From: Owenia fusiformis
Taxonomy: Eukaryota > Annelida > Polychaeta > Sabellida > Oweniidae
DNA length: 64,000 nt
Direction: 5' to 3'
Assembly (NCBI GenBank): GCA_903813345.2
Contig: CAIIXF020000001.1
Location: 49,803,885-49,867,884, forward strand
The translations under genes and the position numbers were made by a program. A model generated the notes under the pieces. That model saw only the letters and a list, made by a program, of their open reading frames with translations. It ran no database searches and was not told the origin of the DNA. Position 1 is the first letter of the stretch. Every line of letters begins with the position of its first letter. Shown in pieces: positions 1 through 64,000 of this stretch.

Positions 1-116
1 TTTCATCACCATCATCATTACATTTATTGCTTGTACATGTTATGCATAGCCAACCTGTAATCAAACAGTTTGATGAAATAAAATACTTGTACATATATTT
101 TATGTATTTGTCGCAG

Positions 117-229
117 GTCTGTATGAGATTGGAGTGCACATTGCTGATGTCAGTTACTTTCTAGAAGAGGGGACTGAGTTAGACAATGTGGCTGGTAGGA
201 GAGCCACCAGTGTGTATCTCGTACAAAAG
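117..229 (+). CDS. DIS3L2: DIS3L2 exon (RNB domain, [10 protein letters not shown] segment)
   Basis: The acceptor is TCGCAG|GT and the donor AAAAG|GTGGGC. The exon starts two bases into a glycine codon and ends in phase 0. It encodes [20 protein letters not shown] and on to SVYLVQK. The [11 protein letters not shown] block is one of the best conserved stretches of RNB exonucleases. Confidence 0.92.
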
Positions 230-3200
230 GTGGGCACCTGAAGAAATTCATAAAATCTGCAGCATTTTCCACCAGCATGATTCAGTACCTGTTCATATTT
301 GCTTTTTTACTATATTATTGAAACTCAGTTTATTTAAATTTAGATATTTTTTGTAAAATGATATTTAACCTAGTGTAATGGAGACCTTGATTATCACATT
401 CTCTGTTGTAGGTTATCCCGATGTTGCCAAGGATACTCTGTGAGGAATTGTGTAGTTTAAACCCAGCTGAGGATAGACTGACATTCTCTGTGGTTTGGAA
501 AATGACAGAAGAAGGCGAGGTAATTCTTCAAAACAGTTGCCATTTAATTAACATTTTAATTTAATTTAAGAGAGGGCTGTGTTAATTCATAATAATAACT
601 AGATTTGTGAAATTGAACAAGTTCAATTTAAGACTCCAGATTTATTTGACCTAGATAGATCAGTAAAGAGCTGAGTAAGTAACTGAGTAATTAGCTGAGT
701 AAGTACCTTAGTAGTAGTTGAGTAAGTAGCTGAGTAAGTAACTGAGTAAAAAGCTGAGTAGGTAGCTGAGTAAGTAGCTGAGTAAGTACCTGAGTTAGTA
801 GCTGAGTAAGTTGCTAAGGAAGTAATAACTAATTAAGTAATTGAGTAAGTAGTCAAATAAGTAGCTGAGTAGGTAGAGAGGTAAAGTAGGGTATGCAGGA
901 ATTTTTGAAAGTATATTTGATCAATCTGCATCGTGAATACTGGCAAGTGGAATTTCAAAGTTCAAAATGGCGTAGAATCTAAACCGGGGGTCGGATTGCA
1001 ATTTTAATTTCAGATCCGGATTCCTGAGGAAATTCTACCCCTAATTCATAACTCATACTTTAAAATTGGAGAACTTTTTATTTTGACCTACATTTCGGAC
1101 ACCATATCTCAAAAGTGGGTCAAAAAACTTTTTGACGGCAAAATGTTAACATTATTAGCACACTCTTTGCTACAAGTTTACAAAATTTCGGAGAATATCA
1201 TTGAAGTGTAGTGTCAGAATCGCAAAATAAAAAAAATATGAATTTGACCTAGATTTTGAACTAGGTATTTTGGTGTCCAAACTTTGAAGGACAGTAGCTT
1301 TTGAGGTCCCCTTCTTCTATGGGCTTTCATTATGTTTAGCTGTACTCATTCTATATCTCGTATTTTTATACTTCAAAAAATTATTCGGTCCCATTGATTT
1401 AACATGGGGCACCAAATTTATAAATTTATATAAATTTGACCTAGGCATTTTGGTGTCCAAATTTTGGAGCTAAGTAGCCTTCGAGGTCCCCTTCTTTAAT
1501 AGGCTTTCATTATATTAAGCTGTACTCAGTCTATATCTCGTATTTTACACTTCAAAAAAATCTTTTTTTCCCATTGACATAACATGGGGCAGCAAATTTA
1601 GCGATTTTTGAGCTTTCAAAACACCATAACTTCCGAACAGGAGGTCGAATCAAAATTTGATTTGCAGATTCGGATTCCTGATAAAATTCTACCCCTTATT
1701 CATAACTCATACGTTACATTTGAAGATTTTTTTATTTTGACCTACTTTTGGGACACCATATCTCAAAAGTGGGTCAAAATACTTTTTGACGGCAAAAGGC
1801 TAACACTATTAGCACACTCTTGGCTAAATGTATACACAATTTCGAAGAATATAATTAAAGTGTAGTGTCAGAATCGCAAAAATAAGGAAAAGCTTTGAAT
1901 TTGACCTAGATTTTGACCTAGGCATTTTGTTGTCCAAATTTTCAAAATTAGAAGGTTTTGAGGTCCCCTTTTTTTATGGGCTTCCATTATGTTTAGCTGT
2001 ACTTAGTCTATATCTCGTATTTTACACTTCAAAAAAACATTTTTTCCCATTGACATAACATGGGGCACCAAATTTAGCGATTTTTGAGCTTTCAAAACGC
2101 CATAACTTTCGAACCGGAAGTCGGATCGAAATTTGGTTTGCAGATTTGGATTCCAGAGAAAATTCTATCCTTAATTCATAGCTCATACGTTAAATTTGGA
2201 AACTTTTTATTTTGACCTACTTTTCGGACACGCCATAACTTCCAAACCGGAAGTCGGATCGAAATTTGGTTTGCAGATTCGGATACCTGAGAAAATTCTA
2301 TACTTAATTCATAACTCAAACGTCAAATTTTGAGAATTTTTTATTTTGACCTACTTTTCGGACACCATATCTCAAAAATGGGGCAAAATACTTTCTGACG
2401 GCAAAAGGCTAACACTATTAGCAGACTCTTAGCTACATGTATACAAAATTTCGAAGAATATAATTAATCTGTTGTGTCAGAATCGCAAAAATAAGGAAAA
2501 ACTTTGAATTTGACCTAGATTTTGACCTAGGCATTTTGATGTCCAAATTTTGAAGCTAGATGGCTTATGAGGTCCCCTTCTTTTAAAAGCTTTCATTATA
2601 TTTAGCTGAACTCAGTCTATATTTCGTATTTTTCACTTCAAAAAATCTTTTTTCCCATTGACTTAACATGGGCACCAAATTTAGCGATTTTTGAGCTTTC
2701 AAAACGCCATAACTTCCGAACGGGAAGTCGGATTAAAATTTGGTTTGCAGATTCAGATTCCTGAGAAAATTTTACCCTTATTTCATAGCTCATATGTTAA
2801 ATTTGGAGAATTTTTTGGTTATGACCTACTTTCAAGACGCCATATCTCAAAATCGCTAAGAGTAATCAAAAAACGGATGGCACACTCTCGATTTGTTTTT
2901 TTCTAAGCTACATGTAGAAACTAAGATGAAGTAGTTACGACAAACAACAACGAAGATAATTGACAGAATGTTGATTTGACCTTGATTTGACCTAGTTCTT
3001 GACCCTTGACCTAGATAAAAATTTGACCTAATTTCCCATCATCCCAGGAACTGCCCCTAGTTGATCATGTAAGCAGCTTAAAGTAAATTCTTTTAGTTGG
3101 TGAGAAATCTGGGAAGGAGGAAGATTCTGAAAGAATAATAATAATAATAATAATAATAATAAAGAAAACTGACGAAAGCAATAGACTCCAGATTTTCATC

Positions 3201-6200
3201 TGGAGTCTAATTATAATATTATAAAGACTCGGACTCTACCTAAGTTGTATTCTGTATATTGTAGATTCTGGATGAATGGTTTGGACGCTCAGTAATCTGC
3301 TCTTGTGTAAAGATGGCATATGATCATGCCCAGGTAATTAAGTTACACTATTCACTTTTAGGCAGTTTCATTTGTAGTCATGTTTCATGTACTTGTTTTA
3401 TCATTTTATATCTGTAAATTGAAGATGATGTTCAAAAATATTATATGTCATAGGCGTAGCCAGGGAATATGAGAGGTGTGAACGCATCCCCCCAATAACT
3501 TATAAAAATACATCCATTAGATAGAAGATGAAAATAGCTTTTAAATGCTTTTTATTTACCCTGCGTGCAGAGTCTAGTTAAACTACACTCTGCCTAGTAG
3601 AGACCATATTACTGTTTAGTAGCCCCGCCCCCACGACGGGTACCGGTGACAGTTTGAGTAATAAATCACTTCTGACCCACGCGCTGACCTTTCTTCCACC
3701 ATTCAGCGAGCTTGAAGAAACACACGCCAAATGCGTTCTAATTAAATATGCTCATGTCATTGGTCAATTCCGGGCTCAACGATGACATCAGAAGGAATGA
3801 CCATATATAGAACGTCGGTCAAATTTGGCCGACGAACACTGATTGGCGCGGTGAGTTCACAGGTTTATTTTAGTTTGAAAGAGTGAAGACGAAGCTCTCT
3901 TTTAAGAAGTGAAGTCAAACGAATGCAAAGGGTACTTTTTCTTTGAAGCTTCAAGCTCAATTGTGAAGGAAGTTGCATCAAATCAAATCTTTTTTGGCTC
4001 GCTTGATTGGTATTTCTGTGTTTGAAATAATTCATGCTTTCATTTATTTTATTCAGGGTTTCATAGAGAATCCTGATAGAGATTGGACAAGGGAAGAACT
4101 GCCTCCAATTCTAGAGAAATTCAAAGTAAAAGAAATCAAAGAAAAGGTTCTCAATCTGGATAAGGTATTAATATTTCTGATAGTTGTTATTTATAAAGAA
4201 ATAAATGCTGATTCTAATCATGCGTATACAATGCGTATTCAATTCTAATCAATGCATATTCAGAATAATGTATTGAATACTAAAATATCCTCTTAAGTAT
4301 CTCAACTTGTAGAAATGGTCGGGTTTTTCATTTTCCATATTATTGGTATGTGAAATTGTATGTAACCTATTTAATATATAATTATGTAATAAATATATTC
4401 AATATTACAAATCTACACTGTATCTATGTACTTAGGCATGAAAAACAATGCATAATCTCCAGCATTCCAAAAGAAGCTGATTTCATTATGGTTACCTCTC
4501 AACAAAATTAACCTCATTATTCCACAGCCGTTGCATTTGAACTTATAAAGTAAAAACGAAATCTCAACGTTGTTGTTTTCCAGATAGCTAAACAGTTACG
4601 TAAACAGAGATTTGACCAAGGTGCCCTGAGGCTGGACCAAGTGAAGCTGAGTTATGCTCTAGACAAAGAGACAGGGATGCCCTGTGGCTACTCTGTATAC
4701 CAACAGAAAGACAGCAACAAGTAAACAAAATTACAGTAACTTAACTTGAAAGGATTAGTCACATTCACATATCAGTTTTATTTCTGTAGCTTTAATGTAA
4801 ATCATTAGATGAATAAATATATTTATTTGGGGTTCTTTAGGATCAGAATTACAGAGACTGTCCATTTAAGCATGGTGTACTTTCGATTTGTATTTTTATT
4901 ATTACTTAGTATTGTACTTACAATATTTGTCTGCTTCAGATTGATAGAGGAGTTCATGTTACTGGCTAACATGGCAGTTGCACATAGAATCTCTAAGATG
5001 TTCCCTGAGAAGGCCCTCTTAAGGAGACATGCAGCACCCCAAGGCAAGATGATGGAGGAATTGGTAAGATCATAACTGCCATCCATAGGTCCAGGCTATA
5101 GTTAATGTTGTGTTGATATTACACAGGACCCATTGTCCCTAGAGTAACATGACTGGTACATGCTGCCTTTTATAAAACTGTAATAAAATAAAAGTGTTTA
5201 TTACAGGCTGATGTGTGTAGTAATATGGGTGTACCTATAGATGCCTCTAGTTCTGCAACACTACATACTTCTCTACTGAAGTATGTTGGACCAGATGTGT
5301 ACTCGCAGGCCAGGAGTCAGATCCTCACAGTATTATGCTCCAAACCCATGCAGGTATATACAGTAGGACTGATAGAACCCAGGAATGGCATTTGTCTGAT
5401 TCACATAGATTCTGTTTATTTGGCAATATTTAATTTTGCGAATTTTTAACCAGAAAGTAGAATTATCACATACACGGAATGAAATTGTATCAGGAATAAT
5501 ATTTTTGCAAAGAATTATCAGAGGGCTAAATTTAGGGGTGAACAAAAACTGAAATGTATTTTTTTTAAATGTGTTATATTTGATATTGTTAAAGCATCAG
5601 GCATAATTACTCAGAAATTAAAGTCCAGTAAAGACATGTGTTGAAAGTTCTAACCAGAGATATATAGTGTTTTATGTCTCTGATCTGACTGAAAACCGAT
5701 TTTGTGTGATAATCTTAATACACCTCCTCCAAAATTTGGCAACGGGAAGTACCCTGTGGACTAATTGTTCACGCCTGTTTATATTTTATGAAATATTTCA
5801 TACTTATTTCGAATAAAGTTCAACAAATCCACTTTTTGATTAAATAACAATTTTAACAAAGTCATTTTCCGACCCTTTGTAATTGAGAAAAAAAGATTAA
5901 AACATTAATGGTCTTTAACATACTATTCAGTGGGAACTTTCATAGGGAAGTGAACAACACATGCTGTATTCAGATGTTCATAATTTTTCTTGTTCATACT
6001 TTAGATGGCTAAATACTTCTGTACCGGTTGTCTTGAGGAAGAGGCCTTATGGAGACATTACGCCCTTAGTGTCCCTCGTTATACTCACTTTACATCACCC
6101 ATACGACGTTACGCTGATGTAATTGTACATAGATTGTTAGCTGCATCCTTAGGTGAGTCAAAGATCATTTTATGGCACCAATGGGCTGTATTGGCACCAT

Positions 6201-9200
6201 CTTAGGATTAATCTGAGCATATTTTCATGTTACCTCATGTATGGCGGCATATTGTTAGAGACACCATTTTTGTGTTTACGCTGATGTAATTGTGCATAGA
6301 TTGTTAGCTGCATCCTTAGGTGAGTCAAAGGTCATTTTATGGCACCAATGGGCTGTATTGGCACCATCTTAGGATTAATCTGAGCATATTTTCATGTTAC
6401 CTCATGTATGGCAGCATATTGTTAGAGACACCATTTTTGTGTTTACGCTGATGTAATTGTGCATAGATTGTTAGCTGCATCCTTAGGTGAGTCAAAGATC
6501 ATTTTATGGCACCAATGGGCTGTATTGGCACCATCTTAGGATTAATCTGAGCATATTTTCATGTTACCTCATGTATGGCGGCATATTGTTAGAGACACCA
6601 TTTTTGTGTTTACGCTGATATAATTGTGCATAGATTGTTAGCTGCATCCTTAGGTGAGTCAAAGATCATTTTATGGCACCAATGGGCTGTATTGGCACCA
6701 TCTTAGGATTAATCTGAGCATATTTTCATGTTATCTCATGTATGGCGGCATATTGTTATAACCAACATTTTGACTGGTGTTTGGCATCCTCAATGTTGAA
6801 GTTAGTGTCAAGTGTCTGTAACAGATTGTCACACTTAAGCATTTGCAACAAGGTAGTGACATCTTGTCATGTTAATGCCTGGTTGTTTCTTGTTAACTTA
6901 TTATTTGTGAGAAACTAATTTGGTGACAAATTATATATATTATTATATTATATATTTTATATTAATTTGGTGACAAACTCTGTGAATATAATATCAAGGA
7001 TCCATAAGCAAAGGGGAATTTATTGTTCAAGTAATGTTCTCTGCCTTTCCATTTTGTTATCTTTGGATTTCATGATTATAGACTACCAGGCAGAGCCTAA
7101 CAAAACTAAGGAAGAGATCCACAAGCAAGCGGATCGATGCAATGACAGGAAAACAGCTAGCAAAAGAGTACAAGAGTTGAGCAGTGATATGTTCTTCGCC
7201 ATCTTTGTCAAGGTAAGGAACAACAAGTTGACTAATTGCCAATGTATTACAGGATATATACAACTCAAAAAACACTTATGTAATATAATAGCAAGAGGTA
7301 ATAGCAATATCAAAACAAACACCCTCCATCTGTCATAGCTAATTCTAGCCAATCACACCACCCTATTTCATATAACTGCATTGCATTATATAACCAACAA
7401 CCCAACCAAGGTCATTTTGTTTAGATTCTAATGAAACTAATGAAACCGATAAGCTGATCAATTTCATAGTTGAGTTAAAATCTATTTGTGACTACTTAGT
7501 TGCATAGTACACTTTTTAATGACAATTTGGGCAGTGATTAGCCAATTTAACAATGTTAAGTCAAGTATATTTCCAATCATTACATGTTACATTCAACTAT
7601 TACAATGTGATGCAAAGCGTATATTGTATATTTTGAAAAATGGCTACCATTTTATTATGTCCCCACCACATAGTGTGGGGCCATATTGTCAGCCTAGGCG
7701 CGTCCGTCCATCTGTCTGTCCGTCTGTCCGTCTGTCTGTCCGTCTGTCCGTACGTCCGGCAGTTTTCTCCAAAACCGCTACAGATATCACCTTCAAATTT
7801 TCAGGGATAACTTATGAGTGCATACAGATGTGGATGAAAAAAAATTAACTCGATACCTACTTCCTGTCGGCCATTTTGAAGTCAAATGCTAAAATCCTTG
7901 TCTGCAAACTTTAAGAAAAACTGCTTCACAGTTGCTTTTAAAACTTTAACATCTTGTTCAACTCACTTCATTCTAGATCTGATTAGGTTTTGGACCCGCT
8001 AGCTCAGTCATGTCAGCCATTTTGAATGTCTTAAGAAAAGTTAGCGCGCGATAATACTTTGTATCATATTGAATGGTGTTTTTGAGTTTTCATACTTTAA
8101 CTATTTAGTAGCTTTATAAATAATTTCAGATGTACTTTGCTGTAAAAGCCTACTTTATTGTTAACAGTAGTTATATGTGATAATTTTGTAAAAAGAAATC
8201 AGCAAAAACTCATAAGGACTTTTTTATTGTCGGCCATTTTGGATTTTTCGGTCCTAAAATCTTGTCTGTGAAGTCTTGTCTGAGCGTTTTCAGGTGAACC
8301 GTTTGGTGGATCAATTTCAAATTTTCAGGGATGATTCTTAGTATAAAAATCTAGATCTCATTAGTTTTTTGGCATTCTGGGTAAATGTCAAGGCAGCCAT
8401 TTTGGATTTTCCGTCCTAAAATCTTGTCTGTAAAGTCTTGTCTACTCGTTTTCAGGTGAACCGTTTCGTAGATCAATTTCAAATTTTCAGGAATGATTCT
8501 TAGTATGAAAATCTAGAACTGATTAGTTTTTTTGCATTCTGGGTAAATGTCAAGGCAGCCATTTTGGATTTTCCGTCTTAAAATCTTGCCTGTAAAGTCT
8601 TGTCTACGCGTTTTTAGGAGAACGGTTTGATAGATCAATTTCAAATTTTCAGGGATGATTCTTTGTATGAAAATCTACATCTGATTACTTTTTTTGCATT
8701 CTGCGTAAATGTTAAGGCAGCCATTTTGGATTTTCTGTCCTAAAATCTTGTCTGTAAAGTCTTGTCTACCCGTTTTCAGGTGAACCGTTTGGTAGATCAA
8801 TTTCATATTTTCAGGGATGATTCTTAGTATGAAAATCTACAAACAGATTAGTTTTTTGACATTCTGGGTAAATGTCAAGGCAGCCATTTTGGATTTTCCA
8901 TCCTGAAATCTTGTCTGTAAAGTCTTGTTTACATGTTTTCTGGTTAAATGTGTGACGGATCAATTTCAAATTTTCAGGGGTGGTTCTTAGTATGAAAATC
9001 TAGAACTGACTAAATTTTTGGCATTCTGGGTAAATTTTAAGGTGGCCACTTTGGATTTTCTGTCCTCAAATTGTGTTGGTAAAGTCTTGTCTACTCATTT
9101 TCAGGATAACCATTTCACGGGATCACCACTTGGTGGGGACATTTTGTACACATTTGTGTTCTTGTTTGTGTTATTTTACATTTTTTGCTATAACCGAAAA

Positions 9201-12200
9201 AGCAATAGAGCTTTTTGTTGTTCATATTTTTTTGTGAATAATGAGAGGCATTTTACATTTTCTTTTGAAAATTGGCTAGTGAATGGCCATTTTGAAAAAT
9301 ATCATTTTTAAATGTGGAGTGGAGCGATTTTGTTGAAATTTTATTTGTGAATACTTTGAAGCATACTGTATAACATGAAATATTGCCGTGGATATAAAGT
9401 TGCCGATTGCCGAATGTAAAACAGAAAAGGCAACATAAAATTCGGAAATATAATGAAGTAATTGAAGATCGATCTTAGTGGGCGATAATATGGTAGTTGT
9501 CTAATGTGTGTCAACTTACTGTAATAGGGTAATTTTCTAACGAGTATCAACTTACTATACTTTAACAAAAATCATAAATAAAATACGATAAAACCGAAGC
9601 TTTATTCCCCAGCATAAAATTACAATAAAAAGTTAATAATGAAAATGTTGCAGTTAAAATGCATGCAGTAAATTCTATACAATATTAAATGGATTGTCAT
9701 GTTAAAAAGTTAAAATGTCAAAAGATCTAATTGTATCCAAGAGCTTTGGAAATCCCAGTATTAAAAGTTTTTATTCCCAAATTAAAAGTTTTTAATCCTG
9801 TTATTAATTGTCCTGAGTCTATCGAATGCGGGTAATCACTCAAATTGTCACTCATAATGTCAGGTTTTCTGAGTCAGTCAAATGAAGGTGATTAAAATTC
9901 AGTTGTACATCAAAATTATATTAGGGGTGTCAGCTTAGCAATATTTAATTTGGCTTTACATTTATGCCGTGGTCACGTGGGATTTGCTACGCTTTAATGT
10001 TGCTGTTCATGTTGCTAGTCATAATTTGGTCTAGTCTGATTTTTATTGTACTGTATTCTAAATACTGAGAACAGTATTAACTCAAATTTAAATTATTAAC
10101 AACATATCTATTTTAGGAAAGATTTTGATTAATCCTCAACAAAATTCAGTTGCTTGTCTACAATGGCTCAATTAAAACCTTTAAATAGCAAGATGTCTAC
10201 AGAAATGAATATTTAAAGCTTTAAGCACATAGATGCTATTAATGATTGTTGGGGGAACATGTATATTGATGTGGTTACTAGTCACTACTTTACTGTTGGC
10301 ATTTAAAGGATTCATAGTACTATACATACATGACAATTGAAAGTCCATGAACAGACATAGTTGTAAACTCTTATCTTGCTACATGTTATACATGACCCTT
10401 TAACATTATGTTATATGATAGGTTATAATGTTGTTGCTAGATGGGCATGCTGATAATTATGGCCTCAGTCTTACATGTGTTACTGTATTTTTTGTTTTTC
10501 AATATCAAATTCAGGACGTGAGAGAGAACAAGACATGTTAGTAGTTTATGAGAGGTCCAAAAAAGCGGTTGGGAGTATTTTCATCTGGATTGGAAACATA
10601 GTCCAAATATGCATTTACAAATTCTTCCCGACTTATCAGTCCATCATTATTTGTATCCATGTAGTCAAACTGCATTCTTGCAAATCTTTTATCAAGGCCC
10701 CACACATTCCAAAATATCATGTAGTTATCAAACGTCATGAAACCAGGGACGTCCTTGCATAGTACCTACAATAAATTAATGTTAAGATAAATCCTTACTT
10801 CTGGTATTCTGAATTTATTCTCCATCACATTGCAAAGGAACAAAATGTGGCAGAAAGTGGACAATATGAGTAATTAATTAGAATTTTACCTGGAAAAATG
10901 TTTTGGAAGAATTCTTCCACTTTTCAATTATTTCTGGGTTATCTTTGTACTTCCAAGTTGTCATCAGTTGTAGTGACATTGAAGATGAATTGGGAAGATC
11001 TTGTGAAGCCCCTAAATCACAGTAATCTTGATAGAGCTTGTATATGCCATCTCTTGCCTCCCCCGTCAAGTTACCTGATAATCAAAGTTAGTAATGGGAT
11101 GACTTGCATGGTTTTCACTTGAAAAGATATAGGAACTAAAGTAGGGCTGTGCCGGAACCGGTTCGGACGGTTCGGAATCGGAACCGGAACTTGGTCTCAC
11201 GGAATCGGAACTTTCGGAACCCCTTTTGGTTCACAAATGAAAATAATTATGTATGAGTGAGTTCGACGGCGATCATGACGATATCGTCGTCCAAGTTTGT
11301 CAGGTTAACACTTACCTTTCCTGTCAAGCAAGTTTGAATGTTTTTACGAAAGAAATAGACTCTAAAATCTGTAAAAAGAGAGAAAATTCGATCTTTTTTC
11401 TACTTGTTTTCACTTCCGGCTGCTCTGACCATAATGCGCATGCGTAATTGAAAAAGTTCGTAAAACAAAACTTGATTTCTGTTGATTTCTCCGCTATTTA
11501 TTTTGTTTATGCGAGTAATACACATGCAAATTGGATGTAGTTTGAAGGAAAACATCACTGGAGGAACAATGGTCACGGATATTAACGATTCAAAGCAAGT
11601 ACTAAGGTAAGGGTCCGATATTGTTCCGAAACCCTTCGGAACATGATATTAAAATTCCGAATTCCGGTATTTTAACAAAAGTCCGCGGTTCGGACCGATT
11701 CCGGTCGAATGGCACGGCCCTAATTACTAAAGGATGAGTCAGGGAATGAATCCGGATATCGACTTAGAAAATATTGAAATCGTAATGTCTGAAAAACCAA
11801 CTCAATCACACATAGTATTAATAGTATTAATATCTTATCCTTCTTATGAGTACTAAAATATCAAATTGCATCACAATTAATGAAGAATACTGACATCTAA
11901 GACAATGCATATCAATATGCCAGAATGCTCTATGTGAAAATTAAAAGTGAAGCAACTTTTTCTGATATTTCTTATAACAAATGGCAGACATCTTGTTTTT
12001 CCCCCATCAAACTGGCGGGAAATTCAACTTTAAAAACCTAAAATATGTTTCAAAAATATGATTTGCTATTCTTCATGGGTCTTTTAAGTTATTTCTTCTT
12101 TGTATGTCATACATGTTTCCAATACACCAGATGCTAGTAGAACTAATTTTGATTGTCCTCATTAAAAATTAAAAATTCTGTCAAAATGGTGTCATATTTG

Positions 12201-15200
12201 GAATCTACATATAAAATAACATCTAGAAATGTGGTTTTGAAAAGAGTTTATCAACTTTGAAAATTTAATTTTCTTTGAAAATGTGACTTCTAGGTCGGGG
12301 AGATTCCCCATAGACCCCATGTTGTAAAATCACTAAAAGGGAAATACCTTTCCTTGTGTTGGGCAGGTAGTATTTTCTTTTAATGGACATATTTTAATTT
12401 TTTGTTTAACTATCAGATACATATGGGTAATATGAAAAGTGAACCACTAAACTAATGATTATTCAAGTTTAATGGAATTTTGTAATACCCTGCCATGTTA
12501 TTTCCCCCGAATCAGCCACCTGGTGGCTAAAGTGGTAACTACCCACTCGCATCTGAGTAATTAAATGGTGTTTTTCTATGAAAATGACTACCGTATTTTT
12601 TATTTTTTGTTATGATACTTAGTTTAACTCTTAGCAGGGGGTTCATAATGCATCAAAACTCATGAAAAAATGCATACACTGTATATTTATCAAATCAAAT
12701 ATAACTAGGACAGTTATAAAAATCATATTTCACGTATAATAATACATTTAAATGACGGCCAAAAGGGCATACATCCTTACCCATCCTTTCTTTATGAACA
12801 TAAAAAAACGAAACTTCACTCTGGGAAATATATAGACCATTGTTGCATGATTTGTTGCAAAAACATTAAATTTTGCATGTTGGTGACGCTCCTTTATTAA
12901 TAAATCTCATTTCTTTGAAGCATATCGGTTCAAAAAGGATTCCTTGAAGACCAAACATATTTTACAAGACCTAACATATTTTACTAGACCTAACATATTT
13001 TACCATACTGAGCACTGTATTCATTTAGCAATTCAGTGGTGCACATTCTCTTGAAAAAATTTATCTTTCAGGTTTTTTGAAATTTTCTAGCTGAAATCAG
13101 CTACTTCCCCCCGCTCATTTTTTCCAATCACAGGACATGATTACAGATTTTATGTTTTGCTTTCGGTATTGTGACAGTTTTATGCTTTTTATTATTTTTA
13201 AATTGAAGGACAATACATAAAATACTAATAAATCAAGACAACCATTGAGTAGTAGGTTTACCTGCTCTCACAAATTCATCTGCATTGTGCATATGATCTT
13301 CACGTCCAACAACGCCATCTTTATCATGATCAAAGCATACATTTGTAGTAAGCATCTTTCTTATCCAAGTCAGGGGCAGCTGCCTGATCTAATGTGGAAA
13401 ATATTTTTACTTTTGTTAGATATAGGAAAGCCATCCATTCATCCGTCCGTCCATTTGTCCAGGCCATAACTCAAATACTGGTTGACGGATTTGATTCAAA
13501 TTTTATAGGCTTATGCCTTATGGGGACCTCTGCACGAGAATTTTCAATATGGACACTTTATTCAAAATGGCTGCCATTTCTCGTAAAAAATGTAATCTTT
13601 GATAACTCAAATACTCAAAGAACTCAAAGAATGTAATTTTTGATAACTCAAATACCGGTTGACAGATTTGGTTGAAATATTATATGTAATGCTGATGCTT
13701 AGAGAGAAAGGAGCTCTGCTCAAGGAGAAATTTTCAAGAAAGCCTCTTAATTTCAAAATGGCTGCTATTTTTTGTAGAAAACCATAATCTTTGATGATCA
13801 AATACCAGCTTTGGTTCAAATTTTATACACTATGATGCCTAGAGATAAAAGAACTCCTCAAGATAGCAGCTGAAATGGCCACCATTTTTTGTAAGAAAAC
13901 ACAATCTTCTATAACTCAAATACCGGTGAACAGATTTGGTTCAAATTTCATATGATTATACCTAGGAACAAGGCAGCTCTGTTCAAGAAGAGATTTTCAA
14001 GATGGCCGCTATTTATCAAAACATGTTTTGTTTGGTGGGATTTGCTACTCCGTGGAGTTGCTGTTTTCTAGCTCTAAATTTTTTTAATTTGCAAAGGTAC
14101 AATATGTATTACATACCATACTGTATTTTAAAAGAGCATGAAGAAACAAAACGGTGTTTTAATAGCCTTGTCCTAAATTGGGTCATTGGGACATATTACC
14201 TTATTATGAACGCCCAAAATTAAAGATCGATGAAAGAATTTGCGAGGTTTGCAATTTAATAGAATATAATGCTTTCATGTAAAAAATACAGTATATATAG
14301 AAAGCAAATGCTCGATAAACTTGAGTCACAAGGCAATCCAATTAAACACCTTTTCAAAATGGAGGACGATTCCCTTTTTTATCGTACCTAATAAAGGTAC
14401 GACCTTATAAAGGTACGATATTGTCGTCAGCTTGACGGGCGGCGTCTCACTTTTCAGCTTGTCTACAGGTTTCCAGCCAAACCATTTGACAGATTCATCT
14501 GAAATTTTCAGGAATGTTTCTACGTATCAAAGTTAAGAACTGATTAGTTTTTGGGCATTCTGGGTAAATTTTAAGGTGGCCATTTTGGATTTTCCGTCCT
14601 AAAATCTTCACTTTCAAGACTTGTCTACAGGTTTCCAGCCAAACCGTTTGACGGATTCATCTGAAATTTTCAGGAATGTTTCTACGTATCAAAGTTAAGA
14701 ACTGATTAGTTTTTGGGCATTCTGGGTAAATTTTAAGGTGGCCATTTTGGATTTTCCGTCCTAAAATCTTCACTTTCAAGACTTGTCTACAGGTTTCCAG
14801 CCAAACCATTTGACAGATTCATCTGAAATTTTCAGGGATGTTTCTACGTATCAAAGTTAAGAACTGATTAGTTTTTTGGCATTCTGGGTAAAATTTCAGG
14901 TGGCCATTTTGGATTTTCCGTCCTAAAATCTTCACTTTCAAGACTTGTCTACAGGTTTCCAGCCAAACCATTTGACGGATTCATTTGAAATTTACAGGGA
15001 TGTTTCTACATATCAAAGTTAACAACTGATTAGTTTTTGGGCATTCTGGGTAAATTTTAAGGTGGCCATTTTGGATTTTCCGTCCTAAAATCTTCACTTT
15101 CAAGACTTGTCTACAGGTTTCCAGCCAAACCATTTAACGGATTCATCTGACATTTTCAGGGATGTTTCTACATAACAAAGTTAACAACTGATTAGTTTTT

Positions 15201-18200
15201 GGGCATTCTGGGTTAATTTTAAGGTGGCCATTTTGGATTTTCCGTCCTAAAATCTTCACTTTCAGGACTTGTCTACAGGTTTCCAGCCAAACCATTTGAT
15301 GGATTCATCTGAAATTTTCAGGGATGTTTCTACGTATCAAAGTTAAGAACTGATTAGTTTTTGGGCATTCTGGGTAAATTTTAAGGTGTCCATTTTGGAT
15401 TTTCCGTCCTAAATTCTTCACTGTCACACTGCTGTGTTTTAGGTACGATATTGTTCACGTCTGTGCCTTGTTAGCTCACATGGTGAGCTTTTGCTATCCC
15501 TCACTTGTCCGTCTGTCTGTCCGTCAACAATAGTGGCACGTTTTAAAACCTCTGTCGATAGAATTCCTGTTTTAAGTTATTTCTGTTCAACATCAATACA
15601 GAAAACTCCCCTATGACTCCTGGTTCAAAAGCTTGCCTATTTTCAAAATGGCCACCATTTTTGTCTCGGGAAATTCACTTTTGACCCATTTCCTAGCTTT
15701 ACAAATAATTTCAGGTGTCCTACATTGTAAAAATCCATGTCAATGTAAAAAGTAGATATATGAAATAATTTTGTTAGGAAAAATCAGCAAAAAATTATAT
15801 CCATTTTTTTATTTTCAGCCATTTTAGTTAACATTGATTTGTCCATCTGTCTCGCAAAATCCACTTTTGGACCATTTGCCTTAAACCCTCTGTCGATAGG
15901 ATTCCTGTTTTAAGTTAATTTTGTTCAACATCAATACAAAAAAATCTCCTATGACTCTTGGTTCAAAAGCTCGCCTATTTTAAAAATGGTGGCCATTCTT
16001 GTCTCGCCAAATTCACTTTTGGCCCGTTTCCTAGCTTTACAAATAATTTCAGCTGTCCTGCATTGTAAAAAGCCATGTCACAGTAAAGAGTAGTTGTATG
16101 AAATAATTTTGTCACAAAAAATCTGCAAAAAATTATATCCGTTTTTTTTATTTTCACTTTTGAGCAACACCATGTGAGCCCAGTACCCACGGTACTAATT
16201 TTTTCTAATATTGTATGTCTTGTGAAAATAAAGAAATTTAAATTGTAGCAGAATTTATTCATAAATGTAATATAACATTTTTCATTCAAGTTATGTTGTT
16301 AGCACCTCGGTGTAGATACTCACAACTGATTGGTTACTTAGCGGTCAACAGTTTTGCCTGTACCCCATGCCGTATGGAGACCACAAGGTGACCACTCTGC
16401 ACAGACCAGACCAGATTTAGTATGGCAAGTGATTTTGTACAATCATATCTTTCCACATGAGTACTTTCTGGCCATAATTAAAACAATACAATACAAGTGA
16501 AGTCCCAATTATAAATATCAATCTAACTCTCTGAAATTTTTTTAAGGACCCCACCTTGTCACTTTTAAAAAAATGTTAGGCTTATTTTCTAAAAGGAGGA
16601 TCTTGTTTTTCTCAATTTAAATTTATCAAAAGCTTCTTCTACACTATACACTATACGTTTGTATTAACAACTTATGAAAAGATGAAGGGGAGTTTATTGC
16701 GATAAAGTTAAAAAACCACAAATCCCATGTTATTTTTTCTAATAGGGATAATTCATGCTATCCATTGTTTTCTGCGTAATTTTGGACTTTCAATACGTTC
16801 TATTTTTGTAGATGTTTTAGACCCCTTGTCCAATAATCCTTTCATGAATTAGATATCAGAAAAAAGGAGGTCCTCTCTCGAGTAAATAGGTTCAATATTT
16901 TAAAAAAAATGTTGACATTTCTAATTTTTCCTAATTTTTCAATTGATATTTTTATTATCCTTGAGAATTTTCTTGGAAGATAACATATTGTGGTTATGGG
17001 AAATGTCATATTTAAATTAAGAAAGTGCTCATGCTCAAAGATATGACCGTCTAAAAACACTTAAGCTTGCCATACTAGGTCTGGTCCTTTACTGATTTCA
17101 ATGAACTGTCCATCCTGACATCTCAATATAGTGCTGAGTGTGCTTTGATATTAATAAAAAGTGCTTACCTGCACATTGGAAGAGATGCTAGCACTATCAG
17201 CCATGGTTACTTCTCTGTTCTTTAATTGTCCTGTAATTATCACAAGCTGTGGCTGAGATCACCTTTGCGCAAAAACATTCAATTCATTGAATGTCAAATA
17301 AATTTCTTTCCTCTCTTTAAAATAGAAAGTTGGTGTTGGTTGAAAAGGTCATTGTGATTCTGTTTAGTCATTTCTGAAATACATTATTTTTATCACGTTG
17401 TTAAAAAATCAAGCATATTCTTGTGTTGTGATTACTGATCACTGATCTGTTATGGTCAAGATTAATGATTGTAGATACTAATAGATTTAATAATATGGAA
17501 CAGTATCCTATGGTCAATAAGAGGAAGTTCTTGCAATAAGCTTATGGCAAATATTTGGATACAATATTGAGCTCATGTTTCCTACCATGTTTTGGTTTAC
17601 AATAGTCTAGACTAGAGGTCAAGGATTGCAACATTCATCCCACCGAACGTCGGTCCACCCCACCATCCGTCCATCTGTCCATCCATTCGTTCATTTGTTT
17701 GTATGTCCAGGCAATAACTCAGATACCAGTCGACGGATTGGGTTCAAATATTATAGGCTGATGACTTACATGTATATAGTTCCTCTGCTTGAAAAGGAAT
17801 TTTCAATATAACCACTAAAATCAAAATTTAGAAAAAATGTAATCTTTGATAACACAAATGCAAGTCAATAGATTTTTCATAAAAAATGTCTCTTCAACGG
17901 ATTTGGTTCAAATTTCATATGATGATGCCCTCGTAACAATCTGCTCAAGAATGAATTTTCCAGATGGCAACCATATTTAAAATAGCTCCCATTTTTCGTT
18001 AGAAAGTAATCTTGATAGCTTAAAGAACAGTCAACGGATTTGGATCAAATTTTATACGCTGATACCCTCATGACAATGGACTCTTTTCAGAAGGTATTTT
18101 TCAAGATGGCTGCTAAATTCAAAATGGCTACCATTTTTCATAAAAAAGTAATCTTTGATCACTTACATACCAGTGAACAGATTTGGTTTAAATTCAATAT

Positions 18201-21200
18201 GCTTATGCCTCATGGACATAGGATTTTGCACGTGGTGGAATTTTCGAGATGGCCGCTTTATACAAAACAGCTGCCTTTTTCGGTAAATTTATAATCTTTG
18301 ATAACTCACATTTACAGTTGACATATTTGGTTCAAATTTTATATGCTCATGACAGAGTGATATAGGACTCTACTCAAGAAGGAAGATTCTTGCTGGATTC
18401 AAAATGACCAAAAATGTTCTAAATACATGATGATTGATTTGATAAAATACTGTTTGTTCAGTGGGAATTGCTACTCCGTGGAGTTGTAAACTATTTATGT
18501 GAAATAAACCTATTTATATTTATTTGAGTTGTATGCGTTTTGGAGTCGCTTAATTACCACTTTAACCCAATGGGTTATATCAATTATTTGTTTACATGAT
18601 TACGATATAAAACAATATAAAACATTAGTTATATTTATCTCACATTAATACTATATTCTTATACAGAAGGGGTCCCTTTCGCTGTGACCCAACATTTAAT
18701 AGAAATAGTGGCAACTTACCCTTGTTGCAGTATATTAACCTGTATCTTGGTGGTGATGGGGTGGTTGGGGGGCTTTCTTCACTGATTTTTTCTGAGGGAG
18801 TGAGTTCCCGCCAGTTGTCACGTGATCATTTTACCGCCAAACAGTTATCATGTGACCATAAATAAATAGCTTACCTAAACTACTGCCCTCTATACAACTG
18901 TTTGGAAATATAATTACCTGTAACAAAACCTAGTAACCAGCTAACTCCAAAACACATAAATATTTATATTTCATATAATTTATTTATATTTATTTGAGTT
19001 GTATGCGTTTTGGAGTCGCTTAATTACCACTTTAACCCAATGGGTTATATCAATTATTTGTTTACATGATTACGATATAAAACAATATAAAACATTAGTT
19101 ATATTTATCTCACATTAATACTATATTCTTATACAGAAGGGGTCCCTTTCGCCACTACTTTGTAAACTGAATTACAAGGTTTTATAAGATGTAAAACTAA
19201 ATATAATTCTGTTTCAAAGTGACCCCTTCCAACTAAAGAAAAATAGAAAGACATATTTTTGATTAATACATGTTTACTTTATTTATGATTATACTAACTA
19301 TATATTATCTTAACCTGCTATTTGCTGGGTTAATATGCATAACATTACATATATGACTATCTTATATATTTTATGAATGCTCTTGATTTCCATCTTCCTG
19401 TTTTTTGAATCAAGTTGTCTGATACATTGTTTTTAGCTAAAAAAGTTGCACCACCTATTCTAAAGCTGTGGGAGGTTATCTTGATATCTTTGCACCCTAC
19501 AATTTCAAGTGTTCTCTGAATAATGTTTCTAAACAGTCCCGCTTTTATGCCTTTATTTTGATACATAAACAGAGGACCTGGCTTGGTACCCCTTACTGTT
19601 AGATAATCCTCCATTTCTTTAACAGGACAGATTTGTAAATAAGGCTGTCTGCTAATTTGAATGATTGATGGTTTAGTTGAATGTTTATAAGTTTGAAATT
19701 GGATGCTCATGAATTGGTTATTTATTTCTTTAATGCACCCATTTTGTAAATTGTGAGGAGAATCTACCGTGATTTCACTAATTCTCAATAAGGCAAAGAA
19801 TGCTGTTATGAACATTGTCCTTATTACTTTTACTTGGTTTATATCTTGACATATTATGTTCAATGAATTAATCATATATACTAACAGCTCAAGAGTTATT
19901 GGATCTCTTCGATCCACGTTATCAGATTGTTTTGTCATCCCTATTAATGCTTGTTGAATGACATAAGACTTTGTGGGATCTTTTATCCCTTCAATTTTAT
20001 GAAAATAAGATATTGCTGATACTTGGGTTTTAATTGTTGAAGGAGCATAACCCATAAGATTCATCTCGCTTATAAATAAGCTTAAGTCTGAAGTACTCAA
20101 AGGAAATGGTCTTAGGTTATGTTGAGTACAAAATGTCAGCAGTTTTTGCCAAGACTGTTCATACACTTTTTTGGTATTATGAGTATGGGCTTGCTCTACT
20201 AATTTTCTGAAGTTATCCTCCAGTTCTCTGGTTTCCATTCCTCTGGAATCACTTTTGGTTCTACATTGTTTTCTGGCCTGAGTTTCTTGAACTCCTGCAA
20301 AAGATTTCTTGATAAGCAATCTGCTGCGCAGTTATCTTTACCTGGCAGGTAGACGCTTTTAACATTAATGTTTAATTTTAAACAATGCAATACTAATTTT
20401 CTCATTAATACCATCATGTTTTTGTCTTTAGTAACACCTTTTTTTAGAATATTGCAAACACCTTGGTTATCTGTATATATGGTTACTTGTTTATTAGCAA
20501 ATACTTGACCCCAAAGTAAAAATGCTAGAACAACTGGGTATAATTCTAACATGGTTATATGATAACCCTTTCAGCTAGTTGGCCATTTGCCATAAGTCCA
20601 CTCTTTGTTGAATACGATCCCATATCCGTATGATGTTGAAGCGTCTGTTTGTATATCTATATTTTCACTATTTTCCCATTTCTCATCAACGAAAAAACCT
20701 CTTCCGTTGAATGATTCAATGAATTCTTCCCATATTTCAATATCTAGTCTGGCTTCCGCCGTTAATCTACAGTGATGATGTAGCTCTTTAGCTTTCATTG
20801 AAAGATCTATCAACCTTCTGAGAAACGTGTTTCCGAAGGGAATGATAACTGTACAGAAGTTCAACAGACCTATAATACTCAGAAGCTCTCTCTTGGTTTT
20901 TCTCTTGTTTTCTTTAACTTGTTTGATCATATTTTTTACCTTTTGTAACTTATCTTGCGGCAGTCTTGTCTCTTTATTCAGAGTATCAATTTCTATACCC
21001 GCAAATGTCATTACCTGATTGGGGCTCTCAGTCTTTTCTGGTGCTAGGGGGATTCCTATCTCATCACACATCTTTTGGAATTTATCCAAAGATTCTGTGC
21101 ACTTATCTTTTGTTACTTCTATTAACAAGAAGTCATCAATTATGTGTACCATATTGCCTATATCTATCTTATTTATGCCAATCCATTGTATGGATGTGCT

Positions 21201-24200
21201 TAACAATTCAAAAGTCTTGCACGAAATTGATAGACCCATTGGTAATGTTTTGTCAGCGTAATATTGATCTTCAAATTTAAAACCTAATAAGTTATAATCT
21301 TGAGGATTCATTGGTATTATTTTGAAAGCATTTTTAATATCTACTTTGCTTAGGTACACTGGTTCAGGAAGGTTTTTAATTATGTTCACTGCTTGTTTCA
21401 CAGTTTGATATTGTACGGTTGCTAGTTCCTTTTCAATACCTTCATTTATTGATTCACCTTTGGGTGCTGACAGGTGATGTATCATTCTATATTCCCCTGG
21501 TTTTTTCTTTGGAACAACTCCTATTGGGGATACTACAAAATCTTGACTGGGTTGTTTATTAAAAGGGCCTAATAATCTGTTGGCTTTTATTTCTTTTTCT
21601 ATTTTATCTCTGATAACCTGTGGGTGTTGTTGAGCAGATTTCAAATTATTGGGTTCTTTAAATGATGTTCTACCTTTAAAGGGTACTTTAAACCCGTTAG
21701 TGAAACCCTCTTCAATTTGTTCTTTTAAGTTACTATCATAACCTTCTAACTTTTCATTAAGCTTGACCCATTTAATTGGTGTTGGTAATGGTTGATTTCT
21801 ATCTATTATTTGATTTAACTCATCAACTTTGATTTCAGTTAACCTGGTATTGGGCTTTGAACTCATAGTCCTATCAGTTTCAGGCTTACTTTCTGCCTTG
21901 TCAAGGTGCTGGTTGCTGCCTTGATTGTCATTCAAAATATTATTTTCTGTTTTTTGGACGAAAAAGGTTATTCTCAGCTTTACTGCATTCCTTTGCTTTA
22001 TGTGATTTCCCTTTGCAATAAGGGCATTCATGTTTAAATTTACAATCTTCACCTTTTTTGCATGAGTAGCCTTTATGGTAGAAAAAGCAGTAGTCTTTTG
22101 GAATAAAAGGGTTCAACGATGATTTTCCTTTAGTTTCTAGTTCATTCGTTTTTTCCCCTTTTTTTCCTGACTCCTTCTTTTCGCCCCATTTTTCTTGGCT
22201 CTTTTCATTTTTCATATTGATGCATTTTACCCATAATGCTCCATCTATCACCTCCCAAGGTACCATTCTGTTAGCTCTTGCTTTACGAAATTTTCTATCA
22301 TATTTGCCCCAATTCATTCCCTTCTCTTTTAATTCTTGTATGTTTGCCATGTAACTTATCATACCATTAGCTTCTAGGGGTTTATATCTGATTGCTACAC
22401 TCATGTAAATAAGAAAAGCTCTTGACCAATCTCCAAATGGTATAAACTTTGGGTATCTTTTGTCAGGTATAAATACCTGTCGGCCATTGATAACTTTAAT
22501 TTCTGTCACCCTATTTGTCATGTCATCATCTTCGTCATCCTCATCTTTTAATAGTTTAGCCAAATCAACAAATTCACCTTTTATTATTTTTTCCCTCATT
22601 GATCTTGTCACTGTATTTTCCAAAGATGATGACATTTCATGAAAGGGTTGTAAATTTGACCTACCCATTGGTGTTTGCATATTATAGAAATAATTGTTAG
22701 GTTGAATGTTATGATTAAAGGCCTGTTGTACTGGGATTTGGTTGGAATGCAGCTGGTCTATACCGGATGGCATTGGTTGGATATGAGCAGGGATCTGATT
22801 TGGACCAGTTTGTAAGTTCGATATATATGGATTGTACATCATACCAGCTAATTGCGGGGTACAATGCACACTCCCTATATTGGATCCCTGTTGCTCATTC
22901 AATCTGGTGTTGTTTAGGCCTTGCTGAACTGGTTGTTGGTTGGTTGATGATATAAGTTGTTGGCTGGTTGATGTTATTGGTTGTTGGCTGACAACTGGGA
23001 TTGTATTTACGACACCTTGTGGGTTGGTTGTGTAAGGAGTGTACATCATACCGGCTTGTTGCGGGGCATACTGCACACTCCCTATAATCGGGACATTCAT
23101 TCTGCTGATGGCTTGGTCTGGTTGAACATGGTTTTGGTTAATAGAAGGCGATGGTTGATAGCTGGTACCTGGGGTTTGATTTAACATGAGCTCAGAGGGT
23201 TGTTTATGGAGATGGGGCGGTTTATCGGTTACATCTTTGCTACATTCATCATCTTCAGATTCAGATGAATTTTCTGACTCCCTATTTGTTTCAACTACTA
23301 TGTTCTCCTTAACTGGAGTTTCATTTTTATTTTTTTCATCTTTTTTGGCTTTTTTAACACCATTAGTTTCAGTTTTAGCTTTACGCTTTTTACCATTTTG
23401 ATTTTTTCCTTCTTTTTCCATCGCAACCTGCAATTATAAACCATTAAGTAATATTTCATTAAGTTTGGGTGCGACTCCAAGGGCAAAAGCTTACGCTATT
23501 ACCGTTAAAATACCACTTATTAGTTCATTCAGTTGCGATTAATTATACACTTAACTACCTGTCTATAATCTAACTTAACTAATTTACTTACAGTAACTTC
23601 TTCTTTTCATTGTATTTATCATAGCGCTCTTTATACCATCTTGGTATTTCCCCATGTATTTCTCTTTAAGGTGAGTGCCGTCGATAAGTTTATCAAAAAT
23701 GTTCTCTTCCATTCCCCTAGTTCTCCAAAATATGATTTTGCCCCCTCTGTAGATTTTATTTAGGTTTTTATTTGTGTTTTGAATGATTTGATTAACTCTG
23801 TTTTTTTGATGTTTATTTGTAATCCATCTGGAATAATCCCTTTTTATCAACTTGCATATAACTACATAACTATTATTTATTTCTTGAATTTTTTCCGCTG
23901 ATCTAAGAATTCGTTTAGCTAAAATATCACCCCCCTGTTTAACATTTATTCCCCCTTTTTCCAAATTTCCTGCGTCATTACCCCCGATTTGGATCAATAC
24001 TATGTCAACATTATCTAAGCTCCCATGTGTTCTTTTTAAGTGATCGATTTTCCCCCCTGAAAACCCTATATATGATATGATTGGTTTGGGGTCTTTAAAC
24101 TCCCATGGATCATGCCCATTGTTTTCCATTTCCTGATTATATTTTTGGAGCCTGTCTATGAAACTGCTTCCAATAACTTTTATTCTGCAGGGCTTCTCCA

Positions 24201-27200
24201 TTTCTATATAAAATAAATAAATAACGAATCTATTTTAACACTATATTTTGGGTTAATTATAATTAGTTCACATTGTTTTCAATAGTATTTTTATTGTATG
24301 TAACCGGTGTTCTAAACTAAATGTAATTTTCATTACTTTTGGTGAAATCATTTTTGGTTCTCATAAACATCTCTATTTTTTAAGTCTTAACCAGTTATCC
24401 ATTTAAAATACTTTTGAAAATGTTTCAACAGTTGTTATTTTATTACTAGCCTATTTTGGTTATATTCCACTCACTTATCTAATAACTAAGGCGGTTCCAT
24501 GTTTTGATTTTCGTTTTTAATACTTTTGCTTTTTATTGATTTATGTTAATCGAATAATATTATATTCATGTAACCGCCTTATTTATAACTTCATTATGAA
24601 TTTGAAGTTTTCTTCTGTTATACTATGTTCTTATTTCTATGAATACTTTTCTACGTATTCTATGTTATGTTTTGATTACTTTTCTATGTAATCTTTGTTT
24701 TTTTTTATATTATAGATACCTTTCTAAGTATCCTATTTCATTGATGAGTGGCTAGTTCGATTTTTACCCAATATATTTGAATTGACTGTTTCACTTGTCT
24801 GCTTTACTACTTGCAGCTTGTTGATATAGTCATCTGTTCATATCCTGTGCGTAGACAGGTGAGGCGACTGCCTTACATTTATACATTTTTAAGACATAAT
24901 TGTGCTGTGAGTATACTCACTTGTTAGAATTTATTTTCATCAGCAACAAGTAAGCTTAGTCAACACATTTATACTACTACAAGACTGTGAACCATATTTG
25001 TATTGGGCCGACGTTTTGATCAGACTAGACTATATACTGACCTTATTCTTTAGTATTTGTGACTGTATGTCCAGGACTATCGATTTCTAAAATTTATATA
25101 TTACCTGGTGTAGAATCCTAGGTTAAGTTAGCCAAAAGGAAATTTAATCAACGTGAGATTGGAAGGAAATCAAGGGAGAATGAGTAGGTTGAAAGGAATT
25201 TCAAATTTTTCCCTTACCTTCTGCTATTTATTTGCTGTTTTTTCTTTTCGTTAATCACTAGACATACATGTATCATTCATAACTGTAATGTTTAACGTAT
25301 TTTCTTCTTGTTGCTGATGTAAATTGCCGGGCCGGAAGTGCCCTACTTTACGTTAAATTTACGAACGTGAAAGACTTTTGTTTAATTACTGATTCTTCCT
25401 GAAATATTGGGTTCGATAGTTTACTTTATCGTGCGAACAAGCCACTCATTGTTATTTTTTGTTTTTATTCTTTATTTATTTTTTCATTTTTCTTATCTTT
25501 ACCTTTTCAAATAATTTTTTTTTTTTGGGGTTATTTTATGCTATGTTCGTATTTTTATTATTCTGTCGGCTTTGTCCATGTACCTATATAAGTTGAGGTA
25601 CTGGCCTAGCCTAGTATTTTATTGGCTTTATTCATATTTATTTTATCAACTATTTATATTTTAATCATTTTTCTTACCCAATCTTCTTCTCAGCGTCTTT
25701 CTTCACTGATTTTTTCTGAGGGAGTGAGTTCCCGCCAGTTGTCACGTGATCATTTTACCGCCAAACAGTTATCATGTGACCATAAATAAATAGCTTACCT
25801 AAACTACTGCCCTCTATACAACTGTTTGGAAATATAATTACCTGTAACAAAACCTAGTAACCAGCTAACTCCAAAACACATAAATATTTATATTTCATAT
25901 AATTTATTTATACAGTATATGCTGAAGAGCCCATAACTAGAAATAAAACCCTAAATAAAAGTAATTCAGATCTTTACATTCATTCAGGGCTTAACGTCAT
26001 GACTCCTAAACTTTGACTCACATGTTTGTCAGTTCCAACCTCGCTGTCCATGTTCCTGCCACACACAGCTGTGTGGTTTGTGAGTGGGAATTTGATGCAT
26101 GAGTGGAGAAATAAGGTAGTTTGTGACTAAAGAACCGATATTCCCATTGTCAGAATTTGGTTTGGATGGAAGGAAGGTGGTCATCTGAAATGTTAATCCT
26201 TCAACTGACAGCATCATTTACATAGCTTTAAACCCACCTAGAATTTCAAAACTATGAAAGTGATCAAGCAACAACTTTAGGATGAAATAATAAAAAAGAT
26301 GTACATTTATATTGAGATTTCCCAAAAATATGTCACAAACAGTATGAATTACATGTAAATTCTATTGGCCTCCCCTGTGTATAGTGTCTAATAAGTTTAA
26401 AATGTTTTTAAGGTCGTTTAGGTAAACTATTAAGTATAAATTTCATGATGTTTTTACAATGTTTTTACATTTTTGACATTTATTTCTTTTGAATTACCTT
26501 AGTGTTATTATCATACTGCAAAACTGTTGAATATGGAGATCAGATTCAATGTCAAATTCAGGGGAAGGTAGTTTAAGAGGGATATAGTGATGCCATCCAT
26601 TCATCTCTTTGTTTGTTAGTCTGTCGGGGCAATAACTCAAATACCAATTGACTGATTAGGTTCAAATTTTATCTGATGCCTAATGGGGATAAGACCTCTG
26701 CATGTTAAGGAATTTCAACATGGTCACTAAATTCAAAAAGCCCACCATCTTTTGTGAAAAATGTAATCTTGAATTACTCAAAGATAAGCCAACAGATTTG
26801 GTTTGGTTTTATATGCTGATGCCTTTGGGACATAAGACCGGATGACTGAATTATTAAGATTTGTTTCGATACCCTTTTTGGGTCTACCTGGATTTTTAGA
26901 TCACTGATGTGATAACATTTAATTGGGCTTTTGAAGCACATGTGATGTAGTGTTATTCATAGTTTAGATTTTTTGCAGTAAGATTTTAGACTCTGCATAA
27001 CATTGTATAACAACTTGTTGAATTAAACAAGGTAGTAGATTTCTAAGATAAAATTATGCTTTTGAAGATATGTAATATTATTCATATATTGTCATCCACA
27101 CTCAAATCTGAGATCATACTGTGAAAATATAAATCTGAATAGCCTAGATGCGAGTAGAAATAATCTTGATTTACATCATTAAATATTCAAAATTCAGTCA

Positions 27201-30200
27201 AAGTGATGTCATATTTGAAATCTACTTGAAAAAGTACATCAAGAAACATGGTTTAGAAAACTGTTTATCAACTTTGAAAATTCAATTTCTTTTGAAAATG
27301 TGACTTCTAGTTTGGGTTGATTCCCCATAGACCCCATGTTACAAAATCACAAAAAGTGAAATATCTTTTCTTGTATTGGACAAGTAACATTTTCTTATCT
27401 ATTGGATATACAAGGCTGATATGAAAATTGAACCACCAGAACAGATGTAATTTAAGTTTAAGGGAACTTTCTACTATACACACCATGCTATCTGACCAAA
27501 ACGAGCCACCTGGTGGTGAAACTGGTAACTACCTACTCGCATCTGTGTTATTACCCTTATCAGATGAGTTTAAACAAAGGCTATTGAAGTTCTGTAATGT
27601 TATTCATAGTTTAGATTGTTATCTACTTGAAGCTCCGAATCATCATAACATTTTATAACATTTTATTGAATTAAACAAGGGAGTTAAGCTTTCTAGATAA
27701 CCGTTGTAATATTAAGATTAAATTAGGCTATTGAAATAATGTAATGTTACTCATAGTTCAGATCGTTATTGGCTCATGCTGAGGCAAGAGCCATATCTCA
27801 CTTGGGTTTAGTAGTAAGTGATAACGACAATGGACTGAGGTTTAAATGTTCGTTTACTAGTAGAAAACCTGATGGGTTAATATTTATTGATGAAAATGAG
27901 TTAATTCCTCAAGCTAAAGTTTAACCCTTAGGTGTTAGTTTATAATAAAATTGCGTTAGAGAGGGTTTCAAATGACATATACGGATTTTTACAACAACAC
28001 CATGAACATTGTACACTGAATTTCGACATAAATACGAGCGACTTCTTGATTTAGAATTGTGAACAATTTACAGCATTAAAAAAACTCCGAACATTTAACT
28101 ATTTTATTAATATCTTCGGAGAACGAGAATCAAATTGACCCATCTTCACTTTTTGATATGTTTGGATGTTTTCTAAGAGGTCTAGGTACTCAGACCTTCA
28201 CAATTTAAAGATCTTAATCAGTTCAAAATGTTCGGATTTTTTCTACTTTTGCTGTTCGGTAAATTACAACCACGTTAAAAGTAAGCATCCCTATTTATCA
28301 ATACAATTCATTACAACACTGCAAACATCTCCTTCACACGAGCCTTCATTTTTTTAAAATGATCTCTTGTTTACTGTAAGCTTTGCTTCTACATAACATT
28401 GTATAACATCTTGTTGAATTAAACAAGGTAGTTTAGCTTTTTAGATAACCATTGTGATATTAAGATTAAATTAGGCTATTGAAATAATGTAATATTATTC
28501 ATAGCCTAGTTCAGATTGTTATTTACTGTAAGCTTTGATTCTACATAACATTGTATAACATCTTGTTGAATTAAACAAGGTAGTTTAGCTTTTTAGATAA
28601 CCATTGTGATATTAAGATTAAATTAGGCTATTGAAATAATGTAATGTTATTCATAGCCTAGTTCAGATTGTTATTTACTGTAAGCTTTGATTCTACATAA
28701 CATTGTATAACATCTTGTTGAATAAGACCAGGTAGTTTAAATTTTTAGATAACCGTTTTGATATTAAGATTTAATAGACTAGATGCGAGTAGAAATAATC
28801 TTGATTTATGTCGTTAAATATTCAAAATTCAGTCAAAGTGATGTCATATTTGAAATCTACATGTAAAGGTACATCTAGAAGCATGGTTTCGAAAATTATT
28901 TATCAACTTTGAAAATTTAATTATTTTTGAAAATGTGACTTAGTTCAGTTTGATTCCCAATAGACCCCATGTTACAAAATCACAAAAAGTGAAATATCTT
29001 TTATTGTATTGGATAGATAACATTTTCTTTTACTGGACATATTTTAATTTGCATAATTATTAGATACGTGAGGGTTATATGAAAATTGAACCACTGAAAC
29101 AGATGTAATTTAAGTTAAATTGAACTTTCTACTATACGCGCCATGCTATCTGACCCGAGCGAGCCACCTGATGGTGAAACTGGTAACTACCTACTCACAC
29201 CTACTTTATTAGGCTATTGAAATAATGTAATGTTATTCATAGTTCAGATTGTTATTTACTGTAACCTTTGATTCTATTTAACATTGTATAACATCTTGTT
29301 GAATTAAACAAGGTGGTTTAGATTTTTAGATAACCGGTGTGGTATTAAGATTTAATTAGGCTATTGAAATAATGTAATGTTATGTTATTCATAGTTCAGA
29401 TTGTTATTTACTGTAACCTTTGCTTCTACATAACATTGTATAACATCTTGTTGAATTAAACAAGGTGGTTTAGATTTTTAGATAACCGGTGTCGTATTAA
29501 GATTTAATTAGGCTATTGAAATAATGTAATGTTATTCATAACTTAGATTGTTAACTAGTAAGCTTTGATTCTATTTAACATTGTATAACATCTTGTTGAA
29601 TTAAACAAGGTAGTTTAGATTTTTAGATAACCAGTGTGGTATTAAGATTTAATTAGGCTATTGAAATAATGTAATGTTATTCATAACTTAGATTGTTATA
29701 TACAGTAAGCTTTGATTCTACATAACATTGTATAACATCTTGTTGAATTAAACAAGGTAGTTTAGATTTTTAGATAACCGGTGTCGTATTAAGATTTAAT
29801 TAGGCTATTGAAATAATGTAATGTTATTCATAACTTAAATTGTTATTTACTGTAAGCTTTGATTCTACATAACATTGTATAACATCTTGTTGAATTAAAC
29901 AAGGTGGTTTAGATTTTTAGATAACTGGTGTGATATTAAGATTAAATTAAATGCCAAAAGTTACGGAAATTTCCTCATTTTAATTATTCATTAAACCTAA
30001 TTGAATGCAAGTGTATGGAATGTTTCTGTGTATTGTATACATGTACATTGCTTTTCAGATATTCACAATTGATTTTTGTCATTCAAAATATTCAAAATGG
30101 CTGCTACAAAATCGTGACTTTCGGATCCCAGAATTCATATACCTGATTTTAATAAACTAAAAAATACATGATAGATATAGTGGCAGCCCTGTCAAGGCAC

Positions 30201-31703
30201 ATATTTGAACGTTTAGTAGAATAATCTTACCTGGAATTATTATAATGCATGTTTTTTGGAAGAAATTCAACTTTAATTAGCTAAAGAAAGAGTAGTTATG
30301 TTATTCATAGTTTAGATTGTTATTTACTGTAAGCTTTGATTCTACATAACATTGTATAACATCTTGTTGAATTAAACAAGGTAGTTTAGATTTTTAGATT
30401 ACCAGTGTGGTATTAAGATTTAATTAGGCTATTGAAATAATGTAATGTTATTCATAACTTAGATTGTCATACACAGTAAGCTTTGATTCTACATAACATT
30501 GTATAACATCTTGTTGAATTAAACAAGGTAGTTTAGATTTTTAGATAACCAGTGTGGTATTAAGTTTTAATTAGGCTATTGAAATAATGTAATGTTATTC
30601 ATAACTTAAATTGTTATTTACTGTAAGCTTTGATTCTACATAACATTGTATAACATCTTGTTGAATTAAACAAGGTGGTTTAGATTTTTAGATAACTGGT
30701 GTGATATTAAGATTAAATTAGCCAATTAGTTATGTAATGTTACTCAGTATTCATAGAAGTTATGTAATATTATTCATAGATTGCCATACTCATTTGATAA
30801 ATATAAATCAAATTCACCCGTATCAGATGAATTTAAAACTAGGCTATTGAAGTTCTGCAATGTTATTCATAGTTTAGATATTTATCTACAGTAAGCTTTG
30901 ATTCATCATAACATTTAGTAACAGTTGTAGTTCAGATTTTTAGATTCCAGTTAATCAAAGCAACTTAGATTTTTTCTATGAATTAATGTTTTATTTAGAG
31001 AATGAACTGTAAGACTGGTTTAAATAAAAACTGTTAAAAGGTAGAATTTCTTTTACGTGATTTATAGATGGCAGTAGTACTCTTAACTGTTATCTTGCAA
31101 TAACAACAGTATTGGCAGTGTAATCAATCAAACTGGCTGTTCTGTCAATGAACATTCTCCCCAGTTCTTTTATAGAGTGCTGATTTATTATATATTTTGA
31201 AAGTATCATTACTTCCATCACAAAATATATAATTATTTACACAAACTTAAATAGAATACAATGAAACACACCATTTTTGGAACATTTTAATTTTTTGTTA
31301 TATATACATACATTTTATAGTACGTGTGGCTGTACAATTGATGGAACAGCTAAATCGTTAACGGCAATACACTGCAGTAGAAATACAACTGACACAAGTT
31401 TCCAATTTACTTAGGCATATAATTTAAAATATTAGAATTTTTTTTTCAAAATTATTAATTTTTGAAAATTGTCATATTTCTATTAGCGTATTAATGAATC
31501 ACATATTAAATAAATTTATATATTAATTCTTCATTAAACGCTATGAGTATGCCTGTGTTACGTTTATATGATGAATTGGCCATGTTTAACGGGGAAATAT
31601 AGAGAAATACCCGACACCATATGCCATTAAGTCTATTTTAGGGCCATATATATATTTTCAGTATAATTCACTATAAATGTACTTGCTTCGGCAGTACATA
31701 TAT

Positions 31704-31735
<32 letters not shown>

Positions 31736-34700
31736 GGCCCCTGCGCAAGGATGACACGCAAATTCGTGAAGCGTTCCATATTTTTAAAATTTTGATGTCC
31801 ATGGTTTCTATAAAAAAACATTTTCTCATGTTAAAAATGATAGAAATCTCTAAAACAGCAATAACCTTGCTGTTTCAACAAATTTCTATTTAATATCATT
31901 ATACTTATCATTAATATTATCATTATTATTGATAAATTATCATAATTAAATATGCCTGCCAAAAGTTACGGAAATTTCCTCATTTTAATTATTCATTAAA
32001 CCTAATTGAATGCAAGTGTATGGAATGTTTCTGTGTATTGCATACATGTACATTGCTTTTCAGATATTCACAATTGATTTTTGTCATTCAAAATATTCAA
32101 AATGGCTGCTACAAAATCGTGACTTTCGGATCCCAGAATTCATATACCTGATTTTAATAAACTAAAAAATACATGATAGATATAGTGGCAGCCCTGTCAA
32201 GGCACATATTTGAACGTTTAGTAGAATAATCTTACCTGGAATTATTATAATGCATGTTTTGTGGAAGAAATTCAACTTTAATTAGCTAAAGAAAGAGTAG
32301 TAATGTTATTCATAGTTTAGATTGTTATCTATTGTAAGCTTTGATTCTACATAACATTGTATAACAATTTGTTGAATTAGACCAGGTAGTTTAGATTTTT
32401 AGATAACCAGTGTGGTATTAAGATTTAATTAGGCTACTGAAATAATCTAATGGTATTCATTAAGTTCAGATTGTTATCTACAGTAAGTATAAGCTTTGAT
32501 TCTACATAACATTGTATAACAACTTGTTGAATAAATCCAGGTAGTTTAGATTTTTAGATAACCAGTGTGGTATTAAGATTAAATTATGCTATTGAAGTAA
32601 TGTAATGTTATCATTAGGTTCAGATTGCTATCCACAGTAAGCTTTGATTCATCATAACATTGTACAACAACTTGTTGAATAAATCCAGGTAGTTTAGATT
32701 TTTAGATAACCAGTGTGGTATTAAGATTAAATTATGCTATTGAAGTAATGTAATGTTATCATTAGGTTCAGATTGCTATCCACAGTAAGCTTTGATTCAT
32801 CATAACATTGTACAACAACTTGTTGAATAAAACCAGGTAGTTTAGATTTTTAGATAACTGCTGTGATATTAAGATTTAATTAGGCTACATGTATTGAAAT
32901 TACTAATGGTATTCATTAAGTTCAGATTGTTATCTACAGTAAGCTTTGATTCATCATAACATTGTATAACAACTTGTTGAATAAAACTAGGTAGTTTAGA
33001 TATTTAGATAACTGTTTTAAATTATGCTATTGCAGTAATGTTATATTATTCAGCAATAGACTATTTACGTCATATTTGGAATCTACATGTAAAATTACAT
33101 CTTGAAATGTGGTTTTGAAAAGAGTTTATTAACTTAGAAAATTTAATTTTCTTTGAAAATGTGACTTCTAGGTCGGGGAGATTCCCCATAGACCCCATGT
33201 TGTAAAATCACAAAAAGAGAAATATCTTTTCTTGTGTTGGGTACATAACATTTTCCTTTACTGGACATATTTTAATTTGTATAACTATCAGATACATAAG
33301 GGTAATATGAAAAGTGAATCACTAAAACTGATGAATATTCAAATTTAGGGGAACTTTGTAATACCCTGCCATGTTATTTCCCCCGAATCAGCCAACTGGT
33401 GGCGAAACTGGTAACTATCTACTCACATTTGGGTAATTAACATCTTATTAGATCTGAGATATAAATAACTCAGCATGCGTGAACTTTATAAGACTTTTAA
33501 AGTTCAATAATGTTGTTCAGAGATTAAATCTACAGTTACTGTAAGCTTTGATTCTCCATAGCATTGAGTAATGACCTGTTCACTGGTCAGTATGAAGTGA
33601 AGGTTTCAGCTGAAACCTTCGCTTTATACTGACCAGTGCTGTTGAATAAACAAGTTAGTTTAGATTTGTAGTTTATATTGTTATCTACAGCAAGCTTTGA
33701 TTAACCATTGCATAAAATTGTATAAGTATACTGTAGTTTATTTTTTTCCATTAAGGATTTGTTTCAGTTGAAGTATTTCCATCATTGATATCATCTACAA
33801 AAGTTTGCTTTGATTCATTGTAATACCTAAATACTAACTGTAATTCCTATTTCTATTTGTCATGAATAAATGTTTGTTTCAGTATCAGTTATTTCATTGA
33901 AAACATCCTTTTAATAATATTTTCCTTTTCTGACACCAATAAATAAACAAGTTGGGCCTTTTATGAAATCCCTTTAAACATATTTTAAAGATGGCAGTAT
34001 TACTTTTAACAGCTGTGTTTAAAGTGTTAAGATAACAGTAATCGATCAATATGGCTATTACAGTTAGAGAACACCCTCCCTTAGTACTGTGAATTTATAA
34101 AATGTTTTTAGCATCTGTGTTTATTATTCTGTGATTTATCACACATTTTTATTAATTTTTATAAGGAACTTGTAGATGAAAATCATCAATGTGGCCAGAA
34201 CATTATTTTTTATAGAGCTTTATGACATTTCTTACACATTGTTTTATAGTTATGTTCAATTGGTGTAACAGCTAAGCTATTTATAAGCAGAGCACGTTAA
34301 CATAGGAAATAGAAATAGTACTGATTTGAATTAATATTTCTGTACTATATTTAAAAAATTAAACATTACAAGCTCCATCTAAAAATATTAAATCTTTTAA
34401 AAGTATCATCATCAAATATTTAAAAATTGTCTCTAAATTCATTTAAAATGATATTATCATTAATGCACTAGAGCCACGAATTATTTTTGGTAATGGATAT
34501 GAAACAAACAAAATTTTATAATGTTTGAGTTAGTAGTTTTACACAGATGTGACCTGACATAAGCATACTTACCTGGCACAGGGGATACCTTGATCATCTA
34601 GGAGGTTCCCCCAGTGTGAGGCCTGTCCATTGCACTTCGGGCGGGCTGACCGCTGCGATAACCCCAAATGTGGGTTACTCGGGTGCGTAATTTCTGATAG

Positions 34701-37700
34701 TGGGGGACTGCGTTCGCGCTTTCCCCTGATAAACTAATGTTAGTTTCCCCTCTCTCTCCCTGAACATAATCTTTGGTCCACCCCCTTGCATTTGATGAGT
34801 GAGGAGCACCCTCAATTTTAAGCTCAACAACATTCTTCTGACAATATATTAAGTAAGGTGAATATGGAAAAATTGATATACATGCATATTAAAAACATGC
34901 AACTATTCATTTAACAAAATATTGAGCCAGACCATTTTGCCACACCATGAAGGCCAAAGGCCACTAAATAGAATTTGCCATTGTTATCACCTCATTGAGA
35001 TTATTTTGTGGAGTTAACATGAGTATCTGATGAAAATAAAGGCAACTCAGCATGTCTAAATATTAATTAGGCTATTAAGTTCTGTAATGTTATTCATATT
35101 TTAGTTTCTAATGTCTACAGTATGCTGTGATTCAAACAAGATAGTTTAGATTTTTAGATCAAAGTTGGTGTGATAAGAAGATCTAATTAGGCTGTTTAAG
35201 TAATGTCATGTTTGTTTTAGTTCAAATTGTTATTTACAATAAGCTTTGATTCAGCATACCATTGCTTAACATCTGCAGTTCATGTTTCATTAATAAAGAT
35301 TATCAGTGCTCATTTTAGTTTAGTTGTTTTACTTTGTAAATCAATTTTTTTTATTTGGACAGCAGTAAAAAAACAAGAGTGGGCATTTTATGGAATACTT
35401 TTAGCTTTATTTAAAAGATGGCAGTTGTACATTTGCCAGAAGTGTTATATGTTAAAATAAGAACAGTCAAAATGGCCATTACATTCAGAAAACATCCCCA
35501 CTTTCATGAATTTTATAAATGGTTTCTAAAGTGAAAGGTCTTAGTTACTTTACGTTACATGTCACAAATACATGTATTTAATATTCATAAAGAAGGTATG
35601 TTAGTAATTATTATTAATGCTAGCCTATTTTTCAGTTGGGTTTAGTGACATTTACTACACATTATTTAATATATATTCATGGTCAATTGATTGAACAGCT
35701 GAACATCTTATTGAGTCCTTTACTCAAACAAATTCATATATTTTATTTTATTTGAAATATAAAACCACATCAACTCCATCTTAATGTATTTAATCTTTTA
35801 CAAATCATATTATTGAATTTTCTTAAAATAATCTCCGAATTCATTATTGATGATTCTTTCATCAATTCCCTACAGCCATCAATAAACTTCTATAATGGAT
35901 ATTAAAGTAAAACAATGATATGATGTTTGAGTTAGTACTGTACCACAGATGTGACCTGACTTAAGCATACTTACCTGGCACAGGGGATACCTTGATCATC
36001 TAGGAGGTTCCCCCAGTGTGAGGCCTGTCCATTGCACTTCGGGCGGGCTGACCGCTGCGATAACCCCAAATGTGGGTTACTCGGGTGCGTAATTTCTGAT
36101 AGTGGGGGACTGCGTTCGCGCTTTCCCCTGATAAACAAATGTTAAATTCCCCTCTCTCTCCCTGAACATAATCTTGGGTCCACCCCCTTGATGAGTGAGG
36201 AGCATCCTCAATTTTAAGCCCAACAACATTCTTCTGACAATATATTTAGTAAGATGAATATGGAAAAATTGATGTACATGTATATAAAAAACATGCAACT
36301 TTTCATTTGACAAAATATTGAGCCAGACCATTTTGCCACACCATGGAGGCCACGGGCCACTTATTAGAATTTGCCATTGTAATCACCTCATTGAGATTAT
36401 TTTGTGGAGTTAACATGAGTATCTGATGAAAATGAAGGCAACTCAGCATGTCTAAATATTAATAAGGCTATTTAAATTCTGTAATGTTATTCATATTTTA
36501 GTTTCTAATGTCTACAGTATGCTGTGATTCAAACAAGATAGTTTAGATTTTTAGATCATAGTTGGTGTGATAAGAAGATCTAATTAGGCTGTTTAGGTAA
36601 TGTCATGTATGTTTTAGTTCAAATTGTTATTTACAATAAGCTTTGATTCAGCATACCATTGCTTAACATCTGCAGTTCATGTTCCATTAATAAAGATTTT
36701 CAGTGCTCATTTTAGTTGAGTTGTTTTAGTTTGTAAATCTTTTTTTATTTGAACAGCAGTAGATAAACAAGAGTGGGCATTTTATGGAATACTTTTGTAC
36801 ATTTGCCAGAAGTGTTATATGTTAAAATAACAGTAATCAGTCAAAATGGCCATTACATTCAGAGAACATCCCCACTTTCCTGAATTTTATAAATGGTTTC
36901 TAAAGTGAAAGGTCTTAGTTACTCTAGGTTGAAATATAAAACCACATCAACTCCATCTTAATGTGTTTAATCTTTTACAAATCATATCATTGAATTTTCT
37001 TAAAATTATCTCCGAATTCATTATTGATGATTCTTTCATCAATTCCCTACAGCCATCTATAAACTTCTATAATGGATATTAAAGTAAAACAATGATATGA
37101 TGTTTGAGTTAGTACTGTACCACAGATGTGACCTGACATAAGCATACTTACCTGGCACAGGGGATACCTTGATCATCTAGGAGGTTCCCCCAGTGTGAGG
37201 CCTGTCCATTGCACTTCGGGCGGGCTGACCGCTGCGATAACCCCAAATGTGGGTTACTCGGGTGCGTAATTTCTGATAGTGGGGGACTGCGTTCGCGCTT
37301 TCCCCTGATAAACTAATGTTAGTTTCCCCTCTCTCTCCCTGAACATAATCTTTGGTCCACCCCCTTGCATTTGATGAGTGAGGAGCACCCTCAATTTTAA
37401 GCTCAACAACATTCTTCTGACAATATATTAAGTAAGGTGAATATGGAAAAATTGATATACATGCATATTAAAAACATGCAACTATTCATTTAACAAAATA
37501 TTGAGCCAGACCATTTTGCCACACCATGAAGGCGAAAGGCCACTAAATAGAATTTGCCATTGTTATCACCTCATTGAGATTATTTTGTGGAGTTAACATG
37601 AGTATCTGATGAAAATAAAGGCAACTCAGCATGTCTAAATATTGATTAGGCTATTAAGTTCTGTAATGTTATTCATATTTTAGTTTCTAATGTCTGCAGT

Positions 37701-40700
37701 ATGCTGTGATTCAAACAAGATAGTTTAGATTTTTAGATCAAAGTTGGTGTGATAAGAAGATCTAATTAGGCTGTTTAAGTAATGTCATGTTTGTTTTAAG
37801 CTTTGATTCAGCATACCATTGCTTAACATCTGCAGTTCATGTTTCATTAATAAAGATTATCAGTGCTCATTTTAGTTGAGTTGTTTTACTTTGTAAATCA
37901 ATTTTTTTTATTTGGACAGCAGTAAAAAAACAAGAGTGGGCATTTTATGGAATACTTTTAGCTTTATTTAAAAGATGGCAGTTGTACATTTGCCAGAAGT
38001 GTTATATGTTAAAATAAGAACAGTCAAAATGGCCATTACATTCAGAAAACATCCCCACTTTCATGAATTTTATAAATGGTTTCTAAAGTGAAAGGTCTTA
38101 GTTACTTTACGTTACATGTCACAAATACATGTATTTAATATTCATAAAGAAGGTATGTTAGCAGTGGCGGATCCAGGAACCAACAAGGGGGGGAGCCCAA
38201 ATTGTCGATCATAGAAAAAAACTTCCGCGCAAGCGCGGAAAAAAATTTTGGGCCCCTAAAACCGAAAAGTGGGCCCAAATTTTGAAAATTTGAGGCCCAT
38301 TTTCTTCAAAATTTGGCCTGAAATTAAAAAATAAGGCCTTATAAGGCCTAGTAATGACCAAAAAGGCCCACTTTTTGGTGCCTGAAGGCCTTTTTGGCCC
38401 AAAATTTTTTGGGCCCAATTTTTGTTTTTTCTGGGCCCAACCTAGGGGGGGGGGGGCCCTGGCCCCATGGGCCCCCCCCCCCGGATCCGCCATAGGTTAG
38501 TAATTATTAGACTCCAGATTGAAAATCTGGAGTCTATTGTTTTTGCCTGTTTTCTTTATTATTAGACTCCAGATTGAAAATCTGGAGTCTATTGTTTTTG
38601 CCTGTTTTCTTTATTATTAGACTCCAGATGAAAATCTGGAGTCTATTGCTTTTGCCAGTTTTCTTTATTATTATTATTAGACTCCAGATGAAAATCTGGA
38701 GTCTATTGCTTTTGCCAGTTTTCTTATTATTATTCTTTCTTTCTTTCCGTACACGTTTTCTCAGCAACTAGAAGAGCTTACTTTAACCTACTTACATGGC
38801 TAACATAGCCCATCGACCTAGTTTCTGGGAAATTAGGTCAACTTTTTATCTAGGTCAAAGGTTAAGAACTAGGTCAAATCTTACATTTTTAACATTCTGT
38901 CAATTATCTTCGTCATTATTTATCGAAACACCTGGATGTACATCTCATTGTGTAGCTTAGAAAAAAACAAATCGAGAGTGTGCCATCCGTTTTTTGATTA
39001 CTCTTACCTATTTTGAGATATGGCGTCCGGAATGTAGGTCAAACTATAAAGTTAAGCAAATTTATTAAATGAGCTATGAAATAAGTGTAGAATTTTCCCA
39101 GAAATCTGAATCTGCAAACCAAATTCCGATCCGACTTCCGGTTCGGAAGTTATGGCGTTTTGAAAACTCAAAAATCGCTAAATTTGGTGCCCATGTTAAG
39201 TCAATGGGAAAAAAGATTTTTTTGAAGTGAAAAATACGGAATATAGACTGAGTTCAGCTTCACATTATCAAAGCCTTCAAAAGAAGGGGACCTCAAAAGC
39301 CATCTAGCTTCAAAATTTGGACACCAAAATGCCTAGGTCAAAATCTAGGTCAAATTCATTGGTTTTCCTTATTTTTTCGATTCTGACACTACACTTTAAT
39401 TATATTCTTCGAAATTGTGTATACATGTAACCAAGAGTGTGCTAATAGCGTTAGCCTTTTGCCGTCAGAAAGTATTTTGACCCACTTTTGAGATATGGTG
39501 TCCGAAAAGTAGGTCAAAATAAAAAGTTCTCCAATTTTAACGTTTGAGTTATAAATTGAGAGTAGAATTTTCTCAGAAATCCGAATCTGCAAACCAATTT
39601 TCGATCCGACTTCCGGTTCCGAAGTTATGGCGTGTCCAAAAAGTAGGTCAAAATGAAAATTCGCCAAATTTAACGTATGAGTTATGAATTAGGGGTAGAA
39701 TTTTGTCAGGAATCCGAATCTTTAAATCAAATTTAGATCCGACTTCCCGTTTGAAAGTTATGGCGTTTTGAAATTTCGAGAAAAATCGATCTGGTGTTAT
39801 CCTGATAGAAAGTCAAGGAAAAAAGATTTTTTTGAAGTGTAAAATACGAGATATAGATTGAGTACAGCTTAAGATAATAAATTCCTATAAAAGAAGGGGA
39901 CCTCAAGAGCTACCTAGTTTCAATATTTGGACAACAAAATGCCTAGGTCAAAATCTAGGTCAAATTCATAGTTTTTCCTTATTTTTGCGATTCTGGCACT
40001 ACACTTTTAGGATTTGCTTCAAATTTTGTATACAGGTAGCAAAGAGTGTGCTAATAGTGTTAGCCTTTTGCCGTCAGAGAGTATTTTGACCCACTTTTGA
40101 GATATGGTGTCCGAAAAGTAGGTCGAAATAAAAAATTCTCCAAATTTAACATATGAGTTATGAATTAAGAGTAGAATTTTCTCAGGAGTCCGAATCTGCA
40201 AACTAATTTTCGATCCGACTTCCGGTTCCAAAGTTATGGCGTGTCCGAAAAGTAGGTCAAAATAAAATTCGCCAAATTTAACGTATGAGTTATGAATTAG
40301 GGGTAGAATTTTGTCAGGAATCCGAATCTTTAAATCAAATTTTGATTCGACTTCCGGTTCGGAAGTTATGGCGTTTTGAAATTTCGGAAATTCGATCTGA
40401 TGGTATCCTGATAGAAAGTCAAGGAAAAAAGATTTTTTTTGAAGTGTAAAATACGAGATTGAGTAAAGCTTAAGATAATAAATTCCTATAAAAGAAGGGG
40501 ACCTCAAGAGCTACCTAGTTTCAATATTTGGACACCAAAATGCCTAGGTCAAAATCTAGGTCAAATTCATAGTATTTCCTTATTTTTGCGATTCTGGCAC
40601 TACACTTTTAGGATTTGCTTCAAAATTTTGTATACAGGTAGCAAAGAGTGTGCTAATAGTGAGAGCCTTTTGCCGTCAGAAAGTATTTTGACCCACTTTT

Positions 40701-43700
40701 GAGATATGGTGTCCGTAAAGTAGGTCAAAATAAAAAGTTCTCATAATTTAACTTATGAGTTATGAATTAAGGGTAGAATTTTCTCAGGAATCCGAATCTG
40801 AAAAGCAAATTTCAATCCGACTTCCGGTCAAAAATTCCTACTTACCTACCTACTTACCTACTCGGCTACCTATTCAGCTACTTACTCAGCTACCTACTCA
40901 GCTACTTACTCAGTACCCGCTCAGCTGCTTACTCAGCTACCTACTCAGCTATTTACTCAATTACTTAATCATCTACTTACTCAGCTTCCTACTCAATTAC
41001 TTACTCAGCTCTTTACTCAAGTAAATCAATCTGGAGTCTTAAATTGAACTTTGTTCAATTTACCAATCTAGTTATTATTATTCTTCTTCCTCCTTCCCAG
41101 ATTTCTCACCAACTAGAAGAGCTTACTTTAAGCTGCTTACATGATCAACTAGGGAATGTATCTGGCTTTCTGGGAAATTAGGTCAAATTTTTATCTAGGT
41201 CAAAGGTCAAGAACTAGGTCAAATCCAGTACTTTGTCACTTTTTTCAATTTTCTCGGTCGTCCTTCAATATTTTCAATCCGGTTTTTTTTCATTGTGTTC
41301 CTCATAAAAAAGTAGGGGAAAACAGGTCGATTTAGTTTTTTGATATCTCAAACCGATTTCGAGATATCAGTGTCCGAAAACGAGGTCCAAAAAAAAGTTC
41401 TCCCAATTCAATGTCCACGCTACTGGTCTTGTAGGAAATTTTCTCAGGATTCCGAATCTGAAAACCAAATTTCGATCCGACTTCCGGTTCGGAAGTTATA
41501 TCGTTTTGAAAGCTCAAAAATCGCTAAATTTGGTGCCCATGTTAAAGGAATCCAACACCTTGCAAAACTTCTTAACAGAGAGGAATAAGGGAAAATGCTT
41601 GCCGGATTCTGAATCTGTGTATTTTTTAATGATTTTTCACCGTCTTAGAATTTCAATTTTTTTCCTTTGAAAAAATGAGATTTGCATTGTTTTCCAATTA
41701 GACAAATGAGTAAACATGAATAGCCCGAAATCTAACGGTGAGATTTTGTTTTAAAAAATCATGGATATCAAGGCTAAATATAGCTATACAATAAACATAA
41801 AAAAGCAATGCTTGGACTCTTCATATTCACACAAAAAATTAATTACTAAATGAGGTTTGATATTTGTGAGAATAAGTTGTACGAGTCGCAATGCTCTACA
41901 AACACCAGACTACAGGGTGGATTAGGATCAATGACACACATAAAAATTGATTTAAAAACATTTCATGATAATTATCTCAAACAAAAGCAGTTAGCGAAGG
42001 ATACATTTCATTACACTCAATAAATAGTTATCACTTTTGACTATATATACATATCTCATGGGAATGTATTTCCATCTGCTCAAGATATCATATTTTAGCT
42101 TCGAAAATCACAATCGTTGGATAATACATTTGTCTCAGAATGATAGGCCACCCTGTAGCAATGTAGCTTTCACTTGAAGTGTACCCTTGAGAATAATGAA
42201 CTTACTTTCAAATTGGTCTTGCTTTTGTGGTGTATGTGGCATTTTAGCAAATCTGCCACGCTCATTTCTTTCCAGAACCATCTTGTTCACATGTAACACT
42301 AGGCTATACGCGCATGTATAGACAGATGACATAGATATACATATAAATTATATATTGCACCTGTATTTACTTACATGGGAATATTCCCTTTGGAAAAATG
42401 AAAATGCATGAACATATATTTTCATCTTATATATGACTTCAAGCTAACATATTATTTCATATTTATATTTTCATAGTTAGTCTAACATAAATAATAGATC
42501 CATGAGAACAATATTCTTTGTTTTCTTAAAAATTGATGGGTTTACTGTGAATTCAATAAATTACAATTTGCAAGGGGTAAGTATACTGTATGACCTTAGT
42601 TGCAAAGTACTGTTTATATATGCAGCTCAATAGCATAAAATATGTTGAATGAAGCATATGGTGGGGATTAGTCGTGTGACACACAAACTGACCAATACAT
42701 GAGGGTATTAGCTACTTTTCACAGAAACCAAAGGAGGACAGTGATTTTATTTCAACTGGGAGCTTACCTCCACACGACTGATCATGTGACCATGGTGTTG
42801 GGTCCCTTTAAGTCAATGGGAAAAAAGATTTTTTTGAAGTGAAAAATACGAAATATAGACTGAGTTCAGCTAAATATAATGGAAGCTTTTAAAAGAAGGG
42901 GACCTCAAAAGCCATCTAGCTTAAAAATTTGGACACAAAAATGCCAAGGTCAAAATCTAGGTCAAATTCAAAGTTTTTCCTTATTTTTGCGATTCTGACA
43001 CTACACTTTAATTATATTCTTCGAAATCGTGTATACACGTAGCCAAGAGTGCTAATAGTGTTAGCCTTTTGCCGTCAGGAAGTATTTTGACCCACTTTTG
43101 AGATATGGTGTCCCAAAAGTAGGTCAAAATAAAAAAATCTTCAAATTTAACTTATGAGTTATGAATCAGGGGTAGAATTTTGTCAGGAATCGAAACTGCA
43201 AACCATATTTCGATCCGACTTCCGGTTCGGAAGTAATGGCGTGTCCAAAAAGTAGGTCAAAATAAAAAAATTCTAAATTTATCGTATGAGTTATGAATTA
43301 GGGGTAGAATTTTATCAGGAATCCGAATCTGCAAACCAAATTTCGATTCGACATCTTGTTCAGAAGTTATGATGTTTTGAAAGCTCAAAAATCGCTAAAT
43401 TTGGTGCCCCATGTTAAATCAATGGGACCGAATAATTTTTTGAAGTGTAAAAATACAAGATATAGAATGAGTACAGCTAAACATAATGAAAGCCCATAAA
43501 AGAAGGGGACCTCAAAAGCTACTTTCCTTCAAAATTTGGACACCAAAATACCTAGTTCAAAATCTAGGTCAAATTCTTAGTTTTTTCTTATTTTTGCAAT
43601 TCGGACACTACACTTCAATGATATTCTTCGAAATTTTGTATACATGTAGCAAAGAGTGTGCTTATAATGTTAACTTTTTGCCGTCAAGAAGTTTTTAGGC

Positions 43701-46700
43701 CCACTTTTGAGATCTGGTGATCGAAATGTAGGTCAAAATAAAAAGTTCTCCAAATTTAACGTATGAGTTATGAATTAGGGGCATAATTTCCTAAGGAATC
43801 CGGATCTGAAATTAAAATTGCAATCCTACCCCCAGTTAAGCCATTTTGAAGTTTGAAATTCGCAGTTGCCAGTATTCACGATGCAGATTGATCAAATAAA
43901 CTTTCAAAAATTCCTACATACCCTACTTTACCTCCCTACCTACTCAGCTACTTATTTGACTACTTACTCAATTGCTTAATTAGTTATTACTTACTTAGCT
44001 ACTCACTCAGCTACTAACTCAGGTACTTACTCAGCTACTTACTCAGCTACCTACTCAGCTTTTTACCCAGTTACTTACTCAGCTACTTACTCAACTACTA
44101 CTAAGGTACTTACTCAGCTAATTACTCAGTTACTTACTCAGCTCTTTACTGATCTATCTAGGTAAAATAAATCTGGAGTCTTAAATTGAACTTGTTCAAT
44201 TTCACAAATCTAGTTATTATTATTTTTCTTTCTTTTTTCTTCCTCCTCACCAAATTTCTCGTCAACTATAACAGCTTACTTAATCCAACTTACTTGGTTA
44301 ACTAAAGACTGAAACCGGCTTTCTGGGAAATTAGGTCAAATTTTTATCTAGGTCAAAGGTCAAGAACTAGGTCAAATCTTACATTTTCAACATTCTTCAT
44401 CATATCTTCGTCAATATTCTTCGTAACTCCTTCATCTTTTTTTCATCGTGTAGCTTAGAAAAAGGCGAATCAAAGATATGACATCAGAATTTTGATTACT
44501 CTTACCGATTTTGAGATACGGCGTCCGGAATGTAGGTCACGCCTAAACATGCTCCAAATCGAATGTGTGAGCTATGAAAAAGATGTAGAATTTTTTCAGG
44601 AATCCAAATCTGCAAACAAAATTTGGATCGGACTTCCGGTTCGGAAGTTATGGCGTTTTGAAAGCACAAAAATCGCTAAATTTGGTGCCTATGTTAAGTC
44701 AATGGGAAAAAAGACTTTTTCGAAATGTAAAATACAGGATATAGACTGAGTACAGCTTAACATAATGAATGCTTATAAAAGAAGGGGACCTCAAAAGCTA
44801 CATAGCTTCAAAATTTGGACACCAAAATGCCTAGGTCAAAATCTAGGTCAAATTCATAGTTTTTCCTTATTTTTACGATTCTGACACTACACTTTAATAA
44901 TTTACTTCATAATTTTGTATACAGGTAGCAAAGAGTGTTCTAATAGTGTTAGCCTTTTGCCGTCAGAAAGTATTTTGACCCACTTTTGAGATATGGTGTC
45001 CGAAAAGTAGGTCAAAATAAAAAAAATTCCAAATTCAACGTATGAGTAACGAATTAAGAGTAGAATTTTCTCAGGAATCCGAATATGCAAACCAAATTTC
45101 GATCCGACTTCCGGTCCGGAAGTTATGGAGTGTCCAAAAAGTAGGTCAAAATAAAAAGTTTCCAAATTTAACGTATGAGTTATGAATTAGGGGTAGAATT
45201 TTGTCAGCAATCCGAATCTGCAAACCAAATTTCGATCCGACTTCCGGTTCGAAAGTTATGGCGTTTTGAAGGCTCAAAAATCGCTAAATTTGGTGCCCCA
45301 TGTTATGTCAATGAGAAAAAGGATTTTTTTTGAAGTGTAAAATACCAGATATAGACTGAGTACAGCTTAATATTCTGAAAGCCTATAAAAGAAGGGGACC
45401 TCGAAGATTATCTAGCTTTAAAATTTGGACGCAAAAATGCCTAGGTCAAAATCTAGGTCAAATTCATTGTTTTTCCTTATTTTTGCGATTCTGACATTAC
45501 ACTTTAATGATTTGCTTCCAAATTTTGTAGACAGGTAGCAAAGAGTGTGCTAATAGTGTTAGCCTTTTGCCGTCAGAAAGTATTTTGCCCCACTTTTGAG
45601 ATATGGTGTCCGAAATGTAGGTCAAAATAAAAAATTCTCCCAATTTAACGTATGAGTTATGAATTAAGGGTAGATTTATCTCAGGAATCCGAATCTTTAA
45701 AGCAAATTTCAATCCAACTTCTGGTTACATAGTTATTGCAGTTTGAAGTCTCGAAAAGTCGATATGATGATTTCCCCATGTTAAGCCAATGGAGTCGAAG
45801 ATAACATTCTTAAGAGTTGTCTAAATGTCTATATTCTAGCTGACTCAGCTTATTCTGGATGACTCAGCTTACAAGTTCTGGATGACTCAGCTCAGTTTGA
45901 AATCTGGAGTCTTAAATTGAACTTGTTCAATTTACATGTCTAGTTATTATTAGACTCCAGATTGAAAATCTGGAGTCTATTGCTTTTGCCAGTTTTCTTA
46001 TTATTATTAGACTCCAGATTGAAAATCTGGAGTCTATTGCTTTTGCCAGTTTTCTTATTATTATTATTATTATTATTCTTTCTTTCCGCGTTTTCTCAGC
46101 AACTAGAGGGACTTCCTAAAATCTGCTAACATAGTCAACTAGGTAATGAGTTCTAGTTTCTGGGAAATTAGGTCAAATGTTTATCTAGGTCAAAGGTCAA
46201 GAACTAGGTCAAATCGTCTCTTTTTGCTATTTCACAAGTTTTCTCAGTCGTCCTTTGGTATTTTCGCTCCGGTTTTTTTTCATCATGTTCCTTAGAAAAA
46301 AAGCTAATTCCGTAAGGCAAACCGTTTTTTGATTACTCTTACCAATTTTGAGATATGGCGTCCGAAAAGTAGGTCAGAACATAAAAAATTCTCCAAATTC
46401 AACGTGTGAATTATCAAATAAGTGTAGAATTATCTCAGGAATCCGAATCTGCAAACAAAATTTTGATCCGACTTCCAGTTCGGAAGTTATAGCGTTTTGA
46501 AATCTCAAAAATCGCTAAATTTGGTGCCCATGTTAAGTCAATGGGAAAAAAGGCTTTTTTGAAGTGTAAAATACAAGATATAGACTGAGTTCAGCTTAAC
46601 ATATTGAATGCCTATAAAAGAAGGGGACCTCAAAAGCTACATAGCTTCGAAATTTGGACACCAAAATGCCTAGGTCAAAATCTAGGTCAAATTCATAGTT

Positions 46701-49700
46701 TTTCCTTATTTTTGCGATTCTGGCACTACACTTTTAGGATTTGCTTCAAAATTTTGTATACAGGTAGCAAAGAGTGTGCTAATAGTGAGAGCCTTTTGCC
46801 GTCAGAAAGTATTTTGACCCACTTTTGAGATATGGTGTCCGTAAAGTAGGTCAAAATAAAAATTTCTCATAATTTAACTTATGAGTTATGAATTAAGGGT
46901 AGAATTTTCTCAGGAATCCGAATCTGCAAACCAAATTTCAATCCGACTTTTCGTTGGGAAGTTATGGCGTTTTGAAAGCTCAAAAATCGCTAATTTTGGT
47001 GCCCCATGTTATGTCAATGAGAAAAAAGATTTTTTTGAAGTGTAAAATACCAGATAAAGACTGAGTACAGCTTAAGATTCTGAAAGTCTATAAAAGAAGG
47101 GGACCTCGAAGGCTATCTAGCTTTAAAATTTGGACACCAAAATCCCTAGGTCAAAATCTAGGTCAAATACATAGTTTTTCCTTATTTTTGCGATTCTGGC
47201 ACTACACTTTTAGGATTTGCTTCAAAATTTTGTATACAGGTAGCAAAGAATGGGCTTATAGTGTTAGCCTTTTGCCGTCAGAGAGTATTTTGACCCACTT
47301 TTGAGATATGGTGTCGGAAAAGTAGGTCAAAATAAAAAATTCTCCAAATTTTACATATGAGTTATGAATTAAGAGTAGAATTTTCTCAGGAATCCGAATC
47401 TGCAAACCAAATTTCGATCCTACTTCCGGTTCCAAAGTTATGGCGTGTCCGAAAAGTAGGTCAAAATAAAAATTCGCCAAATTTAACGTATGAGTTATGA
47501 ATAAGGGGTAGAATTTTGTCAGGAATCCGAATCTTTAAATCAAATTTCAATCCGACTTCCGGTTTGAAAGTTATGGCGTTTTGAAATTTCGAGAAAAATC
47601 GATATGATGTTATCCTGATAGAAAGTCAAGGAAAAAAGATTTTTTTGAAGTGTAAAATACGAGATATAGATTGAGTACAGCTTAAGATAATGAATTCCTA
47701 TAAAAGAAGGGGACCTCAAAAGCTACCTAGTTTCAATATTTGGACACCAAAATGACTAGGTCAAAATCTAGGTCAAATTCATAGTTTTTCCTTATTTTTG
47801 CGATTCTGGCACTACACTTTTAGGATTTGCTTCAAAATTTTGTATACAGGTAGCAAAGAGTGTGCTAATAGTGTTAGCCTTTTGCTGTCAGAGAGTATTT
47901 TGACCCACTTTTGAGATATGGTGTCCGAAAAGTAGGTCAAAATAAAAGTTCTCCGAATTTAGCATATGAGTTATGAAATAAGGATAGAATTTTCTGAGGA
48001 ATCTGAATCTGCAAACCAAATTTCGATCCGACTTTCTGTTTGAAAGTTATAGCGTTTTGAAAGCTCGAAAATTGCTAAATTTGGTGCCCCGTGTTATGTC
48101 AATAGGGAAAAAGATTGTTTTGAAGTCTAAAATACCAGATATAGACTGAGTACAGCTTAACATTCTGAAAGCCTTTAAAAGAAGGGGACCTCGAAGGCTA
48201 TCTAGCTTTAAAATTTGGACACCAAAATGCCAAGGTCAAAATCTAGGGCAAATTCATAATTTTCCTTATTTTTGCGATTCTGACATTACACTTTAATGAT
48301 TTGCTTCGAAATTTTGTATACAGGTAGCAAAGAGTGTGCTTATAGTGATAGCCTTTTGCCGTCAGAAAGTATTTTGACCCACTTTTGAGATATGGTGTCC
48401 AAAAAGTAGGTCAAAAAAAAATCTCCAAATTTAATGTATGAGTTATGAATTAAGGGTAGAATTTTCTCAGGAGTCCGAATCTTTAAACCAAAATACAATC
48501 TAACTTCTGGTTAGATAGTTATAGCGGTTTGAAGTCTCGAAAAGTCGATATGATGATATCCCCATGTTAAGCCAATGGAGTCGAAGATAAAAAATGGAGA
48601 GTTGTCTAAATGTCTAAATTCTAGCTGACTCGATCAGCTTATTCTGGATGACTCAGCTTACAAGTATTCTGGATGACTCAGCTTAAAAAAAGAATTAAAT
48701 CTGGAGTCTTAAATTGAACTTGTTCAATTTACATGTCTAGTTATTCTTTCTTTGCGCGTTTTCTCAGCAACTAGAGGGACTTTCTGAAATCTGCTTACAT
48801 GGTTAAATAGGTAATGAGACCTAGTTTCTGGGAAATTAGGTCAAATATTTATCTTGGTCAAAGGTCAAAATCTAGGTCAAATTATCATTTTGTCAATTAT
48901 CTCTGTCATTTTTCAATATTTTTTCAAAATTTTTTTTTCAACGTGTAGCCAAGAAAAAGACGATTCGACTCTGAGTAATCAATTTTTTGATTACTTTTAC
49001 CGATTTTGAGATATTGCGTCCGGAAAGTAGGTCAAACGAAAACGTTCTCCAAATTCAACGTATGAGTTATGAAATAAGTGTAAAATTTCCTCAGGAATCC
49101 AAATCTGCAAACCAAATTTCGATCTGACTTCCGGTTCGGAAGCTATAGCGTTTTGAAATTGCTAAATTTGGTGCCCATGTAAAGCCAATGGGAAAAAAAG
49201 ATTTTTTCGAAGTGTAAAATACAAGATATAGACTGAGCACAGCTTAACATAATGAATGCCCATAAAAGAAGGGGACCTCAAAAGCTACCTAGCTTCAAAA
49301 TTTGGACACTAAAATGCCTAGGTCAAAATCTAGGTCAAATTCATAGTTTTTCCTTATTTTTGCGATTCTGGCACTACACTTTTAGGATTTGCTTCAAAAT
49401 TTTGTATACAGGTAGCAAAGAGTGTGCTAATAGTGGGAGCCTTTTGCCGTCAGAAAGTATTTTGACCCACTTTTGAGATATGGTGTCCGTAAAGTAGGTC
49501 AAAATAAAAATTTCTCATAATTTAACTTATGAGTTATGAATTAAGGGTAGAATTTTCTCAGGAATCCGAATCTGCAAACCAAATTTCAATCCGACTTTTC
49601 GTTGGGAAGTTATGGCGTTTTGAAAGCTCAAAAATCGCTAATTTTGGTGCCCCATGTTATGTCAATGAGAAAAAAGATTTTTTTGAAGTGTAAAATACCG

Positions 49701-52700
49701 GACAAAGACTGAGTACAGCTTAAGATTCTGAAAGTCTATAAAAGAAGGGGACCTCGAAGGCTATCTAGCTTTAAAATTTGGACACCAAAATCCCTAGGTC
49801 AAAATCTAGGTCAAATACATAGTTTTTCCTTATTTTTGCGATTCTGGCACTACACTTTTAGGATTTGCTTCAAAATTTTGTATACAGGTAGCAAAGAGTG
49901 GGCTTATAGTGTTAGCCTTTTGCCGTCAGAGAGTATTTTGACCCACTTTTGAGATATGGTGTCCGAAAAGTAGGTCAAAATAAAAAATTCTCCAAATTTT
50001 ACATATGAGTTATGAATTAAGAGTAGAATTTTCTCAGGAATCCGAATCTGCAAACCAAATTTCGATCCGACTTCCGGTTCCAAAGTTATGGCGTGTCCGA
50101 AAAGTAGGTCAAAATAAAAATTCGCCAAATTTAACGTATGAGTTATGAATAAGGGGTAGAATTTTGTCAGGAATCCGAATCTTTAAATCAAATTTCGATC
50201 CGACATCCGGTTTGAAAGTTATGGCGTTTTGAAGTTTCGAGAAAAATCGATCTGATGTTATCCTGATAGAAAGTCAAGGAAAAAAGATTTTTTTGAAGTG
50301 TAAAATACAAGATATAGATTGAGTACAGCTTAAGATAATGAATTCCTATAAAAGAAGGGGACCTCAAAAGCTACCTAGTTTCAATATTTGGACACCAAAA
50401 TGCCAAGGTCAAAATCTAGGGCAAATTCATAATTTTCCTTATTTTTGCGATTCTGACATTACACTTTAATGATTTGCTTCGAAATTTTGTATACAGGTAG
50501 CAAAGAGTGTGCTTATAGTGATAGCCTTTTGCCGTCAGAAAGTATTTTGACCCACTTTTGAGATATGGTGTCCAAAAATTAGGTCAAAATAAAAAAATCT
50601 CCAAATTTAATGTATGAGTTATGAATTAAGGGTAGAATTTTCTCAGAAGTCCGAATCTTTAAACCAAAATACAATCTTACTTCTGGTTAGATAGTTATAG
50701 CGGTTTGAAGTCTCGAAAAGTCGATATGATGATATCCCCATGTTAAGCCAATGGAGTCGAAGATAAAAAATGGAGAGTTGTCTAAATGTCTAAATTCTAG
50801 CTGACTCGATCAGCTTATTCTGGATGACTCAGCTTACAAGTATTCTGGATGACTCAGCTTAAAAAAAGAATTAAATCTGGAGTCTTAAATTGAACTTGTT
50901 CAATTTACATGTCTAGTTATTATTATTTTTCTTTCTTTTTTCTTCCTCCTCACCAAATTTCTCGTCAACTATAACAGCTAACTTAATCCAACTTACATGG
51001 TTAACTAAAGACTGAAACCGGCTTTCGGGGAAATTAGGTCAAATTTTTATCTAGGTCAAAGGTCAAGAACTAGGTCAAATCTTACATTTTCAACATTCTT
51101 CATCATATCTTCGTCAATATTCTTCGTAACTCCTTCATCTTTTTTTCATCGTGTAGCTTAGAAAAAGGCGAATCAAAGATATGACATCAGAATTTTGATT
51201 ACTCTTACCGATTTTGAGATATGGCGTCCGAAATGTAGGTCACGCCTAAACATGCTCCAAATCGAATGTGTGAGCTATGAAAAAGATGTAGAATTTTCTC
51301 AGGAATCCAAATCTGCAAACCAAATTTGGATCGGACTTCCGGTCCGGAAGTTATGGCGTTTTGAAAGCTCAAAAATCGCTAAATTTGGTGCCTATGTTAA
51401 GTCAATGGGAAAAAAGACTTATTCGAAGTGTAAAATACAGGATATTGACGGAGTACAGCTTAACATAATGAATGTTTATAAAAGAAGGGGACCTCAAAAG
51501 CTACATAGCTTCAAAATTTGGACACCAAAATGCCTAGGTCAAAATCTAGGTCAAATTCATAGTTTTTCCTTATTTTTACGATTCTGACACTACACTTTAA
51601 TAATTTACTTCAAAATTTTGTATACAAGTAGCAAAGAGTGTGCTTATAGTGTTAGCCTTTTGCCGTCAGAAAGTATTTTGACCCACTTTTGAGATATGGT
51701 GTCCGAAAAGTAGGTCAAAATAAAAAGTTTTCCAGATTCAACGTATGAGTTATGAATTAAGGGTAGAATTTTCTCATGAATCCGAATCTGCAAACCAAAT
51801 TTCGATCCGACTTCCGGTTCGGAAGTTATGGCGTGTCCAAAAAGTAGGTCAAAATAAAAAAATTCCAAATTTAACGTATGAGTTATGAATTAGGGGTAGA
51901 ATTTTGTCAGCAATCCGAATCTGCAAACCAAATTTCAATCCGACTTCCGGTTCGAAAGTTATGGCGTTTTGAAGGCTCAAAAATCGCCAAATTTGGTGCC
52001 CCATGCTATGTCAATGAGAAAAAGGATTTTTTGGAAGTGTAAAATACCAGATATAGACTGAGTACAGCTTAATATTCTGAAAGCCTATAAAAGGAGGGGA
52101 CCTCGAAGGCTATCTAGCTTTAAAATTTGGACGCAAAAATGCCTAGGTCAAAATCTAGGTCAAAATCATAGTTTTTCCTTATTTTTGCGATTCTGACATT
52201 ACACTTTAATGATTTGCTTCCAAATTTTGTAGACAGGTAGCAAAGAGTGTGCTTATAGTGTTAGCCTTTTGCCGTCAGAAAGTATTTTGCCCCACTTTTG
52301 AGATATGGTGTCCGAAATGTAGGTCAAAATAAAAAGTTCTCCCAATTTAACGTATGAGTTATGAATTAAGGGTAGATTTTTCTCAGGAATCCGAATCTTT
52401 AAAGCAAATTTCAATCCAACTTCTGGTTACATAGTTATTGCAGTTTGAAGTCTCGAAAAGTCGATATGATGATTTCCCCATGTTAAGCCAATGGAGTCGA
52501 AGATAACATTCTTAAGAGTTGTCTAAATGACTATATTCTGGATGACTCAGCTTACAAGTTCTGGATGACTCAGCTTAAACAAAGTTTTAAATCTGGAGTC
52601 TTAAATTGAACTTGTTCAATTTACATGTCTAGTTATTAATGCTAGCCTATTTTTCAGTTGGGTTTAGTGACATTTACTACACATTATTTAATATATATTC

Positions 52701-55700
52701 ATGTTCAATTGATTGAACAGCTGAACATCTTATTGAGTCCTTTACTCTAACAAATTCATATATTTTATTTTATTTGAAATATAAAACCACATCAACTCCA
52801 TCTTAATGTATTTAATCTTTTACAAATCATATTATTGAATTTTCTTAAAATTATCTCCGAATTCATTATTGGTGATTCTTTCATCAATTCCCTACAGCCA
52901 TCAATAAACTTCTATAATGGATATTAAAGTAAGACAATGATATGATGTTTGAGTTAGTACTGTACCACAGATGTGACCTGACTTAAGCATACTTACCTGG
53001 CACAGGGGATACCTTGATCATCTAGGAGGTTCCCCCAGTGTGAGGCCTGTCCATTGCACTTCGGGCGGGCTGACCGCTGCGATAACCCCAAATGTGGGTT
53101 ACTCGGGTGCGTAATTTCTGATAGTGGGGGACTGCGTTCGCGCTTTCCCCTGATAAACTAATGTTAGTTTCCCCTCTCTCTCCCTGAATATAATCTTTGG
53201 TCCACCTCCTTGCATTTGATGAGTGAAGAGTACCCTCAATTTTAAGCCCAACAACATTCTTCTGACAATATATTAAGTAAGATGAAGATGGAAAAATTCA
53301 TATACATGTATATTAAAAACATGCAACTATTCAATATTGAGCCAGACCATTTTGCCACACCATGGAGGCCACGGGCCACTAATTCGAATTTGCCATTGTA
53401 ATCACCTCATTGAGATTATTTTGTGGAGTTAACATGAGTATCTGATGAAAATAAAGGCAACTCAGCATGTCTAAATATTAATTAGGTTATTTAAGTTATG
53501 TAATGTTATTCATATTTTAGTTTCTAATTTCTACAGTAAGCTTTGATTCAAACAAGATAGTTTAGATTTTTAGATAATAGCTGATGTGATAAGAAGATCT
53601 AATTAGGCTGTTTAAGTAATGTCATGTTTGTTTTAGTTCAAATTGTTATTTACAATAAGCTTTGATTCAGCATACCATTGCTTAACATCTGCAGTTCATG
53701 TTCCATTAATAAAGATTTTCAGTGCTCATTTTAGTTGAGTTGTTTAACTTTGTAAATCAATTTTTTTATTTGGACAGCAGTAAATAAACAAGAGTGGGCA
53801 TTTTATGGAATACTTTTAGCTTTATTTAAAAGATGGCAGTTGTACATTTGCCAGAAGTGTTATATGTTAAAATAACAGTAATCAGTCAAAATGGCCATTA
53901 CATTCAGAGAACAACCCCACTTTCCTGAATTTTATAAATGGTTTCTAAAGTGAAAGGTCTTAGTTATCCCACCGAACAAAGTTCGAGGGGGATATAGAAA
54001 AGCCGTCCGTCCGTCCGTTCGTCCGTCCGTCTGTTCGTCCGTCCGTTCGTCCGTCCGTCCGTTCGTGTGTCCGGGCAATAACTCAAATACCGGTTGACGG
54101 ATTTCATTCAAATTTTATAGGCTTATGCCTTATGGGTGTAAGACCTCTGCTCGAGAAGGAATTTTCAATATGGCCGCTTAATTCAAAATGGCGGCCATTT
54201 TTCGGAAAAAATATAATCTTTAATAACTCAAATGCTGGTGGATGGATTTGGTTCAAATTTTATATGCTGTTGCCTTGGTACAAAGGAGCCTTGCTCAAGA
54301 AGACATTTTCAAGATGGCCACCAAATTTCAAAATGGCGGCCATTTTTCGTAAAAGAACGTTATCTTTGATAACTCAAAGACCATTGAATGGATTTGGTTC
54401 AAATTTTAGATGCTGATGCCTAGGGACATAGGAGCTCTGCTCGAGAAAGGATTTTCAAAATGGCAGCTAAATTTCAAAATGGCGGCCATTTTTCGTAAAA
54501 AAACGTTATCTTCGATAACTCAAATACCATTGAATGGATTTGGTTTAAATTTAGATGCTGATGCCTAGGGGCATAGGAGCTCTGCTCAAGAAAGGATTTT
54601 CAAGATGGCAGCTAAATATCAAAATGGCGGCCATTTTTCATAAAAAAACATTATCTTTGATAACTCAATTACCATTGAATGGATTTAGTTCAAATTTTAC
54701 ATGATGATGCCTAGGAACATAGGAGCTCTGCTTGAGAAGGGATTTTCAAGGTGGTAGCTAAATTTCAAAATGGCCGCCATTTTTCATAAAAGAACGTAAC
54801 CTTTGATAACTCAAATACCAGTTGACGGATTTGGTTCAAATTCTATATGCTAATGCCTAGAGACAAAGAAGTTCTGCTCAAAAATGAATTTTCAAGATGG
54901 CCACTGAATTTCAAAATGGCCGCCATTTTTCGTAAAAAAAACGTAATTAATGATAACTCAAATACTAGTGGATGGATTTGATTCCAATTTTATATGCTGA
55001 TGTTTAGGGAAAAAGGAGATCTGCGCCAGAAGAAATTTCAAAGGCGATAGCTGAATTTCAAAATGGCTGCCATTTTTCATTGAGAAAGTAACCTTTGATA
55101 ACCCAGATACCATTGGACGGACATTCTCTGCTAAAGAAGAAATCTAAAGATGACAGCTGAATTTCAAAATTGCAACCATGTTTCATAAAGACATAATCTT
55201 TGATAATTCAAATACCAGTGGATGAATTTGGCTCAATTTTTTTATCAAAACATGTTTTGTTCGGTGGGATTTGCTACTCCGTGGAGTTGCTGTTTTTCTA
55301 GTTACTCTACGTAACGTCGTTACATGACATAAAGAAGGTATGTTAGTAAGTATTAACACTAGCCTATTTTTCAGTTGGGCTTTCAACTAGAAGGGTAGGC
55401 AACTTCCCATATTTCATACATAAGCATTGCCTTGGTTTTCAAAATTGGAGAATGTACACATTCCAAAAAATACTTATTTTGTACTTTTTATTGATGATTT
55501 AAAGAAATAACTCAAAAATAAAAACATGATTATCTCCATACATATTGATTTCTACACAAACAAGTACTATGAAAAGTATCACACGACAAATAAGTAAGAC
55601 ATCCTTCAAGATCTATGGCAGGCTAGATAATATATCCATAATTGATGACCGTTGGTTGATGATCGGTGTCTGTAACGAATTCTTACAACTTCCAATAACT

Positions 55701-58700
55701 TAACAAATACTGTTTAGGCTGACTTCAATTTTTCTTCAAAAATCACCTACAAATTTTCAGAAGTTCAAATCTGACTTTATATTTAATATTTGACCTTCAA
55801 TAATCTTTTCAAGGTAAAAAAAAAGTTAAAAAGCTATTTTTCAGCTTGCTTCAAATTGACCAATTTTCTATCAAAATCATCTACAAGTTATCAGAAGTTC
55901 AAATCTGACTTAAGATTTTAGATTTGACCTTCAATGACCTTCTCAAGGTCAAAAAAGGTCACAAAGATATTTTTTCAACTTGCTTCAAATAGACAAATTC
56001 TTTTTTTTCAAAATCATCTCCAAGTTCTCAGAAATTCAAATCTGACTAAAGATTGAACCCATAATATACATTTTATCATGTTAAAGTGCCTTGTATCCAT
56101 ATACAGCATAGGCATAGCAAGAAGGGGTGCGATGGGTGCAAAATTACAGTTAAATCAATTTGCAAAATTAAAAACAAATCTTTCCTCCCCCCCCCCGACT
56201 GAAACCCCAAAAATGTTACGCCAATGTACAGTCTTGTAAGGCCAATATTATGTCTGCATTTATTACACACTTTAAGTTTTGTGTTAACTACTCCTAAAAC
56301 TTTGAAATTGCCAATCAAATAAAAACTTTCTCTTGTTTCACATCTGGGTACTTCTAGATCAAGGTTAGTTTTAAAATTGGAAAATACAATTTTTGCTTGA
56401 TTCTCTTTGTTTTGATTGAATAAATTTGGTTTCCCAAAATGACCACTTTTTAGTATGATAGCAAAATCAAAATGTCATTAAGTTCAAAAGTATTCAGAAG
56501 AATCTTTTTGATGCCCAGTGTGCCCAGACGTGCATGTGAATCATTTGACGTCTATGAAATAATGTTAGGGTTACCAAGTATGTTAGCTAAGAGCACTAAT
56601 ATGTATTGTTCAATTCTAATTCTAGTATAATTACTGAAGCAGTAATTGAAATCTACTGGTATTGAGGTTCATTTGGAGTTCCTTACATATTATACGTTTC
56701 AGGTAGCATGAATTCCAAGTTATACAGTCATAGTGTGATAATGCAGATCATTAAATCATATAATAATTGTAGTATATGAGAAGGGGCACTGAGAAGGGCA
56801 ATTAGTGAATGACGCAGTTATGTAGGTACAATATATAATCAGTAAGTGACGCAGTTATGTGTATAACTACACTACAGGGTACATAAAAATTTTGAAAACA
56901 TTGTAAATTAAAATATTCAGTGATACTTGTAAATCTGAGACTACCCCAACAATGAAATGTATCAACTTATATTATAACCACCTTGCCGGGACTGTTCTAG
57001 GGGTATTAGTGCTAGTTTAGAAGGCTACTATTTTACTAAATTGAACTTAGCAATATGTGCCGTTATAGTGGCGGGCCGTAATTGCGGGCCGTAGTGGCGG
57101 GCCGTAGTGGCAGACCAATAATGATATTTCAGTCCGAAATGAGATATCGTTTAGTGCATATACTTTTCATTCAGCCCTGGGCATAAACGGTGGTAATAAT
57201 CTGAAAATTACATACCACCTTGTTGAAAAACGTTACATCCTGCCAAAATAGTGAAACATTAAGATATTTTGGCTAAAACAGTAGTCATGAAACCAAAACT
57301 ACCTTAACTTTTGTGTTACCCTGTTCTTAGCTTATAAATTGTGCTGATGCAAGTATAACATTATACCAAATCAACAATGCATATGCAACATACATGTATA
57401 GCTTTTATTCTTCACATATTCAATAAATGAAAAGAAGCTGGAATTCAAAAAACTTTAAAATTCAAATCTTATACATACTATAGCAAGATAGATCGAATTG
57501 CATCATAATGATTTTTCTTGTCATTTTGATCAGTGTCTTTCTTCAGAAGTCACAACAATCTAATATCACAACCACAGATGTGATTAGTCTTAAACAATCT
57601 AATGTTACATCCAAAGATGTGATCATTTTGGAGCCGTTTTATGACATAGCCACAAATAGGATCAGTTTGGAAAAATCTAACATCACAACCACAGATGTGA
57701 TAAGTTTGGAACAATCTAATATCACAACTGCAGATGTGATAAATTTGGAACAATCTAATATCACAACCACAGATGCGATAAGTTTGGAACAATTTAATAT
57801 TACAACCACAAATGTGATAAGTTTGGAACAATCTAATATCACAACCACAGATGCGATACGTTTGGAACAATCTAATATCACAACTACAGATGTGATAAGT
57901 TTTGAACAATTTAATATCACAACCACAGATGTGATAAGTTTGGAACAATCTAATATCACAACTATAGATGCGATAAGTTTGGAACAATCTAATATCATAA
58001 CCACAGATGCGATAAGTTTTGAACAATTTAATATCACAACCACAGATGTGATAAGTTTGGAAAAATCTAATATCACAACTATAGATGCGATAAGTTTGGA
58101 ACAATCTAATATCACAACCACAGATGCGATAAGTTTTGAAAAATTTAATATCACAACCACAGATGTGATAAGTTTGGAACAATCTAATATCACAACCACA
58201 GATGTGATAAGTTTGGAACAATCTAAAATCACAACTACAGATGCGATAAGTTTGCAACAATCTAATATCACAACCACAGATGCGATAAGTTTTGAACAAT
58301 TTAATATCACAACCACAGATGTGATAAGTTTGGAACAATCTAATATCACAACTACAGATGTGATAAGTTTGGAACAATCTAATATCACAACCACAGATGC
58401 GATAAGTTTAGAACAATCTAATATCACAACCACAGATGTGATAAGTTTGGAACAATCTAATATCACAACCACAGATGCGATAAGTTTGGAACAATCTAAT
58501 ATCACAACCACAGATGTAATAAGTTTGGAACAATCTAGTGTCACAGCCAAAGATGTGATCATTTTGGAACAATCTAACGTCACAGCCACAGATGAGACTG
58601 GGGCTATTCAGTCTTGGACTTTTGAAAGTGGTACTGAAAATCCTTGGATGACATCTTGTATGGTTGCACTGTTTAGCACTTTAAACGAAGCAAAACCTTA

Positions 58701-61700
58701 CATAGAAAAGAAATTCCCATGCAGTATTCCAAAAGATTTGGTGATTACCCGCCAGAATTATTATCCATTGGCTGATGCCTGTATGGCTAAGTATGACTAT
58801 GTTGAAGAGGATGGTGTGTATGCTGTACTGCTAATTCCCCCTGAAGCTAACCACTATTGTAAACCAGATGTCCCTTACTTTAGGCAAGTGACCAATGAGC
58901 AGCTTGTAAAGGAGGCAGAGAAGGAAGCAAAAGATCAACAAAACTCATCTGTTCCAATCATATTTGTCTGTATAGAAGGCACATCTGGAATTGATCAAGA
59001 TGCATATTTGACAATAAGATGCAAAATTGAGAATGAAACAGAATTGACCGATGAGATTGTGATGAAACATTGTATGATGAGACCTGGGTGGAAATATTCA
59101 CAAGTGGACACTCCAAAGGATTGTGCTTTGAAGAATGTTGAAGGACAAGATGACATGGAGACTTTTTCAGCTGCATATTATTATGTATTTAGTTGTATTG
59201 CTTGTTTAGGTTTGCTAGGAAATTGTCTTACTCTGTTTGCAATGGCCAAAGCCAAGCCGCATCCTTCTAGATGTTACATAGTATGTTTGATTATTACCCA
59301 AAATGTATATTTACTTCTTGCATTTTGTTCCTCTGTAGTGGCTCTGGTGAGTTCTTTCATGTACTTATACACCTTCATGTTATATTTTTGTCAGGTCATA
59401 TCTGTTCTCCAATTTGTATGCGCCACTTTGTCTACATTCATAAAAGTCTTCTCTTCACTGGATAGATACTTTGCAATTTGTAAGCCATTCAGTTACAGAA
59501 GGTTTCTCATGCAAAAATTTAGTACCAATATATATCTCGGATTTTTTGTCACCATTGTAATATTGGGTTTGTGGTTCACATTGCAAGTACTTGTTTTGGA
59601 AAATACTAAAGGGCATGTGTGTGACTTTGAATTATTTAGCTTACGTAAAATGTCAGTGCATCAAAAGTATTTCATAATTTTTGGAATACTTGTGTATTTG
59701 TTACCATGGTTACTAATTGTTGTCCTCAGCTCAATTACATCTAGACACCTATTCAATCACAGTAGAGCACGCAAGAAATTTAACATTCGTAAAAATGTTA
59801 ATTTAGCAGATAAACCTGGTTGGCTAAATGCATTAAGGGTCACGATCCAAAGGTCAGAGGTTAAGGCCACTATATTAATGTTCAGTACAATACTCACATA
59901 TCTGGTTTTATCTGTTCCTCTAATGGCTGCCCAAATCTGGTTTTACACTGAACAAAGTTCATCTCTTCAATTGAAACTCAAAGTTTTATTTTTTGCTGCA
60001 CTTCTGCATACTATTGAGCATTCTGTAAGTTTAATAGTTTATGGTGTCGTGGTGCCACAATTCCGCATGCTTCTGAAAAAGGTACTTTTATGCAGATAAC
60101 AAAATATAGTCAAATTATGTAAATACAAAATGCTCATCAGTTTTCGCTAACTTCTCTATTTTAACCTCTCTTTTGACATCAGGTATCTTTGTGAACATAT
60201 ATCTGACGTGTGCAAATGTATAAGCTTGTCAAAAGTGCCAGAAGAGTTGACTTTGACTCAGAAAATCAGAAAACTTGTTATACAACAAGTCATATTTTAT
60301 TATCCCACCGAACGAAGTTCGAGGAGGATATAGGTCCGTTTGTCCGGGTGATAACTCAAATACTGGTGAACGAATTTGATTCAAATTTTATAGGCTTATG
60401 CCTTATGGCGATAAAACTTCTGCTTGAGAAGGAATTTTCAATATGGCCGCTTAAAAAATATAATCTACTCAAATACTTGTAGACAGATCTGGTTCAAATA
60501 TTATACGCTGATGCCTAGGGACAAAGGCTCTATGCTGAAGAAGAGATTTTCAAGATGGCTGCCGAATTTCAAAATGGTTGCCATATTCGTTGAAATTGTA
60601 ATCTTTGATAACTCAAATACCAGTGAATGGATTTGGTTCAAATTTTATATGATGCCTAGGGACAAAGTAGATTTGTTCAAGAAAGAATTTTCAAGATACC
60701 GGCTGAATTTCCAAATGGCCGCCATTTTTCATAAAAAAAACGTAATCTTTGACAACTCAAATATTAGTTGACAGATTTGGTTCCAATTTTATATGTTCAT
60801 GCCTAGGAACAAAGGAGCTACCCTGAAGAAGAGATTTTCAAAATGGCTACTAATATATAATTCAAATACCAGTGAATGGATTTGGTTCAAATTTTATATG
60901 CTGATGCCTAGGGACAAAGAAACTACCCTGAAGAAGAGATTTTCAAAATGGCTGCTAAATATCAAAATGGCGGGCATTTTTCGTAAAAAAATGTAATCTT
61001 TGAGAACTCAAATACCAGTGAACGAATCCTAGTTGAAGGATTTGGTTCAAATTTTATATGCTGATGCCTAGGGATAAAGGAGCTACGCTGAAGAAGAGCT
61101 TTTTAGAATGGCTGCTAAGTACCAAACTGGCGGCCATTTTTCTTAAAAAAACGTATTCTTTGATATCTCAAATACTAGTTGAAGGATTTGGTTCAAATTT
61201 TATATGCTGATGCCTAGGAATAAAGAAGCTACCCTGAAGAAGCAAAATATGTTTTGTTCGATGGGATTTGCTACTCTGTGGAGTTGCTGTTTTTCTAGTT
61301 TCTTTGTAGTATGGATGTTTTGAATAAGTATAGAGAATGTATATACTCTGTGACATAAAAATCATATCTTGTATACTACAGTCTATTCTATTATGTTTAT
61401 GCATAATATTTTAACCTACAAGAAAAATATATTATTATATCAACTGTGTAAACAAAACTTATTTGTGTAATAAGTATATTAACAAATTTCATCCTTTTAA
61501 CAATATAACATTGCTTAAACAATAAGTCCATAAATTATCCAAATATCAATTCAGTAAATGGTAAACCTCCATTAGCAGGCCAGATCCTTAAAGGGTCACA
61601 CATATCGTTTAGCAAATCGAACGCTGGTTTCTGGTGTTGCTCACCATTTAGTATAAAAGGCCCGATCCCGAAATAATACTCAAGGGTTCACAGGCTCGAG

Positions 61701-62789: not shown

Positions 62790-62997
62790 GTAAGTGACTC
62801 ATTCATTTTCACCTCCAGTTATTATGATGGGATTATGTCACGATATTGTAATTGATAGACTTAATTCAATTTGGAATTCAATTATGGAATGAAACATCAT
62901 TGATGATATTAAATGATAGATCAGATCAAGCATAGATCATTGAATGATTCATTTATATTATAGAATGGATTTTTAACAACTAGTGCTTGTATTTTTA

Positions 62998-63210
62998 TTA
63001 TTCCATCGAATGAAGTTAGGAGGGATATAGGGAATGCCTCCGTCCATCTGTCCGTCCCTCTGTCTGTCCGTCCATCTGTACGTACATACATACATCCATC
63101 CGTCTGTCCGGGCAATAACTCAAATACGTCCATCTGCTAAAGTTCTGCTTTAAAGCTGATTTTCAAAATGACCACTCGTTTCAAAATGGCGGTCATTTTA
63201 GTGCCGATAT
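62998..63210 (+). mobile_element. Fragment of a TCCCACCGAAC-family pearl-like element
   Basis: TTCCATCGAATGAAGTTAGG, GGGATATAGGG and a GTCC/GTCT microsatellite lead to GGCAATAACTCAAATAC and one AAAATGGCGGTCATTTT. The rest of the core and the 3' hairpin are missing. Confidence 0.55.
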
Positions 63211-64000
63211 TACAGTATAATTTAGATACAATATATAAAACTGTAAAATAGCAATGTGTTTTAAATGTAAAAAGTTATATAGGACATTAATAAAGCGAGA
63301 AATGTAGATATTTAAGAAACGCATGGCAGCCATCTTGAAAAATTTACGATTTTTGCTGTTACTAAAATAAACTAATAGAAGGATTTTGTTCATATTTGAT
63401 ATGGCACATTAGCATGGCACACTTTCTTATGACACTTTGGCTAGTAGGCAGCCATTTTTCGAAAAATGGCCACCATTTACATGTATGTGCGTGCGATTTT
63501 GTTTAAATTTTATATGTGCCTACTTAGAAGCATATTACACTTTCTTATGACAATTTGGCTAGTGAGCGACCATTTTTATTTAATGATTTTGCAATAACTG
63601 AAAAGGTAGTACAGGGATTTTGTGAAAATAGCAGCAGGCCATCCAACTGTCCAGCAATTTGCGTATTTGTCACTCATTTGCTGGAAAATTTGAAGTCACG
63701 CCAATTTTAAGCATTTTACCTGATTATTGTCGAAAACGCCAAAAAAAACAACACATATCATACTGACTTTTCACGCGGATGCCGTGTATGTCACACATTT
63801 TCCTCAAAATATTTTGTACCTATGCTAAAGCTCTATGGTGTGTTTTAAGTGCTTACCAGTAGGCAATGGAGCCAGTCAGTTTTTATCAGCCAACTGATTA
63901 TTTCAGTATTGTATGTATAGGAATAGGAAAATAGCATGGATTGTGCTAATGGAGTTTAGACCAGCTTAAATCTTTGTAACACATCCTCAGGAGCATTAAG
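63211..64000. other. DIS3L2 intron, no exon seen
   Basis: It contains repeat-like GCAGCCATTTTTCGAAAAATGG words but no recognisable DIS3L2 exon. Confidence 0.45.

Follow-up and report, generated by a model that had tools for sequence, protein, structure and literature searches.

The gene at positions 57508 to 60099 (forward strand) of the window, a 64,000-nucleotide stretch of the Owenia fusiformis genome, is, judged by its 7tm_1 score and kept residues, a class A (rhodopsin-family) receptor, and it belongs to a small paralog family in which an outer tail of tandem repeats is probably kept in presence and bulk, not in sequence. Its open reading frame starts with ATG, codes for 863 aa without internal stop and remains open for only 8 codons further upstream, to 57484; the gene apparently consists of this single, intronless frame. 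The predicted protein runs from leader to repeats, ectodomain, seven-transmembrane (7TM) bundle and short tail:

57508..57558, + strand: hydrophobic leader, residues 1-17, putative signal peptide (translation; by eye)
57554..58594, + strand: tandem array, 39-bp unit = 13 aa, 26.7 copies, in frame, free outer end (TRF)
58639..59136, + strand: Cys-rich ectodomain, residues 378-543, 166 aa (paralog comparison, model)
59137..59175, + strand: juxtamembrane linker, residues 544-556 (comparison with L002)
59176..60051, + strand: class A 7TM bundle, residues about 557-848 (Pfam 7tm_1; beta-2 adrenergic receptor alignment)
60052..60099, + strand: short C-terminal tail (helix-8-like) and stop codon (translation)

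The signal peptide of the original prediction stands as a putative one, a hydrophobic leader called by eye rather than by a signal-peptide program; in the duplicate L002 this leader is identical except for one change. The transmembrane limits were also set by eye. The predicted array of 26 units of 13 residues held, as TRF located a 39-bp period at 57554-58594 (26.7 copies, 87% match) that reads as 27 in-frame units including a degenerate last one, and so did the claim of a sequon in nearly every unit (23 of the 27). The 360 aa following residue 17 contain 23 N-x-S/T sequons; the core tested has 22, whereas shuffles average 8.6 and reach at most 16, and self-match at a lag of 39 aa is 0.79 (shuffle maximum 0.19). 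With 33% S+T and just 0.3% Pro, the N-terminus is sequon-rich rather than PTS, and a mucin-type PTS domain was rejected. The opening 117 nt of the array show no DNA hairpin (z = −1.4). The repeats had further been proposed to be a stalk lifting the ectodomain off the membrane, which the layout contradicts: the array is outermost and the ectodomain adjoins the membrane, its last Cys (residue 539) lying ~18 residues ahead of TM1. As a free outer end, the array cannot space the ectodomain from the membrane.

The genome contains three further intact paralogs, 91, 34 and 26% identical to the 57508-60099 protein over ectodomain and 7TM, and one broken copy (L010), with intact frames at the four loci of 871, 832, 775 and 725 aa. 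All five members, the four intact ones and the broken one, share the order of leader, array, ectodomain and 7TM, each with its tandem array between the leader and the ectodomain. In a comparison with 7 class A receptors from outside the family in the same genome, the four intact members cluster by their 7TM parts with 100/99 support. Queries with the 57508-60099 protein, L003, L004 and two pieces of L010 revealed no sixth member; a diverged one could be missed because the long-query searches scored only part of the candidates (85 of 135, 81 of 170 and 82 of 187). Among the candidates scored, the next best matches are confined to the 7TM (E = 4.5e-10 or weaker). Viral contigs gave 131 pattern matches, none of them a relative. 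The genome is annelid-like in having 3 matches over the cut-off to the annelid erythrocruorin linker C-terminal family (PF16915); COX1 (PF00115) had no match in it.

The arrays are built from different units, namely 13 aa (39 bp) in the 57508-60099 gene and L002, 6/36 aa (18/108 bp), a degenerate 18 aa (54 bp) in L004 and 10 aa (30 bp), and the periods of all five members are divisible by 3. In six pairwise comparisons the units were no more alike than shuffled ones (P = 0.36-0.96). That the four repeat types share an origin was rejected, as all but one of 6 unit and 6 DNA comparisons fell within permutations, the marginal DNA pair being the L010 and L004 arrays (29, where 40 permutations reached at most 28). 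The occurrence of an unrelated repeat in each branch of the family suggests that repeat bulk matters more than sequence. N-glycosylation, by which the original prediction characterised the stalk, does not account for the repeats across the family: the N-termini of L003 and L004 hold 2 and 1 sequons, their arrays are nearly sequon-free, and N-glycosylation is thus not a shared feature. The L004 array is also degenerate (lag score z = 6.3 vs 73 in the 57508-60099 protein) and begins some 40 residues past the leader; this degeneracy and the broken state of L010 count against our best explanation.

While the layout, the four intact and one broken paralogs and the unrelated units are read from the sequence itself, the functional steps that we infer from them are as follows. 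The array would be a free-ended tail, sequon-rich in some copies, maintained as a bulky presence rather than as a sequence; it might act as a surface brush spacing or shielding the receptor in glycocalyx or mucus or, alternatively, help with export and surface stability. Within a gene, arrays would be remodelled rapidly in steps divisible by three bases, with unequal exchange the probable mechanism. More tentatively, at a little under an even chance, every paralog must carry an outer repeat tail whose unit may be lost and made anew from unrelated sequence, selection bearing on the bulk of the tail (its length, hydrophilicity and disorder, the last two judged in the arrays by reading sequences). 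If true, the 8-Cys ectodomain and the 7TM would be retained while duplicates acquire new arrays de novo, and copy number would be a quick dial for receptor reach or shielding, possibly polymorphic between individuals.

The recent duplicates differ in copy number (26.7 in the 57508-60099 gene vs 23.7 in L002). Turnover shows in the 57508-60099 array, where 23 of 26 units are nearest to a unit of their own gene; in L002 this holds for 7 of 23, 4 being nearer to the 57508-60099 gene and 12 being ties. Scoring of 150 out of 301 candidates gave 31 matches to the array in this genome; 80% identity is reached just by those at these two genes, and the others are at most 39% identical. Such fast turnover would suit a neutral minisatellite, a functionless array in a tolerant, disordered N-terminus of which only in-frame expansions survive. 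The same can be said of amino-acid constraint within the 57508-60099 array, which is weak at most (units depart from their consensus by 52 nonsynonymous differences over 30.3 N sites and 18 synonymous ones over 8.7 S sites), and of the long, repeat-free N-termini found in class A receptors elsewhere in this genome. Four of these, the single-ORF receptors L013, L014, L016 and L017, likewise have a leader (by eye) and a sequon-bearing N-terminus (107-191 aa from residue 26, 3.0-9.3 sequons per 100 aa). However, none of these four N-termini has a tandem period above shuffles, nor was an 8-Cys domain seen on reading their sequences, whereas an array, of unrelated units, is present in 5 of 5 family members; we regard the neutral minisatellite as possible but doubtful.

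The 57508-60099 gene and L002 differ with dN = 0.045 and dS = 0.035, a ratio of 1.30 that is not different from neutral; positive selection was rejected (not >1; binomial P = 0.23, simulation P = 0.58). As amino-acid change has not been slower than silent change, at least one copy may be weakly constrained, and one of the two, which arose by a recent segmental duplication, could be decaying into a pseudogene, an outcome that we hold to be quite improbable. It would agree with the ratio of about 1.3, with 45 of 54 changed codons being amino-acid changing (neutral simulation mean 45.7) and with the broken fifth copy, L010. Yet no stop has arisen (neutral chance 0.049), and there are 0 gaps in 1458 coding bp compared to 32 in 2609 aligned flank bp (chance about 7e-7), a contrast by which the reading frame has been guarded since the recent duplication. 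Moreover, where the paralogs give a change its direction, at 13 informative sites out of 45, the 57508-60099 copy keeps the family residue at 11 and L002 at 2 (P = 0.02), which makes the former the conservative duplicate. Of the 35 differences, 14 fall in the extracellular linker and loops, which make up 51 of the 320 residues (Fisher P = 0.0002), the juxtamembrane linker alone differing at 7 of 13 residues; without the linker, the loops show 7 differences in 38 residues (P = 0.06). This excess is read as looser constraint, not adaptation. On the inner face, 2 of 36 ICL3 residues and 0 of 15 tail residues differ.

Pfam 7tm_1 matches residues 574-829 (E = 3e-18) at 66.7 bits for the whole protein and 69.9 bits for the 7TM alone. 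Because the gathering score is 30.5 bits, less than half of either, the undescribed GPCR family that had been suggested is better described as a subfamily inside class A, not as a family of its own. An adhesion GPCR (B2) was rejected, neither GAIN/GPS nor 7tm_2 being found up to E = 10 in a Pfam search of the whole protein, as were an LGR or LDLRR-GPCR (no LRR or LDL-A Pfam match in the ectodomain) and the nematode-type chemoreceptor Srw (PF10324; 13.9 bits, E = 0.033, gathering cut-off 22.2). With positions numbered in this analysis via alignment to the beta-2 adrenergic receptor, the four intact paralogs keep GN in TM1, C3.25 and the ECL2 Cys, DR of DRY, P5.50, P6.50 and Y7.53. All four lack D2.50 (N/T/S), W6.48 (S/I) and NPxxY (SLIVY, SFFIY or NLLLY). 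The 57508-60099 protein itself has, as predicted, DRY and no standard NPxxY (SLIVY). D2.50, W6.48 and NPxxY are common, not universal, in class A receptors; their absence counts against our best explanation as regards G protein coupling. Their loss in 4 of 4 intact members would also be expected of a decoy or adhesion-type surface protein, in which the 7TM mainly anchors ectodomain and array without G protein signalling. We consider this unlikely, as DR of DRY, P5.50, P6.50 and Y7.53 are kept in the same four members and the inner face is nearly unchanged between the duplicates.

In a class A receptor of the kind that we favor, the Cys-rich domain would be the ligand-recognition part, or a lid passing ligand binding to the bundle. 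The 8 Cys of the 166-aa ectodomain are invariant across the four intact paralogs, and its model (pLDDT 78.5) has a predicted secondary-structure order of b-b-a-b-a / b-b-a-b-a. The domain is, as originally stated, unrecognised: no Pfam profile matched over it convincingly in a search of the whole protein and the ectodomain, PDB sequences gave no convincing match, Foldseek against PDB gave a best E of 0.15 (prob 0.07), and VIA-align against PDB gave Z of at most 3.9 in rows mostly over residues 1-68, so that the second half was barely covered and barely tested. A joint model of ectodomain and 7TM was weak (pLDDT 61) and was left out of the fold search. Cys spacing and the predicted b-b-a-b-a order recur in both halves. 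An internal duplication was rejected, half against half giving P = 0.18 (local) and 0.85 (global) in hhalign. As a guess, the role is that of a sensory or immune-type surface receptor. The family offers orphan receptors with a compact, apparently unrecognised 8-Cys domain for ligand search.

The likeness to class A (PF00001) is a 7TM profile over 256 residues, and by sequence GPR34 and the CCK, beta-2 adrenergic, motilin and histamine H2 receptors are among the nearest solved chains, none of them close (best E in PDB 6e-8 for the 57508-60099 protein). Unlike typical class A receptors, the 57508-60099 protein has an N-terminal array of about 350 aa plus the 8-Cys ectodomain and has lost D2.50, W6.48 and NPxxY. 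Adhesion GPCRs with mucin-like stalks (EMR/ADGRE) carry the stalk between binding domains and membrane, with GAIN/GPS present. Both have a large glycosylated (here predicted) extracellular part on a 7TM, but in the 57508-60099 protein the repeat is outermost and Pfam gave neither GPS nor 7tm_2. DRD4 has a 48-bp coding VNTR in the third intracellular loop and is thus also a class A gene with an in-frame minisatellite, which in the 57508-60099 gene is extracellular. The titles and abstract beginnings surveyed describe no class A receptor with this N-terminal repeat architecture, in keeping with its having seemed unfamiliar in the original prediction. In orphan invertebrate receptors of class A, the N-terminus is easily overlooked. 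Parallels are the Ciona LDLRR-GPCRs and snail GRL101, lineage-specific rhodopsin-family receptors with N-terminal tandem modules (PMC2396169). Whereas those modules are folded LDL-A domains (PMC2396169), the family described here carries short non-domain repeats that are unrelated between paralogs. Four lineages appear to have built the outer array from different units in the same stretch, which can be tested as an instance of a protein segment whose kind and position are conserved but whose sequence is not.

An open frame of 863 codons lies at 57508-60099 on the forward strand, and upstream of its first ATG the frame remains open for just 8 codons. Its parts are as follows.

Parts of the window gene
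Residues 1-17 (+): hydrophobic leader, assigned by eye
57554-58594 (+): tandem array with a 39-bp/13-residue unit (TRF, 26.7 copies, 87% match)
Residues 378-543 (+): Cys-rich ectodomain, from the sequence of the window gene
Residues about 557-848 (+): seven hydrophobic segments, limits set by eye
After the seven segments (+): short tail, from the translation of the window gene

Read in frame, the array comprises 27 units, including a degenerate final one. The 360 residues past the leader contain 23 sequons (N-x-S/T), and the tested core has 22, more than twice the shuffle mean of 8.6 (maximum 16). The original prediction of a 13-residue repeat array with many sequons was thereby confirmed, by TRF and by the sequon shuffles.

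Pfam matched the window protein to 7tm_1 (E 3e-18, 66.7 bits compared to a cut-off of 30.5), and a profile built from the four paralogous 7TM parts matched class A chains across the bundle, the beta-2 adrenergic receptor among them. By our own position numbers, taken from alignment to the beta-2 adrenergic receptor, the family retains GN in TM1, the Cys of TM3 and of ECL2, DR, P5.50, P6.50 and Y7.53, while D2.50 is replaced by N, T or S and W6.48 by S or I. A DRY motif without a standard NPxxY had been predicted; indeed, DR is kept and the NPxxY position reads SLIVY, SFFIY or NLLLY. These kept and lost positions, together with the 7tm_1 match, place the product of the window gene in class A, as a receptor of a divergent kind. 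From class A biology, its N-terminus would be outside the cell and a G protein would act at the inner face.

The genome (498.26 Mb, 525 contigs) contains four intact members, the window gene, L002, L003 and L004, each a single open frame (871, 832, 775 and 725 aa). L002 lies on the same contig as the window gene, 36.7 Mb distant, and shares 91% identity with it across 508 residues; L003 and L004 share 34% and 26%, respectively. In a 7TM tree the four group with 100/99 support relative to seven further class A receptors encoded there, with two of the eight inner branches starred, four weak and one comparison receptor (L015) flagged by the program as a long branch. Their kinship rests more on the common ectodomain than on this tree. 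A fifth member, L010 on C8, was picked up through two weak pieces.

Broken fifth member
L010 1967-3774 (-): own 30-bp array (LDNASNGNSR type), frame interrupted several times

It consists of five open pieces with three frame changes, with stops between the last two pieces; barring an assembly error, this copy is broken.

Eight Cys residues of the ectodomain are invariant across the four intact members, and six of the eight were counted by eye in L010 read over two frames. Searches of this genome (E up to 1) recovered the domain in these five genes and no others. A model of the isolated ectodomain (mean pLDDT 78.5) predicts a b-b-a-b-a order occurring twice, joined by an extra helix. Pfam gave no match to the ectodomain in the window protein and, with all six ectodomain rows, a single match in one row (E 0.27); a PDB sequence profile search returned one match at chance level (E 1.1). 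Foldseek against the PDB reached at best E 0.15 (probability 0.07), and VIA-align on 985 of its PDB chains a top Z of 3.9, most of its rows covering residues 1-68. Searched separately, the 7TM part thus led to class A, and the ectodomain remained as unrecognised as first described. Because the alignment is shallow, this absence of matches does not prove that the fold is new. Since the 8-Cys domain adjoins the bundle and, of the extracellular regions, is the one that the paralogs conserve, we propose with moderate trust that it would take part in ligand recognition.

The array had been read as a stalk that could hold the ectodomain off the membrane. It lies not between the two but N-terminal of the ectodomain, and only about 18 residues separate the last ectodomain Cys (residue 539) from TM1. 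This order makes the array a free outer tail, one unable to lift the ectodomain.

All five members carry a tandem array between leader and ectodomain.

Arrays of the five members
Window gene and L002: 13-aa unit
L003: 6-aa unit in a 36-aa higher unit
L004: degenerate unit of ~18 aa (z 6.3 at lag 18)
L010: 10-aa unit (30 bp, 18.8 copies)

By TRF, the leader runs straight into the array in three members (window gene, L002, L010); the array starts ~12 residues past the leader in L003 and ~40 past it in L004. Every period is divisible by three. None of six pairwise comparisons of repeat units beat shuffled units (P 0.36-0.96), and one of six array DNA comparisons between types was marginal. Sequon content is not common to the family: the four intact members counted have 6.4 (window gene), 6.5 (L002), 0.9 (L003) and 0.6 (L004) sequons per 100 aa. 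N-terminal Cys number 0, 1, 1 and 2 in these copies, and what the members share is a repeated, Cys-poor segment in the same protein stretch, which by reading looks hydrophilic and disordered. That the arrays are tolerated minisatellites without a role is the main rival explanation; the presence of an array in one place in five of five members speaks against it, yet these represent just four lineages in a single genome.

Four of the nearest class A receptors outside the family (L013, L014, L016 and L017) are single-ORF genes with a leader judged by eye. Their N-termini are also long and bear sequons, at 3.0 to 9.3 per 100 aa, but show no period above shuffles. This outgroup consists of hand-picked matches, of which L016 and L017 have rather long frames; the period test left out L015 for its short N-terminus, and L018 and L019 were only read as sequences. 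A sequon-bearing N-terminus is therefore not special to the family, and the array may be. The outer tail may shield, space or anchor; with low trust, we picture a bulk device that would act as a brush, a shield, a spacer or an aid to export. That the receptor has a sensory or immune role would be a guess.

The duplicated segment that contains the window gene and L002 matches from ~56235 to 62492, with breaks. Outside the array, 61 of 1458 bases are changed between the genes and the alignment has 0 gaps, compared to 5.3 to 9.0% difference and 32 gaps in 2609 aligned bases for four flank blocks; assuming independent gaps, the chance of zero coding gaps given the 32 flank gaps is ~7e-7. Neither copy contains a stop (simulated chance 0.049). 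The reading frame has thus been guarded since duplication. Amino-acid change is close to neutral (dN 0.045, dS 0.035; 45 changed residues, neutral simulation mean 45.7). The other paralogs polarise 13 of these 45 sites; the family residue is retained at 11 of them by the window gene and at 2 by L002 (P 0.02), in agreement with tree branches of 0.014 and 0.093, respectively. The window gene is the conservative copy.

In the array interiors, variants have diverged since the split (window gene versus L002: AIR 1 and 9, SFE 4 and 0, EEF 0 and 3, TSTD 0 and 3, TTID 2 and 0). The 26 units of the window gene have their closest match in the same gene in 23 cases and in L002 in 1, with 2 ties; the 23 units of L002 divide into 7 own, 4 other and 12 ties. 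Mean unit difference between genes (0.120) does not exceed that within the window array (0.120; 0.097 within L002), and turnover therefore rests on the shared variants rather than on mean distance.

Tandem repeats of ~145 bp, alike in sequence, flank the receptor gene on both sides (54078-55115 and 60467-60962), and similar sequence also occurs 3′ of L002; as a guess, they may have mediated the duplication. Elsewhere in the window, open pieces at 19357-24234 (-) match a reverse transcriptase (RVT_1, E 1e-14, above cut-off) and, below cut-off, a phage-type integrase (E 4e-5) and a GDSL lipase (E 4e-4). They look like a tyrosine-recombinase retroelement (DIRS/Ngaro-like). Several satellite arrays of 147-152 bp with similar consensus units occupy 28370-33012, and 133-bp repeat blocks, some within 474-476 bp higher units, occupy 39498-51967.

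A public annotation of this species probably already includes the family's gene models. Of the undescribed GPCR family originally proposed, the unrecognised ectodomain and unusual outer tail stand, but the 7tm_1 score of 66.7 bits makes it only a subfamily within class A; a class A subfamily so equipped is what would be new. In the literature searched, we found no class A receptor combining array, ectodomain and 7TM bundle. The nearest published likeness found is the Ciona LDLRR-GPCR set (PMC2396169), whose tandem modules are folded LDL-A domains, whereas the repeats here are short and form no domain.
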